Shown here in pieces: positions 1-64,000 of a stretch of DNA of 64,000 nucleotides; positions within the stretch are counted from its first letter, which is position 1, and each line of letters begins with the position of its first letter. The notes beneath the pieces are model-generated. The model was not told where the DNA came from. It ran no database searches and worked only from the letters and a program-made list of their open reading frames with translations. This DNA comes from Thalassotalea sp. LPB0316. GTDB taxonomy: Bacteria; Pseudomonadota; Gammaproteobacteria; Enterobacterales; Alteromonadaceae. The DNA lies in NCBI RefSeq assembly GCF_014898095.1, contig NZ_CP062946.1, forward strand, positions 3,472,001 to 3,536,000. The letters are read 5' to 3'. The translations under genes and the position numbers were made by a program.

Positions 1-786
1 ATGAATTTTTTTATCAAAACAAAAGTTCGATGTTAATTTGGGTTGCCACGCCATAGCAAAATTGTCTGGGTTAGCAATTTCACTGGCCAACGGCTTATTT
101 GGTTCAGTTTGCTCGGTAATATTCCAATATTGCTGCACTCGAGCAAGGATTGAATCACTCGCTCGCATATTTGCGTAATCGGGAAGTAGTGTTTTACAGA
201 AGAACTCTGAACTGGATGCGGCTATCCCTCCGTTGTTGTATACCAAGGTATAACGCGAGTGACGTTGGATAAAACGCTTGAATTTTTTGTCTTTCACCTT
301 TGTTGCATAAATAGCCAAGGCAGTAGGCGCGTGAAAATGAACAAATGAATGGTAGTGAATAGGTACCGCTAAAAAACATGCACGTTGCGCTCTATCCATG
401 GTTTCGACTTCACTTTCACCTAATCGACTTCTCGGTATGGCAACTTGCCTTGTTGTGTCGAGATCAATTTCCGCGGTCTGCATGCCAATGTTGGCAAAAT
501 ACTTTAAATCGAGCACATTACCGCGAACATAGCGTGATAACCCAGTTGATGTAATTAACAAATAAAGTGTTTCAGGGGTTAAATCTTTCGACGGTTTGTT
601 ATCTAAAAATCGCCTTACAAAGCGGTAATAAGCGCGACCAATCACCAACCGCGGAAACTTCATGACAAGCGCTTGGATATAATCGTAAAGACTGACATCG
701 CGAGGAGTAGCATGAAAAGCCGTGACATCATTGTGGGTCGATTGATAAGCTTGTTGATATGCTGCTACAGAGTTTTTAAGTTTCAT
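1..786 (-). CDS. Partial protein of unknown function, possibly lipoxygenase-like
   Basis: An open frame with no stop runs from the ATG at 786 through the left edge, giving the first 262 residues of a longer protein. It has no signal peptide or membrane segment. Residues 144-152 hold four histidines (H144, H146, H150, H152). They are followed at 176-184 by H-S-R-Y-T and then N184, with GGI after it. This order loosely resembles the metal-binding helices of lipoxygenases (paired His, later PH-RYT, then N). However, the first two ligands are normally five residues apart, and that spacing is not met here. Codon use looks like the neighbours. The product is therefore called unknown, with lipoxygenase only a suggestion. 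A terminator at 842-865 separates it from the pil genes upstream. Confidence 0.6.
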   Translation of the reverse strand, partial: MKLKNSVAAYQQAYQSTHNDVTAFHATPRDVSLYDYIQALVMKFPRLVIGRAYYRFVRRFLDNKPSKDLTPETLYLLITSTGLSRYVRGNVLDLKYFANIGMQTAEIDLDTTRQVAIPRSRLGESEVETMDRAQRACFLAVPIHYHSFVHFHAPTALAIYATKVKDKKFKRFIQRHSRYTLVYNNGGIAASSSEFFCKTLLPDYANMRASDSILARVQQYWNITEQTEPNKPLASEIANPDNFAMAWQPKLTSNFCFDKKIH

Positions 787-841
787 CGGATTTACTGACT
801 CTTCACTGACTTTGTACCACCTTAGCAAAAAAAATCTGTAA

Positions 842-865
842 AAAAAGCACCTCGCGGTGCTTTTT
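842..865 (-). terminator. Rho-independent terminator after pilU
   Basis: A perfect 10-bp stem (AAAAAGCACC with GGTGCTTTTT, loop TCGC) lies just past the pilU stop and before the next minus-strand gene. The A/T tracts would let it work in both directions, but only minus-strand genes flank it. Confidence 0.85.
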
Positions 866-889
866 ATCTTTAATTACAATGGCTTTTGA

Positions 890-2023
890 TTAAAAGTCAT
901 CTTTATCATTTTCAAGGCCTGCTAAAGTAACACCTGACAATGCACCGGTGCCGCCCTGATCATTAGTTCTTAGCTTGATCATCAAGCGTAAGTCATTCGG
1001 TGAATCAGCGTGATGTAAGGCATCAGCGTAATTGATCAAGCCACGTTGATATAAATTAAACAACGCTTGATCAAAGGTTTGCATGCCCTGCTCCGTCGAC
1101 TTTTCCATCACCTCTTTAATTTCACCCACTTGGCCTTTTTTAATTAACTCAGCTATGTATGGTGAGTTTAATAAGATTTCGATCGCCGCCACGCGACCAT
1201 TGCCATCTTTAGTCGGGATCAATTGCTGTGCCACAATGCCGCGCAGGTTTAACGCTAAATCGAACAACAATTTGCCATGTTGCTCTGCAGGCACTAAGTG
1301 CATGATACGGTCAATGGCTTGGTTGGCGTTATTGGCGTGTAGTGTCGCGATACACAAGTGGCCCGTTTCAGCGAAACTGAGCGCGTGTTCCATAATTTCT
1401 TGGCTGCGGATTTCACCGATTAAGATAACATCGGGCGCTTGTCGCAATGAGCTTTTTAATGCGGCATCGAAGCTTTCAGTATCTAAACCAACTTCGCGTT
1501 GCGTGATCATCGACTTTTTGTGCTCGTGGACAAACTCAACCGGATCTTCAATGGTTAAAATGTGGCCACGTGAATTTTTATTTCTAAAGCCAATCAACGC
1601 CGCCATCGAGGTTGACTTACCCGTCCCCGTGCCACCGACAAACAGCACTAATCCGCGCTTCGACATCACCACATCTTTTAACACCGATGGTAAACCTAGC
1701 TCATCAGCATCAGGAATATCGGTAACAATACGACGAATAACCATACCCGCCATATCGCGCTGCCAAAAGGCACTAACACGGAAGCGACCTATGCCATCGA
1801 TAGAAATCGCAAAGTTACACTCTTTTTCGTTATCAAACTCATCTTTCTGTTTAGCGTTCATCGCACTGTGAACGAGATGAAGCGCATCTTCAGGCGTTAA
1901 GACTTTGTCGTCAATTGGCATTAATTCGCCGTTGATTTTAGCGCTGACGGGTAGTTTGGCCGTGACAAACATATCTGAGGCTTTTTCATCGACCATTTTT
2001 TTTAATAAATCGTGGAAAATCAT
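890..2023 (-). CDS. pilU: Type IV pilus retraction ATPase PilU
   Basis: This is a hexameric cytoplasmic ATPase of the GspE/PilT family that assists PilT in retracting type IV pili for twitching and DNA uptake. The 377-residue length fits PilU. The Walker A motif GGTGTGKST is at residues 130-138, the Asp box TIEDPVEF near 157-164, Walker B DVILIGEIR at 198-206 and the His box ETGHLCIATLHAN at 219-231. It lies directly downstream of pilT with only 8 bp between, as in other gammaproteobacteria, so the two are one operon. PilU rather than PilT is indicated by second position and by the longer C-terminal tail. Confidence 0.95.
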   Translation of the reverse strand: MIFHDLLKKMVDEKASDMFVTAKLPVSAKINGELMPIDDKVLTPEDALHLVHSAMNAKQKDEFDNEKECNFAISIDGIGRFRVSAFWQRDMAGMVIRRIVTDIPDADELGLPSVLKDVVMSKRGLVLFVGGTGTGKSTSMAALIGFRNKNSRGHILTIEDPVEFVHEHKKSMITQREVGLDTESFDAALKSSLRQAPDVILIGEIRSQEIMEHALSFAETGHLCIATLHANNANQAIDRIMHLVPAEQHGKLLFDLALNLRGIVAQQLIPTKDGNGRVAAIEILLNSPYIAELIKKGQVGEIKEVMEKSTEQGMQTFDQALFNLYQRGLINYADALHHADSPNDLRLMIKLRTNDQGGTGALSGVTLAGLENDKDDF

Positions 2024-2031
2024 AGTGTCAC

Positions 2032-3075
2032 CTAGTAGCCCGTAAACTGATTTTTGTCATGTGCTTTGGCAGCCGCATCCTGACGCGTGATCAGGCCGCG
2101 ATTAACTAAGTTTAGCAAACATTGATCCATCGTCTGCATACCGTGCGCCATACCCGTTTGAATTGCACTGTACATTTGGGCAATTTTATCTTCGCGAATT
2201 AAGTTTCGAATCGCCGGTACACCGATCATGATTTCATGGGCGGCTACGCGGCCACCACCAACTTTTTTAACCAGTGTTTGTGAAATGACCGCTCTAAGTG
2301 ATTCAGATAACATCGAACGCACCATTGATTTTTCTTCAGCTGGGAATACATCAATAATACGGTCAATCGTTTTAGGTGCAGAGGTGGTGTGCAAAGTACC
2401 AAACACTAAATGACCCGTTTCTGCCGCAGTCATCGCTAAGCGAATGGTTTCTAAATCACGCATCTCACCGACTAAGATAACATCGGGATCTTCACGCAAC
2501 GCACTGCGCAATGCATTATTAAAACTCAAGGTGTCGCGGTGAACTTCGCGTTGGTTAATTAAACACGCTTTGTTCTCATGAACAAATTCAATCGGGTCTT
2601 CAATCGTTAAAATATGGTCGTGTTTATAGCTGTTGATGTAATCAATCATCGCGGCAAGGGTGGTCGATTTACCCGAGCCAGTTGGTCCGGTGACTAACAC
2701 TAAACCACGCGGATTATCGGCGATATCGCGAAAAATATCTGGGCAACCTAAATCTTCTAAGGTTAATACTTTTGAAGGGATAGTACGAAAGACCGCTGCT
2801 GGACCGCGGTTTTGGTTAAAGGCGTTAACCCTGAAACGCGCCAGGTTTGGCACTTCGAATGAAAAATCCGCTTCGAGGTTTTCTTCGTATTCTTTACGCT
2901 GTCGATCTGTCATAATGTCGTAGACTAGTGCATTGACATCTTTGGCATCAAACGCTGGGATATTGAGTTTACGCACATCGCCATCTACGCGAATCGACGG
3001 TGGCGTGCCTGTTGATAAATGTAAATCAGATGCATTATGTTCAACGCTGAACGCTAACAGTTCGGTGATATCCAT
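2032..3075 (-). CDS. pilT: Type IV pilus retraction ATPase PilT
   Basis: This is the main motor ATPase that depolymerises type IV pili at the inner membrane. Its 347 residues match the family length. Walker A GPTGSGKST is at 130-138, TIEDPIEF near 157-164, Walker B DVILVGEMRD at 198-207 and the His box ETGHLVFGTLHT at 219-230. An AGAGGT ribosome-binding site precedes the ATG. It heads the pilT-pilU operon and diverges from yggS with only 33 bp between the start codons, a conserved arrangement in this group. Confidence 0.96.
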   Translation of the reverse strand: MDITELLAFSVEHNASDLHLSTGTPPSIRVDGDVRKLNIPAFDAKDVNALVYDIMTDRQRKEYEENLEADFSFEVPNLARFRVNAFNQNRGPAAVFRTIPSKVLTLEDLGCPDIFRDIADNPRGLVLVTGPTGSGKSTTLAAMIDYINSYKHDHILTIEDPIEFVHENKACLINQREVHRDTLSFNNALRSALREDPDVILVGEMRDLETIRLAMTAAETGHLVFGTLHTTSAPKTIDRIIDVFPAEEKSMVRSMLSESLRAVISQTLVKKVGGGRVAAHEIMIGVPAIRNLIREDKIAQMYSAIQTGMAHGMQTMDQCLLNLVNRGLITRQDAAAKAHDKNQFTGY

Positions 3076-3108
3076 ACGGACCTCTTATTAAAATAGTTAT
3101 AAAGCAAC

Positions 3109-3783
3109 ATGAGTAATATTAAAGATAACCTTGGCAAAGTTGAACAGCAAATTAAAAATGCATGTCAATTAACTAATAAATCGCCAACGAGTGTCCAACT
3201 TTTAGCCGTGAGTAAAACGAAACCCGCCAGTGATGTTGCGCTTGCATACCAAGCTGGACAGCGTTTATTCGGCGAAAATTACGTCCAAGAAGGCGTTGAT
3301 AAAATTGCCGAGCTACAAGCGTTAACCGATATACAATGGCACTTTATTGGCCCAATTCAGTCAAATAAAACGAAACTCATTGCCGAGCACTTTGATTGGG
3401 TACAAAGTGTCGATAGAGTAAAAATACTGACGCGCTTAAACGAACAACGTCCGAAACATTTAGGGAAACTCAATATTTGCTTACAAATCAATATCAGTGG
3501 CGAAGCAAGTAAATCTGGCGCTACCATTGAGCAAGTGCCCGAGTTGATAGAGGCACTGTCATCGTGTGACAACCTGAATTTTCGAGGCTTTATGGCGATC
3601 CCAGAAAAAGGTGATGCAACCTTGAGTTTTGAAAAAATGGACCAATTATTTAAGCATTACCAAGCCCTATGGCCGACTGTAGATACCCTTTCGATGGGCA
3701 TGTCAGATGATATGGAATCAGCTATCGCCAACGGCTCAACTATGGTGCGCATTGGCACCGCCATATTTGGCGCAAGAAACTAG
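3109..3783 (+). CDS. yggS: PLP homeostasis protein, YggS/PLPBP family
   Basis: This is a single-domain alanine-racemase-fold protein that binds pyridoxal 5'-phosphate without known catalysis and keeps free PLP and amino-acid pools balanced. Residues 33-39 (AVSKTKP) contain the PLP-binding Lys36, the same number as in E. coli YggS. FGENYVQE, WHFIGPIQSNK and the C-terminal SMGMSDDMESAI phosphate-binding segment are all present. At 224 residues it is full length. It is the first gene of a yggS-proC-yggT-DUF4426 run, the usual order in Alteromonadales and Vibrionales. Confidence 0.95.
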   Translation: MSNIKDNLGKVEQQIKNACQLTNKSPTSVQLLAVSKTKPASDVALAYQAGQRLFGENYVQEGVDKIAELQALTDIQWHFIGPIQSNKTKLIAEHFDWVQSVDRVKILTRLNEQRPKHLGKLNICLQINISGEASKSGATIEQVPELIEALSSCDNLNFRGFMAIPEKGDATLSFEKMDQLFKHYQALWPTVDTLSMGMSDDMESAIANGSTMVRIGTAIFGARN

Positions 3784-3792
3784 AGAATATTA

Positions 3793-4602
3793 ATGACAAA
3801 AGTAGCATTTATCGGTGCTGGCAATATGAACAGCGCCGTCATTTTAGGATTGATCAATTCAGGCTTTGCGCCAACCAACATAATGGTGACAAACCCTTCG
3901 CCAGAAAAAAGAGAGAAACTCGCTGCTCAACACGGTATTTTGCAATCTGCTGACAACCTTGAAGCGGCTAAGTTTGCAGATGTTATTGTGCTAGGCGTTA
4001 AACCGCACTTGATCACCCAGGTTAGCCGTGAAATCGCCGAGGCAATCGATGTTTCAGAAAAATGTTTTATCTCCGTTGCAGCTGGCACTACCATGGCACA
4101 AATTCAACAAGCGCTTGGCCATCAAGGCAGTGTTATTCGCGTGATGCCGAATACGCCATCGCAGTTGGGTTTGGGTGTCTCTGGAATGTTTGCTAGTGAA
4201 AACACCACGGACGAACAAAAGCACATTGCCAGTGAAATTATGCAAGCCGTTGGCATTATAAAATGGTTAGATAACGAAGCCGATATCGACAGTATTATTG
4301 CTGTATCAGGTTCTGGTCCTGCCTATTTCTTCTTGTTTATGGAAGCCATGGAAGCCAAAGCGAAAACCCTTGGCTTTAGTGAGCAAGAAGCTCGCGCGCT
4401 AGTACAACAAACCGCGCTTGGCGCAGCCCAAATGGTCGTAGAAAACGATATTTCAATCGCCCAGCTGCGTGAAAACGTAACGTCTAAAGGTGGCACAACT
4501 CAAGCAGCGCTCAATACTTTTAGAGATGGCGCCCTAGAAAGTCTGGTGGGCGATGCTATGGATAGTGCAATTGCACGTGCAAAAGAAATGGCGAAAGGTT
4601 AA
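3793..4602 (+). CDS. proC: Pyrroline-5-carboxylate reductase
   Basis: It catalyses the last step of proline synthesis, the NAD(P)H-dependent reduction of 1-pyrroline-5-carboxylate to L-proline in the cytoplasm. The N-terminal Rossmann motif FIGAGNMNSA is at residues 6-15. VIRVMPNTP and SGSGPAYFF mark the middle of the protein. The family signature NVTSKGGTTQAALNTF is near 228-243 in the C-terminal dimerisation domain. The length of 269 residues is standard. It begins 9 bp after yggS and is probably co-transcribed with it. Confidence 0.97.
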   Translation: MTKVAFIGAGNMNSAVILGLINSGFAPTNIMVTNPSPEKREKLAAQHGILQSADNLEAAKFADVIVLGVKPHLITQVSREIAEAIDVSEKCFISVAAGTTMAQIQQALGHQGSVIRVMPNTPSQLGLGVSGMFASENTTDEQKHIASEIMQAVGIIKWLDNEADIDSIIAVSGSGPAYFFLFMEAMEAKAKTLGFSEQEARALVQQTALGAAQMVVENDISIAQLRENVTSKGGTTQAALNTFRDGALESLVGDAMDSAIARAKEMAKG

Positions 4603-4667
4603 CCTTTAGCGTATTACTGATAACACTATTTATTTTTCATACTCAGCTTTTAAATTTGGAGTAATTC

Positions 4668-5216
4668 ATGGAAGCGATAAACTTTCTTTTACGCTTTGCC
4701 TTCGACGCCATTATTATGGTGTTAATTTTACGCGTTTGGCTACAACTGGTGCGCGCTGATTTCTACAACCCTCTGAGCCAGTTTATCGTTAAGGTATCAA
4801 ACCCGTTAGTTATCCCTGTGCGCCGCATTGTGCCAAGTATTGGCGGTTTAGATAGTGGCACCTTATTACTTGCTTTTGTTTTCTGTACCTTAAAATTTAT
4901 CGTGATCCCAATGATCAATGGCGGGCCATTTGATCCACTTTCTGCCGCATACTTTGGCTTTTTATCGCTAGTTAAACAAACGGGTGTTTTACTGTTTATG
5001 ATCATGCTAGTTATGGCCATTATGAGCTGGGTAGTTCAAGGCTATAACCCAACACTGGCGGTATTTTCACAATTGACAGAGCCATTTTTAAGACCAATTC
5101 GCAATGTTATCCCATCGATTGGGGGATTAGATTTATCGGTTTTAGTTGCGTTTTTGATCCTCAACGTCATCAATATTTTATTATCCGGCTGGGTCCCTTA
5201 CTGGGCGATGCTTTAA
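4668..5216 (+). CDS. yggT: YggT family integral membrane protein
   Basis: This 182-residue inner-membrane protein contains two YGGT repeats. Each repeat has a hydrophobic helix pair followed by a segment of the type NPL-PVRRIVPSIGGLD (near residues 45-62 and 140-156). Members in other bacteria are linked to osmotic or acid tolerance and membrane organisation, but the biochemical role is not established. It follows proC after 65 bp in the conserved yggS-proC-yggT order. A GGAG ribosome-binding site lies before the ATG. Confidence 0.92.
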   Translation: MEAINFLLRFAFDAIIMVLILRVWLQLVRADFYNPLSQFIVKVSNPLVIPVRRIVPSIGGLDSGTLLLAFVFCTLKFIVIPMINGGPFDPLSAAYFGFLSLVKQTGVLLFMIMLVMAIMSWVVQGYNPTLAVFSQLTEPFLRPIRNVIPSIGGLDLSVLVAFLILNVINILLSGWVPYWAML

Positions 5217-5231
5217 TTGTTTGGAGTTACT

Positions 5232-5669
5232 ATGTCGAGCTTAGCTAAATCTTTTGCGTTACTGCTTGCTATTGCCAGTGTATGCCTGCCTGTACAGGCT
5301 GAGCAAAAGCAAGTATTAGGTGATATAGACGTACATTACATTGCGCTAAATTCCACCTTGATCCCAGCTAACGTTGCGGTGAATTACGATATTACTCGCA
5401 GTAAAATAAACGCCTTGATCAATATTTCAGTGTTGGATAACACCCAAGCCAACAAGCCAGCGAAAAGTGTCGGTATTTCTGGTTTTGCCACCAATTTACT
5501 CGGCCATAAAAAAACGTTGGAATTTGTCGAAGTTGTCGAAGGTGAAGCCATTTACTACCTTGCACAACTGCGCTTTACTAGCGAAGAGCAATTTACCTTT
5601 AACATCAAAATTTTGGATGAGGGTAAAGAGCACAACCTGGTTTTTAAGCAGAAGCTCTATGCCGATTAA
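5232..5669 (+). CDS. Secreted DUF4426 protein
   Basis: The start is placed at ATG 5232, behind a GGAG at 5223-5226. An in-frame TTG at 5217 would have no ribosome-binding site. The 145-residue product begins with a cleavable signal peptide (hydrophobic to about residue 22, ending V-Q-A) and then a mature domain typical of DUF4426 proteins, which regularly follow yggT in Vibrio, Shewanella and relatives. It is probably periplasmic. The function is unknown. It is only 15 bp from the yggT stop and so is the last gene of this operon. Confidence 0.85.
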   Translation: MSSLAKSFALLLAIASVCLPVQAEQKQVLGDIDVHYIALNSTLIPANVAVNYDITRSKINALINISVLDNTQANKPAKSVGISGFATNLLGHKKTLEFVEVVEGEAIYYLAQLRFTSEEQFTFNIKILDEGKEHNLVFKQKLYAD

Positions 5670-5687
5670 TCGGTAAAACTCCAGTGT

Positions 5688-6023
5688 GTCATTGCGGCGT
5701 TGTATTAGGCCGGAATCTCATTATCTACCTAAAATATGAGATACCCGATTGCTCGGGTATGACTCAACTTCTTAATTCTGTAATGTCATTCCGGCGGTGT
5801 TTAGGCCGGAATCTCATTATCTACCTAAAATATGAGATACCCGATTGCTCGGGTATGACTCAACTTCTTAATTCTGTAATGTCATTCCATCGGTGTATTA
5901 GGCCGGAATCTCTTTATTTACCTAAAATATGAGATACCCGATTGCTCGGGTATGACTCTATGTTTTGTTATAGGCCGATAGACTCCATAACGTCATTCCG
6001 GTGGTGTATTAGGCCGGAATCTC
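5688..6023. repeat. Cluster of seven alternating GTCAT...ATCTC hairpin repeats
   Basis: Four plus-oriented copies (5688-5719, 5785-5815, 5881-5912, 5992-6023) have stems of the type ATTCCGGC/GCCGGAAT. They alternate with three minus-oriented copies (5738-5765, 5834-5861, 5931-5958) whose stems are ACCCGA/TCGGGT. Every copy keeps GTCAT at one border and ATCTC at the other when read in its own orientation. The pair of hairpins repeats with a period of 96-97 bp for the first units and 111 bp for the last. Small open frames across this region are products of the repeat, not genes. Confidence 0.9.
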
Positions 6024-6038
6024 TTCATATAAAGAAAC

Positions 6039-6071
6039 AAAGCCATACTTACTAGTAAACATGGCTTTTTT
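6039..6071 (+). terminator. Terminator after the yggS-DUF4426 operon
   Basis: An 8-bp stem AAAGCCAT/ATGGCTTT (6039-6046 with 6061-6068) is followed by a run of T. It lies between the repeat cluster and rdgB. Confidence 0.75.
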
Positions 6072-6128
6072 TATCGATATCATTCATAATTCGCCGCCAT
6101 AATCTTCTTTCGATTAAGGCGTTATTCC

Positions 6129-6728
6129 ATGAACAAAATCGTTTTAGCAACCGGCAACTTAGGCAAAGTAAAAGAGCTCGGTGAACTCCTTAGCAAACAC
6201 CATATTGAAGTGGTACCACAAAGTGAGTTTAACGTCGGTGATGTTGCTGAAACGGGTACAACCTTTGTTGAAAACGCCATTATCAAAGCTCGCCACGCTG
6301 CTAAAATCACGGGCTTACCTGCCATCGCTGATGATTCAGGTTTAGAAGTCGACGCACTAAATGGTGCACCGGGCGTCTATTCGGCCCGTTTTGCTGGGGC
6401 AGATGCAACCGATAGCGATAACAACGCCAAGCTGTTAGCGGAATTAGCGGGTGTTGAAAAGTCTCAACGTACGGCTCGTTTTCACTGTGTTTTAGTTTTT
6501 ATGGCGCACGCAAACGATCCAACGCCGGTGATTTGTCACGGCTCATGGGAAGGTGAAATTTTAACCGCACCACTTGGCGAGCAAGGTTTTGGTTACGATC
6601 CGCTGTTTTGGATTGAATCAGAGCAAAAAGCCTCGGCACAATTAACCCGAGCAGAAAAAGGTGCGCTTAGCCATCGCGGTAAAGCACTTGCCAAACTCGT
6701 TGCTCATTTTAACCAAATAAACGGTTAG
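6129..6728 (+). CDS. rdgB: XTP/dITP diphosphatase (RdgB/HAM1)
   Basis: It hydrolyses non-canonical purine triphosphates (XTP, dITP, ITP) to monophosphates plus pyrophosphate, keeping them out of DNA. ATGNLGK near residues 7-13 binds the triphosphate. [22 protein letters not shown] (from about 66) carries the catalytic acidic residues. FGYDPLFW and LSHRGKA are the C-terminal family motifs. At 199 residues it is full length. hemW starts 4 bp after its stop, a pairing common in gammaproteobacteria. Confidence 0.96.
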
Positions 6729-6732
6729 TTGC

Positions 6733-7881
6733 GTGCTTCAAGCTCAGCCTTTATCACTTTATATTCACATTCCTTGGTGTGTGCAAAAGTGCCCGTACTG
6801 CGACTTTAATTCACACGCACTTAAAGATCAGATCCCCGAAGCAGATTACGTAGCAGCGCTAATAAAAGACTTAGATGATGATATCGCGCGTTTTAATTTA
6901 ACCAACCGTCGATTACATACCGTTTTTATTGGCGGCGGCACACCGAGTTTGTTTTCTGCAAACGCAATAGGCGAGATCCTCAGTCAAGTAAAATCGCGTT
7001 TCCTTATTGATGACGCAAGTTTTGAGGTCACTTTAGAGGCTAACCCTGGCACGGTAGAAGCAGAAAAGTTTACTGGCTTTGCCCAAGCCGGTGTAACGCG
7101 ATTATCGATAGGGGTGCAAAGCTTTGAATCAGATAAACTGATCAAACTTGGTCGTATTCACGATAGTGAACAAGCTAAACGAGCGGCCAAATTTGCTCAC
7201 CAAGCAGGGATAAAAAGCTTTAATTTAGATCTTATGCATGGCTTACCCGAGCAAAACTTAGAAAATGCTTTAGACGATTTGAAAACGGCGATAGCGTTAA
7301 ACCCTGACCATATTTCTTGGTATCAACTAACCATTGAACCAAATACTGCCTTTCATTCAAAACCACCCGAATTACCGCAAGACGAAACCTTGTGGTCGAT
7401 TCAAGAAGAAGGCGTAAAACTGCTTGAAGCGGCAGGTTATCATCAATATGAAATTTCTGCTTACGCTAAAGACGGAAAGCAATGCCAGCACAATTTAAAT
7501 TACTGGCGATTTGGTGATTATCTGGGTATCGGCTGTGGTGCCCATGGAAAAGTCACTGATCCAACAACAGGTAAAGTTTTTCGCACGGTTAAAGTAAAAC
7601 ATCCTAAAGGCTATTTGCAAGCTGATCGGCCAGCGCTTGATCAACTTAATGAAGTCGCTCAAGATGAACTTACCTTTGAATTTATGATGAATCAGTTAAG
7701 GCTCAAAGAAGCCTTTACGCTAGCACACTTTAGCCAAGCAACAGGGCTTGAAAGCGATCTACTGCTTGACCAACTTAATCAAGCTAAAGCGCAAGAACTC
7801 GTTGAGCATTTTAATGATTCATGGCAAGTTACCGAGCAGGGGCATCGCTATTTAAACGAATTATTAGCCCGCTTTTTATAG
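6733..7881 (+). CDS. hemW: Radical SAM heme chaperone HemW
   Basis: This 382-residue radical-SAM protein is related to oxygen-independent coproporphyrinogen oxidase. Family members act as heme chaperones for respiratory enzymes. IHIPWCVQKCPYCDFN places the three [4Fe-4S] cysteines at 16, 20 and 23. GGGTPS and the SAM-binding segments follow, with a HemN C-terminal domain after about residue 290. The start is GTG at 6733, 4 bp after rdgB, so translation is probably coupled. The lack of an N-terminal extension before the cluster favours HemW over true HemN. Confidence 0.93.
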   Translation: MLQAQPLSLYIHIPWCVQKCPYCDFNSHALKDQIPEADYVAALIKDLDDDIARFNLTNRRLHTVFIGGGTPSLFSANAIGEILSQVKSRFLIDDASFEVTLEANPGTVEAEKFTGFAQAGVTRLSIGVQSFESDKLIKLGRIHDSEQAKRAAKFAHQAGIKSFNLDLMHGLPEQNLENALDDLKTAIALNPDHISWYQLTIEPNTAFHSKPPELPQDETLWSIQEEGVKLLEAAGYHQYEISAYAKDGKQCQHNLNYWRFGDYLGIGCGAHGKVTDPTTGKVFRTVKVKHPKGYLQADRPALDQLNEVAQDELTFEFMMNQLRLKEAFTLAHFSQATGLESDLLLDQLNQAKAQELVEHFNDSWQVTEQGHRYLNELLARFL

Positions 7882-7896
7882 TCGTTTGTTAATGTT

Positions 7897-8397
7897 ATGA
7901 ACCAGAATATTTTTAACTCTCAAGATCATCGCTTTATGCAAAGAGCGATCGAATTAGCAGCACAGGCTGAAGCGATTGGCGAAATTCCAGTTGGTGCCGT
8001 TGTCGTTTATCAAGGGAAAATCGTCGGCGAGGGCTATAATCAGTCAATAACCTTAAATGATCCCTCCGCCCACGCTGAAATGTTAGCGATCAGGCAAGCG
8101 GGCAAAACACTTGATAATTATCGTCTACTCGATTGTACGCTTTATGTCACGCTAGAGCCCTGCCCTATGTGCGCAGGCCTATTAGTGCACAGCCGAGTAA
8201 AACAGGTGATTTACGCCAGCCCAGATCTAAAAACAGGTAGTGCTGGTAGTGTCTTCAATTTGGTCGCCAATTCACAGTTAAATCATCAAGTTGAGCATCG
8301 TTGCGGTTTATACCAAGAGCAATGCTCAACGATGTTATCTAACTTTTTTAGACGTAGAAGAAAAGAAAAAAAGGCACTTAAGCAGGCGTTAAAATAA
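7897..8397 (+). CDS. tadA: tRNA adenosine(34) deaminase
   Basis: It deaminates A34 to inosine in the anticodon of tRNA-Arg(ACG). The zinc site is complete: H59-A-E61 (E61 as proton shuttle) and P88-C89-P-M-C92. The 166-residue length is typical, and the C-terminal basic tail (RRRRKEKKALKQ) suits RNA binding. It follows hemW by 15 bp in the same direction, so it may be the third gene of the rdgB-hemW-tadA run. Confidence 0.95.
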   Translation: MNQNIFNSQDHRFMQRAIELAAQAEAIGEIPVGAVVVYQGKIVGEGYNQSITLNDPSAHAEMLAIRQAGKTLDNYRLLDCTLYVTLEPCPMCAGLLVHSRVKQVIYASPDLKTGSAGSVFNLVANSQLNHQVEHRCGLYQEQCSTMLSNFFRRRRKEKKALKQALK

Positions 8398-8412
8398 CAC
8401 GCTACTTAAGGT

Positions 8413-8559
8413 TTAGTTAAACGCGATATTTTTTTCATCTTCAAGGGTTAGTAGAAAAAACACCGCTCGGCGATCAACGATTTTTTTTCGGCGCTCGTGA
8501 ACGAGGCGCTTACGGCGAGTAGCGACAACTTGTCTATGACTATTAATGCGTCTTCTCAT
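8413..8559 (-). CDS. Small very basic protein, 48 residues
   Basis: A short frame on the minus strand opens with an ideal ribosome-binding site (AGGAGG six bases before the ATG at 8559) and runs 48 codons. Its first 31 residues hold 12 arginines, three lysines and two histidines, followed by a short hydrophobic patch (AVFFLLTL) and an acidic end. It has no recognisable domain. It stands alone between convergent tadA and the mltF terminator. The near-perfect Shine-Dalgarno and sense-biased codons argue for translation. A nucleic-acid or ribosome partner is only a guess from the charge. Confidence 0.55.
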   Translation of the reverse strand: MRRRINSHRQVVATRRKRLVHERRKKIVDRRAVFFLLTLEDEKNIAFN

Positions 8560-8608
8560 TTCTGCCTCCTGTTAATTGGTGAATGAACCACAGTGTTAAC
8601 CATGGGTT

Positions 8609-8636
8609 AAAAACCTGACCAAGTTATCAGGTTTTT
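8609..8636 (-). terminator. Terminator after mltF
   Basis: A 10-bp stem AAAAACCTGA/TCAGGTTTTT (loop CCAAGTTA) lies 59 bp past the mltF stop. On the minus strand it ends in a T run. Confidence 0.75.
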
Positions 8637-8694
8637 ACTATTATCGCCATGTTTTATGACAATTAGATGACATTGGATCACTTATTTTTGTCGA

Positions 8695-10143
8695 TTATGG
8701 ATTAAGTGATGCTGTTGTTTGACTGACGGGCGCTGGTGAGGTTAGCTCTTCCATACGTTGCTTTTCATCAAACCATTGCAGCGTATCGTAGTAGCGACGA
8801 ATGTTTTCCACGTAGTTAACCGGTTCATCGCCACGGGCATAACCATATTTCGTTTTTTTGTAGTATTTCTTTTGTTTTAACAAAGGTAAACGGGTTTTAA
8901 CTTCAACCCATCTATCGGGATCGCCACCTTGTTGCTCAGTGATGATTCGCGCATCGTTTAAATGACCAAAGCCCACATTGTATGAAGCTAAGGCGAACCA
9001 AATTTTATCAGGCATAGGAATTCTATCCGGCATTCGCTTGATCAACTGCGTAATATATTTCGCACCACCACGGATACTTTGCTCAGCGTCTAATCGACTC
9101 TTAACTCCCATTTGACGTGCTGTCGGCAGCGTCAACATCATCATACCGCGAACACCGGTATAGCTGCGAGCTTTCGGGTTCCAGTGGGATTCTTGATAAC
9201 TAATTGCAGCCAGTAGTCGCCAATCAATTTCTTCACCGTATTTTTCGAATAACGGACGGTATTTCGGTAACGTCTCTTCAATCGCTTTAATAAACGTGCG
9301 CGTATCAACGTAATTAAAACTACTAACATGGCCGTAATATTTGTCATCCAATGCCAGTAGAGTGCCGTCGTGATGTACTTCACCAAAATACTCCACTAAG
9401 CTGGTTAGTAATGAGTGATCACCATGTTTTTTAACGGCCCAAGCTAACGGCTCAGGCTGTTTAATGGTAAAGCCAATGCTAATTTCAGGATAATAACGAC
9501 GGTTTATTGCCAGCGTATTGGAGTCGATCACCGTGTAATCAATATTTTCAGCGAGGATTTCCAACAACAACTCTTGTGCATCGAGTTCGCTATTTTCCTG
9601 CCAGCTCAATTCAGGGTATTGGTTTTTAAGTTTTTGTAGATTTTCGACATGGCTAGACAACGCGGTTACCACTAGGTTACCTTCGAGATCCTCTACGTCA
9701 CGCGGTCTTTCTTTACCTTGTTTAAAAACGAGTTTTTGACTGATCGAGTCATAACTAGGTGCAAAGTTAAACTGCTCTAATCGTTTAGGGGTTACAGCAA
9801 GCCCTGCCGCGAGAAAATCAACGTCTCCACTTTCGAGTTTAGGGAACAACGCCTCTAGGTTATAGCTTGGGACAATTTCAAGTTTAACACCTAAATGCTC
9901 GGCATATTTTTTCGCCAATTCATACTCAAACCCGGCTGGCCCTTCGGCATCAATGTAGTAGGTATTAGGGCCAAATAAAGTACCGACAGTAATCGAGCCT
10001 TTTTCAATGATTTCACTCAACTGATCTTTTTGCTCGGTTTGATAGCAGCCTGATAACAGCAAAGCGATAGTCACGAAAAGGCTAAATCGCCGAATTCGTT
10101 GCTCTTGCTTGAGCCATTGCCTAATATAACTCGCTACTTTCAT
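8695..10143 (-). CDS. mltF: Membrane-bound lytic murein transglycosylase F
   Basis: This lipoprotein cleaves peptidoglycan glycan strands with 1,6-anhydro product formation. A charged N-terminus, a hydrophobic stretch and the lipobox LLSGC (Cys33) target it to the outer membrane. Residues about 45-275 form a periplasmic solute-binding-like domain (SBP_bac_3). The C-terminal SLT domain contains [16 protein letters not shown] with the likely catalytic Glu318, followed by [13 protein letters not shown] and [12 protein letters not shown]. The length of 482 residues matches E. coli MltF. It diverges from purL, as in many relatives. Confidence 0.95.
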
Positions 10144-10483
10144 CGTACTTTCTACAAGCCTTTTAAATACTTAAACTAAGTATACCCAAAACCCAGAGGT
10201 TATAATTAACATTTTTTTATCTTAATTCTAGTGTTCTCTTCATTTAGCCACATCGACCCGCGGAAAGTTGCTCACTAAAAGCATTTAACCATATGTAATG
10301 TAAGCGAAAAACTTTACCAACAAAACACCTGACCAAACAGTCAACTAAAATAAGTGTAAAGCTATTGTTTTAACAACAGAATTTTCTCTTATTTTATTCA
10401 CACCAGTTCTATATTTTAGCCTCCCTTCCATATATAATACGCGCGATTTTTTCCTAATAAATCCAACCTTGGTGACAAAGCAT
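10144..10483. other. Intergenic region between divergent mltF and purL
   Basis: About 340 bp without a supportable gene. A TATAAT hexamer at 10433-10438 is a possible purL -10 box, but no good -35 element lies 16-18 bp before it, and no clear PurR operator was seen. The region is AT-rich. Confidence 0.4.
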
Positions 10484-13400
10484 ATGGCAATGTTAATAAA
10501 AACTCTTCGCGGTGCGCCGGCACTATCTGACTTTCGAGTTAACAAGTTACTGGCACAATGTGAAGAATTAACCCTTCCTGTTCGTAGTATTTATGCTGAA
10601 TTTACTCATTTTGCCCACTTAAATGAGGAATTAACTGCAGAAGAATCTGAAGTCTTAGCAAAATTATTAACATACGGCCCAACCATTGAAGAGCATGAGC
10701 CAACTGGCACGCTTTTATTGGTTACGCCTCGTCCGGGCACTATCTCGCCATGGTCATCAAAATCTACTGATATCGCGCACAACTGTGGGTTAAACAAAGT
10801 TGAACGATTAGAACGCGGTATCGCTTATTACGTTGAAAGTGATAAGCTCAGTAAAGCGCAAGAAAAAGCATTAAACAACTTAATTCACGACCGTATGATG
10901 GAGTCTATTTTTTCAGACTTTAACGATGCCCAAGCACTATTTGCAACCGCAGAACCGGGTGAATTTAGTTCAGTTGATGTCATGAGCGGTGGTCGTGAAG
11001 CACTAGCAAAAGCTAATGTTGAGTTAGGCTTAGCATTAGCAGAAGACGAAATTACTTACTTAGCAGAAAACTTTGCCAAGTTAGGTCGTAACCCGCACGA
11101 CATCGAACTTTACATGTTCGCTCAAGCAAACTCTGAGCACTGTCGTCACAAAATCTTCAATGCCGATTGGACAATCGACGGTGTAAAACAAGAAAAATCA
11201 TTGTTTAAAATGATCAAAAATACCTATGAAACTAACTCAGATTACGTGTTATCTGCATACAAAGATAACGCGGCGGTTATGGTCGGTTCAGAAGGTGGTC
11301 GTTTTTACGCTGAGCCAGACACATTAGAGTACGGCTACCACCACGAAGATATTCAAATTTTAATGAAGGTTGAAACCCACAATCACCCTACTGCTATTTC
11401 TCCGTACCCAGGTGCTGCAACAGGCTCTGGCGGTGAGATTCGCGATGAAGGTGCAACGGGTGTTGGCTCTAAACCTAAAGCTGGCCTTGTTGGTTTTTCA
11501 GTTTCAAACTTGCGTATTCCGGGCTTTGAACAACCGTGGGAATCAGATTTCGGTAAGCCAGATCGCATTGTTACCGCGCTAGATATTATGATCGAAGGCC
11601 CATTAGGTGGCGCAGCGTTTAACAACGAATTTGGTCGCCCTGCAATCAATGGTTACTTCCGTACTTATGAAGAAGAAGTTAACTCATTTAATGGCGTTGA
11701 AGTACGTGGTTACCACAAGCCGATTATGATCGCCGGTGGTTACGGTAATATCCGTGACGAACACGTGCAAAAAGGCGAAATTAACGTTGACGCTAACTTA
11801 ATCGTATTAGGTGGTCCGGCAATGAACATCGGCCTTGGCGGTGGTGCGGCCTCGTCAATGGCATCTGGTCAATCGGCTGAAAACTTAGATTTTGCTTCAG
11901 TACAACGTGAAAACCCAGAAATGGAACGCCGTTGCCAGGAAGTTATTGACCGTTGTTGGCAGTTAGGTGAAGACAACCCTATTTTATTTATCCACGATGT
12001 CGGTGCTGGTGGTCTTTCAAATGCCTTCCCTGAATTAGTATCTGACGGTGGCCGTGGTGGTGTATTTGAACTGCGCAACGTGCCAAACGATGAGCGTAGC
12101 ATGGCGCCACATGAAATTTGGTGTAACGAGTCACAAGAGCGCTATGTTTTAGCGGTTTCAGACGAGCAATTACCACTGTTTGAAAAAATCTGTCAGCGTG
12201 AACGTGCACCTTTCGCCGTTGTTGGTAAAGCAACGGAAGAAGAGCACTTAACCGTTACTGACTCGCACTTTGAAGGTACAGATAAAGATACACCAATTGA
12301 TTTACCACTCGACGTGTTATTAGGTAAAACGCCTAAGATCAAAAAAGACGTTGTTTCAGTGCCAACCCAAGGCAACGCGTTAGACTTTACTGGTGTTGAA
12401 GTTAGCGAAGCGGCAGATCGTTTATTGCGTTTACCGGCAATTGCTGAAAAAACCTTCCTTATCACCATTGGTGACCGCTCTGTAACCGGTATGGTAAACC
12501 GCGACCAAATGGTTGGTCCTTGGCAAGTGCCCGTAGCTGACTGTGGTGTCACTGCAGCTGCACTTGACTCATACCACGGTGAAGCCATGGCAATGGGTGA
12601 GCGCACACCAGTCGCTCTACTTAACTTTGGCGCTTCAGCGCGTTTAGCAGTAGCTGAGTCATTAACCAATATCGCAGGTACAGATATTGGCGATTTAAAC
12701 CGAATCAAACTTTCTGCCAACTGGATGTCACCAGCAGGTCACCCAGGTGAAGATGCAGGCCTTTACGAAGCAGTTAAAGCCGTTGGTGAAGAGTTATGCC
12801 CAGCATTGGGTTTAACAATTCCTGTAGGTAAAGACTCGATGTCGATGAAAACCAAGTGGGAAGACAACGGTGAAGAGAAGTCTGTAACTTCTCCAATGTC
12901 ATTAATCATCACAGCCTTTGGTCGTGTTGAGGATATTCGTAAAACAGTGACGCCAGAACTTCGTACAGACAAGGGTGACACTCGCCTTGTTGCTATCGAC
13001 TTATCAAAAGGTAAGAACCGTTTAGGTGGCTCGTGTTTAGCACAGGTATATAAGCAACTTGGTAAAGAGACACCAGATGTTGATTGCCCAGACACATTAA
13101 AAGGTTTCTTCAACGCTATGCAAACCTTAGTGCGTAAAGAAATGTTGGTTGCTTACCACGATCGCAGCGATGGCGGTTTATTCACGACAGTTGCTGAAAT
13201 GGCATTTGCTGGTCACACAGGTGTGACAATCGATATCGATAAGTTACCAGGTAACGACTTAGAAGTATTATTCTCAGAAGAGCTTGGCGCGGTAATTCAA
13301 ATTAAAGAATCAGACGTTGACGCTATTCATGCAATTTTTGAAGAGCACGGTATCTTAGATTGCTGTACAGATGTAGGTCGCTTAAATGACTTAGACATGA

Positions 13401-14410
13401 TCATTTTCAAACGCGGCGATAACGTTGTCCTTGAAAACTCTCGTACTTACTTCCGCACAGTATGGGCAGAGACAACGCTTAAAATGCAATCTTTACGCGA
13501 CAACTCACAATGCGCGCAAGAAGAGTTCGATGTTAAATTCGATACCGAAGATCCGGGCTTAAACGCTGAATTAACCTTCGACATTAACGAAGATATCGTC
13601 GCTGATTTGATTGCCAAAGACGCTGAAAATGAAACTAACCCACGCGTTGCCATTTTACGTGAGCAAGGTGTTAACTCTCACGTAGAAATGGCAGCAGCTT
13701 TTGACCGCGCTGGCTTTATCGCGATTGATGTTCACATGTCAGACATTTTAGAAGGTCGTGCCGATTTAGCTAACTTCCAAGGCTTAGTGGCTTGTGGTGG
13801 TTTCTCATACGGTGACGTATTAGGCGCGGGTGAAGGTTGGGCGAAATCAATCTTATTTAACCCGAAAGCCCGTGAAATGTTCAAGACGTTCTTTGAACGA
13901 GAAGAAACATTCTCATTGGGTGTGTGTAACGGTTGTCAGATGCTTTCTAACTTAAAAGAGATCATTCCTGGCTCTGAGCACTGGCCGCGTTTTGTACAAA
14001 ACGAATCAGAGCGTTTTGAAGCGCGTTTCTCTTTAGTGGAAATTACTGACAGTCCATCTATCTTCTTCAAAGATATGGCTGGGTCACGCATGCCAATCGC
14101 CGTTTCTCACGGTGAAGGTCGCACAGAATTTGCCAACGATGAAGCGATTGATGCCGCGAACAACTCAGGTACCGTTTCGATGCGTTACGTAAATAACTAC
14201 GGTGACGTAACTGAGACTTACCCTGCTAACCCGAACGGCTCGCCAGATGGTATCACGGCATTAACAACAACTGACGGTCGTGTCACTATTATGATGCCAC
14301 ACCCCGAACGTGTATTCCGTACAGTTGCCAACTCATGGCACCCTGATTCATGGAGTGAGGATTCACCGTGGGTTCGCATGTTCCGCAATGCACGTAAGTT
14401 TATTGGCTAA
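10484..14410 (+). CDS. purL: Phosphoribosylformylglycinamidine synthase
   Basis: This is the large single-chain form that converts FGAR, ATP and glutamine to FGAM in step four of purine synthesis. ATG 10484 ([15 protein letters not shown]) is preferred over an in-frame TTG at 10469, because it aligns with the E. coli start (MMEILRGSPALS). The N-terminal and linker domains are followed by two AIRS-type synthetase halves ([24 protein letters not shown]). The C-terminal glutaminase carries [11 protein letters not shown] with nucleophile Cys1148, and a late MPHPERVFR. At 1308 residues it is full length. A hairpin terminator follows immediately. Confidence 0.97.
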
Positions 14411-14437
14411 TAACCACAACTTATAAAAACAAAAATA

Positions 14438-14472
14438 GGGGGTCAGAGTCATTTTACTCTGACCCCCTTTTT
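14438..14472 (+). terminator. purL terminator made from a GGGGTCAGAGT hairpin
   Basis: A perfect 12-bp stem GGGGGTCAGAGT/ACTCTGACCCCC with a 6-base loop is followed by TTTTT. The same stem core recurs at 29581-29612 and 42492-42519. A half copy (GACTCTGACCTG) lies about 40 bp further on. Confidence 0.85.
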
Positions 14473-14561
14473 ATTTTGGGTTTTGTGTGGGTGCAGTATC
14501 AATTGACTCTGACCTGATAGAGAAATAAGCTAAACAAAAACTAATCAGGAAGAATAATAAA

Positions 14562-15236
14562 ATGCAAGAGCACGACAGTTATCCATTAACCGACTTTATT
14601 GTCTATCCCGAAGATGAAATGTTAGCGCGATCAAAAGCGTTTTTAGCTGATATGAAGCGTCGCCATTCAATACGCAGTTTTAGCGACAAGCCAGTAGCCA
14701 AAGAAATCATTGAAAACTGTATCCAAACGGCCGGCAGAGCGCCAAGTGGAGCGAATCATCAGCCTTGGCATTTTGTTGCTATCTCAGATCCTGAAATTAA
14801 GAAACAAGTGCGAGAGCAAGCTGAATTGCACGAAAGAGGATTTTACGAAGGTCGCGCGGGCGAAGAGTGGTTAGACGCATTAAAACCACTTGGTACCGAT
14901 GCGCAAAAACCTTATTTGGAAAATGCCCCTTGGCTTATTGCTATTTTTAGTCAGAAAAAAGGCGGGATCCACGCCGATGACAAAAACACCAATTACTATG
15001 TGCATGAATCCGTTGGTATCGCTACCGGCTTTTTGATCTCAGCGCTTCACAACGCAGGCCTAGCGACACTTACTCATACACCCAAGCCAATGTCTTTTTT
15101 AAATAAAATTTGTCAGCGAGGAGATAACGAACGCGCTTATATGCTATTGATTGCCGGTTATCCAAACGACGACGCGACCATTCCCCACCATTCAACAGTG
15201 AAAAAGTCGCTAGATCAAATCGCTACTTTCAAATAA
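14562..15236 (+). CDS. Nitroreductase family protein
   Basis: This 224-residue FMN-dependent oxidoreductase has the nitroreductase fold. RRHSIRSFSDKPV near residues 25-37 and QTAGRAPSGANHQPWHF near 51-67 are the FMN-binding signatures. A conserved helix near 150-170 (YYVHESVGIATGFLISALHNAGLATLTH) follows. The combination resembles the BluB/iodotyrosine deiodinase-like branch of the family, but the substrate cannot be told from sequence alone. It stands alone downstream of the purL terminator with its own AGGAAGAA ribosome-binding site. Confidence 0.88.
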   Translation: MQEHDSYPLTDFIVYPEDEMLARSKAFLADMKRRHSIRSFSDKPVAKEIIENCIQTAGRAPSGANHQPWHFVAISDPEIKKQVREQAELHERGFYEGRAGEEWLDALKPLGTDAQKPYLENAPWLIAIFSQKKGGIHADDKNTNYYVHESVGIATGFLISALHNAGLATLTHTPKPMSFLNKICQRGDNERAYMLLIAGYPNDDATIPHHSTVKKSLDQIATFK

Positions 15237-15304
15237 TGCACAAGAATACATGGTTTATTGTGTATTTTAGTGATTTGACATCACTTGATCTTTACCGTAA
15301 TCAG

Positions 15305-15532
15305 CTAACTCATATCTAGCTCGATATCGGTACAACCTAAAGCGCAATGTACAGCGCCGACTTTATCTTTGTTTGGCGCCGAAAAAACTATCGGTTTATT
15401 GCAAGTAGGACACAGCACTTTTTTACCGGCTAACACTTGCTTGATGAGGTTTCGTTGTTTGAAAAATGAATCTTTCGACGCTTTTTCAATAGCTTTAAGG
15501 CTTGCTGCATCAATCACGATATTACCTATCAC
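15305..15532 (-). CDS. Small zinc-ribbon-like protein
   Basis: GTG at 15532 is taken as start because it overlaps the stop of the upstream rraB-like gene in a GTGA arrangement. An in-frame ATG at 15565 would give 86 instead of 75 residues. The product has a basic helical first half and then CPTCNKP and a later C-A-L-G-C pair, which together look like a four-cysteine zinc ribbon. No family name can be assigned with confidence. The tight overlap suggests translational coupling with the RraB-like protein. Confidence 0.65.
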   Translation of the reverse strand: MIGNIVIDAASLKAIEKASKDSFFKQRNLIKQVLAGKKVLCPTCNKPIVFSAPNKDKVGAVHCALGCTDIELDMS

Positions 15533-15885
15533 TCGCTTAATAACTGTAACACTTGGGTATACCAACCATCAAAAACACCAGCGAATTCTGCACTGTTTTC
15601 TTGTAATAGCTGAGTATAGCCATCAATATTTTCAATCGATAATGGCATGCTTGGATATGCCGTAATTTCCCAAGGGTGACTATCACTGCCATTGTAAGGG
15701 GAAAAAGACAGTTTTTGATTGTTTTCCAGCAGTAAACGTCCAAAGTTAAGTGCCTGCTGTTCTTGCTCAAAAATAACAGAAAACTCCACTTCGTACGGTT
15801 GGCCAAGGTCAACACCCGCCTCTACCAGTGACCACAATAAATCCCCTGTTTCATTGTCAGGGTAAACTGCTAAATCTCTTTCCAT
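15529..15885 (-). CDS. RraB-family protein (possible RNase E inhibitor)
   Basis: This 118-residue acidic protein has the RraB fold pattern: an N-terminal helix and strand (VEFSVIFEQEQQALNFGRLL), a central segment and a C-terminal FDGWYTQVL that matches the YDGWGT end of RraB. E. coli RraB binds RNase E and reduces mRNA decay. This protein is shorter and more divergent, so it is a family member rather than proven RraB. It is the first gene of a two-gene unit with the zinc-ribbon ORF. Confidence 0.7.
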   Translation of the reverse strand: MERDLAVYPDNETGDLLWSLVEAGVDLGQPYEVEFSVIFEQEQQALNFGRLLLENNQKLSFSPYNGSDSHPWEITAYPSMPLSIENIDGYTQLLQENSAEFAGVFDGWYTQVLQLLSE

Positions 15886-15959
15886 TAATCTGCCAAATAT
15901 TCAATAGGTAAATTTATTCGTTATGATAACAAGATAGGTTAAAATGCCCAACGAATTAT

Positions 15960-16838
15960 ATGAGTTATGCAGCTGAGTTGAACTTGGAAAAATTTGAATT
16001 ACACCTTGCCATTGACCACGTTAACAGTCATGCGCTTGACCTGCTAAAAGCCCATAGCCAGTTGTCTGTTAGCCAAATAAAGTCAGCCGTTGCTAAAGGC
16101 GCACTATGGCTTGAAAAAGGTAAGTCGACAAAGCGCTTTAGGCGAGTAAAGAAACCGCTCGATATTGGCGATACCTTACATTTCTATTACGACGAAAGCG
16201 TCCTTAACCAAACGGTTTTGCCTGCAACCTTACTTGCTGACTATCGCGATTACAGTATTTGGTATAAGCCTTGTGGCATGCTATCACAGGGCTCAAAATG
16301 GAGTGAACATACCACTATCACGCGTTTCGCCGCCGAACATTTCAATCATCAACGACCCGTGTTTTTGGTCCATAGGTTAGATAGATCAGCTCAAGGTATT
16401 ATCGTTATTGCTCATACAAAATCAGCTACTCGCGAGTTAGCTAAGCTGTTTGAGCACCATCAATTGACCAAGATTTATCACGCCATTTGCCATCACAAGA
16501 CGTTAACCACTCAACGCCAAGTCATTGAACAACCGATAGACGGCAAAGCAGCTAAATCAACTGTTGAGATGTTAAAGCGTGATGAACACAAAGATTTGAC
16601 TCAAGTAGTGGTACTTATAGAAACAGGTAGAAAGCACCAGATCAGAAAACACTTAGCCAGTATTGGCATGCCCATAGTCGGCGATCGACTCCACGGTATC
16701 GCAACGAGCGATAGCCCTTTCGATTTACAATTATGTGCAGTCCATTTGAGCTTTATTTGCCCACTCACGCAACAGTCAATATCGATTGATTTACCCGAAA
16801 AGTTATCGCCAAATCTAGCAAATTTGTCATGCTTATAA
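15960..16838 (+). CDS. RluA-family RNA pseudouridine synthase
   Basis: It isomerises uridine to pseudouridine in rRNA or tRNA. An S4-like RNA-binding segment spans about residues 20-75. The catalytic motif FLVHRLDRSAQGIIV places the nucleophilic Asp141. YHAICHH and ETGRKHQIRKHLASIGMPIVGD are the later family motifs. The 292-residue length fits the RluA/TruC/RluC group. The exact target site cannot be read from the sequence. It converges with dapA on a shared terminator. Confidence 0.88.
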   Translation: MSYAAELNLEKFELHLAIDHVNSHALDLLKAHSQLSVSQIKSAVAKGALWLEKGKSTKRFRRVKKPLDIGDTLHFYYDESVLNQTVLPATLLADYRDYSIWYKPCGMLSQGSKWSEHTTITRFAAEHFNHQRPVFLVHRLDRSAQGIIVIAHTKSATRELAKLFEHHQLTKIYHAICHHKTLTTQRQVIEQPIDGKAAKSTVEMLKRDEHKDLTQVVVLIETGRKHQIRKHLASIGMPIVGDRLHGIATSDSPFDLQLCAVHLSFICPLTQQSISIDLPEKLSPNLANLSCL

Positions 16839-16843
16839 GAAAT

Positions 16844-16870
16844 AGAAAACCCGCTTAAAGCGGGTTTTCT
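16844..16870. terminator. Bidirectional terminator between the pseudouridine synthase and dapA
   Basis: A near-perfect 12-bp stem AGAAAACCCGCT/AGCGGGTTTTCT with A and T flanks lies between two convergent genes. Confidence 0.85.
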
Positions 16871-16911
16871 CAATCGGTTCTAGTTGAGCGAGCTCAGTTA
16901 ATCTGAGCGAC

Positions 16912-17823
16912 TTAAGCTAGGTAGGTAAAATCACTGTCTTCGAGTACGTTAAGCTCATCACCAACTAACTCGTTTTGATCAAATGCAGATAATAATTCAA
17001 CACCTTGCTTGCGCTGCTCAGCAGACAAAGCTACGTATGGCAGTCTAAAGATCGGTGCAACAGCACCGGTCATCGCCAATGCGGTATTAATTGAAATGGG
17101 GTTAGGCTCACAGAATAACCATGAAATAAGCGGCTGCATTTTTTTGTTTAGCTCACTCGCTTGGCTATCATCCATCAATTTACGCATCAAGCTCGGTGCG
17201 ATATTTGCCGTAACCGACATAACACCGTGAGAATTTGCCTTGTGGCGACCTTCAAACGCTTCATCATCGTTGCCCGACCAACAAGCAATACCTTGAGCTT
17301 CGTAAGCGGCAATTCTCTCGTTACCTGCACACTCTTTCATGCCGATAAAGTTTGGATGATCAGCAATTTGTGCAATCATTTCAGGGGTGACGTCTTGCCC
17401 TGTTCGACCTGGTACGTTGTAAATAAATAACGGGCCCAATGGTAACACTTTCTTAAAGTGTTCAATCACACCTTGCTCTGATGTTCTGCCATAGTAAGGG
17501 TTGATTTGCAGTGCCGCATCCATACCACTTGCAAAACCATATTCAGTCGCTTTAATCGCTTCACGCGTATTATTACTACCTGTGTTACCTATGATGATCA
17601 AACGATCACCAAATTTGTTAGCGCTATGGGCTATCAGCATTAAGTGCTCTTCCCAGTTCATCAACTGGCCTTCACCCGTAGTACCACCAACAATAATACC
17701 TTCTACACCACCAGCAATAAGCTGTTCAACTAGTTGATCATAAGTTGCAAGATCGATCTCACCATCACGGTTATACGGTGTTTTAATCGCCGTGATTAAA
17801 CTTGCTGCTTTTAAGCGCTTCAT
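16912..17823 (-). CDS. dapA: 4-hydroxy-tetrahydrodipicolinate synthase
   Basis: It condenses pyruvate with aspartate semialdehyde in the lysine and diaminopimelate pathway. This is a class I aldolase TIM barrel. GGTTGE is at 47-52, YNVPGRT carries Tyr135 and Arg140, and GMKECAG carries the Schiff-base Lys163. All agree with the E. coli residues Tyr133, Arg138 and Lys161. At 303 residues it is slightly longer than usual at the C-terminus. It is the last gene of a minus-strand trio, 21 bp after the hypothetical gene upstream. Another NAL-family aldolase activity is possible but less likely. Confidence 0.88.
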   Translation of the reverse strand: MKRLKAASLITAIKTPYNRDGEIDLATYDQLVEQLIAGGVEGIIVGGTTGEGQLMNWEEHLMLIAHSANKFGDRLIIIGNTGSNNTREAIKATEYGFASGMDAALQINPYYGRTSEQGVIEHFKKVLPLGPLFIYNVPGRTGQDVTPEMIAQIADHPNFIGMKECAGNERIAAYEAQGIACWSGNDDEAFEGRHKANSHGVMSVTANIAPSLMRKLMDDSQASELNKKMQPLISWLFCEPNPISINTALAMTGAVAPIFRLPYVALSAEQRKQGVELLSAFDQNELVGDELNVLEDSDFTYLA

Positions 17824-17844
17824 TTTTTTCTCATTATATAGTTA

Positions 17845-18237
17845 TTAACACATACCGACGCTCGGACTTAACCGTCGTAATACATATTCTTCTTGTGTCT
17901 CAACGTGCTGATAGACAAACACATGGCTATCGAGCCTTGTCACGTGGTAGGCATGATAATTGTTTTCGTCATTAAGATCAGCTGCAAAATGTTCATTTTC
18001 GATAAATTCACTTTTAGTTATTGTAAAGTGAACATTACCCACTAAGCCCCAATCACCATACTCAATAGCTTCCTCGATCAATTCGCCTGCCTTATTTTGT
18101 CTAACAAAGCGAAATTCAAAACTGCCATCGGCTGACAAATGAGCAAATTCGCTTAAACTATCACCTTGCTCATTCGTTGCGGTGGAAAACCAGTCGCCAA
18201 CGAGTAGAGCTCGATTGTATGGCTTGTTTAATCCCAT
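17845..18237 (-). CDS. Conserved hypothetical protein, 130 residues
   Basis: This 130-residue soluble protein has no signal peptide. The pattern GDWFSTATNEQGDSLSEFAHLSADGSFEFRFV, then YGDWGLVGNVHFTIT and YHAYHVTRLD, suggests an eight-strand beta-barrel of lipocalin type. This is inferred from alternating strands and a W-centred start only. It overlaps the upstream gene by 10 bp and precedes dapA by 21 bp, so the three are likely co-transcribed. Confidence 0.7.
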   Translation of the reverse strand: MGLNKPYNRALLVGDWFSTATNEQGDSLSEFAHLSADGSFEFRFVRQNKAGELIEEAIEYGDWGLVGNVHFTITKSEFIENEHFAADLNDENNYHAYHVTRLDSHVFVYQHVETQEEYVLRRLSPSVGMC

Positions 18238-18995
18238 TCTTCTTTGATCTCATATTTCTTTTTAAGCCGCTCGATTAAACTGCGTTCACGTTTAATAAAG
18301 GCGTTAAACTCGTTGATTATCTCAGGGTGATTAATCGTTGATAAGTGAAAAGTATATTGCTCGTGAAATATATTTTCTGCCAGTACAATTTCACCTTGTT
18401 TGTTCATTTCTTTCAATTGGTGTCGAATCACATTGCTATCAATATTGGTGGCCTGGACATTACTCATTAACAAATGACGAATAATACTAACGGGTGAAGC
18501 TTCTTCGTGCAGTGTTACTTGCCCTTGTGCAATAGGCTCAAGCCAAAGCGTCGGATAAAAGTCTCGTATCGTCATTAACGAATTAATTTGCGACTTTTTT
18601 ATATTGGCATTTTGTTTCAGGACATATGTCCCGGCCATCAGTGTGAGTACCGGCTCGCTGTAGGTTAAATTGAGTGTTTTACCACCATCAGCGCGCCAAC
18701 GTTGATTATCAGGAAATTTGAAATCGATATTGTGGTCAATAAACCACTTATCAAATCGCCTAATCGGCAGCGGGACAAATCGGTAGCGATATTGCTTGTC
18801 CTCAAAAAACGCCGTTAGAATATCTCGAGCAAAGCTCGGGTGTTTAACGCCACTTGCGCTAAAATGAAACAACGGGTAATAATTGACGTCTTCAACGCCT
18901 ATTACATATTCCGGTGTATCTTGCGCATTCACACTGAAATTTACCCACAAGGTAAAAAGACAACAGTATGTTAGAGATGTGCACAGTCTCAACAT
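18228..18995 (-). CDS. Periplasmic amino-acid-binding-like protein
   Basis: A signal peptide (hydrophobic to about residue 24, ending N-A-Q) leads a 230-residue mature domain that looks like the SBP_bac_3 periplasmic-binding fold: YVIGVEDVNYYPLF at the start, FARDILTAFFE, then a crossover and late LSTINHPEIINEFNAFI. No transporter genes are adjacent, so it may be a stand-alone sensor or a scavenging protein rather than part of an ABC importer. It is the first gene of the operon ending in dapA. Confidence 0.7.
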   Translation of the reverse strand: MLRLCTSLTYCCLFTLWVNFSVNAQDTPEYVIGVEDVNYYPLFHFSASGVKHPSFARDILTAFFEDKQYRYRFVPLPIRRFDKWFIDHNIDFKFPDNQRWRADGGKTLNLTYSEPVLTLMAGTYVLKQNANIKKSQINSLMTIRDFYPTLWLEPIAQGQVTLHEEASPVSIIRHLLMSNVQATNIDSNVIRHQLKEMNKQGEIVLAENIFHEQYTFHLSTINHPEIINEFNAFIKRERSLIERLKKKYEIKEEWD

Positions 18996-19140
18996 TCAAA
19001 AGCCTAGTGTATTAATTGACAATGAAAGTTAGTCTAACACCAGACTTTAGCTATCGGCAAAAACTATCTAATTAACTTGAATTTTTCTGGGTTTTTGTTT
19101 GTTGATCACCTAAAGTAGCCAAAAAAACATGAGGCAAATA

Positions 19141-20435
19141 ATGAGTAGATTAAACGTACAGTTATTAATGACCGGCAATGAATTAATGTCTGGTGATATC
19201 GTAGATAGCAATTCAGCATTTATCGCCAGTGAACTAAAGCTACTTGGCGTATTTGTTAATCGTATGGTCACTGTTGCCGATGATTTATCTTCCCTTGTTA
19301 ACGAGATAACCAACATCAGCCAGCAAAGCGACATCCTCATTATTAATGGTGGATTAGGACCAACAACCGATGATCTTACCGCACAAGCATTAGCAGAGGC
19401 TGCCAACCTTCCTATTACTGAGCACCCTGTAGCGCTTGCTCACTTGTCCCAATGGTGTGAACAACGCAATGCAAAACTGTCTAAGGCTAACTTAAAGCAA
19501 GCGATGCTGCCGCAAAACTGTGACATCGTCGCCAACAGTATCGGCTCTGCTGTCGGCTTTTCATTAACGCTAAACGACTGTTTAATTATTTGTACACCAG
19601 GCGTCCCCAAAGAGCTCAAGTTAATGACACGCCAAGAAATATTACCCACTATTAACAAATTAATTGGTCAAACTGAGCAGCTTTTTACCCATCGCATGCA
19701 AGTTTTTGGCTATGGTGAGTCGGCGCTACAACAACTACTTAGCGATAAACTACCCGACTGGCCAAGTGAATTAGACATCGGCTTTCGCGCATCAATGCCA
19801 TTATTAGAGCTAAAAGTTACCTATCAGCAAAATTACCCAGATCAGGAACGAAAATACTGGCTCACCAAGCTCGAAGATTTATTGGCCGAACATATTATCC
19901 ATCACATTATCGACAAACCAACGTCTCTAGCTAATGAAGTAAATAAAGCTTTACAGAAACATCAGTTAACCCTAACCACTGCAGAGTCGTGCACTGGAGG
20001 GTTAATTGCAAGCCAACTAACCCAAATAGCCGGTGCGTCAGGGAGTTTTCACGCCGGGTTTGTCACTTATTCGAATGACATCAAAGAAAAAGTGTTGGGC
20101 GTGAGTCAATCGACTTTAGCGCAATGGGGGCTGTTAGTGAGCAAACGGTTATTGAAATGGCGCAAGGTGCGCTCAAGCTATCCGGCTCTAACCTTGCCAT
20201 TGCCGTCTCAGGCATTGCTGGCCCTTCTGGCGGCACAGCAGACAAGCCTGTAGGCACCGTTTGGATCGCTTGGGGAAGTACTGAAAATATAAATACAGTG
20301 CAATGCATAGTGCCAGGCAACCGCTGGTATTTTCAACATGCCGTTAGTGCCATTTGCCTTGATTTAATCAGAAGATTTATCTTAAATATTAACAGTACAC
20401 CGCGATATTTAATCGATCGCGCTGTCACAAAATAG
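19141..20435 (+). pseudogene. cinA: CinA-family protein, frame broken by one extra G
   Basis: ATG 19141 has GAGG six bases before it and is preferred to the in-frame ATG at 19129. The N-terminal molybdopterin-binding-like domain (LLMTGNELMSGDIVDSN, NGGLGPTTDDLT) and the start of the nicotinamide-nucleotide amidohydrolase domain (LTTAESCTGGLIAS) are intact to about residue 329. Within the run of five G at 20126-20130 the frame then shifts. The remaining conserved part (GAVSEQTVIEMAQG, SGIAGPSGGTADKPVGTVWIAWG) continues in another frame to a stop at 20435. With four G the protein would be about 430 residues, the normal CinA length. Either this is a real inactivating mutation, a phase-variable tract, or a sequencing error. 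Confidence 0.85.
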
Positions 20436-20629
20436 CCACGCAGGCTATAGCGAAAGGCAACGAATGTGGCACTTTTTTTTACCAACGCAGACGAAATGTC
20501 ATTGCTTAACACTTGAATTATTTATATATTCATAAAGTTATGTAAGCCCAATGTGTTAATGTGTTGTAACAAACCGAGCTTTATTCAAATGTTAACCACG
20601 GCTAAAAAGAACTATCTTGGAGCACTATT

Positions 20630-20956
20630 TTGTTAGATAAAAACTTTATCACGAGTGGTCGAAATACCATTATTCACAAAATCAGAAAAATTGATTTAAT
20701 TATTGTAAACGGCGCTCACCAACCGGTTATTGTTACTTATAATGGTTTAGCGCCATATAACGGTGTGATCCCTAGAAAAAAATCAGAAGCCAAAAAAGCC
20801 TATCAAGAAGTTATTGATTTAACGTCTATTGATATTTTCGGGGAAGAAAAGAAACTTGTTTTCGTGCAAGCGCTCGACAATAAAGAGTACAAAATTGATT
20901 ACACCAAGGAAGATACACCTGTTTTTATAAAGATCCATCAAGAAAACTATATCTAA
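20630..20956 (+). CDS. Conserved hypothetical protein, 108 residues
   Basis: The start is TTG at 20630 with TTGGAG eight bases before. A later in-frame ATG is lacking near the N-terminus. The product is soluble and mixed alpha/beta, with runs of alternating hydrophobic residues (IDLIIVNGAHQPVIVTYNG, KKLVFVQALD). It has no recognised domain. It lies 27 bp before the FapA-like gene in the same direction, so they are probably one unit. Confidence 0.6.
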   Translation: MLDKNFITSGRNTIIHKIRKIDLIIVNGAHQPVIVTYNGLAPYNGVIPRKKSEAKKAYQEVIDLTSIDIFGEEKKLVFVQALDNKEYKIDYTKEDTPVFIKIHQENYI

Positions 20957-20983
20957 AATGCTAGGTCGGTAGAGGCTAAGTAA

Positions 20984-22672
20984 ATGACCACAGCGAGTTT
21001 AGTCAGTAATAATAAAAATAATATAGATTTAGTACTAACTCCGGAAAAATCGAGCACACCCGTATCTGAGCTTGATATTTATGATCTCATCGAAAGTTCT
21101 GAATACGGAGATTTACACGTAGTCAGCAATAACGTCAAGAACGCGATTGCTGAGATGAATGACGTCTTAAAGTCACTGCCTGACAATCAAACTGGTCGAG
21201 AAATTCGCTATGAAGTACTCGTTAGAATTGACGCTTCTGCGACCGCCAAAATTGAAAGTGATGAAATGCAGGCAAGCGTTGAAATCACCACAGCGCAAGG
21301 TGGCGCGCACCTTTCAGCTAAAGCTATCTTAAATGCAGCTCAAGAACAGGGGGTTGTCAAAGGTTTTATCAAAGAGCAACTAATCTCGTTAGCACAAACC
21401 GCGGCAAGAGCCGAACCTGGTACCCAAGTCAGTAAAATTGTCGCCAAAGGCAAATTGCCACAAAACGGCAGAGATACCCAAATAAAAATGCTCGTTGAGA
21501 GTGCTCAATCGCGTATTTTAAGACCACAAGCGCGTGCCGACGGCTCTGTCGATATGCGTAATCTTGGCGATATTATTTGTGTAAAAGCTGGCGACCCTTT
21601 AGCCCAACGCATTCCTTTCACCTTAGGGGTAAAAGGCTACACCGTAACGGGTAAAGATCTTGAGCCAACACCTGGTGAAGATTGTCAACTAGAGGTAGGT
21701 GAAGGCACCGTACTTAGCCCGAAAAATCAAAACGTTTTAATTTCTACACTGGTTGGCTTACCTAAAATTATTAACAACGGTATGACCGTGGAAAAGGTCT
21801 ACACCGTCAACAACGTTGATATTGGCTCTGGTCATATCAAATTTGAAGGCAACGTCATTATCGAAGGCGATGTTAAAGAAAGTATGAAAGTTATCGCTTC
21901 AGGCGATATCACTGTTGGTGGCTTTGTTGAGTCAGCGATGTTGGAGTCAGGTGGCGATATCATTATCAAAAAAGGTATTATTGGTAAAAAACAGGAAGTT
22001 GAAACCAATAACGTCGACAATTTGAAAATGTCAGCCTTTGTTAATGCCAAAGGGTCTATTCACGCAACCTATTGCCAATACGGCGAATTAATCGCTGGCA
22101 CCGATATCACCATTGAAAACCAATTAATGCACAGTATTGTTAGCCTCAACGGCAAACTATGGGTAGGTCAAGAGGATAAGTTAAACGGCAAGTTAATCGC
22201 CGGCCATATAAGTGCAGGTACATCAATCCACGCCGGTAGTATAGGCGCATCAGCCGGTAGTAACACCTTCATCACTTTCGCTAATCAAATTGAAAAATAC
22301 AAACATCGAATTGAGCAAATTGATGTAAAAATTAAAGACGAAAATGAGAAAACACAAGAGCTCAAAAACGCCACCGAAAAATTGCGTAAACTACCAAAAG
22401 AGCGAGCCGATAAAGAAGTGTTGGCTAAAGTAGTTAAAGCGTATCAGTTCCACTCCAGTACGCTAGGTGACTTATATTATGATCGAGAGCGCGCCGAGCA
22501 AGCTCTGCAACGATTTATTGAAAGCGTATACGTAGAAGGCAGAGAGCGAATTTATCACGGCGTTGAAGTGCGTATTGGCGATTTTGTTGAGCGTAGCCGA
22601 AGAGAGTATGGTCCGAGTAAAATGTTATACCGCGAGCGCAAGGTGATTATTGATCCAATCGTAAATAACTAG
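20984..22672 (+). CDS. FapA (DUF342) family protein
   Basis: This 562-residue cytoplasmic protein is of the FapA/DUF342 type. After an N-terminal domain it has the right-handed beta-helix repeats seen as GDITVGGFVESAMLESGGDIIIKKGIIG near 305-335 and later GTDITIENQLM and AGTSIHAGSIG. A coiled-coil stretch (about 430-490, rich in K/E) and a C-terminal tail follow. Family members influence polar flagellum or cell-pole functions and, in Vibrio, sugar-dependent flagellar assembly. No flagellar genes are near here, so its role is open. Confidence 0.85.
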   Translation: MTTASLVSNNKNNIDLVLTPEKSSTPVSELDIYDLIESSEYGDLHVVSNNVKNAIAEMNDVLKSLPDNQTGREIRYEVLVRIDASATAKIESDEMQASVEITTAQGGAHLSAKAILNAAQEQGVVKGFIKEQLISLAQTAARAEPGTQVSKIVAKGKLPQNGRDTQIKMLVESAQSRILRPQARADGSVDMRNLGDIICVKAGDPLAQRIPFTLGVKGYTVTGKDLEPTPGEDCQLEVGEGTVLSPKNQNVLISTLVGLPKIINNGMTVEKVYTVNNVDIGSGHIKFEGNVIIEGDVKESMKVIASGDITVGGFVESAMLESGGDIIIKKGIIGKKQEVETNNVDNLKMSAFVNAKGSIHATYCQYGELIAGTDITIENQLMHSIVSLNGKLWVGQEDKLNGKLIAGHISAGTSIHAGSIGASAGSNTFITFANQIEKYKHRIEQIDVKIKDENEKTQELKNATEKLRKLPKERADKEVLAKVVKAYQFHSSTLGDLYYDRERAEQALQRFIESVYVEGRERIYHGVEVRIGDFVERSRREYGPSKMLYRERKVIIDPIVNN

Positions 22673-22765
22673 CACTTTACCTCATTTTTCTATAAACCTC
22701 CTGTTGTCAATTCCGCTATTTTGCTATGGTGCAATAAAAATATCGGTAATATTTCGGTGATATTA

Positions 22766-23548
22766 ATGAATATAATTCGCAGCTGCGCTCTCGCCTTACC
22801 TCTAGTTGCTACCTCAGCAGTAGCTGGGCACTGCTCTGTTAATTTTAACTACGGGGTTATCATTGATCCACGTCATATTCGGACGATAGATAAAGGCATT
22901 ACCAATGTTCAAATCACCAACAATAGCCAACTGTTTATTCACGGCCGAGAAATTTCATTAACCGATCAACAAAAAGACGTCTTGGCTCATTACAGCCTAG
23001 GCATTCGAGAGCACGTGCCTGCGATAGTTTCTATCGCTATTGACGGTGTTGATATCGGCTTAAAAGCAGTCAACAAACTCGTCGGTGGTTTAACTGGAGA
23101 AAACAGTGAATCACATCAAAAGCTCCAAGAAAACTTTGATGAATTACACTGGCGTATGCGCCGTCGCTTCAATCATTCTGATGATAGCTATTTCGTTGCC
23201 CCGCAAGACTTTAATGATTTTGATGAGATCTTCGCCGGCGACTTTGAAAAAGAGATCAAAGAAATTGTAGCCTCTTCTGTCGGAACAATTTTATTGGCTG
23301 TAGGCAAAGCCATGACAGCACAAGAAGAAGGCGAAATGGAAGATAGAATGGCCAATTTCGACCAACACCTGTCTGAACTTGGTCAAGAAATTGAGCTAGA
23401 TATCAATGAAAAAACCAAAGTAATTGAAACTAAGGCTAGCGAATTTTGTAATAAGCTTATTGATCTGGATGAGAGTGAAACCAAACTTCAACAAGCGATT
23501 CCTGAGCTCTTACCTTATAACTTAATTTCTACTGACAACCGCCATTAA
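22766..23548 (+). CDS. Secreted DUF2884 (YggN-like) protein
   Basis: The start is placed at ATG 22766, which gives a proper signal peptide (MNIIRSCALALPLV, cleavage after A-V-A-G). An upstream in-frame start would add 15 residues without signal character. The 260-residue product matches the DUF2884/YggN type: CSVNFNYGVIIDPRHI at the mature N-terminus, two later cysteines and a long helical region rich in E and K. It is periplasmic and of unknown function. It stands alone before a repeat array. Confidence 0.8.
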   Translation: MNIIRSCALALPLVATSAVAGHCSVNFNYGVIIDPRHIRTIDKGITNVQITNNSQLFIHGREISLTDQQKDVLAHYSLGIREHVPAIVSIAIDGVDIGLKAVNKLVGGLTGENSESHQKLQENFDELHWRMRRRFNHSDDSYFVAPQDFNDFDEIFAGDFEKEIKEIVASSVGTILLAVGKAMTAQEEGEMEDRMANFDQHLSELGQEIELDINEKTKVIETKASEFCNKLIDLDESETKLQQAIPELLPYNLISTDNRH

Positions 23549-23593
23549 AAGAGTAAAGGTAAACGTTGTATTTACCTCTTGAGATGAGTTAAC

Positions 23594-23843
23594 AAGATAC
23601 CCGACTGCTCGGGTATGACTCATGTTACTGCTCGGGTATGACTCATGTTACTGCTCGGGTATGACTCATGTTACCGCTCGGGTATGACTCATGTTACTGC
23701 TCGGGTATGACTCATGTTACTGCTCGGGTATGACTCATGTTGCTACTCGGGTTTGACTCATGTTGCTACTCGGGTATGACTCATGTTACTGCTCGGGTAT
23801 GACTCATGTTCGTCATTCCGGCGGTGTTTTAGGCCGGAATCTC
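23594..23843. repeat. 23-bp tandem array (nine copies) between two hairpin repeats
   Basis: From 23604 to 23810 nine direct copies of a 23-bp unit (ACTGCTCGGGTATGACTCATGTT as consensus in two parts: ACTGCTCGGGTATG and ACTCATGTT) follow without gaps, with substitutions mainly in copies 4, 7 and 8. The unit derives from the second half of the minus-oriented hairpin repeat whose complete copy starts at 23594. The array ends at a plus-oriented GTCAT...ATCTC hairpin (23812-23843). It has no spacers, so it is not a CRISPR. Confidence 0.95.
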
Positions 23844-23864
23844 TAGGCTTGTAGCCCATAGGTA

Positions 23865-23889
23865 AAAAAGGAGCATCAAGCTCCTTTTT
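23865..23889. terminator. Bidirectional terminator between the DUF2884 gene and the M3 peptidase
   Basis: A 10-bp stem AAAAAGGAGC/GCTCCTTTTT with loop ATCAA lies between convergent genes. Confidence 0.85.
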
Positions 23890-23912
23890 CATTGTTTCAC
23901 CTAGTGACTAAA

Positions 23913-26123
23913 CTATTGTTTAGGTACCGGGAAACCGCGATCTCGCATTAATGCATCTACTTTAGCATCTCGCCCCCTAAAGGCGCGATAAGCTTCTGCA
24001 GGGTCAACGGCGTTGCGAACACTAAATAAATGCTCAACAAGCTTGCCGGCTACTTCTTTATCATAAAACCCACCTGGTGCTTCAGCAAACGCTTCAGCAG
24101 CATCCGACGTTAACACCTCGGCCCACATATAACCATAATAAGCGGCTGAATAGCCCTCTCCTGAGAATACATGACCAAAATGTGGCGTTCTGTGACGCAT
24201 CACAATAGAGTCTGGCATATTCATCGCTTTTAAGGTATCGCGTTCAAATGCATCTGGATCAATGTTAGTTGGATCTGTTGTATGGAGCTTCATATCGATC
24301 AGAGCAGATGCTAGGTATTCTGTCGTTTTGAAACCTTCATTAAACGTTGCCGCTTCTTTGATTTTAGCGACTAACGCATCAGGGATTGGCTCGCCTGTTT
24401 TGTAATGTACTAAATAGTTGTCAATCACTTCGTCAGTGGTTAACCAACGCTCGAGTAACTGTGATTGAAATTCCGTGTAGTCACGCACACCACCGTTAAG
24501 TGTTGGGTAAGCAACATTTGACGCTAAGAAGTGCAAAGCGTGGCCAAATTCGTGGAAATAGGTTTCAGCATCATCCCATGAAATCAATGTTGGTTCGCCA
24601 TCAGCGCCTTTAACAAAGTTTGAGTTGTTTGATGACAACACGTTCGTTTTACCATCAAAGGTGGTGAAGCTGCGGTAAGTTGTCGCCCATGCACCTGAGC
24701 GCTTACCTGTACGCGAGAACGGATCTAAATACCACAAACCAATGTGCTCACCAGACGTTTTATCGGTCACTTCCCATACTTTCACATCTTCGTGGAAAAC
24801 AGGTACAGAACCTTCGGCAACCGGCTTAAAGCTAAAGTTAAACAGGCGTCCCGCAACATAGAACATGGCTTCACGCAGTTTGTCTAATTGTAAGTACTGC
24901 TTCACTTCATCTGAATCTAAGTCGTATTTTTGTTTGCGCACTTTTTCGGCGTAGTAGCGGTAATCCCACGGCTCAATTTTTTCAATACCGTGTAGCGCTT
25001 TGCCAAGCGCCAACATATCAGCAACTTCTTCATCAACACGCGCGATAGCTGCTGGCCACACTTGCTCCATCAGCTTCATCGCATTTTCAGGCGTTTTTGC
25101 CATGCGATCTTCTAAGCGCCAAGAAGCATAGTTTTTATATCCTAATAAACCAACGCGCTCGTGACGCAATTTCAAGATTTCTTTGATGATCTCATTGTTA
25201 TCAAACTCATCACCGTTATCACCGCGGTTGTAGTAGGTTTCCCATACTTTTTGGCGCAACTTGCGATCGTCAGAGTAGGTTAAGAAAGGATCCATTGATG
25301 AACGCGTATTAGTAATTGCATACTTACCTTTTTCACCACGTGTTTGAGCTGCACCTGCCGCGGCCTTGATCACAGATTCAGGTAATCCGGCTAATTGGCT
25401 ATCATCTAAAAACAATACGTAGTTTTCTTCATCGGCTAATACGTTATTTGAAAACTGGGTGTGTAATTGCGCCAAACGCTGATTAATGTCAGCGTAACGC
25501 TTTTTATCTTCGGCGTTTAATGTTGCACCATTTTGAGCAAAAGAATTGTACGTTAGCCAGGTTACGCGCTGTTGATCTTTGCGTAAAGTTTTGAATTCAT
25601 CGCCTTTGTATACCGTTGAAATACGATCAAACAGTTTCTCATTTTGAGTGATTTTAGAGAAAAAAGCCGACAGCTTCGGGCTCATTTCTTTTTGAATTTC
25701 ACGAAACTCAGGGCTAGAAACATTAGCGCTCCAAATACCCCAGTAGGTAAAAATGCGATCGAGTGCCTGACCTGAACGCTCCATTTCAACAATGGTATTT
25801 TCAAAGGTAGCTGGCGCTGAGTTATTGGCAATAGCATCAATTTCAGCTAATTGCATTGCCATCGCTTCTTCTAGCGCAGGCACTAAACCTTTTAATTCGA
25901 CTTTATCAAAAGCGGGTACGCCTTGATATGGCCCAGTCCACTTTGCCAGTAACAAGTCTTTTGCCGCTTGCACATCCGCCGGTAAGCTCGATGCACTGGT
26001 TTGTTTTGTTTGTTCAACTGATTGCTCAACAGTTTCCGTTTTAGTTGTGCTCTCACCACAGGCAACCAATGCGCCTGATAGGATCATCGCACTAAAAAGC
26101 TTGTTAAATTTCATAAAATTCAC
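23913..26123 (-). CDS. M3 family metallopeptidase lipoprotein (Dcp-like)
   Basis: This zinc dipeptidyl-carboxypeptidase or oligopeptidase of family M3 is exported as a lipoprotein: the N-terminus ends in a lipobox-like A-L-V-A-C with Cys22. The zinc motif HEFGHALH lies in ETYFHEFGHALHFLAS in the last third. GEGYSAAYYGYMWAEVL is another family signature. At 736 residues it is full length. The closest named relative is probably Dcp (dipeptidyl carboxypeptidase), but E. coli Dcp lacks a lipobox. It is monocistronic with a terminator at 23865-23889. Confidence 0.9.
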   Translation of the reverse strand: MNFMKFNKLFSAMILSGALVACGESTTKTETVEQSVEQTKQTSASSLPADVQAAKDLLLAKWTGPYQGVPAFDKVELKGLVPALEEAMAMQLAEIDAIANNSAPATFENTIVEMERSGQALDRIFTYWGIWSANVSSPEFREIQKEMSPKLSAFFSKITQNEKLFDRISTVYKGDEFKTLRKDQQRVTWLTYNSFAQNGATLNAEDKKRYADINQRLAQLHTQFSNNVLADEENYVLFLDDSQLAGLPESVIKAAAGAAQTRGEKGKYAITNTRSSMDPFLTYSDDRKLRQKVWETYYNRGDNGDEFDNNEIIKEILKLRHERVGLLGYKNYASWRLEDRMAKTPENAMKLMEQVWPAAIARVDEEVADMLALGKALHGIEKIEPWDYRYYAEKVRKQKYDLDSDEVKQYLQLDKLREAMFYVAGRLFNFSFKPVAEGSVPVFHEDVKVWEVTDKTSGEHIGLWYLDPFSRTGKRSGAWATTYRSFTTFDGKTNVLSSNNSNFVKGADGEPTLISWDDAETYFHEFGHALHFLASNVAYPTLNGGVRDYTEFQSQLLERWLTTDEVIDNYLVHYKTGEPIPDALVAKIKEAATFNEGFKTTEYLASALIDMKLHTTDPTNIDPDAFERDTLKAMNMPDSIVMRHRTPHFGHVFSGEGYSAAYYGYMWAEVLTSDAAEAFAEAPGGFYDKEVAGKLVEHLFSVRNAVDPAEAYRAFRGRDAKVDALMRDRGFPVPKQ

Positions 26124-26289
26124 TTTTAATTGTTATTGTTAAACGATGTGTTTTGTTATCCATACCACCTTACACAAGCAGTCAGATTTTGGTCAATCGA
26201 AAAGTTGTAAAAAGCTATGACTGGCAGACTTTACAAGTTTAATGAACCGAGCGACACTTACAGCATCATTTATTCGCCCGTGAAGTTTA

Positions 26290-27243
26290 ATGCGCGCCGT
26301 ATTTTTAGATAGCCAAACTTTTCATCCAACCATCACGTTCGAGGCAATTGAACAGGTTGTTGATACGCTCACTTATTACCCGTTAACCCAACCAGATGAA
26401 ATTATTGAACGCGCTAAAGATGCGCAGATAATCATCACCAACAAAGTGATATTAACCGAGTCAATACTGAGTAAGTTGCCTGAGCTAAAACTGATTTGTA
26501 TTAGTGCAACAGGTACGAATAATGTTGATCTAGTCGCCGCACGCCGATTAGGTATTACCGTGACAAATGTTAGCGGCTATGCCAAACAAGCCGTTAGCCA
26601 GTACGTTATGGCACAACTATTAAATTATTACTGCCGCTTAGCGTCACACAACCAAGTGACAACCAATCAAACATGGCAACAAAGCCCGACCTTTTGTGTT
26701 CACGGTCAAGGTATGACAGAGCTTAGTGGTAAAACCTTCGGTATTTTAGGTTACGGTAGCTTAGGTCAAGCCGTTGCAAGGCTTGCTCACGCTTTTGGTA
26801 TGCAAGTGTTAGTTGCCGAGCGGCCAAACGCATCGGTGCTCAGAGCCGATAGAGTGAGTTTTGAGGATATGTTATCGAGATCAGATATTGTTAGCTTACA
26901 CTGTCCACAAACATCAGAGACAACAGGACTTTTTAATCAAACGGTATTTGAACAAATGAAACCTAACGCCGTCCTGATTAATACAGCGCGAGGCGGAATC
27001 GTCAATAGTCTTGATTTAGCACAAGCACTAAAATCAAATACCATTGCTCATGCGATTGTCGATGTCTTGGAGCAAGAGCCGCCGCCATCTGATCATCCGC
27101 TACTTGATAATCGCCTTAAAAATATAACCATTACCGCCCATATGGCGTGGGCAAGTTTCGAGGCTCAACAACGATTATTAACCTTATTGGCAAAGAACAT
27201 TGCAGACTACCAGCAAGGTATTGCAACTAACGTAGTCAATTAA
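26290..27243 (+). CDS. D-2-hydroxyacid dehydrogenase
   Basis: This NAD-dependent dehydrogenase of the D-isomer family most resembles glycerate/hydroxypyruvate reductases (HprA). The catalytic domain is split by the NAD domain: FGILGYGSLGQAVAR (about 148-162) is the dinucleotide fold. INTARGGIVN carries the substrate Arg, DVLEQEPP the Glu, and TAHMAWAS the catalytic His. At 317 residues it is normal. It is monocistronic, with a hairpin-repeat cluster downstream. Confidence 0.9.
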   Translation: MRAVFLDSQTFHPTITFEAIEQVVDTLTYYPLTQPDEIIERAKDAQIIITNKVILTESILSKLPELKLICISATGTNNVDLVAARRLGITVTNVSGYAKQAVSQYVMAQLLNYYCRLASHNQVTTNQTWQQSPTFCVHGQGMTELSGKTFGILGYGSLGQAVARLAHAFGMQVLVAERPNASVLRADRVSFEDMLSRSDIVSLHCPQTSETTGLFNQTVFEQMKPNAVLINTARGGIVNSLDLAQALKSNTIAHAIVDVLEQEPPPSDHPLLDNRLKNITITAHMAWASFEAQQRLLTLLAKNIADYQQGIATNVVN

Positions 27244-27288
27244 AACGGTAAAGCTTGAAGGTTGAAACTCGAGAAGGCAATAGAAAGC

Positions 27289-27494
27289 GTCATTCCCGTA
27301 TTGTTTTAGTCGGGAATCTCAGAGATAGCAGGCGATAAAGCTTGAAAGCTAAAAGGCGAGAAAGCAAAAGAATGCGTCATTCCCGTAGTGTTTTAGTCGG
27401 GAATCTCAGAGGTATCAGGCTATAAAGCTTGAAGGCTGGAATGCGATAACGCGAGAGAAGTCGTCATACCCGTAGTGTTTTAGTCGGGAATCTC
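27289..27494. repeat. Three GTCATTCCCG...CGGGAATCTC hairpin repeats
   Basis: Copies at 27289-27320, 27376-27407 and 27463-27494 have period 87. All face plus and have the stem TCCCG/CGGGA (third copy ACCCG/CGGGA, one mismatch). They share the GTCAT and ATCTC borders with the repeats near 5.7 and 23.8 kb. Between them a second motif (AAAGCTTGAAGGCT, with variants) recurs, so the whole 87-bp unit is duplicated. No gene was seen in 27244-27570. Confidence 0.9.
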
Positions 27495-27570
27495 AGAGAT
27501 AGAAAAAAGTAAAGCTCTAAGGCTATAAAGTATTAAAACGTTAAAGCCTTATCGCGTTACAGCCTTTTCT

Positions 27571-28908
27571 CTACAAATACGTATCTTTAAATTGGCCGTA
27601 ATGAAAATAACCCCACTGCCCTACGCGACGAAATGGCGCAAACGGGAATTTCGGCAAATGCTTTTGATACAGTGGCAGATCAGGCACCACTTGCTCGGCA
27701 ACTTTCTGCGCTAAACGCTTACCTGCTTGCACCGAAAACGAGACCCCTGCGCCACAATAACCCATCGAATAAAAGACGTTTTGCTGTGGGTTCTGGTAAA
27801 TGTGAGGTAAGTCGTCAAGCGCCACTGAAATCCAGCCCGCCCATGCATATTGATAGTTGATATTTTGCAACGCAGGAAAGCTAGTTTTTAACACCGACAA
27901 CAAACGATTAGCATAAAATGGATCTTCGGCATCTTTACCACTAATTGCGCCACGGCCACCAAATAGCAAACGATTATCTGGTAATTTGCGGTAGTAATAT
28001 TTCAGCGCTCGCGTATCCATTACCACATTTGAGCTAATTAAATTACAGGCAGCTATTTGCTCGTCACTAAGTGGCTCTGTCACGATAATTTGTGATAACA
28101 CCGGTAATGTTCTTCCAGCAACAAACGAGTGAAAGCCTTTTGGTGTGTAGCCATTAGTCGCAATCACCACTTTTTTAGCGCGAATGGTCGCTTTCGGTGT
28201 TTGTAATACTTGTTGAGTGTTTTCTTCTCGCCAACCTTCAACCGTTGTGCCGGAATAAATTTTAACGCCGGCTTCACGAGCAAGACGCTGATAACCCCAA
28301 GCGAGTTTTAATGGATTTAAACCAAAACCGTCTTGGTAACGAATCGCGCCATAAGCGTTTTGATCGGCCATGTAGTTGTTATGTAATTCGTCTTTCGACA
28401 AAATTTGCACATCATAACCAAACATCTCTTGCTGAAGCTTGGCTAGGTCAACCAACTCTTTCATTTTATTGGCTTTATGCGCAACTTTAATATAGCCATT
28501 AGGCTGGCGATCGCAGTCAATACCTTGGCCAATTAACGCGTTGACCGTTTCAACCCCTTGCTGCATTTCGCAGTAAATCCCACGCATCACTTCTTCGCCC
28601 CACTGCGCTTTCATTTGTGAGAACGACTTTCGGCCAGAAGTTTTTAAAATAAAACCAGCATTGCGACCACTACAACCCCATGCCGTTTGATTCGCCTCAA
28701 CAACAGTAGCTTTGATCCCGTGCTCTTTTGCTAAATGTAGTGCCGTTGACAGGCCAGTATAACCCGCGCCAATAATACAAACATCAACATCAATATCTGT
28801 GGTTAATTGGCCATCATCTTGAGGTGCTTGCCCTGAAACACTAGCCCAATAACTATCTGGATAAGGTTCGTTAACACCTGGCGTGGTATGGTGGAGAGGA
28901 TCGTACAT
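27571..28908 (-). CDS. FAD-dependent oxidoreductase, PuuB-like
   Basis: This 445-residue DAO-family flavoprotein is closest in style to gamma-glutamylputrescine oxidase (PuuB/OrdL). The Rossmann motif CIIGAGYTGLSTALHLA begins at about residue 45, followed by CSGRNAGF where FAD is held. YAWAGWISVALDDLPHIY and YSMGYCGAGVSFS are late family motifs. Such enzymes deaminate polyamine or amino-acid derivatives, giving H2O2. No other puu genes are adjacent, so the substrate is unproven. It diverges from the GNAT gene. Confidence 0.82.
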   Translation of the reverse strand: MYDPLHHTTPGVNEPYPDSYWASVSGQAPQDDGQLTTDIDVDVCIIGAGYTGLSTALHLAKEHGIKATVVEANQTAWGCSGRNAGFILKTSGRKSFSQMKAQWGEEVMRGIYCEMQQGVETVNALIGQGIDCDRQPNGYIKVAHKANKMKELVDLAKLQQEMFGYDVQILSKDELHNNYMADQNAYGAIRYQDGFGLNPLKLAWGYQRLAREAGVKIYSGTTVEGWREENTQQVLQTPKATIRAKKVVIATNGYTPKGFHSFVAGRTLPVLSQIIVTEPLSDEQIAACNLISSNVVMDTRALKYYYRKLPDNRLLFGGRGAISGKDAEDPFYANRLLSVLKTSFPALQNINYQYAWAGWISVALDDLPHIYQNPQQNVFYSMGYCGAGVSFSVQAGKRLAQKVAEQVVPDLPLYQKHLPKFPFAPFRRVGQWGYFHYGQFKDTYL

Positions 28909-28995
28909 AAGGTTTTGCTACTAATTACTGAAAAAACTGAGAAATAATGGCAAACTATGCCACGTTTTTCATAGATCCGCATTAAGGTTGTGAAC

Positions 28996-29568
28996 GTGAC
29001 GACTAAAAAAACAATTATTTATCGTGAGATGACAAGCGAGGACTTTGAGCAAATCATCGCGCTTGGCAATCATGTTCACGGCGATGGTTACTTAAATCAA
29101 ACCAATATTAAAGAATGGTTTGAAAAGGGGATTAAAAACGGTATTAATGCCAATTTTGTCGCGTTAGACAATGACAAGCTCGTCGGCTTTCGCATTACCT
29201 ACAGCGCAGGACAATGGCATATCGATCAATGGTCGACGCCGAGTCAATGGCAAGTCGAACCTAGTGACGTTAGCTACTTTAAATGCAAGACCGTCGATGA
29301 AAATTACCGCGGCTACGGTATCGGCTCAAGATTATTAAAAGACTCTATTCAGGCGCTAAAAGCCCAAGGTGCAAAAGCGGGTGTCAGTCATTTATGGATG
29401 CAAAGCCCGGGCAATAGCGCAGTAAAATACTTCACCAAATGCGGTGGTGAGCTAGTTCAAGAGCATCCTGACAAATGGCATGAAGATAGCAAAAACGGTT
29501 ATGACTGTATTTTGTGTGGTTTTGACTGCCACTGCAGCGCCGCCGAGATGATCATTTATTTTAAATAA
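28996..29568 (+). CDS. GNAT family N-acetyltransferase
   Basis: GTG at 28996 is chosen, eight bases after AAGG. The GTG at 28990 would be too close to it. The product, about 190 residues, contains an acetyl-CoA motif YRGYGIGSRLLKDSI near 110-124, and NSAVKYFTKCGGEL in motif B. It ends with a cysteine-rich tail (CILCGFDCHCS). The substrate is unknown. Divergent transcription from the PuuB-like oxidase hints at amine metabolism, but this is only context. Confidence 0.82.
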   Translation: MTTKKTIIYREMTSEDFEQIIALGNHVHGDGYLNQTNIKEWFEKGIKNGINANFVALDNDKLVGFRITYSAGQWHIDQWSTPSQWQVEPSDVSYFKCKTVDENYRGYGIGSRLLKDSIQALKAQGAKAGVSHLWMQSPGNSAVKYFTKCGGELVQEHPDKWHEDSKNGYDCILCGFDCHCSAAEMIIYFK

Positions 29569-29580
29569 TATCTAATATAC

Positions 29581-29612
29581 TTGGGGTCAGAGTTAGCGAA
29601 CTCTGACCCCAA
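29581..29612 (+). repeat. GGGGTCAGAGT hairpin repeat
   Basis: A perfect 14-bp inverted repeat TTGGGGTCAGAGTT/AACTCTGACCCCAA with loop AGCG. It immediately follows the GNAT gene and may end its transcript. The core matches 14438-14467 and 42492-42519. Confidence 0.9.
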
Positions 29613-29660
29613 AAATCTATCCATCGCAACTTGGTGCTGGCAAAAACAATCAGCAATAAA

Positions 29661-29687
29661 AAAGCAGAGCCAATTAAGCTCTGCTTT
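29661..29687 (-). terminator. Terminator of the thr operon
   Basis: A 10-bp stem AAAGCAGAGC/GCTCTGCTTT lies 23 bp past thrC. On the minus strand it is followed by a T run. Confidence 0.85.
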
Positions 29688-29709
29688 CCGAAACCTGTAC
29701 TTTAGCTTA

Positions 29710-30987
29710 CTAAGCAAGTAAAAACGCTCTTAATTGATCAAAATCAGGCGCCATATCAATTGATAAAATCTGCTCACCTGCACAATCGGCAAGTTCTTTA
29801 GGTAAGGCTAACGGGCGACCTAAAATACTCTCCACAACCTCTTTAAATTTCGCTGGATGAGCCGTGCCTAAAAACAAACCGATTTCGTCATCGGCTAATT
29901 CATTAACCATAGCTTTATAGGCAACAGCGCCATGTGGCTCACTTAAATAGCCCATTTGATTTAACGCGATCACTGCTGATTGCGTTTGCTCTTCATCAAT
30001 AGTTTTTGAGCTCAGTGTCGCTCGGTCAATGATTTGTTGCTCAAGCATAAACTCAATACGAGGCCAGTTATTGGGATTAGAAACATCCATCGCGTTGGAA
30101 ATGGTTGCTACTGTTTTATTTGGCGACCACTGCCCTGTTTTCAAATAGCGCGGTACAGTATCATTGGCATTAGTCGCAGCAACAAAGCGCGAAATGGGTA
30201 AACCTAAAGCTTTTGCAAGCATGGCTGCCGTTAGGTTGCCAAAGTTACCACTGGGCACTGACAGTACCACATTGCGCGTTTCACCTTGCGCTTTTAGTTG
30301 CGCTAAGGCCTCAAAGTAATAACAGATTTGCGCCAGTAATCGGCTGATATTAATTGAGTTTGCCGAATTTAAGCCAATCGCCTTAGCCAATTCTTTATCA
30401 TCAAATGCTTGTTTAACCATGGCTTGGCAATCATCAAATGAGCCTTCGATGGCAATGGTACGAATATTCCCGCCCAAGGTCGTGAACATCTTTTCTTGAA
30501 GTAAGCTAATTTTGCCCTTCGGGTAAAGAATAACAACTTCGATGTTGTCTAAGCCATGAAAGGCATGAGCCACTGCCGCGCCAGTATCACCTGAGGTAGC
30601 GGTTAAAATCGTGATTTTTTCGCCATCAGTAAAACGCGACAAACACTGTGCCATAAAACGTGCACCAAAATCTTTAAAGGCAAGTGTTGGCCCATGATAC
30701 AACTCTAGCGAAGACACTTTATCTGACACCTGGTTGACTTTAGCGGGAAAATTAAAGGCACTTTCAACCACTTGATAAAGCGCTTCTTTGGTTAAATCAC
30801 CTTCAACAAATGGCGCTAACACTTCAACACTGCGCTCAACCAATCCCATTTCAAGTAGAGCATCGATATTATCGAGCGTTGGAATATACTCAGGAAAAAA
30901 TAACCCTTGGTTTCGACCTAATCCTTGTTTCACCGCCTGCGAAAAACTGACCTGTTCAGTATTGTCTTTTAAATTATAGTATTTCAA
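29710..30987 (-). CDS. thrC: Threonine synthase
   Basis: This PLP enzyme converts O-phospho-L-homoserine to threonine, the last step of the pathway. ELYHGPTLAFKDFGARF contains the PLP-binding Lys105, and TATSGDTGAAVAHAF and VPSGNFGN hold the cofactor phosphate. The 425-residue length is the class II type found in gammaproteobacteria. It is the third gene of thrABC, 10 bp from thrB, with its own terminator. Confidence 0.97.
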   Translation of the reverse strand: MKYYNLKDNTEQVSFSQAVKQGLGRNQGLFFPEYIPTLDNIDALLEMGLVERSVEVLAPFVEGDLTKEALYQVVESAFNFPAKVNQVSDKVSSLELYHGPTLAFKDFGARFMAQCLSRFTDGEKITILTATSGDTGAAVAHAFHGLDNIEVVILYPKGKISLLQEKMFTTLGGNIRTIAIEGSFDDCQAMVKQAFDDKELAKAIGLNSANSINISRLLAQICYYFEALAQLKAQGETRNVVLSVPSGNFGNLTAAMLAKALGLPISRFVAATNANDTVPRYLKTGQWSPNKTVATISNAMDVSNPNNWPRIEFMLEQQIIDRATLSSKTIDEEQTQSAVIALNQMGYLSEPHGAVAYKAMVNELADDEIGLFLGTAHPAKFKEVVESILGRPLALPKELADCAGEQILSIDMAPDFDQLRAFLLA

Positions 30988-30997
30988 AATCTTTCCC

Positions 30998-31942
30998 TTA
31001 ATTGATTACGCGTGCGCCATCGAGATCTGCCTTGCAGACATGGACAAAGCCCAACGACGTTTTCAAATAGTTTTCTTTTAACCAACAAGCCAACTCATTA
31101 GCGGTTTGCTGATCGTTACAAATACAGAATAAGGTTGGCCCCGAGCCAGAAATGCCAACAGCTAATCCACCTTGTGCTAGTAAATAATCTCGCGCTTGCT
31201 CAAAGCCAGGCAATAAATGCTTGCGATAAGGTTCGGCGATAACATCTTCAAAATGGCTGAACACCTGAGCTTCGTCTTGACGATAGCAAGCATCCACAAA
31301 CGACGCTAAAATTTGACCATATTCAATAACTTGAGCGCGAGAATATTGCTCAGGTAATACTTCTCGGGCGGCCTTAGTTGAAACCTCAATGCCCGGATAC
31401 GCCATAATGTAGTAATGATTATCAAAGCTAGGTAGGGTCGTCGTTACTTTATCTGTGGTTGGTAGCATTAATTGCAAGCCACCTAAAAAACAAGGCGCAA
31501 CGTTATCATAATGCAGGCTACCGCTAATTTGCGCCTCCATCTCACCCATCATTTTGAGTAGTTCATCGTCATTAAACGGTGCTTTGTAAAATTTGTTTAA
31601 CGCCACAAGAGCTGCAACTACTGAACAAGCACTTGAGCCTAAGCCACTGCCTACAGGCATTTTTTTATCTAAGGTAAGATGCACAGCTTGTACCTTCCCC
31701 CCACCGCTAAGCAGTCTGTGGTTAAACAATTGCAAACAGTGCCAAACGATATTTTGCTCAGCATCACTTGGCAACTTACTGGCAAATTCACCAATGACAC
31801 TTAACTGATTTTCTTGCGCCGACTCAATTGCCACGACATCACCGAGTAAAGTGCCATCAGCCGGCTTTACTGCTAACCCTAAAACATCAAAACCAATACT
31901 GACATTGCCGATTGATGCTGGGGCAAAAACTTCTATTTTCAT
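30998..31942 (-). CDS. thrB: Homoserine kinase
   Basis: This GHMP kinase phosphorylates homoserine with ATP. ATG 31942 (MKIEVFAPASIGNVSIGFD) overlaps the thrA stop as TAATG, so it is preferred over an upstream in-frame start. The GHMP motif MPVGSGLGSSACSVVAALVALN lies near 84-105. A C-terminal GISGSGPTLF follows. The 314-residue length is normal. Translation is coupled to thrA. Confidence 0.97.
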   Translation of the reverse strand: MKIEVFAPASIGNVSIGFDVLGLAVKPADGTLLGDVVAIESAQENQLSVIGEFASKLPSDAEQNIVWHCLQLFNHRLLSGGGKVQAVHLTLDKKMPVGSGLGSSACSVVAALVALNKFYKAPFNDDELLKMMGEMEAQISGSLHYDNVAPCFLGGLQLMLPTTDKVTTTLPSFDNHYYIMAYPGIEVSTKAAREVLPEQYSRAQVIEYGQILASFVDACYRQDEAQVFSHFEDVIAEPYRKHLLPGFEQARDYLLAQGGLAVGISGSGPTLFCICNDQQTANELACWLKENYLKTSLGFVHVCKADLDGARVIN

Positions 31943-34404
31943 TAGCTGACCTGCTCCCATGCTAATGTTCTTAATAAATCACCAAATACACCTGCCGCCG
32001 TTACAGCTGCGCCTGCGCCGTAGCCACGTAAAACAAATGGGATTGGCTGATAATAACGACTGTGAATTGCCAACGCGTTCTCACCGTCTTTAATTGCGCT
32101 TAACGGATGAGTACCATCAACCGCTTCAATTGACACCTTGCATTTACCATCAATAATATTGCCGATGTAACGCAACACCTTACCCTCAGATTTTGCTTGT
32201 GAGACTTTATTGGCGTAATACTCATCAATTTGAACTAGGTTATTCATAAATTCCGTGACACTGCCCTGCGCGTTAAAATCGCTCGGTAGTACCGGCTCAA
32301 TTTCAATATCACTGAGCTCCAGCGCCATGCCGGCTTCACGTGCCAAAATAAGCAGTTTGCGCGCGACGTCCATGCCACTTAAATCATCGCGAGGATCTGG
32401 CTCTGTAAAACCGTTTTCTTTCGCGATTGCCGTAGCTTGTGAAATCGACATCCCCTCGTCTAGCTTACCAAAAATATACGATAGCGAACCTGATAAAACA
32501 CCTTGAAACTGATGCAATTTGTCACCGGCGCGAAACAGGCTTTGCAATGTATCAATTACCGGCAAGCCTGCACCAACGGTTGTTTCATATAAAAAGCGAC
32601 GCTTGGTGTGCTGGGCTGCTGTGCGCAATGCTTGGTAATACTGCCACGAATCAGTGTTTGCCTTTTTATTTGGCGTGACCACGTGAAAGCCTTGTTCTAA
32701 GTATTCAACATAACTCATCGCCAATGCTTCATTAGACGTACAGTCAACCAATACAGGGTTGATCAGGTGGTTTTCACGGACGAAATTTTTGATTTCTTCA
32801 ACGGTTAAAGCCACGCGCTGGCTTGGTGCTTCGATAAATGCCTGCCAGTTATTCAAATCAATACCGCCGCTTTGCAGTGCCATGCCTTTTGAGTTAGCGA
32901 TACCATAGACACTCAGATCGATATTTTGCTCTGCTAGTGCACCTTGCTGACGCGCAATTTGATCGATAAGTTCACTACCGACCACACCGCAGCCGACTAA
33001 AAAGACGTCGATTGATTGATGATGAGAGAAAAAGTTTTGGTGACAAACTTTAATCGCATCGGTTGCTTTGCGCTCTTCAATGACCACAGAAATACTGCGC
33101 TCTGATGAATCTTGGGCAATGGCGATAACATTGACCCGCGCTTGCGCTAATGAACTAAATAACTTGGCGGCAACGCCTTGTTGCTGCTGCATACCATCGC
33201 CAATCAGTGAGATGATTGACAGTTTTTGTTGTAATTGAATTGGCTCGAGTAAGCCATTGAACAGCTCAAGTTCAAAGGCTTGTTGTAGGCTTTTCTTAGC
33301 GCGTTTGGCATCGGCGCTATGAACACAAAAACTAATACAGTACTCGCTCGATGATTGAGAGATCATTACCGTTGAAATATTGGCTTGGCTCATCGCGGCA
33401 AAGACTCGACTCGCCATACCAACCATGCCTTTCATACCGGGGCCAGAAACATTGATCATGGTTAAATCGTCGAGGTTTGAAATCGCTTTTACCGAGTCAC
33501 CTTTTGAGCGTTCATTGCCAATTAACGTACCTTTGGCGTCTGGTTTTGCCGTGTTTTTGATGTAACACTTTATATGGTGTTGAGCCAGTGGCCCGATCGT
33601 TTTTGGATGCAGTACTTTAGCGCCAAAATAAGAGAGCTCCATTGCCTCTTGATACGATAAATAATCTAACACTGTAGCCGAAGGGATAGCTCTAGGATCA
33701 GCGTTGTAAACACCGCTGACATCTGTCCAAATCTCACAAGCATCAGCTTTGGCACAAACAGCTAAAACCGCTGCCGAATAATCAGAACCATTGCGGCCAA
33801 GCGTCGTTAACTGGCCATCAGCGCTCGTGCCAATAAACCCAGGCATTAAGCCGATGCCCGACAACTCACTGTAGTGCTCAGCATACTGAGCTTTACTTTT
33901 CGCCAGATCGGCAACTGCGTTGAGCGAAGCGTTGTTAGTAAAGAGGAATTTTTCAGGCGCGATAGTACTTACTTGATATTGTTGCGCTGTTAACACCCCT
34001 TCAAGCAGTGATACGCTAACCCGCTCACCAAGACTAATAATTCTCGCATTAATATGTTCAGGGCAGTATGCCAGCAAGTGAGCCCCTTCTAAATAGCGGT
34101 CGAGCTGGCCGACTAGATCACTAACATGCGCTTTGACTTTATCGCCATCAAAACCACTTAACTGGTTTGACAATGCGTTAATGATATCGGTTGATGCTTG
34201 CTGAAACTGGCCTAATCCTTGATCGATCGCGGTTTTACTAGCAATGTTGTCGGCTAAGTAAACCAAGTGGTTGGTGATCCCTTGTGGCGCAGAAACCACC
34301 ACGGCGATGGCTCCTTGCTGCGCTTTATCTGTGATAATTTTGGCGACTTCTAAAAATCGATTGGCATTTGCCAACGATGAACCACCAAATTTCAGCACTC
34401 GCAT
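31942..34404 (-). CDS. thrA: Bifunctional aspartokinase / homoserine dehydrogenase I
   Basis: This two-domain enzyme performs the first and third steps of threonine synthesis. Residues 1-295 are aspartokinase (VLKFGGSSLANANRF at 3-17; GRNGSDYSAAVLA). Tandem ACT regulatory domains follow. Residues from about 465 are homoserine dehydrogenase (VFLVGCGVVGSELIDQI; later SGSLSYIFG and TEPDPRDDLSGMDVARKLLILARE). At 820 residues it matches E. coli ThrA. Family knowledge predicts feedback inhibition by threonine. Expression is probably attenuated through the leader peptide and hairpin upstream. Confidence 0.97.
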   Translation of the reverse strand: MRVLKFGGSSLANANRFLEVAKIITDKAQQGAIAVVVSAPQGITNHLVYLADNIASKTAIDQGLGQFQQASTDIINALSNQLSGFDGDKVKAHVSDLVGQLDRYLEGAHLLAYCPEHINARIISLGERVSVSLLEGVLTAQQYQVSTIAPEKFLFTNNASLNAVADLAKSKAQYAEHYSELSGIGLMPGFIGTSADGQLTTLGRNGSDYSAAVLAVCAKADACEIWTDVSGVYNADPRAIPSATVLDYLSYQEAMELSYFGAKVLHPKTIGPLAQHHIKCYIKNTAKPDAKGTLIGNERSKGDSVKAISNLDDLTMINVSGPGMKGMVGMASRVFAAMSQANISTVMISQSSSEYCISFCVHSADAKRAKKSLQQAFELELFNGLLEPIQLQQKLSIISLIGDGMQQQQGVAAKLFSSLAQARVNVIAIAQDSSERSISVVIEERKATDAIKVCHQNFFSHHQSIDVFLVGCGVVGSELIDQIARQQGALAEQNIDLSVYGIANSKGMALQSGGIDLNNWQAFIEAPSQRVALTVEEIKNFVRENHLINPVLVDCTSNEALAMSYVEYLEQGFHVVTPNKKANTDSWQYYQALRTAAQHTKRRFLYETTVGAGLPVIDTLQSLFRAGDKLHQFQGVLSGSLSYIFGKLDEGMSISQATAIAKENGFTEPDPRDDLSGMDVARKLLILAREAGMALELSDIEIEPVLPSDFNAQGSVTEFMNNLVQIDEYYANKVSQAKSEGKVLRYIGNIIDGKCKVSIEAVDGTHPLSAIKDGENALAIHSRYYQPIPFVLRGYGAGAAVTAAGVFGDLLRTLAWEQVS

Positions 34405-34426
34405 GTTATTCCCCTTCTAAAACGAA

Positions 34427-34455
34427 AAAGCCCGTAACTTTTGGTCACGGGCTTT
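34427..34455 (-). terminator. thr operon attenuator hairpin
   Basis: A 9-bp stem AAAGCCCGT/ACGGGCTTT with loop ACTTTTGGTCA (on the minus strand) sits between the leader peptide stop and thrA. It is followed on the minus strand by a T-rich run. The position and form match a transcription attenuator. Confidence 0.88.
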
Positions 34456-34478
34456 ATAAAAATTATTTTTTTTACGCG

Positions 34479-34553
34479 TCAGCCTATGACCATCTTCTCA
34501 ATTGAGAGAATGGTGATCGTGGTTGTGGTAATTCGGCTATTAAATATACGCAT
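34479..34553 (-). CDS. thrL: thr operon leader peptide
   Basis: A 24-codon ORF 75 bp before thrA reads with four consecutive threonines followed by Ile-Thr-Ile (residues 9-15: TTTTITI). This is the same regulatory codon type as in the E. coli thr leader (runs of Thr and Ile codons). Its coding sequence overlaps an alternative hairpin (ACCATTCTC paired near GAGAAGATGGT) that can compete with the attenuator. Ribosome stalling on scarce Thr- or Ile-tRNA would favour readthrough. The gene is too short for usual gene finders. Confidence 0.88.
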   Translation of the reverse strand: MRIFNSRITTTTITILSIEKMVIG

Positions 34554-34653
34554 AACTTTAAACTGCCTGAGAAAATCTCTAGAGTCAATACTTTAATTCA
34601 AATAAAAAGTTATAAGTTATGTGGTGTGTAAAAATGAAATAACGAGTGAAAAT

Positions 34654-35601
34654 TTACACGCAAGCTATCATATTTTGATAAACGGAAACTTGGTTGCGGC
34701 CATTGTCCTTGGCTTGGTAAAGCGCTTGATCGGCTTTTGAAATCAAATCTTCATAACGATAATCTTCATCGCATAATGTTGCAATGCCGATACTAGCGGT
34801 GATATTGATCGGCGTATCTTTGTATAGGATGGATATGTCTTCTATGCGTTGACGAATTTTCTCTGCAACGTCAAGCGCACCAACAACCCCAGTTTCCGGC
34901 AAAATAACGGCGAATTCTTCACCGCCATAACGGCCAAACGTATCAGAAATACGAATTAGCTCATCAATTGATTTCGAAGTTTCAATTAAAACGGTGTCAC
35001 CACATTGGTGGCCATAAGTATCATTGAGTCGTTTGAAGTGGTCTAAATCAAACATGATCAAGGCTAAATCAGCGTCATAGCGGCGTGCCCGAGAAAATTC
35101 CTGACCTAAACACTCTTCCCAATGTTTGCGGTTAAAGATTTGGGTTAAACCATCAATGCGGTTTGCCATTGCTAGCTCGTCAAGCGTCTTTCTCAGCATT
35201 GTTTGGTAATGACAAACATCTGTAACGTCTTCAATCAAAATACAAATATGATTTAATTCGCCGTTATCGGTTACTGGCGTAAATGTAATGTTCTGGGCCA
35301 TGTAATGGCTGTCTGTGGTTATTGGCCGAGTATGCGGTAATTCGAATAAATGGTGGCGTTGCTCCCAAGAGCAAAACGATGGAGAGTTGAGCTGTTTAAC
35401 ACCTTCAAGCTTGCGTTCAAACCAACGCCTCGGTAGCTCTGGAAAAACATCATAAACAGACATTTCAAAAACATCGGCTAGCTTTTTATTGGCGTGGATC
35501 GCCATAAAATTATTCCAAAACACGATGCGATTCTCTAAATCAAGTACTAAAATACCTGAGTTGAGTTGATCTGTTACTTTTTCACAGAAACTAAAGGTCA
35601 T
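34654..35601 (-). CDS. PAS-GGDEF diguanylate cyclase
   Basis: This 315-residue cytoplasmic protein has an N-terminal PAS-like domain (residues about 10-130: GILVLDLENRIVFWN, then VFEMSVYDVFPEL). A GGDEF domain starts at about 145 (DELAMANRIDGLTQIFNR). The active loop is G-G-E-E-F at 226-230. The product-inhibition I-site RISD is five residues before it, at 217-220, so it should synthesise c-di-GMP and be feedback-inhibited. Its ATG overlaps the CheC gene stop by one base (TAATG type), so translation is coupled. Confidence 0.92.
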   Translation of the reverse strand: MTFSFCEKVTDQLNSGILVLDLENRIVFWNNFMAIHANKKLADVFEMSVYDVFPELPRRWFERKLEGVKQLNSPSFCSWEQRHHLFELPHTRPITTDSHYMAQNITFTPVTDNGELNHICILIEDVTDVCHYQTMLRKTLDELAMANRIDGLTQIFNRKHWEECLGQEFSRARRYDADLALIMFDLDHFKRLNDTYGHQCGDTVLIETSKSIDELIRISDTFGRYGGEEFAVILPETGVVGALDVAEKIRQRIEDISILYKDTPINITASIGIATLCDEDYRYEDLISKADQALYQAKDNGRNQVSVYQNMIACV

Positions 35602-36209
35602 TAGAACTCCGACAATATGCGGTCTAATACTGATTTAATATTGATAATCGCTGATTCAGGGATCAGTAATATCATGTCGCAATTAAATGAAAAGTCGGTC
35701 ACGCGATAAGTAATTTTAACTTTTAATGCTAGGTCCCAACTAAACGACAAGTTCTCAACGTGTTCAACCAAAGGATTGCGCGATGCTGATAGTAAACGTG
35801 GCGCACTATAAGACATTTGATTGTCGATTTGCGAAGCAAAAACATTCAAAAACGTCGTTGTTAAGATGGAGCTAATATCGATGAGTTGCTCTTCATCACT
35901 CAGCTCGCCAGGTTCATAACCAAGTAAATCAGCTATTTGCAAAGAATCTTGCGACTGGTAGACCAATAACGCTTCGCCGCGAATACCTTCATAACCAAAA
36001 AAGCCTTGGCTAACAATCGCTGAAGCAAGTGTTTTATCATTTAACGTGATCGACAAAGAGCTGGCATCAACCTGCTCAATACTTGGCACTCTTAAATCAA
36101 CAAAAGTGTCCAAATAGCGGGCAAGCTGATCACTGGCCTGCCCCATCGCAACATTGATTAACTCCTGTAGGCAATCTTGCTGGTCGTCATTTAAATTAAA
36201 TGCACTCAT
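35601..36209 (-). CDS. CheC-family CheY-P phosphatase
   Basis: This 202-residue protein is of the CheC/CheX/FliY family. The first active-site helix reads CLQELINVAMGQASDQLA (E and N in place, near 13-30) and the second SSILTTTFLNVFASQI (near 112-127). Such proteins dephosphorylate response regulators. It lies between a CheY-like receiver (overlap 4 bp) and a diguanylate cyclase (overlap 1 bp), without CheA nearby. Its substrate is probably that receiver. Confidence 0.85.
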   Translation of the reverse strand: MSAFNLNDDQQDCLQELINVAMGQASDQLARYLDTFVDLRVPSIEQVDASSLSITLNDKTLASAIVSQGFFGYEGIRGEALLVYQSQDSLQIADLLGYEPGELSDEEQLIDISSILTTTFLNVFASQIDNQMSYSAPRLLSASRNPLVEHVENLSFSWDLALKVKITYRVTDFSFNCDMILLIPESAIINIKSVLDRILSEF

Positions 36210-36571
36210 ATATATCCATGTTCTTGTAAATTCGAGGCGAGTACCTCAGCGTTTACTGGCTTCCTCAAAAACGCTTTTGCTCCTAATTGCAATACTTTAC
36301 TTTGCATTTCTGGCTGGATATCAGCCGAGATAACAAATACAGCAGTATCAAGGTTTAACTTTTGAATTCCCTGCAGTACACCTACCCCATCAATATCAGG
36401 CATGGTTAAATCAAGAAACAGCACATCAACATCGTTATTTCGTAACAAAGTTAATGCTTCTCGGCCATTAGTAGCGGTTTGGATATTAACTTGCCATTGC
36501 TCAGGAAGTGAGCGAAGTACTTGTTTACGGGCAAGGTTTGAGTCATCACAAATAAGAACTGACGAGCTCAT
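36206..36571 (-). CDS. CheY-like single-domain response regulator
   Basis: This receiver has no output domain: 121 residues with the acidic pair D9-D10, the phosphoacceptor D54 (LFLDLTMPDIDG), and the late Lys in AKAFLRKPV. It overlaps the CheC gene by 4 bp. It probably transmits phosphorylation state to the CheC and diguanylate cyclase encoded after it, or to an external partner. The cognate kinase is not in view. Confidence 0.92.
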   Translation of the reverse strand: MSSSVLICDDSNLARKQVLRSLPEQWQVNIQTATNGREALTLLRNNDVDVLFLDLTMPDIDGVGVLQGIQKLNLDTAVFVISADIQPEMQSKVLQLGAKAFLRKPVNAEVLASNLQEHGYI

Positions 36572-36660
36572 CGTGGGAAATCCTTTATGTTATTCTTGTT
36601 CTTTGTTGATAATTTAACTTATCTCACCTTATTTTTAAACAAAAAATTTACAAAGGAGAA

Positions 36661-36690
36661 AGCGCTATTATTTATCAATAACATAGCGCT
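36661..36690 (-). terminator. Weak hairpin after the membrane peptide
   Basis: The stem AGCGCTATTAT with ATAACATAGCGCT (one bulge) is followed on the minus strand by a T-rich segment after 20 bases. It may partly terminate transcription ahead of the CheY-like gene. Confidence 0.45.
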
Positions 36691-36708
36691 AGCTTGAAGA
36701 AACTAAAT

Positions 36709-36795
36709 TTAGATTATTTTCAAAACATAAAGCGAAATAATCGCTGAAGAAAGGTAAATAGCAATCATGATCACAGTATCTGTTGAGAATTTCAT
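36709..36795 (-). CDS. 28-residue single-pass membrane peptide
   Basis: An ORF on the minus strand opens with GGAG seven bases before the ATG at 36795 and encodes 28 residues. These are a short polar start (MKFSTDTV) followed by a continuous hydrophobic helix (IMIAIYLSSAIISLYVLKII) that would just span the inner membrane. It lies 137 bp upstream of the CheY-like gene in the same direction. The ribosome-binding site and one clean helix make it a credible small membrane protein, but no family can be named. Confidence 0.6.
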   Translation of the reverse strand: MKFSTDTVIMIAIYLSSAIISLYVLKII

Positions 36796-36887
36796 TACGG
36801 CACTCCAAAACGTTGAATTAAAATTATATTAACCTTCTCGTCACGAGTGATCTGTTGCTTTACTTTAACTTACGTTACAAGTTGTAA

Positions 36888-37580
36888 TCAGGAAAAAACA
36901 CTGAGTTGCTTTTGATGGGCTTTGAGCCATTGGCGGTGAGTATTGTAGTCAGGTACAAACTGACTAACTAGCTGCCAAAATGCTGTTGAATGGTTCATGT
37001 ATTTAAGGTGACAAAGTTCGTGAACAATCACGTAGTCGACTAGCTTATCAGGTGTCATCGCTAATAAGGAATTAAAGGTTAGTTGGCCTTTTGAATTACA
37101 ACTCCCCCACCGAGATTTATACTGGCGCACCTTGTAACCACTTGGCACTAGTTGAGTTTTGTTAACCCAATAAGGCAGACGTTCGGCTATTTTACTTTCT
37201 ATTTGTTGCTGAAAGAATACTGCTAGCCGCTGTTTTACCAGCGCTGAAGCTTGCTGCTCATCTATTATTTCAGCCACTTCGACAAACAGCGTGTTTTGAT
37301 GGGCAATAACCTCAGCTTTTGCTGATTTAATGTAAGCGATGGTATGCGGTTGGCCTTGATATAAAATATCAAAGCCATGTTGAAATGCTGCTTGTTTATT
37401 CACTTGTTCTAGCAAGCTTTGTTTGAGCTTTTGGCCAATCCATTGTGACTTTTCCAACAGCATGGCATCAATAGCACTTTGACTAACAAATTGCGGCGCA
37501 CGCACATAAACTTGGCCAGCCTTGACAGTGATCGCCAATGTTTTGCGCCGAGCACTGCGCGCAAGTTGATAACTAAACAC
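36888..37580 (-). CDS. YgjP-type zinc metallopeptidase (DUF45)
   Basis: This 230-residue protein has the M48-like YgjP/WLM fold. RWGSCNSKGQLTFN near 157-170 and VIVHELCHLKYMNHS near 184-198 hold the zinc motif HELCH (187-191), with a third ligand likely in the following NHSTAFW. It is cytoplasmic, with no signal or membrane segment. Its substrate is unknown. In E. coli YgjP is a predicted hydrolase only. It follows yebG by 9 bp. Confidence 0.88.
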   Translation of the reverse strand: MFSYQLARSARRKTLAITVKAGQVYVRAPQFVSQSAIDAMLLEKSQWIGQKLKQSLLEQVNKQAAFQHGFDILYQGQPHTIAYIKSAKAEVIAHQNTLFVEVAEIIDEQQASALVKQRLAVFFQQQIESKIAERLPYWVNKTQLVPSGYKVRQYKSRWGSCNSKGQLTFNSLLAMTPDKLVDYVIVHELCHLKYMNHSTAFWQLVSQFVPDYNTHRQWLKAHQKQLSVFS

Positions 37581-37589
37581 TAGCGCGGT

Positions 37590-37904
37590 TTACGCAACGT
37601 CTTTCTTATCTTCGTCGGTTACCGCTTCTTTTTTAGCAGCCTTTTTTGCCGGAACAGCTTTTGCCACCGGTTTTGGTTTTTTCGCCTGTAGCGCAATTAA
37701 GACATCTTCGCGATTAGACGCTAAAAATACACTTAATTCTTCAGCAAGACTTTCAGACAATTCAACAGGTGCTTTGGCAAACATTTCCGTTAAGTTATCG
37801 GCCATATCGAGCATTTTATCGTATTCATCTGCCGCCTTCTTATCCATAAATGTTTTTACCTCCGCATTTTGGCGAATCACTACGTAACGAGCTTCAACTG
37901 CCAT
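37590..37904 (-). CDS. yebG: YebG, SOS-induced protein
   Basis: This 104-residue protein aligns well with E. coli YebG at its start (MAVEARYVVIRQNAEVKTF, KKAADEYDKMLDMADNL). It ends in an Ala/Lys-rich tail instead of the E. coli acidic one. E. coli YebG is induced by DNA damage under LexA, but its molecular role is unclear. A matching LexA box is found 75 bp before the start (37979-37994), supporting the same control here. Confidence 0.9.
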   Translation of the reverse strand: MAVEARYVVIRQNAEVKTFMDKKAADEYDKMLDMADNLTEMFAKAPVELSESLAEELSVFLASNREDVLIALQAKKPKPVAKAVPAKKAAKKEAVTDEDKKDVA

Positions 37905-37978
37905 TAGAAATCCTCTTGTTCAAACCGAATATTGGTTGTTGGTGGCTATCGGGCCCTCGTCCCACAAACACCAACAAA

Positions 37979-37994
37979 CTGTATAAATCAACAG
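37979..37994 (-). promoter_or_regulatory. LexA (SOS) box upstream of yebG
   Basis: The sequence CTGTATAAATCAACAG fits the gammaproteobacterial LexA consensus CTG-N10-CAG (with the favoured CTGT and ACAG ends). It is placed 75 bp before yebG, consistent with repression at its promoter. Confidence 0.8.
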
Positions 37995-38057
37995 TAACAC
38001 AATTAAAAACTGAATAAAAGATAACGCATCAGGAATATTTTTATTCACTCCACCGCA

Positions 38058-39857
38058 TTAGTAACCCTGTGCTTGGCCGTCTTTGCGCATCTCACTCGCT
38101 CCGTGATAAACGCCCGTTACCGGATGTTTTAATATCGCCTGATAGCCACCAAATGAGCCACTGGTAATGTGAACTTTATGACCTCGCTTTTGCAATTCAC
38201 GAACAACCTGAGCGCGAATACCACTTTCTAGTTCAAGTACACCGCCATCTTGCATTCTGCCTTCCCATGTTGGCGAAGTAGAGCCTTTGTGATGAAATCT
38301 TGCGGCGTCGCCGGCTTGTTGCACGTTCATGCCAAAATCGACAATATTGGTAACCATCTGCGCATGCCCTTGCGGTTGCATCGCGCCGCCCATTAAGCCA
38401 AAGCTCATATACGGTTGGTTATCTTTGGTGATAAAGGCCGGAATAATGGTATGAAACGGGCGTTTTTCTGGTGCATAAACATTCGGGTGGCCCGGTGTTA
38501 ATGAATACTGAGCGCCGCGATTTTGAAAGATAAAGCCCAAGCCATCGGCGACTAATCCTGTGCCCATGCCGCGATAGTTACTTTGAATAAGACTGACCAT
38601 CATGCCATTTTTATCGGCCACGGTAAGATAAATGGTATCGCCTTCTATGAGTTTCGGATCGCCGTGCTCCACTTGCGTTGCCGCTTTTTTCATATCGATA
38701 AGTTGCGCGCGCTTGGCGCCGTATTCGTCTGACAGTAAATAGTCGAGATCAATATTGCTGTAATCGGGATCTGCGTAAAACCTCGCTCTATCTTCAAATG
38801 CGAGTTTTTTCGCCTCTGCCATTACGTGCAAATAGTCGGCGCTGTTGTGCTCCATCGCGGTTAAATCAAAATTTTTCAGCACAGAAAGCATCTGCAAAGC
38901 TGCAATGCCTTGGCCATTAGGTGGTAATTCCCATACGTCATAACCGCGGTAATTCATTGACACTGGCTTGATCCACGTACTAGTGTGGCTAGCAAAATCT
39001 TCATAGCGCAATGGCCCACCAATGCGTTTAAAATATCGGTCGATCGTTTTAGCGATCTCACCTTGATAGAACGCCTCACGCCCGCCTTGCGCGATTTTTT
39101 CCAGCGTATTGGCAAGATCGGGATTTTTAAAGATCTCGCCCGCTTTTGGCGCATTGCCATTAATTAAAAAGGTCGCTTGATAATTGCTAATTTCTTCTAT
39201 TTCACCGGCTTTAAATAAACGCTCGTAGCGTTTTTGGTAAATATCCATATAGTACGCAATCACTTCAGTAACCGGAAAGCCTTGCTTGGCATAGCTTATT
39301 GCAGGTGCAAGGTTTTGCTTCATCGGCAAGTGACCAAATTTATTATGTAGTTCATACCACGCGTCTACTGTGCCAGGAACAGTTACCGGTGGTGTGCCCC
39401 AATTAGGAATTTGTGAAACATCGCCAATTTTTGCTTTGAGCTGAGCTAACGTTTGGCCTTTTGCTGAGCGACCTGATCCGTTAAGGCCATAGAGTTGCTC
39501 GGTTTTAGGATCCCAAACGATGGCAAATAAATCACCGCCTATGCCATTGCCGGTTGGTTCCATCAAGCCGATCGCCGCATTCGCCGCGATAGCTGCATCA
39601 ACCGCGTTGCCGCCTGCTTGTAAAATATCAATCGCCACCTGCGATGCCAAAGGATGAGATGTTGCCGCCATGCCATTAACCGCCAAAACTGGAGAGCGGG
39701 TCGCCCAAGGTGCGCCAACAACCCGATCACCTCGACCATCTTCGCGCATTTGTACCGGCTTTTTGGTCACATCGTCAATTATCGTATTGTTTGTTTTGCT
39801 TATCGCCAATGGTGATAACAGTATTGAACAGCTTAATAGCAAGGCAATCTTTTTCAT
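38058..39857 (-). CDS. ggt: Gamma-glutamyltransferase
   Basis: This periplasmic Ntn hydrolase cleaves glutathione and other gamma-glutamyl compounds. The signal peptide is about residues 1-20 (ALLLSCSILLSPLAIS). GGNAVDAAIAANAAIGLMEPTGNGIGGDLF is the substrate-domain signature. The autoprocessing Thr lies in EGDTIYLTVADKNG, followed by the small subunit. Late motifs LMGGAMQPQGHAQM and FGGYQAI are also present. At 599 residues it is full length. It may serve amino-acid scavenging. Single-gene unit. Confidence 0.92.
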   Translation of the reverse strand: MKKIALLLSCSILLSPLAISKTNNTIIDDVTKKPVQMREDGRGDRVVGAPWATRSPVLAVNGMAATSHPLASQVAIDILQAGGNAVDAAIAANAAIGLMEPTGNGIGGDLFAIVWDPKTEQLYGLNGSGRSAKGQTLAQLKAKIGDVSQIPNWGTPPVTVPGTVDAWYELHNKFGHLPMKQNLAPAISYAKQGFPVTEVIAYYMDIYQKRYERLFKAGEIEEISNYQATFLINGNAPKAGEIFKNPDLANTLEKIAQGGREAFYQGEIAKTIDRYFKRIGGPLRYEDFASHTSTWIKPVSMNYRGYDVWELPPNGQGIAALQMLSVLKNFDLTAMEHNSADYLHVMAEAKKLAFEDRARFYADPDYSNIDLDYLLSDEYGAKRAQLIDMKKAATQVEHGDPKLIEGDTIYLTVADKNGMMVSLIQSNYRGMGTGLVADGLGFIFQNRGAQYSLTPGHPNVYAPEKRPFHTIIPAFITKDNQPYMSFGLMGGAMQPQGHAQMVTNIVDFGMNVQQAGDAARFHHKGSTSPTWEGRMQDGGVLELESGIRAQVVRELQKRGHKVHITSGSFGGYQAILKHPVTGVYHGASEMRKDGQAQGY

Positions 39858-40132
39858 TTTCTTCAGCTCTTGTGGTTTGTTGTGGTGACGATTAAAAATT
39901 TCGTTTTAACACTCATCAATGGTAGCAATGTTCTTATTATTTTCGTAAGACCACTCAACGGCTTATTTTGTTGCTTCAACTAAAAATCGATTATTTAACG
40001 CAATATCGTGGTAGCATCTGCAACCAAATCTTAATAGGGTCGCCTTGATAAACGAAAGTGTTACCCGAATGTCGATAGATGTCGATAGATGTCAATCAAA
40101 GCATAATAACAAGAGTAAATAGGTTGTTATCG

Positions 40133-42412
40133 ATGAACAAACTTCTCCCTTTAGTGGCAGCATCTGTAGTAGCTAGCCCAGTGGTACAAGCACAACAATT
40201 AAGCGTTGAAGATTATCAACGAGCAGAAAAACAGCTAGCGAGCACCACCAGTAAATTAGTGTTTGGCACTGTTGATTACCCAGTTTGGCAAGGCGAGACC
40301 CTGTTCTATCGCAGCCAAACCGAACAAGGTTTGCGCTTTTACCAAGCAGATGCAAAAAATCAGACGAAAGCACTAGCATTTGATCACCAAAAGCTAGCAA
40401 CCGCATTAGCAAGTGCCAGCGAGCAAGAGGTAGATGCCAACAAGCTACCGATGAAAGCACTTAACTTTGACACTGATGAGCAACTGCAAATTACCCTTGA
40501 AAAAGCTACCTTCAGCTGTGATTTAGTCAAATACCTGTGCCAACAAGTTGAGCCAAGTGTTAAGAAACACGAGTTTGTATCACCTGATGGCGAAAAAACC
40601 GTATTTATTAAAGCGCACAACTTGTGGTTGCGAGAGTTAGCCAGCAATAACGAAACACAGTTGACCTTTGACGGCGAACAAGATTTTGGCTACGCCACCA
40701 ACAATGCTGGTTGGATCCGCAGTGACAAGCCAGTGGTAAAGTGGTCACCTGATTCAACTAAACTCACCACGTTTAAGCACGATAGCCGAAAAGTCGGTGA
40801 AATGGCGGTTGTCTCGACCAATGTGGGGACACCTGATATCGATGTATGGAAGTACCCACTACCCGGTGATGAGCATATTTTTACGATAGAGCGCGTTGTC
40901 ATTGACATTGAAAACAACAAGCTTATTCGCCTTGATATGCCGATTGACCAACACCGTTCAACGATTACCGATCACGTTGCTGGCCGCGATGGTTCATTAC
41001 TTGATATCGACTGGTCTGAAGACAGCCAGCACTTTGCCTTTGTCTCATCTAGCCGAGATCACAAACAAGCAACGGTAAAAATTGCCGATGCAAAATCAGG
41101 GCAAGTGAAAACGGTATTTACCGAAACAGAAGAAACCTTTTTTGAGTCGGGCGTTGACGGCATAAGTTGGCGTTACCTAGATAAAACCAATGAGATTTTA
41201 TGGTTCTCGCAACGCGATAACTGGGGGCATTTCTATCTCATTGATGCGACAACCGGCAAGGTAAAAAAACAACTAACCCAGGGTGATTGGACAGTTATCG
41301 AGCTGCTTCACTTAGATCAAGAAGCGGGCAAAATCCTCTTTACCGGTGCTGGCCGTGAAGGCGCAGATCCTTATTTCCATTCGCTTTATAGCCTAAATTT
41401 AGATGGCTCAGACTTAACTTTACTGACACCTGAAAAACAGCATCACCGCATTAGTCTTAGTAAGTCAGGCCAGTACTTTTTAGATCGCGCATCAACCTAT
41501 AATCAAGCGCAAACAAGCTTTATTCGCTCAACCAATACTGGCCAAGGCTTTACGCTTGAAACTATGGATATCGATGCGCTTGAAGCGACGGGTTGGCAAG
41601 CACCTGAGCCATTTATAGTAAAAGACAGAGATGGCAATTTCGATCTTCACGGCTTACTTTACAAGCCCTCTAATTTTGATGCCAACAAAACCTATCCGGT
41701 GATCAATTACTTATACCCAGGGCCACAAGTTGGTTCAATTCGCGGTCGTCACTTTAGAGCGGCGCGCGGCGATAACCAAGCAATCGCAGAGCTTGGCTTC
41801 ATCGTGGTTGAATTAGACGCCTTAGGTACGCCGGGTCGCTCTAAAGCATTCCACGAATTCTATTACGGTAAAATGGGTGATAGCGGCATTCCAGATCAAG
41901 TGGCGGCGATTAAACAGCTAGGTAAAAAATATCCTTGGATGGACACAACCAAAGTAGGTATTTGGGGACATTCAGGTGGTGGCTTTGCCTCAACGCGCGC
42001 ACTACTTACCTACCCTGATTTTTACCGTGTTGCGGTTTCACAAGCGGGTAATCACGACAACCGCAATTACGCCGATGAATGGGGTGAAAAATGGCACGGT
42101 TTATTAGAAAAACGTGATGATAAAACCACCAACTACGACAGCCAAGCAAACCAGCTTATCGTTGAAAACCTCAAAGGTAAGTTATTACTTGCTCACGGTA
42201 CAACCGACACCAACGTGCCGCCGTATAGCACATTATTAGTGGTTGAAGCACTGATTGAAGCCAACAAAGACTTTGATATGTTAATGTTGCCAAACCGTGG
42301 CCACGGCTTTGCAAGAGAGCCATACATGATGCGCAAACGCTGGGACTACTTTGTAACCCATTTACTTGGCGCAACACCACCTAAAGAGTTTAGCTTTAAA
42401 ACAGAAAAGTAG
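40133..42412 (+). CDS. Secreted S9 family peptidase (DPP-IV-like)
   Basis: The start is ATG 40133, which gives a signal peptide (MNKLLPLVAASVVASPVVQA). The in-frame ATG at 40079 lies in a 10-bp direct repeat (GTCGATAGAT) and has no signal. The 759-residue protein has an N-terminal DPP-IV beta-propeller and a C-terminal alpha/beta-hydrolase domain. Nucleophile Ser614 is in WGHSGGGFAS, with a late His in PNRGHGFAREPY. It removes dipeptides, often after Pro or Ala, from extracellular peptides. It is periplasmic or secreted, monocistronic and typical of marine peptide-degrading bacteria. Confidence 0.9.
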   Translation: MNKLLPLVAASVVASPVVQAQQLSVEDYQRAEKQLASTTSKLVFGTVDYPVWQGETLFYRSQTEQGLRFYQADAKNQTKALAFDHQKLATALASASEQEVDANKLPMKALNFDTDEQLQITLEKATFSCDLVKYLCQQVEPSVKKHEFVSPDGEKTVFIKAHNLWLRELASNNETQLTFDGEQDFGYATNNAGWIRSDKPVVKWSPDSTKLTTFKHDSRKVGEMAVVSTNVGTPDIDVWKYPLPGDEHIFTIERVVIDIENNKLIRLDMPIDQHRSTITDHVAGRDGSLLDIDWSEDSQHFAFVSSSRDHKQATVKIADAKSGQVKTVFTETEETFFESGVDGISWRYLDKTNEILWFSQRDNWGHFYLIDATTGKVKKQLTQGDWTVIELLHLDQEAGKILFTGAGREGADPYFHSLYSLNLDGSDLTLLTPEKQHHRISLSKSGQYFLDRASTYNQAQTSFIRSTNTGQGFTLETMDIDALEATGWQAPEPFIVKDRDGNFDLHGLLYKPSNFDANKTYPVINYLYPGPQVGSIRGRHFRAARGDNQAIAELGFIVVELDALGTPGRSKAFHEFYYGKMGDSGIPDQVAAIKQLGKKYPWMDTTKVGIWGHSGGGFASTRALLTYPDFYRVAVSQAGNHDNRNYADEWGEKWHGLLEKRDDKTTNYDSQANQLIVENLKGKLLLAHGTTDTNVPPYSTLLVVEALIEANKDFDMLMLPNRGHGFAREPYMMRKRWDYFVTHLLGATPPKEFSFKTEK

Positions 42413-42461
42413 TACGGTAGATAGGTTTAACTTGAACTGACAGATTTGAATAATTGAACTC

Positions 42462-42562
42462 AAAATAATCGGGGTCAGAGTTAAAATAATCGGGGTCAGA
42501 GTTAGCGAACTCTGACCCCAAACCTCGAATAAACCCGTCATTACCGTGCAGACGGTAATCTC
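42462..42562. repeat. Duplicated GGGGTCAGAGT half, hairpin and a GTCAT...ATCTC hairpin
   Basis: A 21-bp segment (AAAATAATC then GGGGTCAGAGTT) is repeated directly at 42462-42482 and 42483-42503. The second copy completes a hairpin with AACTCTGACCCC (42508-42519). Next to it, 42537-42562 is another border-type hairpin GTCATTACCGT...ACGGTAATCTC. The S9 peptidase and the following lipoprotein gene converge here, so these could end both transcripts. Confidence 0.85.
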
Positions 42563-42571
42563 CATAACAAT

Positions 42572-43060
42572 CTATTTTACTTTGTGAGTGACCTTTTTTA
42601 GTTTGAAGTAATCTGCCAATAGCTTATATTCACCTTCATCTTTGAAATAGAATTTGCCTCCAACATCAGACCTTCTAATATAAATAGGTGCTTGATACGA
42701 AAGAATCGGTTCATTGTTGTCAATAAAGTTAACTTCTAAAAAAAACTTGTCCTCATTACAGCTACTACAACTCAATATTTTAGCCACACAAAATCCAGTA
42801 CCACTTTCAATTTCAAAAGATTCAACGGTATAGCGATTCCTCCAGCCTCCGGTTTCTTTAAAAGTATAAAAGTCGACCTGTTCAACTTCGCCATCAGCAT
42901 CAAAACCATACAGCCAATATATTTGTGACGTTGTATAACAGTTACCAATAATTCCCGAATAGCTATTATCCTTACTAACATCAACGGAGGTTGCTCTGCA
43001 TCCCAAAAGGCTCGTGGTAATCATTAACACCATCAAGCTAATGATATTACAACGAAGCAC
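42572..43060 (-). CDS. Hypothetical lipoprotein
   Basis: This 162-residue product starts at GTG 43060 behind GGAAGAG. It has a lipobox TSLLGC with Cys21. The mature part holds several cysteines (GNCYTTS, FCVAKILSCSSCNED) and a mostly beta pattern. It has no domain that can be named. It is likely anchored to the inner or outer membrane. The minus-strand small ORF at 43047-43178 overlaps its start by 14 bp. Base composition is somewhat lower in GC than the neighbours. Confidence 0.65.
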   Translation of the reverse strand: MLRCNIISLMVLMITTSLLGCRATSVDVSKDNSYSGIIGNCYTTSQIYWLYGFDADGEVEQVDFYTFKETGGWRNRYTVESFEIESGTGFCVAKILSCSSCNEDKFFLEVNFIDNNEPILSYQAPIYIRRSDVGGKFYFKDEGEYKLLADYFKLKKVTHKVK

Positions 43061-43178
43061 TTACATCTCTTCCTTTCTCTTTGGTCAAACACGCTGTAGA
43101 TGCCGAATACACGTAAGAGCTCATTAGGCTCAAAAGCAATAACAGCATATGAGTTATATTTAGGCCTTTGTTTGACAT
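43047..43178 (-). CDS. Possible 43-residue secreted peptide
   Basis: An ATG at 43178 with AAGG six bases before opens a 43-codon frame. It has a hydrophobic stretch (THMLLLLLSLMSSYVYSA) resembling a signal peptide and a short polar tail. It overlaps the start of the following lipoprotein gene by 14 bp. It could be a coupling leader or the remnant of a broken gene. Confidence 0.35.
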   Translation of the reverse strand: MSNKGLNITHMLLLLLSLMSSYVYSASTACLTKEKGRDVSASL

Positions 43179-43245
43179 TAACTACCTTTAAATAGTGACT
43201 TTTCTATAAGCGATTAAGAGATTTTCCAAAACAGGCACATGCTAA

Positions 43246-44262
43246 TTAAAATTGGGAATTCCTCGCATTTTCAATGCGCTCTAACGTTAACGGGTGACTG
43301 CTGAATAATGCATCAAGTTTATTGCCATCAGCGGCTAAGGTAGCGAACTTTTCCATTGCTACGGCAAAATCTTCGTTTGTTAGGCCAACTAATTTGGCAT
43401 GCTCCAACGCGTAATTGTCGGCTTCCCACTCTAACTTTTGCGAGTACTGATTTTGTACAATGGTATTCGATATACCAGCGAATACTTCGATCATCCCACC
43501 TAAGTCACCAATAAAATAATCTATGGCCATAGAAGCAATAATGGTTTCAGCAATTAAACGCATTGAATGATTGCGCTCTACATGACCAATTTCATGCAAA
43601 ACAATAGCAGCTAACAACTCAAAATTATTGTCTAACAAGGCCACTAGATCATCGGTAATGACAATAGTGCCATCGGGCAGTGCAAAGGCATTGGCGCCAA
43701 AAAACTCAGATTTGCGAAACTGAAATTTAAATAACTTGTCGGCAATATTGAGCTTACCGGTGAGTTGAGCTAATTGAACAACGTAGTTTTCAATGGTTTC
43801 TTCATCTAGTTCTGAGGGAGCCAATACGGTTTTATCTAGGGCATTTAGGGTGTTAGTAGAGGATATTTGGGTGACGTAACTAGGTACTAAATCGGCAAAT
43901 TGCACGGCAAAAGCAGGTAATAAGTATTTAAAAATACTAAACAAAAACAGGGGCACTAGGAGTAATGAAAGCAGTACTATTTTGCTATTGGATTCGAGCT
44001 TGCCGATATTATTATCAGCAAATAACCACTGATCGATAGACGCATTGGCATCGATGTACAAGCTGCCATTATCAGGTAATAACACTTCTCTGGGCATCTC
44101 TCCCAATTTAGAGCTAACTTTTAATTCTGACCTCGACAGCCGACGTAAAACTGTTTTTGAATCGTTTTCAATCACTTGTAAAAGGTCTGGGCTTAAAATA
44201 TTAACGGTAACAGGCAGTGATGACGAGCTGCCTGTTACATAGTAAGTTGCAGTGTTAACCAT
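43246..44262 (-). CDS. M48 family membrane metalloprotease
   Basis: This 338-residue protein has an N-terminal beta-rich part, one hydrophobic helix at about 94-113 and an M48 protease domain. Zinc motif HEIGH is at 223-227 with a likely third ligand Glu in LEWEADNYALEHA near 275. It resembles the BepA/HtpX/YggG side of M48, but has no TPR part. It is probably anchored by the helix with the protease domain in the periplasm. It overlaps the DUF898 gene by one base (ATG/TAA style), indicating one operon. Confidence 0.86.
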   Translation of the reverse strand: MVNTATYYVTGSSSSLPVTVNILSPDLLQVIENDSKTVLRRLSRSELKVSSKLGEMPREVLLPDNGSLYIDANASIDQWLFADNNIGKLESNSKIVLLSLLLVPLFLFSIFKYLLPAFAVQFADLVPSYVTQISSTNTLNALDKTVLAPSELDEETIENYVVQLAQLTGKLNIADKLFKFQFRKSEFFGANAFALPDGTIVITDDLVALLDNNFELLAAIVLHEIGHVERNHSMRLIAETIIASMAIDYFIGDLGGMIEVFAGISNTIVQNQYSQKLEWEADNYALEHAKLVGLTNEDFAVAMEKFATLAADGNKLDALFSSHPLTLERIENARNSQF

Positions 44263-45449
44263 TAGCCAATCGCAACATCAAGATCAAATGCCTCAGCGAT
44301 TTCATCACCAATCGCGTTACCGCTAGTCTCTTGACTCGCGAGGACACTATCTGCGCCTGCCATTACCCGAACTGTGGTGTTACGACAAAAATAATGTTGT
44401 TTTCTCACCTGTGTGAGTGGTAACGCCAAGCCAAACGTTAAAACTAACAACACTAGGTTACTAAAATTTAACCAGGCTAATTCAGTAAATTTAAAGTCTG
44501 AATCAAATTTTGCAACATCGTTTAACTCACTGTTGTCATAGATGTGATTTCTTATTCTTGCTTGGTAATAACTACCACACACTGTGTAAATAACTAAATA
44601 AGCTAACATGGTTAAAATAGATAACATGACAGACTGGTTTTGAGCCACCTCGGGATCAGTGCTAACCAAGCCTAGTTGGAACAAGACAAAAATTGCCGGA
44701 ATTGTCATTAACGCACTAATAAAACTAGCCTCCCAGTACGTCCCGCCCTGTAATTTTGTTTCAAAGCTTTTGTCACCATACTGAATATTGTCAATGATAA
44801 ACTCGTCCATCTTCGCTAATGCAAATGGCATGGCCAAATAAAACGTAAATAGTGATAAAAATGGATAAAGTACAAAAACTACAAAAGCGCGGCCGTACTT
44901 TCCATGGAATGAGAAACGAATGTTGCGATACCCAGTGACCTTCATCTTAAACTTAAGGCTTTGCACCACCAAAAATGGCATAAAAACGACCAGGCCAATT
45001 GCCAACATAGCTCCCGAAAAAGGTGAAATGGTAGCAAGCATGTAATAACCGACCAATAAAACTGCGGCAATGACTCGGCCTTTTAGTATTTGTATCGGGC
45101 TTGCTAAGTAGGTAAATCGATGGCCGTCAGCTTCGGTATTACCGTATATATAGCGAGTGTTTCGAACTTTAGCCCAAGGCGAGTATACGCCTAACGTCAC
45201 TATGGTCAGCAGTAAATTAACGATCCATATCGAAAAATACTCCTTGGCATTACCGTGAAACTGAGGGGTAATTTCACGTACAATTTTGTGTTCTTCTTGA
45301 AGGTGTTGTTGCTCAAACTTTTGATTGTGCTCGGCAATGAGTTTATCTAATTGCACCGCTCTGTCTGGGTATTGTTCAACATCAAGGTGTTGTCGAGCTT
45401 CTAATAACTCTTTATAGGTATAGGTTGAATAGTCAATATTGGGTTCCAT
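44262..45449 (-). CDS. DUF898 (YjgN-like) membrane protein
   Basis: This 395-residue polytopic inner-membrane protein has a soluble N-terminal coiled region (to about 65) and then around eight hydrophobic helices. EYFSIWIVNLLLTIVTLGVYSPWAKVRNTRYIYGN is the DUF898 signature, with a second copy-like segment LAWLNFSNLVLLVLTFGLALPLTQVRKQHYF near 325. The function is unknown. Its one-base overlap with the M48 protease gene is a recurrent pairing in this group and suggests the protease acts with it. Confidence 0.88.
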   Translation of the reverse strand: MEPNIDYSTYTYKELLEARQHLDVEQYPDRAVQLDKLIAEHNQKFEQQHLQEEHKIVREITPQFHGNAKEYFSIWIVNLLLTIVTLGVYSPWAKVRNTRYIYGNTEADGHRFTYLASPIQILKGRVIAAVLLVGYYMLATISPFSGAMLAIGLVVFMPFLVVQSLKFKMKVTGYRNIRFSFHGKYGRAFVVFVLYPFLSLFTFYLAMPFALAKMDEFIIDNIQYGDKSFETKLQGGTYWEASFISALMTIPAIFVLFQLGLVSTDPEVAQNQSVMLSILTMLAYLVIYTVCGSYYQARIRNHIYDNSELNDVAKFDSDFKFTELAWLNFSNLVLLVLTFGLALPLTQVRKQHYFCRNTTVRVMAGADSVLASQETSGNAIGDEIAEAFDLDVAIG

Positions 45450-45580
45450 GTCTTACTCCTAGACAAAATGTTCCTGATGCACTTCCATTTTTTATGTGTC
45501 ATTATTTTTCCACAAGTGCATGTATGTCGCAGTATGCGCTAGCTTCCGTAGATTTCAGCGCTGTGCTTTCGCATGCCATC

Positions 45581-45660
45581 AATGAATAAAAAACATACGA
45601 TTATCATAGTATTAACACATACCAATAAATAATTATGTAAAGACATGTTAAGAAATAAGC
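45581..45660 (-). repeat. 80-bp upstream module, copy A
   Basis: This segment upstream of the DUF898 gene matches 46681-46760 over 80 bp without gaps and with most bases identical. Conserved blocks include GAATAAAAAACATAC, AGTATTAACACAT and ATGTAAAGACATGTTAAGAAAT. It probably carries shared promoter or operator elements for the minus strand. Confidence 0.85.
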
Positions 45661-45703
45661 ATGAGTTGATAACGACTATTTGCATAAAGGGTGGAGGTTA
45701 TCC

Positions 45704-46312
45704 CTATTTTGATTGGGTTAGCACAACCACCTTTTGGCCAGTGTCGTGGTTCACCACTAACACTTCTTTGAGTGTCCATTGCTCGCCAAATTTCGTGGCA
45801 TAAACGTAAACTTGCGCTTGGGCTTCAGCGCCTTTAATGGTGTAATTTAAATTAGCCGAACCACTCGCGCCAGAGGTTGAGATTTCGCCTAAAACAAAAT
45901 AGCCCGGTTCAGGGTTGTTACCCACCAATGCGATTACTTGAGGGTTTGATGTCACTGCATCTAATGACATTTGATACGCCTTGCCTTTCATCATATCCAT
46001 CAATGGGATGAATATGATGAACACAGTAATAAATACTATAATGAGCCCTGCGTTTCGCCACTTTTTCTGAGTAGATTTAAAGTGTTCAACATCGCGCCAC
46101 GTGCGATTGCGCCATGCCCACTCGTTACCTTTAGCACCTAAAACAAAGAGCATGATGAAGTTAACAAAAGGCACAAACATCAGCAGCGCGATATATGTGC
46201 TATTGCCAATACCCCATAGCCAATTGAGTAAAAAAGCTCCCCAATTCCAACCTTTGATTTCTTCGGGCACAACTGACGCTTTACCCATTCCCGAAAGATA
46301 TTCCTTTTCCAT
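45704..46312 (-). CDS. Membrane protein with Coa1-like domain
   Basis: This 202-residue protein has an N-terminal hydrophobic part in the style of DUF2628 (EIKGWNWGAFLLNWLWGIGNSTYIALLMFVPFV), a helix at about 88-105 and a C-terminal Coa1-type domain (NPEPGYFVLGEISTSGASGSANLNYTIKGAEAQAQVYVYATKFGEQWTL). Such proteins are often annotated as cytochrome oxidase assembly factor Coa1-like, but there are no cytochrome genes here. It lies between the two copies of the repeated upstream module. Confidence 0.8.
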   Translation of the reverse strand: MEKEYLSGMGKASVVPEEIKGWNWGAFLLNWLWGIGNSTYIALLMFVPFVNFIMLFVLGAKGNEWAWRNRTWRDVEHFKSTQKKWRNAGLIIVFITVFIIFIPLMDMMKGKAYQMSLDAVTSNPQVIALVGNNPEPGYFVLGEISTSGASGSANLNYTIKGAEAQAQVYVYATKFGEQWTLKEVLVVNHDTGQKVVVLTQSK

Positions 46313-46353
46313 AATTTTTTACTCAAATCACTGGTTAAATTAGCTGCCTTTGC

Positions 46354-46587
46354 CTATTCATGTTTGTTTTTAATTTTATAAACAATCACGCTTGCAAGCC
46401 CCCACAGCGACCACAAGATACCAATCGCTAGTAACACATTACCAACAAGTGGAATATCTAAAACTGGGTGCAGTGCTTTGCCTGTATTAGGAAAAACAGC
46501 ATTCATTCCCAGGCCAAAAAAGAATAGTCCGGGCATTGCTTTTAGCATTAGTCTCAGAAGTTCTTTATCTATTTCTTTATTGTTCAT
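46354..46587 (-). CDS. Small two-helix membrane protein
   Basis: This 77-residue protein has an amphipathic basic start (MNNKEIDKELLRLMLK), two hydrophobic helices (about 18-30 and 50-68) and a charged tail. It has no family name. It is 41 bp before the Coa1-like gene in the same direction and is probably co-expressed. The second copy of the 80-bp module lies 94 bp before its start. Confidence 0.65.
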   Translation of the reverse strand: MNNKEIDKELLRLMLKAMPGLFFFGLGMNAVFPNTGKALHPVLDIPLVGNVLLAIGILWSLWGLASVIVYKIKNKHE

Positions 46588-46680
46588 ACAACACTCCCTA
46601 ATTACCGTTGATTAAACCTTGCAATCAACAAATTCTCGCTTATCCATAACAACCTAAGCAGTATATTTCTCACTTACGTT

Positions 46681-46760
46681 AAAGAATAAAAAACATACAG
46701 TTATCACAGTATTAACACATGCTAGCCGATAATAATGTAAAGACATGTTAAGAAATTAAC
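46681..46760 (-). repeat. 80-bp upstream module, copy B
   Basis: This is the ungapped counterpart of 45581-45660, located upstream of the small two-helix membrane protein gene. Apart from this, the 46588-46905 intergenic region shows no supportable gene. Confidence 0.85.
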
Positions 46761-46905
46761 TGGATTGATTGCGAGTAGACGCAGATAGATATTAACAGCG
46801 CAAGAAATTACGCCGTAAATTACCACGAAAAACCAACTTATTAAGCCTCTCCCCAACAGGTAAAAGGCTTGCTAAGTCAGTTCATTGCAAGGTTATTAAA
46901 CACCA

Positions 46906-48069
46906 CTAAAAATAGGCATTAGTGATCAAGGTGTTAGCCCGCATTAAAAACGCGCCATTAGCTATCACACTATCAATAGCTAAACTTTGCTCATCAAGTA
47001 AGTTGATGTCGGCGTCATTACCAAGGATTAATCGGCCTTTTTGTTTGAGCGCGAGGATATCGGCAGGTGAGCTAGTGACACTGCGCAGTGCCAACTCAAT
47101 ATCGACCTGATAACAATTTATTGCTTCAACAAACGACTGATGTAAGGTTTTAACTTCACCAAGTTGTAAGTCGATGAGTTTTGCTTTGTCATCAAATACC
47201 GGCAAACTCGCGTTACCGTCGGAGCTCATGGTAAGTTGCCCAATATCAACACCTTCTTGTAAGGCGATGGCAAGCGCTTGTGCAGCAGCAACTTCACCTT
47301 GTGCTAAAATTTGCGCAGTCGTGCTGGTAGTAAAATCAATATAGCCACCTTGCTTTGCAAACTCTATACCGTCTGCTAGCAGCGCTTTTGTGCGGTTAAT
47401 ATGGGTTGGATAAAACTGTCCTACCGGGATAGCGCTATACTCGGCGACTTCTCGCAATAAATTGAGCCCTTGCTTATCGTCGCCAACATGAATACTCACA
47501 ATACCTGATTTACTCGCTAGCATGCCGCCGGTTCTCGCTTGTGAGGCTACTTGCGCTAGGGTTAGGTGATCAACAGGCGTTGCGCGATGATCGGCAATGG
47601 CGACCTCCCCCACGCCAATAAACTCGTCAATGAGCATAATATCTTTGGTAATTGATTCTGTTATCGTCACCGCCGGCAAATGGTAAGAGCCGGTATAACA
47701 ATAAACCGACAAGCCAAGGGCTTTAAGCTCTTTTGCCTTGGCGAGCAAGTTTTCCAAACTACGGGTGATAGCATCTGTACCTAATACACCAACTAATGTC
47801 GTCACACCACCAACGACCGCATCGTTAATGTGCATTTCTGGCGTGCGCGTGGTAAATCCCCCTTCACCACCACCGCCGGTAATATGAACGAGTGAATCGA
47901 CAAAACCCGGTACAACAAGCTTGCCTCTAGCATCGATAACTTCAACAAAACCACTATTGGGCATGGTTATTTCATCTTCGATGGCGATTATTTTACCGCC
48001 GGCAATTAAAACATCCTTCCGCCCTAAATCCTGTGGCGCATACACTCGACCTTGTTTTAATAATTTCAT
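46906..48069 (-). CDS. iadA: Isoaspartyl dipeptidase-like amidohydrolase
   Basis: This 387-residue amidohydrolase has the IadA signatures PGFVDSLVHITGGGGEGGFTTRTPE, VGEVAIADHRA, IHVGDD, YPTHINRT and TMSSDGNAS. It hydrolyses beta-aspartyl dipeptides. The metal ligands His194, His223, the bridging Glu155 (in place of the usual carboxylated Lys) and catalytic Asp284 are present. In the first HxH pair, however, only His62 remains and the partner is Leu60, so activity may be altered. It lies in a run with the YfcC transporter and TonB receptor, opposite a cyanophycinase. This suits hydrolysis of beta-Asp-Arg. Confidence 0.88.
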   Translation of the reverse strand: MKLLKQGRVYAPQDLGRKDVLIAGGKIIAIEDEITMPNSGFVEVIDARGKLVVPGFVDSLVHITGGGGEGGFTTRTPEMHINDAVVGGVTTLVGVLGTDAITRSLENLLAKAKELKALGLSVYCYTGSYHLPAVTITESITKDIMLIDEFIGVGEVAIADHRATPVDHLTLAQVASQARTGGMLASKSGIVSIHVGDDKQGLNLLREVAEYSAIPVGQFYPTHINRTKALLADGIEFAKQGGYIDFTTSTTAQILAQGEVAAAQALAIALQEGVDIGQLTMSSDGNASLPVFDDKAKLIDLQLGEVKTLHQSFVEAINCYQVDIELALRSVTSSPADILALKQKGRLILGNDADINLLDEQSLAIDSVIANGAFLMRANTLITNAYF

Positions 48070-48106
48070 TTAATTCTCATTTTAATTTTCGTCTGCGTTG
48101 AACCAA

Positions 48107-49561
48107 CTAGCTAAAGTTGATCATCACGGCAAAAACCACAAAACTTGCCGCTAAGGCAATTAACACCAACATAAATTTGGCGATAAACTTAGCCCAAATA
48201 ACCCAATCGACTTTGGCTACCCCCAAACAGCCGATCAGTGATGCCGATGTTGGAATAATAATATTGGTTAAGCCGTCACCTAATTGAAAGGCCAATACCG
48301 CAACTTGTCTGGTTACACCAACGAGGTCAGCGAGTGGCGCCATCAAGGGCATAGTTAAAGCAGCTTGGCCTGAGCCAGAAGCAATAAAAAAGTTAAACAC
48401 TGACTGAAACACCAACATCAATAACGCCGACACGTAGCTTGGAAAATCACCAATCGTTTGACCCGCGTAATGCAACAAGGTGTTGAGTACCGACGGCTGA
48501 CTCGGATCGTCGCCGCCGAGTAAAATCACGATCCCCTTTGCCATGCCAACAATCATCGCCGCCGGCAATAACTCTTGTGCCCCGTGTTTGAAGGCGTCTG
48601 CGGCATCGTTCAGCACAATGCGTTTTCCAATGACAGCGACAGCAGCGATGACACAGCCCATAGCAAAAAACTGGCTAGCAATTTCAGGTAGGTAGTAGCC
48701 TTTTTCTACCACGCCCCAAATCACCCAAGCGATCGACAAAGCAAAGATCGATAAAATCACCGCATCTACTTTACTAAATTCACCGGCACTAAGTGTTATC
48801 TCTGCTTGTCTTTGGTCTGTGCCACTGGTTTGTGCTTTGATCTGGTTAGCGTGTTTGACGGTAAAAATAACACCGACAAGGGTAAATACACTCCACATGG
48901 TCATGCGAAATGGTGTCCCCGACAATAACGGCACATCAGCAATACCTTGCGCAATAGCAACGCTAAATGGATTCATCCATGACGCGGCAAAGCCAATCTG
49001 AGTGGCAACATAAGTGACCAATACTGTGGTTAGGGCATCGTAGCCAAGTGCCCGCATGAGCGGCAACAAGACAATGCAAAAAGCTATCGCTTCTTCTCCC
49101 ATACCGAATATCGCACCACCGAGTGAAAACATGACGAATAGCAAAGGGATAAACAGATAATCAAGTTTCTGCGTTTTGTTGATCAAGGCCAAAATGCCGT
49201 TATTTACCGCACCGGTTTTCATGACAATACCAAAAGCACCGCCGGTAATAATGATAAACATCATCACGCCAATCGCCGATCCCCACTTGGTTCCTGAAAC
49301 CATACCTTCAAAGGCAAAGTTAAAAAAACCAACGCCCCCACTATCGGCAAAAATTGGCACGCCTTGTGTGCTTTGTAAGCGAAAGCTATCTGCGATGATC
49401 ATCGCTTTTTCACCCTCACTAGGCACCGACATTTGAAAACTGCCCGCAGGAATAACATGGGTTAAAATGGCTGCAACCAGTACCACAAAAAACAAAATAA
49501 TCAGCGCGTCAGGCATGGTAGAAGAAGGCGCTACCGCCTTTTCTGAAGTTGTATCTTTCAC
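48107..49561 (-). CDS. YfcC family inner-membrane transporter
   Basis: Start GTG 49561 is chosen because the resulting 15 residues before MPDALIILFF match the E. coli YfcC layout. The longer frame begins inside a terminator-like hairpin. The 484-residue protein has about 12 hydrophobic helices (IIITGGAFGIVMKTGAV, MFSLGGAIFGMGEEAIAFCIVLLPL, GFAASWMNPFSVAIAQGIADVPLLSG). The family, related to the AbgT/DcuC groups, is thought to carry amino acids or dipeptides. Next to iadA and a TonB receptor it likely imports the dipeptide or arginine. Confidence 0.85.
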   Translation of the reverse strand: MKDTTSEKAVAPSSTMPDALIILFFVVLVAAILTHVIPAGSFQMSVPSEGEKAMIIADSFRLQSTQGVPIFADSGGVGFFNFAFEGMVSGTKWGSAIGVMMFIIITGGAFGIVMKTGAVNNGILALINKTQKLDYLFIPLLFVMFSLGGAIFGMGEEAIAFCIVLLPLMRALGYDALTTVLVTYVATQIGFAASWMNPFSVAIAQGIADVPLLSGTPFRMTMWSVFTLVGVIFTVKHANQIKAQTSGTDQRQAEITLSAGEFSKVDAVILSIFALSIAWVIWGVVEKGYYLPEIASQFFAMGCVIAAVAVIGKRIVLNDAADAFKHGAQELLPAAMIVGMAKGIVILLGGDDPSQPSVLNTLLHYAGQTIGDFPSYVSALLMLVFQSVFNFFIASGSGQAALTMPLMAPLADLVGVTRQVAVLAFQLGDGLTNIIIPTSASLIGCLGVAKVDWVIWAKFIAKFMLVLIALAASFVVFAVMINFS

Positions 49562-49594
49562 GTTATAGCTCTGGTTATTTGAATAAAAGAATAA

Positions 49595-49615
49595 GGCTAC
49601 CACAGTGTGGTAGCC
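49595..49615 (-). terminator. Hairpin after the TonB receptor
   Basis: A 9-bp stem GGCTACCAC/GTGGTAGCC with a 3-base loop lies 10-30 bp past the receptor stop. On the minus strand it is followed by a T-rich run. It may only partly separate the receptor from the transporter gene. Confidence 0.6.
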
Positions 49616-49624
49616 CAACGATAC

Positions 49625-52582
49625 TTACTTAAAGAAGTAGCTAAATGATAACTGGTAGTTGACACCTAGCGCATTGTGGTTGATAGAATCAAAACCACGA
49701 CGTGAACCATAAGCTACCGGCGGCTCTTCATCAAACAAGTTGTGCACCGTAAAGTTGAGGTTCATATTGTCGAAATCATAGCCCATGTTAAAACGCACGG
49801 TTGTCCATGAATCAACATCGCGTTCGCCGTTAGCATCTAACTCACCTAACGCTTCAAGTTCATCAATATTACGACCGCGTAATCGTTTTATATCGTCTTG
49901 ATATGAGCTTGTGTAATCAGCCGTGATACTGGTGTAAAACTGCTCGCCTACCCAGCCAAGTCTAAAGCTTGCGATATTTTCAGGATAACGCCAAGTTCCA
50001 ATGAGCTCTTCAACATCGCTTGAACCGGCAAGATTGCGCTCAAAACTTGCGTAATGCGTGCCATCAATAGAGAAAGTTAAACGACCTTCGGCAAAATTGA
50101 CACTGTGATCAAAGGCTAAATCAAAGCCACTTACCTCCTGTGTACCTGTGTTATCTAACTGGATAACATGATCGCGGTATAAAGGTAAGGCATCCTCTCG
50201 ACCAAAGCCAGCGGCAACCCATTGATCTAAAATTTGTGTTAAATTCGCCCCGTCTTGCTCAATGTTCAAACCGTTGCTATCTAAGAATTCGTAGAGCACA
50301 CCATCATCGACAATACCGCTACAAAGCACTTCTTCATATGAAATACCCATGCTGCCTTCGGGCACTAAACCACAATGGCGAAGTGAGGCATCGTTAATGG
50401 CATCATTTAGCACTGCTGTCATATCGGTATCAATCAGCTGTTCGTGCTTAAACGACCAGTAATCAAGTGATAAATGGGTATCTGAAGACGGGCTCCATGC
50501 AAAACCGAGGCTAACCGACTCTGATTCTTCGGGTTTCAAATTAGCGTTACCCAACTCCAAAACATTTGGGCTTGAGGTAAAACCATCGCCTTCACAGTAT
50601 AAGTCAGCTACTGCTTGGTTTGCCGAGCAATCGTAAGTTGCTGTCGTTGTTCTTAGTTTTACACCTGCCTGGGTGAGTGAAGGCGCTCTAAATGATGTTG
50701 ACCACGCTGCGCGCAAGATAACCGATTCATGCGGGCGATAAGTGACACCAACCTTAGGGTTAAAGGTATCGCCAAAGTCGTTGTAATCGTCGTAACGACC
50801 GGCAAGTTGCAACTCTATCTGATCGGTAATTGGCCAGTAAAATTCAGCAAAGGCTCCCCATTGATTGCGATCCGCTTGTGATAAACTTGAACCAAAACCA
50901 AAAACATCAACTAAGTAGTCGTTTTCAAACCGTGCTCGAGCATTCATCGACGGAATATCGTTGATTTCTTCGCGTCTAAATTCAACGCCAAAGGCTGCGC
51001 TTATCATATGATCGTTGACTTCGGCGATATCACCAGAAATTTTTGCATCAATGCCGTAAACGGTGCTTTCACCGTCGCGAGTTGGCATTTCTTGAGCCAT
51101 TGCGAGTAACGCATCGTTGGTTGCATCTCCCGATAAAAATGGGTTGTACGTGCCAAGCAATTCACCCGCACCACAGCTAAGTGTATCGCTGTCGTAGTCG
51201 TAATCAGCAATTGAGCCGTTACTGCATAATTCGCCTGTGCTTACTGCGTGATACTTGTAGCGGTTGTAAATACCCGCACTAGCTACTTGTTCAGATTCAG
51301 ATTTTGATAACGTGATACCCGTTTCCCAAAACCACTCACCCCATTCGCCTGATAAACTCGACACTAAACGCATTGCATCGGTTTCGATATCAACAGTACG
51401 TGGACTTGCGAAACGCGCATCGTACCTAAAGCCCCAAAGCTGTTGTCCAGCTTGCGTATCAAACGGATCTATCCACATGTCGTAGATTAATGCATCGGCT
51501 ACCTCTGGTGAAAAAGCACCATAAATAGCCTCTTCGCCAACCCAAGGGCCTTCAGTGTCGTCAACTTGATCAATTGGCGCTGGCGATGAAACGGCTCGCG
51601 ACTTAGTGTTACTAATAAAGAAATCAGTATTCCACGTTACATCGTTAAAGTCGTAACTATAGATAAAACCTGCTGAGCTCGTTTCTAGCGCCGAGCGCAA
51701 TTGGTCATCTTCGTTGCTGTAGTAGGCACAAATCTCTTCACCGTACTCAGTGGTAACAAAATCTGTTTTACAATCTGGATTGCCAATTTCGTTGCCGTCA
51801 TAAGCCGAGTAGTAATAAATATTTGGCGTGTGCTTTGGCAAATATGAGTAGTTGCTCACCAGTACAGGATCACGGGTATAGCTTCTATCTTGAGCGTGAA
51901 ATGCGTTGCGATCAAAATGATCGGCAAAAACAGTTAAGTTACCACCGGCAACTTCACCACCCCAAATGAAGTTGAGGTTGTATCGACCTTCATCTGAACT
52001 GGCAAAGCTATTACCGTATGAGCCATTAATTTCAGCGCCTTGATAATCCGTTTTGAGGATGTAGTTGATCACCCCAGCAACGGCATCAGCACCGTAAATT
52101 GCCGATGCACCAGTCGCCAACACTTCAACTCGCTCAATCGCCGAAAGTGGGATTGAGTTGATATCGACAAAGTTTTGCGTCCCCGCGGCAAATGAGCTAG
52201 CAGCCACTCGGCGGCCATTGATCAAGGTCAGCGTTGATGAAGGTCCTAAGCCTCGCAATGATGCTGCTGCTTGTCCCGCAGGTGTTGACGTTGAAGTTGC
52301 ACCACTTTCAGAGGTGTTAAATGAGCCAACACCACCGCGAGTTTGGCTAATTTGCGCCATTAATTCTGAAATTGAACTGGCGCCTGAGCTGCGGATAGCC
52401 TGGGCATCAATAACCACTAACGGTTGCGTGCCTTCAAGATCAACCCCTTTGATTTGACTACCGGTAACTGTGATTTTTTCAATCGCAGCTGTTTCGTTTG
52501 ATTGGTTACTTCCCTCTTGCGCATTAGCGTTAAATATTGCTAACACAGACAGTGCTACTGCCGATAACGTAAATTTTTTCAT
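49625..52582 (-). CDS. TonB-dependent outer-membrane receptor
   Basis: Start ATG 52582 gives a normal signal peptide (MKKFTLSAVALSVLAIFNANA). The longer frame (to 52714) would place 44 extra residues ahead of it. The 985-residue protein has a plug domain (EKITVTGSQIKGVDLEGTQPLVVIDA, SLRGLGPSSTLTLINGRRV, RVEVLATGASAIYGADAVAGVINYIL) and a long beta-barrel ending in YQLSFSYFFK with terminal aromatic residues. Its substrate is probably a beta-aspartyl dipeptide or cyanophycin fragment, judged from the genes around it. It diverges from the cyanophycinase gene. Confidence 0.92.
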   Translation of the reverse strand: MKKFTLSAVALSVLAIFNANAQEGSNQSNETAAIEKITVTGSQIKGVDLEGTQPLVVIDAQAIRSSGASSISELMAQISQTRGGVGSFNTSESGATSTSTPAGQAAASLRGLGPSSTLTLINGRRVAASSFAAGTQNFVDINSIPLSAIERVEVLATGASAIYGADAVAGVINYILKTDYQGAEINGSYGNSFASSDEGRYNLNFIWGGEVAGGNLTVFADHFDRNAFHAQDRSYTRDPVLVSNYSYLPKHTPNIYYYSAYDGNEIGNPDCKTDFVTTEYGEEICAYYSNEDDQLRSALETSSAGFIYSYDFNDVTWNTDFFISNTKSRAVSSPAPIDQVDDTEGPWVGEEAIYGAFSPEVADALIYDMWIDPFDTQAGQQLWGFRYDARFASPRTVDIETDAMRLVSSLSGEWGEWFWETGITLSKSESEQVASAGIYNRYKYHAVSTGELCSNGSIADYDYDSDTLSCGAGELLGTYNPFLSGDATNDALLAMAQEMPTRDGESTVYGIDAKISGDIAEVNDHMISAAFGVEFRREEINDIPSMNARARFENDYLVDVFGFGSSLSQADRNQWGAFAEFYWPITDQIELQLAGRYDDYNDFGDTFNPKVGVTYRPHESVILRAAWSTSFRAPSLTQAGVKLRTTTATYDCSANQAVADLYCEGDGFTSSPNVLELGNANLKPEESESVSLGFAWSPSSDTHLSLDYWSFKHEQLIDTDMTAVLNDAINDASLRHCGLVPEGSMGISYEEVLCSGIVDDGVLYEFLDSNGLNIEQDGANLTQILDQWVAAGFGREDALPLYRDHVIQLDNTGTQEVSGFDLAFDHSVNFAEGRLTFSIDGTHYASFERNLAGSSDVEELIGTWRYPENIASFRLGWVGEQFYTSITADYTSSYQDDIKRLRGRNIDELEALGELDANGERDVDSWTTVRFNMGYDFDNMNLNFTVHNLFDEEPPVAYGSRRGFDSINHNALGVNYQLSFSYFFK

Positions 52583-52716
52583 GTTCTGACCGTTTATAAT
52601 TTTAATGGTAAATTGTGACCAGCGTTCCAAAGGTACAAGCAACTGCAGATACACCAAGGACTGGGCTTTAACGGAGTTTTTGTAAAGAGGGGGAGATGAA
52701 GTCGCAGACGCCAATC

Positions 52717-52743
52717 CCCCAGAAAACTCAAGGTTTTCTGGGG
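52717..52743 (-). promoter_or_regulatory. Leader hairpin of the TonB receptor
   Basis: A perfect 11-bp stem CCCCAGAAAAC/GTTTTCTGGGG with loop TCAAG lies about 135 bp before the receptor ATG. It has no T run on the receptor strand, so it is not a terminator. It may stabilise or control the leader RNA. Confidence 0.55.
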
Positions 52744-52843
52744 TTATTCGTCAAACCACTCCGAAAGATAAAAATTCGAGTAGTAATATGTTGTCAGCGT
52801 GAAAGCTTTCTTGTACATATTAAAAAGGTCTTCGATTAATTTA

Positions 52844-52865
52844 GAGCTTGACCCTAATCAAGCTC
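52844..52865. promoter_or_regulatory. 22-bp palindromic operator candidate
   Basis: Perfect 8-bp half-sites GAGCTTGA and TCAAGCTC, with a 6-bp centre (CCCTAA), lie between the two divergent arms, 110 bp before the cyanophycinase ATG. This is the form of a dimeric repressor site. The regulator is not identified. Confidence 0.55.
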
Positions 52866-52974
52866 ATTCAAAATTCACTTAATTTATAGATACCGTTGTC
52901 ATAAAAAATTGTCAACAACAATGTTAAAAAAACGTTTAGATTCGTCAATCAATCGTTAAAATAGGAATTTTGAA

Positions 52975-54777
52975 ATGCGACTATTTTCTGCAATTTTGCT
53001 GCTATTTTCTGCCATAACGCTGGCAAAAACCGAAAACACACCTTACAAACCAAGCCAGCTTTTTTTAGTTGGTGGCGGTTTAAAATCTTGTTCATCAATG
53101 TCAAAAAACCAATGTTTGACACCCGAAAAGCATCAAGAAATAGAAGTTAACAACAGCAAAACCCATGCGCTTTTTCAGCTAAACCACAAAACGCGAGCAC
53201 AAGTTTTCGCCTTAATGGATCAAGAATATTCTGCTGAGCATGCTAAACAATTAAAAAAATTACTTAATAAAGCGATAAAAAACGCGAGTAAAACCCCGGT
53301 TAGCAAAGGGGAAATGGTTAAGTTTTTAAAAACATTTGATAACAACCAACTCATTAATCGACTATCCGACCCTGAATATTTTTTACTCTTAGATGCCTTA
53401 GAAATTGCTCAGATTGATAAAGTAACCGGCGAAAGGCTGCAGGAAACCGTCGATTTAGACCGCTCAAAAAATAGTTTTACCCCGCAGATCTATCGCGACT
53501 TTGTTAAACGAGCACAACGGCTAACTCACCAACAACGACCCCATATTTTGGTGGTAACAGCATCGGCAAGAGATAGTTTTGAAGCGGTTGATTTTTATAT
53601 TCAAGCGTTTGTTCAAGCTGGCGCAAATACGCAGTGGCTACCAATTGACGCAAGCTTGCAGCCGCTTATTAGTGCTACAGCAAACGATAGAGCAAACCTG
53701 TGTGATCAACTGCCAACCAAACGACTAGCAATCCAAAAGTCAGCCTACCGCGAAGCTATTTATCCTGACTTAGTTCATCAGCAACGCCTTGCATGTCTAG
53801 AACCACAGCGCTTGCTCGAACAAGTAAAACAGGCCGATGGGATTTTTATTAACGGCGGCGATCAATCGCTAACTAAGCAAGCATTTATTAAGGCCAATGG
53901 CCAAGACACCGAGGTAATGGCATTAATTCGAGAAAAGTTTGACCGTGGTAATTTTATTATTGGCGGCACTAGTGCTGGTACTGCAGTTATGGCAGGCGGT
54001 CAATTTAATCAGCACGCTATGGTGATGATCACCAGTGGCCAAAGTGATAGAGCCATGTTTTATGGTGCCCACGCCGATGTTGTGCCTACCGAGGGCTGTC
54101 AAAAATCAAATACTTGTAACGATGCGCCAAACGATCAACTCACTTATGCAACGAGCGGCGGCTTGGGACTGTTCAATCTTGGTATTTTAGATACCCATTT
54201 CTCAGAGCGCGGTCGTCAGGGACGTTTAGCCGTACTAGCACATACGACTCAACATCAACTCGCTTTTGGCGTAGATGAGCGGACAGCTTTAGTGGTAACT
54301 AGACTAAACCAAGATAAACACGAATTATCTGTCGTTGGTCAATCGGGTGTGTTTATTGTTGAAAATCCACTGATTGCTAACAATACAAACGCTAATAATA
54401 CTGACACCAACAACACACCTAGTCGCTTGACGGTTAAAACTCACTATATTCACCAAGGCGATAGTCTCGTCGTAAATGACACCGGCACACTTAAGTTTTC
54501 ATTGTCAAAAGATAAAGTTGTAACCGAGCAAACGACGGGGCTATTACCTGAAATCAACAATATTTTTGCTGGTGAAAATTATCTGAAGGCAGCTAAATTA
54601 TTGTGCTTATCGGATCAAACTGAGTTAATCGGTAATGTCTCTTACGATAACCAACGTGGTAAGGTAATAGTGACAAAAACTGAGCACAGTGTTTCTGTAC
54701 AAGGGTTATATCAGTTGGCGAAGGTCGAAAAGCACGACTGCTCATATACTCACTATCAGCTGACGTTAAGCCACTAA
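52975..54777 (+). CDS. Secreted cyanophycinase (S51 family)
   Basis: This serine exopeptidase releases beta-Asp-Arg dipeptides from cyanophycin. A signal peptide (about residues 1-17) exports it. The start of the domain (QLFLVGGGLK, 28-37) is followed by an unusual insert of about 150 residues. The S51 core then continues with HILVVTASARDSFEA, GIFINGGDQSL, IIGGTSAGTAVMAGG (nucleophile Ser333) and LGILDTHFSERGRQGRL. At 600 residues it is much longer than the 270-residue intracellular CphB. It faces the TonB receptor, transporter and isoaspartyl dipeptidase genes, suggesting extracellular cyanophycin use. Confidence 0.88.
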   Translation: MRLFSAILLLFSAITLAKTENTPYKPSQLFLVGGGLKSCSSMSKNQCLTPEKHQEIEVNNSKTHALFQLNHKTRAQVFALMDQEYSAEHAKQLKKLLNKAIKNASKTPVSKGEMVKFLKTFDNNQLINRLSDPEYFLLLDALEIAQIDKVTGERLQETVDLDRSKNSFTPQIYRDFVKRAQRLTHQQRPHILVVTASARDSFEAVDFYIQAFVQAGANTQWLPIDASLQPLISATANDRANLCDQLPTKRLAIQKSAYREAIYPDLVHQQRLACLEPQRLLEQVKQADGIFINGGDQSLTKQAFIKANGQDTEVMALIREKFDRGNFIIGGTSAGTAVMAGGQFNQHAMVMITSGQSDRAMFYGAHADVVPTEGCQKSNTCNDAPNDQLTYATSGGLGLFNLGILDTHFSERGRQGRLAVLAHTTQHQLAFGVDERTALVVTRLNQDKHELSVVGQSGVFIVENPLIANNTNANNTDTNNTPSRLTVKTHYIHQGDSLVVNDTGTLKFSLSKDKVVTEQTTGLLPEINNIFAGENYLKAAKLLCLSDQTELIGNVSYDNQRGKVIVTKTEHSVSVQGLYQLAKVEKHDCSYTHYQLTLSH

Positions 54778-54793
54778 CACAAACAGCTTTCTG

Positions 54794-54818
54794 GGCACTT
54801 GATAGCGTTGCAAGTGCC
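54794..54818. terminator. Hairpin between the cyanophycinase and GGDEF/EAL genes
   Basis: An 8-bp perfect stem GGCACTTG/CAAGTGCC with loop of nine lies between convergent genes. No T run follows, so termination strength is uncertain. Confidence 0.45.
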
Positions 54819-54854
54819 TAGAGGCCGAAACTGATCAGCATAAAAGAAAAGGTT

Positions 54855-56735
54855 TTAGCGATAATTTCGTTCTAAATAGAGTGTTAGATCGTCTAGCGAA
54901 AGCGGCTCACACAACTCAAAACCTTGACCAAACTGGCACTGTTTATTTTTTAGCCGAGTTAAAAAGCTCTCCGACTCAATACCTTTAGCAATCACATCAA
55001 TACCTATATATTGAGCAAAAGATAACAAGCCATCGAGTAGTTTTTGTTGGTCGCGATTGTGCTCCATTTCATTAACTAACCTGCGATCAAGCTTAATCGA
55101 GTCGACAGCCATGTGATAAAGCTCAATAAGATTTGAATGACCATAACCGTAATCATCAATACAAATCGACACACCTAATTTTTTAAGTGCATTAACTTGC
55201 TTAGCGACCTGATTGTGCTTACTTTTTAACGCTGATTCTTTGATTTCTAACGTCAGTGCTTGTGGTGGTAACGCCGTAATATTAAGTATTTCCAAGACGT
55301 TAGTTGCTAATTGGTTATCTCTTAACTGATGGGCACTTAAGTTGACGGAAACCGTTAAATTCGGATAGCCGTTTTTTCGCCATGTAGCACATTGAATACA
55401 CGATTCTTTTAAAACGCGATGGCCAATCTCGTGGATCATGCCATTTTCTTCAGCCAAGGGAATAAATACCGCTGGCTCTATCCACAAGTTAACGCCATTA
55501 TTCCACCGCACTAACGCTTCGACACTGATCAATTTTTGCCTGGTTAAATCGATCACCGGCTGAAAGTATAAATCGAGTGTTTTATTAACAATAGCCGTCC
55601 TAAGTTGCTCAACTAATTGCCCCTTGAGCGCTAGCTCTTGGTTTAATTCCTCATCAAAAAAGCTACACGCATCTCTGCCCAGTGCCTTTGATTTATACAT
55701 GGCTAAATCGGCTTTTTTACTAAGCTCTTCAAATTCAACGCCGTCATTAGGCGCTAAAGCGACGCCAATGGACGCTGAAATTTCGATGCGATGAGAACTT
55801 ACATAAAAAGGCTCTCGTAAGGTTTCAAGAATTTTAGTGGCAACATCGCCAACCGAACTTTGGCTGTTATTCGCTTCAATAATAACAACAAACTCATCAC
55901 CACCAATCCGACAAACAGAATCGCGCTTGCGCACAACGGCAGTTATGCGCTTCGCCACTTCGATTAATACCATATCGCCAATATCATGACCTAAGTTGTC
56001 ATTAACCGGCTTAAAGTGATCTAAATCGATAAACAACAAGCCAACGAGTTCACCACTTCGAGAGACATGAGCAAGTGATTGCTGGAATCTATCTTGAGCT
56101 AAATAGCGATTGGGCAGCCCGGTCAGTGCGTCGTGATGAGCAATGCGTTGGATTTCTTCTTTGCTTTGGGTCGCCTGCTGATGTTCATAGGTCAGTCGAT
56201 TAGTCATCCTTTTCAGCTCATTAACGAGTTGCTTAACCGTCAGGCCGATAACCAACAAAATAACCACGATATCAGCAACAACACTCCAATTAATCGGCGC
56301 CATTTCTCGCATATGACCAAGCTCTAAATCGTAATAACCTAGCCCAATGACAAAACAAATTACGTAGGCAAAAACAAAGTAGAACAAGCGCGAAGAACCG
56401 ACGATCGCGGCGAACACTAAAATACCCGGTAGGCCGACAATAGCGCTATCACGCAGACCATTATTAATAAACATTAAGCTAGTTATGACAAAGGCGCCGT
56501 TGAGCAGCAAAATAGCAGAAGATAAGGTGAACTGCTTGCTATATAAACAAGCCAAACTGACAAAGTTAATGATAAACGCGGTAATCAATATTGGAGTTTC
56601 AGCTACATCCACACCAGCAAAATAGTTGCTTGTGATCACCATCGCGATAACAAATTGCGCCAACCAAATAAATTGTTGGAGTCGTTTATAGCGTCCTGCT
56701 AATACTGATGATGAAAATTCAGCGTCATCTTTCAT
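54855..56735 (-). CDS. Membrane GGDEF-EAL protein
   Basis: This 626-residue protein has about five N-terminal hydrophobic helices (residues 20-165), then a GGDEF domain with intact CRIGGDEFVVI and the I-site RKRD five residues before it. An EAL domain follows: VSVEALVRWN, NLSAHQLRDN, LTLEIKESAL, CIDDYGYGHSNL, SIKLDRRLV. In the last PDE motif the usual AEGVE is AKGIE, so a conserved Glu is Lys. Cyclase activity is expected. Phosphodiesterase activity is doubtful. Confidence 0.9.
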   Translation of the reverse strand: MKDDAEFSSSVLAGRYKRLQQFIWLAQFVIAMVITSNYFAGVDVAETPILITAFIINFVSLACLYSKQFTLSSAILLLNGAFVITSLMFINNGLRDSAIVGLPGILVFAAIVGSSRLFYFVFAYVICFVIGLGYYDLELGHMREMAPINWSVVADIVVILLVIGLTVKQLVNELKRMTNRLTYEHQQATQSKEEIQRIAHHDALTGLPNRYLAQDRFQQSLAHVSRSGELVGLLFIDLDHFKPVNDNLGHDIGDMVLIEVAKRITAVVRKRDSVCRIGGDEFVVIIEANNSQSSVGDVATKILETLREPFYVSSHRIEISASIGVALAPNDGVEFEELSKKADLAMYKSKALGRDACSFFDEELNQELALKGQLVEQLRTAIVNKTLDLYFQPVIDLTRQKLISVEALVRWNNGVNLWIEPAVFIPLAEENGMIHEIGHRVLKESCIQCATWRKNGYPNLTVSVNLSAHQLRDNQLATNVLEILNITALPPQALTLEIKESALKSKHNQVAKQVNALKKLGVSICIDDYGYGHSNLIELYHMAVDSIKLDRRLVNEMEHNRDQQKLLDGLLSFAQYIGIDVIAKGIESESFLTRLKNKQCQFGQGFELCEPLSLDDLTLYLERNYR

Positions 56736-56769
56736 GTAAATTCCAATTTTGGATTAATAATAACTACCC

Positions 56770-58020
56770 TTACGAGCCGCCAAGCAGAGCATCAAATGGC
56801 TCAATGACCACGCTTTCACCTGCCGAAACACTCCCCTGATCTTTAGCTAGCACGATAAAACAATTGGCCCTGCCAATACTCGATAACACACCAGAGCCTT
56901 GCACACCGGTTGAAACTACTGAGATTTCGCCAGCTTGATTGACATTATAATAGCCACGCTGAAAATCCGTGCGACCCGGTGCTTTTTTCAGATCAGTTTG
57001 CGTTTTGGCGATAAAACGTGTTCGTTCTATTGGTGTTGCGCCGGCTATTTTGGCTAAACCATGCATGGCTATTTGATAGAACGTCACCGCAGCTGAGACA
57101 GGGTTACCTGGCAATCCAAAGAACACACTGTTGGGCAATAGACCGAAAGCCAAGGGTTTACCCGGTTTCATTGATATTTTCCAAAAGCCAATTTTACCAA
57201 TGCTATCGAGCACCATTTTAGTGTAATCGGCATCACCCACTGAAACACCGCCACTTGAGATAACAACATCAGCGTGTTGATCGGCGTGATGAAAGGCTTG
57301 TTTTATCTGCTCAAAATCGTCGGCAATAATACCATAATCTAGGACATCAGCATTAATTTTCGCCAACATGTGTTTTAAAAAATGGCCATTTGATTCGTAA
57401 ATATCACCGGCAGTAAGCGACTGACCAGGTGATTTTAATTCATCGCCAGTTGCAATTAGCGCAACCTTTATTTTTCGATAAACACTCAGCGATTCAATAC
57501 CAACCGATGCTAACAGTGCGATGTCAATCGCGCTTAATCGTTTACCTTTAGATAAAATGATTTGGTTTTGTGAAATATCCTCGCCCGCTCGGCGAATATT
57601 TTGCCCTTGGCGAATCTCTTGTAAGAAGGAAATAGTGTCGCCTTCGACCTGACAATGCTCTTGCATAACTACGGTGTCACAGCCTTCAGGAACCACAGCG
57701 CCTGTCATAATCCGAACACACTGGCCTAGCAAGCACTCGCCCACAAAGGGTGCTCCAGCCATTGATTTACCGACAAGGCTAACCGTTTTGTTATTGGTTA
57801 AACTGGCAAAGTTAACCGCGTAGCCATCCATTGCCGAGTTATCGTGCGGCGGCACTTGAATAGGGCTTATCACCTCGGTCGCAAGTATTCGATCAAGTGC
57901 TGAATCTAGCGGTACTAATTCAGTATCTTCAACTGTTTGAATGTTTTCTAAAATATGAAAAATCGCTTGCTCTACACTGAGAAACTGCTGATCAGAAAAA
58001 CAATCGCAACTCATAGCCAA
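56770..58020 (-). CDS. moeA: Molybdopterin molybdenumtransferase
   Basis: It inserts molybdate into adenylylated molybdopterin in the last step of Moco formation. N-terminal VPPHDNSAMDGYAV, GSMAGAPF-type segments (GKSMAGAPFVGECL), IMTGAVVPEGCDTVVMQEH and the MoCF domain SSGGVSVGDADYTK and FGLPGNPVSAAVTF are all present. At 416 residues it is full length. It diverges from the moaA-to-modC run, about 560 bp away, with a MITE-like element between. Confidence 0.95.
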   Translation of the reverse strand: MAMSCDCFSDQQFLSVEQAIFHILENIQTVEDTELVPLDSALDRILATEVISPIQVPPHDNSAMDGYAVNFASLTNNKTVSLVGKSMAGAPFVGECLLGQCVRIMTGAVVPEGCDTVVMQEHCQVEGDTISFLQEIRQGQNIRRAGEDISQNQIILSKGKRLSAIDIALLASVGIESLSVYRKIKVALIATGDELKSPGQSLTAGDIYESNGHFLKHMLAKINADVLDYGIIADDFEQIKQAFHHADQHADVVISSGGVSVGDADYTKMVLDSIGKIGFWKISMKPGKPLAFGLLPNSVFFGLPGNPVSAAVTFYQIAMHGLAKIAGATPIERTRFIAKTQTDLKKAPGRTDFQRGYYNVNQAGEISVVSTGVQGSGVLSSIGRANCFIVLAKDQGSVSAGESVVIEPFDALLGGS

Positions 58021-58079
58021 CCCTTGATTAAAAATAATGAACTATCTTACGGAAAACTTGTTGGCGATCAAAGTAGTTA

Positions 58080-58393
58080 ATACCAATCCGAATAAATAAA
58101 TGTTCACTCAGCTTGAGATAAAAGTTGCTAATACAAGACACATGCTGTTAAGACATAGTTATTCTATTTCAAATAGTATGTAACGAAGTAGTAGTGACTT
58201 TTAGCCAAGCCCTTTGGGAGCTCGTCAGCAGCCCGACTACTGCCCATAATTTGCAAAATATACAACCACATGGATGGGGGAGGTAGAGCGACTCAGGAGA
58301 CAAAGCCGAGAATGACTATATTGTACAAATTCTGATTGTACTCGAACTGCTGACGTAGCTCTGAGTAGAGCATATTATTATGCGGCTTGGTAT
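58080..58393. mobile_element. MITE-like element, 314 bp, with 16-bp TIRs
   Basis: The ends are ATACCAATCCGAATAA (58080-58095) and, reversed, ATACCAAGCCGCATAA (58378-58393), 14 of 16 identical. Inside, GAGCTCGTCAGCAG near 58219 pairs in inverse with CTGCTGACGTAGCTC near 58348, so the element can fold. It encodes no protein. The flanks offer only a short possible TA duplication. Outside it the 58021-58440 region contains no gene. Confidence 0.7.
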
Positions 58394-58464
58394 AAGTTGA
58401 GTTATCTAAATAAATATTCTAGTATCAACTAACAATTGAAATAAGTGTTCAATTCGCCGAGCTT

Positions 58465-58577
58465 TCAGCGCTACCTTACCTGTGAGTAACAAGTGCTTTG
58501 AGCCGTAGTTGCGCAAGTGCTGTAACTACCAGGGTTAGACTGGAAACGATCTAGCCTCCCGACATTTGGAAAGGTGA
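58465..58577 (+). promoter_or_regulatory. Candidate molybdenum cofactor riboswitch
   Basis: The leader directly before moaA can form three local stems: TTAC/GTAA (58476-58489), GTAGTT/AACTAC (58505-58529) and GGTTAGA/TCTAGCC (58533-58556). A long-range pair TACCTT with AAGGTG (58472-58477 with 58571-58576) would cover the ribosome-binding site AAAGG. A Moco-sensing RNA precedes moaA in many gammaproteobacteria, and the site and architecture fit. The assignment is by position and folding only. Confidence 0.5.
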
Positions 58578-58578
58578 T

Positions 58579-59550
58579 ATGTTAACAGACGACTTTGGCA
58601 GAAGGTTTTACTACCTTAGACTGTCGATCACAGATGTTTGTAACTTTCGTTGCGAATACTGCTTACCTGACGGTTATCAATGTGATACCGACAGGCAATT
58701 CTTATCGCTTGAAGAAATCAAACGCACAGTTAACGCCTTTGCTTTAATGGGCACCGAAAAAGTACGCATAACGGGTGGCGAACCTTCGTTGCGCAAAGAT
58801 TTACCCGACATTATCAACGCGGTTGCGAACACAAATAAAATTCAAACCGTGGCACTGACCACCAACGGCTACAAACTCACTTCTCAATACCAAGACTGGC
58901 TCGACGCTGGTTTAAACGCCTTAAATATTAGTATTGATTCATTAATACCTGAACAATTTAATTTGATCACCGGCTCAAACAAGTTAGGTGAGATTTTAAC
59001 GGGCATTGATGGCGTGCTAGCCGACGGTCGCGCCAAGCTAAAAGTTAACGCCGTACTGCTCAAACAATATCACAAGCAGCAATTAGACTACTTTTTTGAC
59101 TGGGTGAAAGAAACCCCAGTATCTGTGCGTTTTATCGAATTAATGGAAACGGGTGACAACAAAGCCTATTTCGAAAAACAGCACATTAGCGGCACAACAA
59201 TTCAAAATCAACTATTTGAGCGTGGCTGGGTACCGGTCATTAAAGAAAAAAGCGCAGGGCCGGCAATTGAATACTGCCATAGTGATTATCAAGGCAAGAT
59301 TGGCTTGATAATGCCTTATAGCAAAGATTTTTGTGCATCGTGTAATCGTCTGAGAATGAGTGCGTTAGGTAAGCTACATTTATGCTTATTCGCCGAACAA
59401 GGCTTGTCATTGCGCGAATATTTACAGGAAGACGATCCAACGCCATTAATCAATGCCGTATCACAGCTGATCCACGATAAAAAGGCAACTCACTTTTTAC
59501 ACGAGCGCTTGACCGGTGCGACATCTCATTTATCCATGCTTGGTGGTTAA
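58579..59550 (+). CDS. moaA: GTP 3',8-cyclase
   Basis: This radical SAM enzyme starts molybdenum cofactor synthesis from GTP. SITDVCNFRCEYC places the SAM cluster cysteines at 21, 25 and 28. GGEPSLRKD and LTTNGYKL follow. The C-terminal second cluster is in FCASCNRLRMSALGKLHLCL. The sequence ends with the conserved GG. At 323 residues it is complete. A ribosome-binding site AAAGG lies seven bases before ATG. It leads the moaA-mobA-moaB-moaC-moaD-moaE-modABC run. Confidence 0.97.
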   Translation: MLTDDFGRRFYYLRLSITDVCNFRCEYCLPDGYQCDTDRQFLSLEEIKRTVNAFALMGTEKVRITGGEPSLRKDLPDIINAVANTNKIQTVALTTNGYKLTSQYQDWLDAGLNALNISIDSLIPEQFNLITGSNKLGEILTGIDGVLADGRAKLKVNAVLLKQYHKQQLDYFFDWVKETPVSVRFIELMETGDNKAYFEKQHISGTTIQNQLFERGWVPVIKEKSAGPAIEYCHSDYQGKIGLIMPYSKDFCASCNRLRMSALGKLHLCLFAEQGLSLREYLQEDDPTPLINAVSQLIHDKKATHFLHERLTGATSHLSMLGG

Positions 59551-59553
59551 ACG

Positions 59554-60192
59554 ATGAGAGGTAATAACACATGTTTAGGTGTCGTTTTAGCCGGTGGTTT
59601 ATCCTCGCGTATGGGGCAAAATAAAGCACAGTTATTACACCCTAAACAACAAAATATGCTCAGTTTTAGCTCCGCCTTATTAACCGATGTTGGCGTTGAT
59701 GGCGTTGTTCAAAGTATCGGCTATAACACACAACCTACAGGTGCCAACCAAATTGCCGATAAATACCCAAACCTCGGCCCTCTTGGTGGTATAGCAACAG
59801 TGTTTGAAACCACACCACATGTGCACAGCTATTTAATTTTGCCGGTTGATTTACCCTTGTTAAGCGCACAATGTCTTAGCCAGTTAAAACAAGTGGGGCA
59901 ATTGAGCCAAATGGCTTGTCATTTTTCCGATCATTATTTGCCACTATATTTACCGAGAACGGCCATGACCGAGTTGTTTTTTCAAAACCTAAAAACGAGC
60001 CAAGCGAATGCCAGCAAGCTGACAACTAAGAAAGATAAATCACTATCGATAAGACAGTTATTAAAACAAATTCAACATCGCGCCATTGGGCTTGATCGAG
60101 CTCACCAACAGCAACTATTTAATTGCAATACCGCAGAGCAATGGCAACAAGCGACCAATCAATTAACATTACGAGTAAACGACTATGAGTAA
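59554..60192 (+). CDS. mobA: Molybdenum cofactor guanylyltransferase
   Basis: It links GMP to molybdopterin to form the bis-MGD cofactor of DMSO-reductase-type enzymes. VVLAGGLSSRMGQNKAQL near 11-28 is the nucleotide-binding loop. DKYPNLGPLGGI and LPVDLPLLSAQ are the other family signatures. At 212 residues it is normal. It begins three bases after moaA and overlaps moaB by eight. Confidence 0.93.
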   Translation: MRGNNTCLGVVLAGGLSSRMGQNKAQLLHPKQQNMLSFSSALLTDVGVDGVVQSIGYNTQPTGANQIADKYPNLGPLGGIATVFETTPHVHSYLILPVDLPLLSAQCLSQLKQVGQLSQMACHFSDHYLPLYLPRTAMTELFFQNLKTSQANASKLTTKKDKSLSIRQLLKQIQHRAIGLDRAHQQQLFNCNTAEQWQQATNQLTLRVNDYE

Positions 60193-60721
60193 AACCCCTG
60201 TGCCTTTTCAACCGCTAAACATTGCCGTGTTAACGGTTTCAGATACCCGTGACGAAGCAACTGATACTTCAGGTAAAGCCTTGGTTGATCGGGTACTTGA
60301 TGCAGGCCATCAATTAGTCGAAAAAGCCATCGTCAAAGATGATATTTATCAATTGCGCGCCATCGTTTCTCGCTGGATTGCTGACGAGAAAGTTGACGTA
60401 GTCATTTCTACCGGCGGCACTGGCTTTACCGCTCGAGACAACACCCCCGAAGCGCTAAGCGTATTATTTGATAAGCAAGTAGAAGGCTTTGGTGAAACGT
60501 TTAGGCACATTTCACTTGGTGAGATTGGCACGTCAACCATTCAGTCTCGCGCCTTTGCAGGCATGGCAAATCACACCGTAATTTTTTGTGTACCTGGCTC
60601 AACTAACGCGTGTAAAACAGCGTGGGATAAGATCATCAAAGAACAAATTGATGCCTCACATCGCCCCTGTAACTTTGTCCCGCATTTAAATTTAGCGGCA
60701 AAATGCCAATCAAGAGGCTGA
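60185..60721 (+). CDS. moaB: MoaB, molybdopterin-binding protein
   Basis: This MogA/MoaB fold protein has [19 protein letters not shown] near 12-30, [19 protein letters not shown] and [18 protein letters not shown]. Its overall alignment with E. coli MoaB is very close ([27 protein letters not shown]). It is thought to assist MPT adenylylation. No separate mogA is in view, so it may do that step. At 178 residues, it overlaps mobA and nearly touches moaC. Confidence 0.95.
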
Positions 60722-60723
60722 TA

Positions 60724-61200
60724 ATGACAACACAACTTACGCATTTAAACGAGCAAGGCCAAGCCAATATGGTCGATGTTACCGATAAACACGTTACTAC
60801 TCGAGAAGCCCGTGCAGTCGGTTATATTGAAATGTCTGAGCTCGCCTTAACCCTCATTCAACAGGGCGAACATAAAAAAGGCGATGTATTTGCCATTGCC
60901 CGTATAGCCGGTATTCAAGCAGCGAAGAAATGTAGTGACTTGATCCCCTTATGTCACCCGTTAATGCTGACAAAAATCAATGTCGACTTTGAAATAGATG
61001 AAAACAAACGCCGAGTCTACGTGCACACTTTGTGCAAATTAGCTGGCCAAACAGGGGTGGAAATGGAAGCGCTAACGGCGTGCTCTGTTGCTTGTTTAAC
61101 CTTATACGATATGTGCAAAGCGGTCGATAAACACATGCGCATTGGCGGCATTGAAGTTATTGCTAAATCGGGTGGTAAATCAGGCGATTGGCAGAAATAG
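60724..61200 (+). CDS. moaC: Cyclic pyranopterin monophosphate synthase
   Basis: It forms cPMP from the MoaA product. ATG 60724 is chosen because AGAGG lies before it. The longer frame would begin inside moaB. The 158-residue product shows [42 protein letters not shown] and [23 protein letters not shown], the active-site segments of the family. It sits in the expected place in the moa run. Confidence 0.97.
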
Positions 61201-61234
61201 GCTCACACAGGAAAAGCCGAAATAAGGAATAAAA

Positions 61235-61495
61235 ATGGCAGAAACGATAACCATAAAATTTTTTGCGTCACTGCGCGAACAACTTGATTGTCAAGATCTA
61301 ACACTCGAACTCACCCAAGAGATGAAAAGTGTTCAAGATGTCAAATTAGCCATCGTCAAACGTCATCCCAATTGGGCTGATGCACTTGAGCAAAGTAAAT
61401 TATTAAGTGCGGTGAATCACAATATGGTGAGCAGTGATCATGCCATTGCGCCAAATGATGAAATCGCGTTCTTTCCGCCGGTGACGGGAGGCTAA
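61235..61495 (+). CDS. moaD: Molybdopterin synthase small subunit
   Basis: This 86-residue ubiquitin-like sulfur carrier ends in FFPPVTGG. The terminal glycine is thiocarboxylated and donates sulfur to cPMP. The ATG follows an AAGGAA ribosome-binding site. It is immediately before moaE, its partner subunit. Confidence 0.95.
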   Translation: MAETITIKFFASLREQLDCQDLTLELTQEMKSVQDVKLAIVKRHPNWADALEQSKLLSAVNHNMVSSDHAIAPNDEIAFFPPVTGG

Positions 61496-61497
61496 TA

Positions 61498-61941
61498 ATG
61501 ATCAAGGTACAACACCAAGATTTTGATCAAGCCGCTGAATATCGACTATTGTCTGAAAATACTGACGCAGATGGCGCGATAGTCACCTTTGTCGGTAAAG
61601 TGCGCAACAATAACTTAGGTGAAGATGTTAAGGGCTTATCACTTGAGCACTACCCACAAATGACAGAAAAAGCGTTAAAAGCTATTGTGAACCAAGCTAA
61701 AACCCAGTGGGAGCTTGGCAATGTTACGGTTATTCATCGAGTGGGGAAATTGGCTATTGGCGAGCAAATCGTGTTTGTTGGCGTAACCTCAAAACATCGT
61801 GCGAGTGCCTTTCAAGCCTGCGAATTTATTATCGATTACCTAAAAGTATCTGCACCGTTTTGGAAAAAAGAGCTCACCGATAATGGTGAGAAATGGTTAG
61901 ATGCACGCGATAGTGATGAGCAAAAAGCAAAGTTGTGGTAA
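61498..61941 (+). CDS. moaE: Molybdopterin synthase catalytic subunit
   Basis: It joins MoaD to convert cPMP to molybdopterin. Residues include GAIVTFVGKVRNNNLGEDVKGLSLEHYPQM, VTVIHRVGKLAIGEQIVFVGVTSKHRASAFQACEFIIDYLK and APFWKKE with the active Lys pair. The 147-residue length is full. It starts two bases after moaD. Confidence 0.97.
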   Translation: MIKVQHQDFDQAAEYRLLSENTDADGAIVTFVGKVRNNNLGEDVKGLSLEHYPQMTEKALKAIVNQAKTQWELGNVTVIHRVGKLAIGEQIVFVGVTSKHRASAFQACEFIIDYLKVSAPFWKKELTDNGEKWLDARDSDEQKAKLW

Positions 61942-61944
61942 ACC

Positions 61945-62757
61945 ATGGCGACAAACCAAGTAATCAAGTTTATCACTCATATGCTTGCCATCATCCTGTG
62001 CGCAATTGGGCTAGTGCTTAGCGCTAATTTAACCGCACAAGCTCAAACACACGAGCAAGATAAACGAGTCGAGCACATAACACTGCGGATTGCCGTGGCC
62101 TCAAGTTTCACCCCCATATTAGCTCGCCTCGCCAATGATTTTAGCCAACAACACAAGGTAACTATCGAAACCATTTCAGCTTCGTCCGGCACCTTGTATC
62201 AGCAAATTGTCTATGGCGCGCCGTTTGACCTGTTTCTTAGTGCCGACGACCTTCGACCTGAAAAGCTCGCCGAGCAACAATTGATTTCACCGGAATCATT
62301 AGCGACATACGCGCAAGGGCAATTGGTATTATTTGGCTTATCACAAAAGCCACTTGATTACGCGTTTTTAGCCAATTATCGCGGTCGCATCGCCATCGCC
62401 AACCCTAAAACTGCGCCATATGGCAAAGCCGCTATGCAGGTCATTGAATCACTGGCTATTGGCGAGCAACTCACCCTGATCACCGGCCAAAACGTCGCGC
62501 AAACATACCAACAAGTGATCACCCAAGGTGTGCCGATCGGGTTAGTTTCACTGGGGCAACTTATGATAAACAAGCAGTCAGGCTACGTGATACCTCAACG
62601 GCTCTATCAGCCAATTTTGCAAAAAATGGTGATCCCAAAACAAAGTAAACAACCACAATTAGCCAGAGAGTTTCAACAGTTTTTGCTCAGTGAACAAACC
62701 CAGCGCCAGCTTACCCAACTTGGCTTCACTGCTGTTAGCGCGCAAGGAGATGATTAA
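61945..62757 (+). CDS. modA: Molybdate ABC transporter, substrate-binding protein
   Basis: This periplasmic binding protein for molybdate (or tungstate) has a signal peptide over about residues 1-33 (VIKFITHMLAIILCAIGLVLSANLTAQA). The mature protein starts LRIAVASSFTPILARLANDFS and shows SSGTLYQQIVYGAPFDLFLSAD and RIAIANPKTAPYGKAAMQVI as ligand segments. At 270 residues it is normal. Its stop overlaps the modB start. Confidence 0.93.
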   Translation: MATNQVIKFITHMLAIILCAIGLVLSANLTAQAQTHEQDKRVEHITLRIAVASSFTPILARLANDFSQQHKVTIETISASSGTLYQQIVYGAPFDLFLSADDLRPEKLAEQQLISPESLATYAQGQLVLFGLSQKPLDYAFLANYRGRIAIANPKTAPYGKAAMQVIESLAIGEQLTLITGQNVAQTYQQVITQGVPIGLVSLGQLMINKQSGYVIPQRLYQPILQKMVIPKQSKQPQLAREFQQFLLSEQTQRQLTQLGFTAVSAQGDD

Positions 62758-63446
62758 TGTTTGATCATCCTGATATCACTGCCCTATTGCTCACCTTAGA
62801 GCTTGCGGCAATCACCACGTTAATATTATTAGTTGTCTGCACGCCAATAGCTTGGTGGTTAGCGCATTGGCAATCACGCGCCAAGTTTTTAGTTGAAGCC
62901 TTCATCACCCTACCATTGATTTTACCGCCAACGGTTATTGGTTTTTATTTACTTATCGCCTTTGGGCCAAACTCCGCTTTTGGTCAGCTTTGGCAAGCGT
63001 TAACGGGCTCGCAACTCGCGTTTAGTTTTTCAGCCATTGTTATTGGTTCACTGTTTTATTCACTGCCGTTCGTTGTACAGCCATTACAAAGAGCCTTTGA
63101 ACAATTAGGCACGGATTTACTCGAAGCTGGCGCTATGCTCAATGCCAACAAATGGGATCAATTTTTCACCATCGTTATGCCATTGACCAAGCCAAGTTTT
63201 ATCACAGCTGCGACCTTGGGCTTTGCTCATACGATTGGCGAATTTGGTATTGTCCTGATGATTGGCGGTAATATTCCGGGTGAGACCCGTGTTTTATCAC
63301 TCGCGCTGTTTGATCATGTTGAGGCATTTGAATACCAACAAGCCCATGCACTCGCTATGAGCTTATTAATTGGCTGTTTTGCACTGTTGGCTGCTGTCGG
63401 TTTTATCAACCGCAAAAAGCCAACGCACAAAGCAGGGTTAGGTTAA
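62757..63446 (+). CDS. modB: Molybdate ABC transporter, permease
   Basis: This 229-residue inner-membrane permease has about five hydrophobic helices and an EAA loop (EQLGTDLLEAGAMLNANKWDQFFTIVMPLTKPSF). It starts on an ATG overlapping the modA stop (TAATG), with AAGGAG before it. The ModB end SLALFDHVEAFEYQQAHALAMSLL is typical. Confidence 0.95.
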   Translation: MFDHPDITALLLTLELAAITTLILLVVCTPIAWWLAHWQSRAKFLVEAFITLPLILPPTVIGFYLLIAFGPNSAFGQLWQALTGSQLAFSFSAIVIGSLFYSLPFVVQPLQRAFEQLGTDLLEAGAMLNANKWDQFFTIVMPLTKPSFITAATLGFAHTIGEFGIVLMIGGNIPGETRVLSLALFDHVEAFEYQQAHALAMSLLIGCFALLAAVGFINRKKPTHKAGLG

Positions 63447-63450
63447 GCAC

Positions 63451-64000
63451 ATGCTGAAAATTGATATTACCTGCCCACTAACCGACTTTGCTATAAACCT
63501 TAGTACGGCAATAAAAACCGATGCTATCACCGGCATTTACGGTCGTTCAGGTGCAGGAAAAACGACATTATTAAGAATTATTGCGGGGCTCAACAAGCAA
63601 GCTTGTGGCTGTATTTCTCTCGATAACGAGCCCTGGTTAGATTCTTCAAATAAGCGATTCATTGCACCTGAGAAGCGCCAAGTTTCTATGGTTTTTCAAG
63701 ACGCTCGGCTATTCCCTCACTTATCGATAGGACAAAATCTAAAATACGCTCAACGACGCTGTAAAAATGCCAAGATACACTATAGTGAGTTGGTCGACAC
63801 CATGGGAATTAAGCCACTATTAAATAAGGATATCCGTACCTTATCAGGTGGTGAAAAGCAGCGTATTGCACTTGCTCGTGCGTTATTGTCTGAGCCTAAA
63901 CTCCTGCTACTCGATGAGCCCCTTAGCGCGTTAGACAGCGGTAGTCGCAAACAATTTATTGCCCTACTGAGAAAGATCCACAAAAAGTATCAAATCCCGA
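63451..64000 (+). CDS. modC: Molybdate ABC transporter, ATPase (cut by right edge)
   Basis: An open frame from ATG 63451 continues through the end of the window, giving at least 183 residues. It has Walker A GRSGAGKTT (near residues 31-39), Q-loop MVFQDARLFPHLS, the ABC signature LSGGEKQR and Walker B LLLLDEPLSALD. This is the ATP-hydrolysing subunit of ModABC. The C-terminal Mop domain would lie beyond the window. Confidence 0.95.
   Translation, partial: MLKIDITCPLTDFAINLSTAIKTDAITGIYGRSGAGKTTLLRIIAGLNKQACGCISLDNEPWLDSSNKRFIAPEKRQVSMVFQDARLFPHLSIGQNLKYAQRRCKNAKIHYSELVDTMGIKPLLNKDIRTLSGGEKQRIALARALLSEPKLLLLDEPLSALDSGSRKQFIALLRKIHKKYQIP

Follow-up and report, generated by a model that had tools for sequence, protein, structure and literature searches.

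The 64,000-nucleotide stretch of Thalassotalea sp. LPB0316 DNA analysed here (the window) contains a set of genes apparently suited to feeding on cyanophycin, in which cyanobacteria store nitrogen. An exported S51 enzyme, an uptake route, leader control and an altered dipeptidase probably act together as a regulated cyanophycin-scavenging system. The features concerned are:

46906-48069, minus strand: isoaspartyl dipeptidase IadA (TIGR01975, 452.4 bits against a cut-off of 331.25)
47890-47892, minus strand: codon for IadA Leu60, which aligns with the E. coli metal ligand His68
48107-49618, minus strand: YfcC-type inner-membrane carrier of the DcuC family (NF008611, 660.7 bits against a cut-off of 500)
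49625-52714 as listed, likely 49625-52582, minus strand: TonB-dependent receptor with Plug and barrel domains
52717-52743, minus strand: 27-base stem-loop directly after the leader stop (reported on the plus strand by the prediction)
52744-52818, minus strand: leader ORF of 24 codons plus stop, upstream of the TonB receptor, encoding the conserved peptide MYKKAFTLTTYYYSNFYLSEWFDE
52975-54777, plus strand: S51 cyanophycinase-like protein of 600 aa (Pfam S51, 34.8 bits against a cut-off of 23.9)

All four protein-coding frames lie where the preliminary description had placed a secreted cyanophycinase facing a minus-strand run of TonB receptor, YfcC and IadA. Its statement that each protein carries its signatures holds for YfcC, the receptor domains and the S51 residues; in IadA the first metal histidine is a leucine. 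This leucine and the leader ORF are two features absent from that description. Judged from the sequence, the TTG listed as the receptor start (52714) probably makes the protein too long, with the ATG at 52582 (MKKFTLSAV...) the likelier start, and the true start of YfcC is probably also downstream of its listed TTG.

The linkage of the four genes, proposed earlier as a check, recurs in related genomes. In 60 loci chosen around strong S51 matches and spread across genera (a non-random sample), YfcC is found in 53, the TonB receptor in 50 and IadA in 49; the divergent order of the window is kept in 42 of the 46 loci that have all four genes. Leader, receptor and YfcC occur with no nearby IadA in four of the 60, and seven lack any partner gene. 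Chance adjacency was considered and is ruled out, the linkage being present in distant genera. The receptors of these loci are related as well: 42 of the 50 are 56-83% identical to that of the window. Matches to the receptor elsewhere in its own genome are only partial in length, at 25-40% identity. A first search of a named-genome set with the S51 protein returned no relative. In one congener (G001) there is no S51 match, and amidohydrolase matches to the IadA model are weak (best E 1.5e-6).

Cyanophycinase, dipeptidase and transporter are thus linked in a genome where no cyanophycin synthetase (CphA1) exceeds the cut-off (best 103.9 bits against 850). Since a synthetase above the cut-off is absent, scavenging is the best reading. 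The earlier proposal that this bacterium scavenges cyanophycin finds partial support in the linkage, the cyanophycinase fold with its invariant residues, the lack of a synthetase over the cut-off and the congener with no S51 match. The idea is not new. Cyanophycin utilisation or scavenging loci of strain L21-Spi-D4 and Flammeovirga pacifica WPAGA1, cited in the part of PMC10206079 drawn on here, likewise bring together a cyanophycinase, an isoaspartyl dipeptidase and a transporter. The window differs from them in being gammaproteobacterial and in having a TonB receptor, YfcC, a leader and an LxH dipeptidase. For Citromicrobium sp. JLT1363, a TonB receptor was described near a cyanophycinase in 2012, with cyanophycin named as its likely substrate (PMC3400609); in the sections of that paper used here, no dipeptidase, YfcC or leader is named beside them. 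Uptake through a TonB receptor and YfcC had been called a less described route, which is half right: the receptor beside a cyanophycinase and loci with a transporter are already in print (same sources, as excerpted). No open-licence paper joining cyanophycin with YfcC was found.

The S51 protein resembles the cyanophycinases CphB and CphE in core fold, catalytic Ser-His-Glu and Arg row. It differs from them in size (about 600 aa), in the helical region inserted behind the first strand of the S51 core, in a C-terminal beta region and in scoring below the NCBI cyanophycinase equivalog (TIGR02069, 115.1 bits against a cut-off of 126.6). The catalytic residues and those for substrate (the Gln of GGDQ and the Arg row) are present when matched to 3en0 and 7uqv, and Q297, S333, H408, R412, R414, R417 and E435 are invariant across 31 sequences. 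The CphB residues used in this comparison are presumed to have their customary roles; for His174 and Arg178 the roles are those given in part of PMC12661447. An AlphaFold2 model (pLDDT 90.8) has cyanophycinase entries as its nine best PDB fold matches, including 7uqv (titled pseudo-CphB). Eight cysteines are conserved, seven of them invariant among 31 relatives. They fit export, and the N-terminus is signal-like by eye, in line with the export signal noted earlier; the protein is probably exported.

The exported enzyme would cleave external cyanophycin to beta-Asp-Arg. The TonB receptor would then carry the dipeptide, or short oligomers, across the outer membrane and YfcC would carry it across the inner membrane. 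In the cytoplasm IadA, for which no signal sequence was seen by eye, would split it to Asp and Arg. The same proteins could instead serve general uptake of aspartyl peptides, beta-linked or not, released as protein decays, with the S51 protein as a broad exported peptidase. The IadA of one cyanophycin cluster is indeed promiscuous (PMC10206079), and the sub-threshold equivalog score and a fold that also fits PepE-like dipeptidases agree with a broader role. So do the Halomonas-type loci, which have an LxH IadA and the same leader end with no S51, YfcC or receptor detected by profiles, and of which one (L236) adjoins an ABC importer. Yet the catalytic residues, R412, R414, R417 and the Gln of GGDQ do not vary in the 31 sequences, and the PepE-like matches are clearly weaker than the cyanophycinases (E about 1e-6 against about 1e-11). 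General peptide uptake is judged unlikely.

In the dipeptidase of the window the HxH metal motif reads LxH, so that the binuclear ligand set (HxH, Glu or Lys, His, His, Asp) is incomplete; the remaining metal ligands are present. IadA enzymes have been divided into type I, with a Glu ligand (e.g., CpsIadA of Colwellia), and type II, with a carbamylated Lys (E. coli), in the part of PMC5517026 drawn on here. The window enzyme shares their fold and substrate residues and has Glu155 as in type I; it departs from both types, together with 105 more of the 165 sequences collected, in having Leu for the first HxH histidine. The other 59 have His. In the family genomes Leu tracks the locus, being found in 70 of 70 linked IadA and in 0 of 14 unlinked ones. 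The named sequences in this set are the best 80 of 349 relatives among the matches listed, so distant IadA are under-represented. Some named loci duplicate others in the set (e.g., L173 and L060), a fragment (L088) was left out, and nine named loci in which a first expression found no motif all read HxH with a wider one. On a tree of the 162 different sequences one change suffices for the LxH/HxH split, although FastTree support for that branch is low (13). LxH was also tried as a marker of S51 linkage and proved too narrow, because LxH also occurs in Halomonas-type and Reinekea loci where no S51 was found, and in some Bacillota loci an HxH enzyme is accompanied by S51 and a carrier resembling YfcC. 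Among the matches listed in one literature search on the metal site, no open-licence paper named isoaspartyl dipeptidase.

A missing metal ligand in 106 sequences might mean that the LxH protein is dead or changed, as a binding protein or another hydrolase, and that a housekeeping IaaA does the splitting; an IaaA-type gene does exist elsewhere in the genome. Decay would hardly look like this. Eleven other checked active-site positions are unchanged in all 106 LxH sequences, and a single change kept over wide divergence does not resemble loss of function, which makes a dead or changed enzyme distinctly improbable. The LxH proteins may rather be a dipeptidase subfamily working with a single metal or a changed second site.

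The leader ORF ends in YLSEWFDE directly against its stop codon, ahead of what would be a TonB receptor-YfcC-IadA operon. The pattern YLSEW[FW][DN]E-stop matches 130 times, in 125 of the 395 family genomes; its reversed control gives nothing. In a class-wide draw only two of 369 genomes have it, both from the same family and one of them this genome. For 112 of the matches an IadA place is no more than 12 kb away, when 130 such places are considered (from a total of at least about 150). The next gene, for which the longest ORF within 700 nt was used, is the TonB receptor in 85 of 99 cases, YfcC in eight and S51 in one. The other five are unassigned and belong to Halomonas-type loci; in L236, the one looked at more closely, the leader is followed by a solute-binding protein, just before IadA. 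Among the 106 LxH sequences, 23 have no leader by regular expression: a locus with a variant end (L037), 14 receptor-less loci, four short contigs and four others (L162, L170, L176 and L180) where none was found. A search for diverged copies in ten leaderless LxH loci gave nothing convincing. A looser six-residue pattern finds two sites in the own genome, the leader and one reading YFTEWF; the latter was taken as chance, and a wider regulon was rejected.

The peptide is kept while its codons vary synonymously. Within the conserved end, Leu is encoded by six codons and Ser by five. Conservation peaks at the eight residues adjoining the stop, where the invariance of YLSEW is partly by construction because the collection patterns fix part of it. 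Among the leaders in family loci none of 67 ends in TGA, a stop used by 53 of 293 neighbour genes; over all loci it ends one of 90. A conservation peak at the stop and near-absence of TGA are as expected for arrest at termination. Shine-Dalgarno sequences before the leader are not enriched (8 of 90, against 13.7% in shuffles), so its translation would need another explanation, such as leaderless mRNA or weak initiation. No Rfam match was found in 52400-53100 at E up to 1.

Behind the stop, the 50 nt are of low energy in 74 of 94 leaders, against 21 of 93 upstream controls, by z-scores computed against mononucleotide shuffles; the 94 are the 99 matches minus repeats and copies too close to a contig end. 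Compared by eye between the window and L033, the stem differs on both sides. On the operon strand no clear U-run accompanies the hairpin (an average of 2.6 T in 8), and a terminator-like site is called on the opposite strand only.

A short ORF before an operon, with a peptide conserved up to its stop codon, looks like a metabolite-sensing arrest peptide of the TnaC/SpeFL kind. To our knowledge, few bacterial leader peptides sense a small metabolite through ribosome arrest. TnaC arrests at its stop codon with Trp and SpeFL with ornithine, and both are short ORFs ahead of catabolic operons (PMC8429421, in the part drawn on here). TnaC, like the window leader, has 24 residues (same source). The window leader is set apart from them by the hairpin behind its stop and by the TonB receptor gene that usually follows, and no sequence likeness is claimed. 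By analogy, a metabolite of the pathway, be it beta-Asp-Arg, Arg or Asp, would stall the ribosome at the leader stop, and the stalled ribosome would open the hairpin or block Rho, so that transcription reaches the operon. The leader may thus sense food and switch the uptake genes on.

Ordinary attenuation by tRNA charge at Tyr, Phe or Trp codons, or a translational coupler, would do without a bound metabolite. Aromatic residues abound in the leader and most copies have a hairpin after the stop, both of which such a device could explain. Against it, Asp and Arg are the amino acids that an operon of this kind is expected to deal with. The majority consensus has no Arg (Arg occurs at position 12 in 11 of 93) and a single Asp or Asn close to its end, with no run of Asp or Arg codons as in a classical attenuator. 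Conservation centred on the eight stop-proximal residues, with TGA nearly absent, also points away from it and towards arrest at termination; we think it a rather poor candidate. The arrest reading joined to the dipeptidase, that YLSEWFDE leaders are a new nascent-peptide family arrested by beta-Asp-Arg, Arg or Asp in the tunnel, switching on TonB operons whose dipeptidase, now one metal ligand short, relies on a centre that is rebuilt or holds one metal, is offered tentatively, at slightly below an even chance. Open-licence literature yielded no description of a YLSEWF or LSEWF peptide and, by title and abstract among the matches listed, no leader peptide tied to cyanophycin or isoaspartyl dipeptidase.

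If the arrest reading is true, the leader would add a sensor and a means of controlling TonB receptors that are both new, reaching across 125 of the 395 family genomes and, with a different transporter type, into a Halomonas. Its 27-base signature would mark likely eaters of cyanophycin or beta-aspartyl dipeptides in sequence data, and the altered dipeptidase is a variant provided by nature in which to see how far the reaction depends on a complete two-zinc centre.

The preliminary description set an S51 protein facing a TonB receptor, a YfcC carrier and an isoaspartyl dipeptidase (IadA), and Pfam and NCBIfam profiles confirm these families. It also credited the proteins with family signatures. 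IadA and YfcC are both above their NCBI cut-offs, but the S51 protein is above the Pfam cut-off yet scores 115.1 bits against the 126.6 needed for the NCBIfam cyanophycinase equivalog, and IadA is without its first metal histidine. For the receptor, ATG 52582 rather than TTG 52714 is the best reading of the start. In the ORF list, gaps of 6 bases (receptor-YfcC) and 37 bases (YfcC-IadA) look small, as in an operon; the first exceeds 6 bases if YfcC starts downstream of its listed TTG. Genes for a DUF898 protein and a Coa1-domain protein (44262-46312) lie between an M48 peptidase gene and the IadA gene, and tblastn finds no match to them in 60 related loci. Two features are needed for what follows:

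52975-54777, plus strand: S51 protein, opposite the TonB receptor, YfcC and IadA genes on the minus strand
52818-52744, minus strand (that of the operon): leader ORF of 24 codons, MYKKAFTLTTYYYSNFYLSEWFDE-stop

S51 protein matches occur in 237 of 395 Alteromonadaceae genomes (E up to 0.001, weak matches counted). Sixty stretches, each up to 20 kb, were taken around strong S51 matches and spread over genera; tblastn with the window's proteins places IadA in 49, YfcC in 53, the receptor in 50 and no partner in 7. The four-gene linkage proposed as a check is thus found in relatives: 46 of the 60 loci are complete, and 42 of the 46 have the same divergent order, S51 / receptor-YfcC-IadA (exceptions L066, L071, L072 and L082). 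This layout is kept where S51 identity drops to 27%. Linked receptors are 56-83% identical to the window's in 42 of 50 loci and 29-45% in eight, and its other matches inside the window's own genome reach 25-40% over partial length; judged by sequence, the receptors of these loci form a separate group. In one congener genome (G001) S51 finds no counterpart, and what the IadA model picks up there is weak. A second locus type, with neither receptor nor leader (L132-L140, L190, L198, L199, L201, L202), holds S51, an IadA with Leu as first residue of the metal motif (LxH) and, everywhere except L135, YfcC. Its S51 serine motif is GSSAG in L132 and L139, the two aligned.

Clustering of this kind has precedent. 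In PMC10206079, cyanophycinase and isoaspartyl dipeptidase genes are clustered in 45 of 52 genomes holding both without cphA1, and the paper also cites scavenging loci that include transporters; excerpts of PMC2536512 and PMC7564069 note cyanophycinases of marine relatives. The TonB/YfcC route had been called less described. A receptor adjoining cyanophycinase is already in PMC3400609, as excerpted, and the open-licence literature yielded nothing joining cyanophycin with YfcC. The genome itself has no CphA1 over the cut-off (top score 103.9 bits against 850). Eight residues are invariant in 31 aligned S51 proteins (Gln297, Ser333, Asp406, His408, Arg412, Arg414, Arg417 and Glu435), and they align with solved cyanophycinases. 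The AlphaFold2 model (pLDDT 90.8) has cyanophycinase entries as its nine top PDB matches, one of them titled pseudo-CphB, with TM-scores by target up to 0.75; beyond that core it carries about 155 extra residues after the first strand and about 115 at the C-terminal end. Eight conserved cysteines, which would pair, fit an exported protein. Elsewhere in the genome are an IaaA gene and a second S51 gene (G000:C1:2480870-2481481), which scores 234.7 bits across the entire Pfam S51 model and by that appears more PepE-like than the locus protein.

Residue 60 of the window's IadA is Leu, at the position of the first metal histidine, His68, of E. coli IadA. Among 165 sequences (the window's, 84 of 85 from family genomes, the fragment in L088 being omitted, and the best 80 of 349 named relatives) this position is Leu in 106 and His in 59. 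Eleven other active-site positions were checked, and ten of them do not vary among the 165; the exception is Ser288, replaced by Cys in 14 sequences of the His group. With position 60 masked, the IadA tree places the split as one change, on a branch with low support. In the family, all 70 IadA whose motif can be read and that lie near YfcC or S51 are LxH, and all 14 with none of S51, receptor and YfcC nearby are HxH. The 35 LxH sequences among the best 80 of 349 are all gammaproteobacterial (Shewanella, Thalassotalea, Pseudoalteromonas, Rheinheimera, Halomonas and relatives, Reinekea, Aliikangiella, Microbulbifer and others). The Bacillota and Holophagaceae sequences in this set are HxH, and some have S51 and a carrier resembling YfcC nearby; LxH is therefore the mark of a gammaproteobacterial group and not of cyanophycin loci as such. 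HxH IadA is seen with S51 and a DcuC/YfcC-like carrier close by in L214 (Bacillus sp. FJAT-27225), where Pfam confirms the S51 protein, and in L213, L216 and L223 (Holophagaceae, Acidobacteria); the S51-profile ORF tested in L223 receives no family from Pfam. In PMC5517026 the family is described as binuclear, type I having a Glu ligand and type II a carbamylated Lys. The window's enzyme is type I, but with the first metal histidine missing. A single metal site would be left fully furnished, as in D-aminoacylase, for which an entry (1v4y) titled on one-metal activation turned up. Excerpts of the isoaspartyl dipeptidase literature gave no mention of the Leu-for-His variant.

Of 191 bases probed between S51 and receptor, 176 align with a congener at 89% identity; the 75-base leader differs by one synonymous base, against 62% identity for the S51 proteins. 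A regular expression that fixes only Leu-Ser at the end, with a few alternatives allowed elsewhere, yields 90 peptides in 88 loci, and DNA comparison recovers the strip in many of the same loci. All 90 have YLSEW, followed by Phe (84) or Trp (6), Asp (61) or Asn (29), and Glu (89). Outside the expression, Met1, Lys3, Ala5, Leu8, Tyr11 and Tyr13 are kept in 82-91% of 93 copies. Invariant Leu and Ser use six and five codons, the latter including AGC; therefore the peptide is kept, not RNA alone. Immediately upstream of the leader, at about 52844-52865, an inverted repeat GAGCTTGA-N6-TCAAGCTC, identical in the congener locus L033, is possibly an operator or promoter part.

A 27-base degenerate pattern of leader end and stop occurs at 130 places in 125 of the 395 family genomes (reversed control, 0). 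A draw of 369 genomes from the class gave two matches, both family members, one the window's own genome; these counts cover family and draw, and Halomonas-type leaders are known from the named set alone. Among the matches listed, 112 of the 130 lie within 12 kb of an IadA place and 13 of the other 18 adjoin an S51 place; the remaining five were fetched. By regular expression the leader accompanies 83 of 106 LxH rows and 0 of 59 HxH rows. It is present in all 53 YfcC-bearing loci of the 60-locus sample (52 by expression; L037, with His for Tyr17, by eye). Of 99 leaders, 85 stand before the TonB receptor, 8 before YfcC and 1 before S51; in the other five, all in Halomonas-type loci, the profiles used assign no family to the following gene. 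In the one of these five inspected, L236 (Halomonas sp. QHL1), that gene encodes a family 3 solute-binding protein directly ahead of IadA; that locus (2433-9137) combines LxH IadA and the same leader end with an amino-acid type ABC importer, two solute-binding proteins and an AstE/AspA-type protein. Two or three copies per genome are seen in L053, L082, L155 and genome G205 (L071, L286, L287); in L082 and L155 one copy precedes the receptor and another YfcC.

No description of this peptide was found in the open-licence literature. The 50 bases 3' of its stop are more stable than shuffles (z under -1.5) in 74 of 94 leaders, against 19/94 and 9/94 for the next two 50-base steps and 21/93 upstream. 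The stem starts a median 8.5 nt past the stop, with no clear U-run. In this, leader and stem together resemble peptides known to arrest at their stop codon. In PMC8429421, TnaC, likewise of 24 residues, stalls at its stop codon with Trp and keeps Rho off, and SpeFL senses ornithine and blocks RF1. Leader stops in family loci are TAG (43), TAA (24) and TGA (0), with TGA in one of 90 leaders over all loci; 293 neighbour genes have 64 TAG and 53 TGA. The scarcity of TGA fits an RF1-type event. A Shine-Dalgarno signal before the leader is absent (8/90 against 13.7% in shuffles), which counts against such a mechanism. The leader could instead be an attenuator sensing charge for the pathway's amino acids, which is unlikely given a majority consensus that lacks Arg and contains one Asp at most. 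On these grounds, beta-Asp-Arg, Arg or Asp is the proposed ligand of a putative arrest of the leader.
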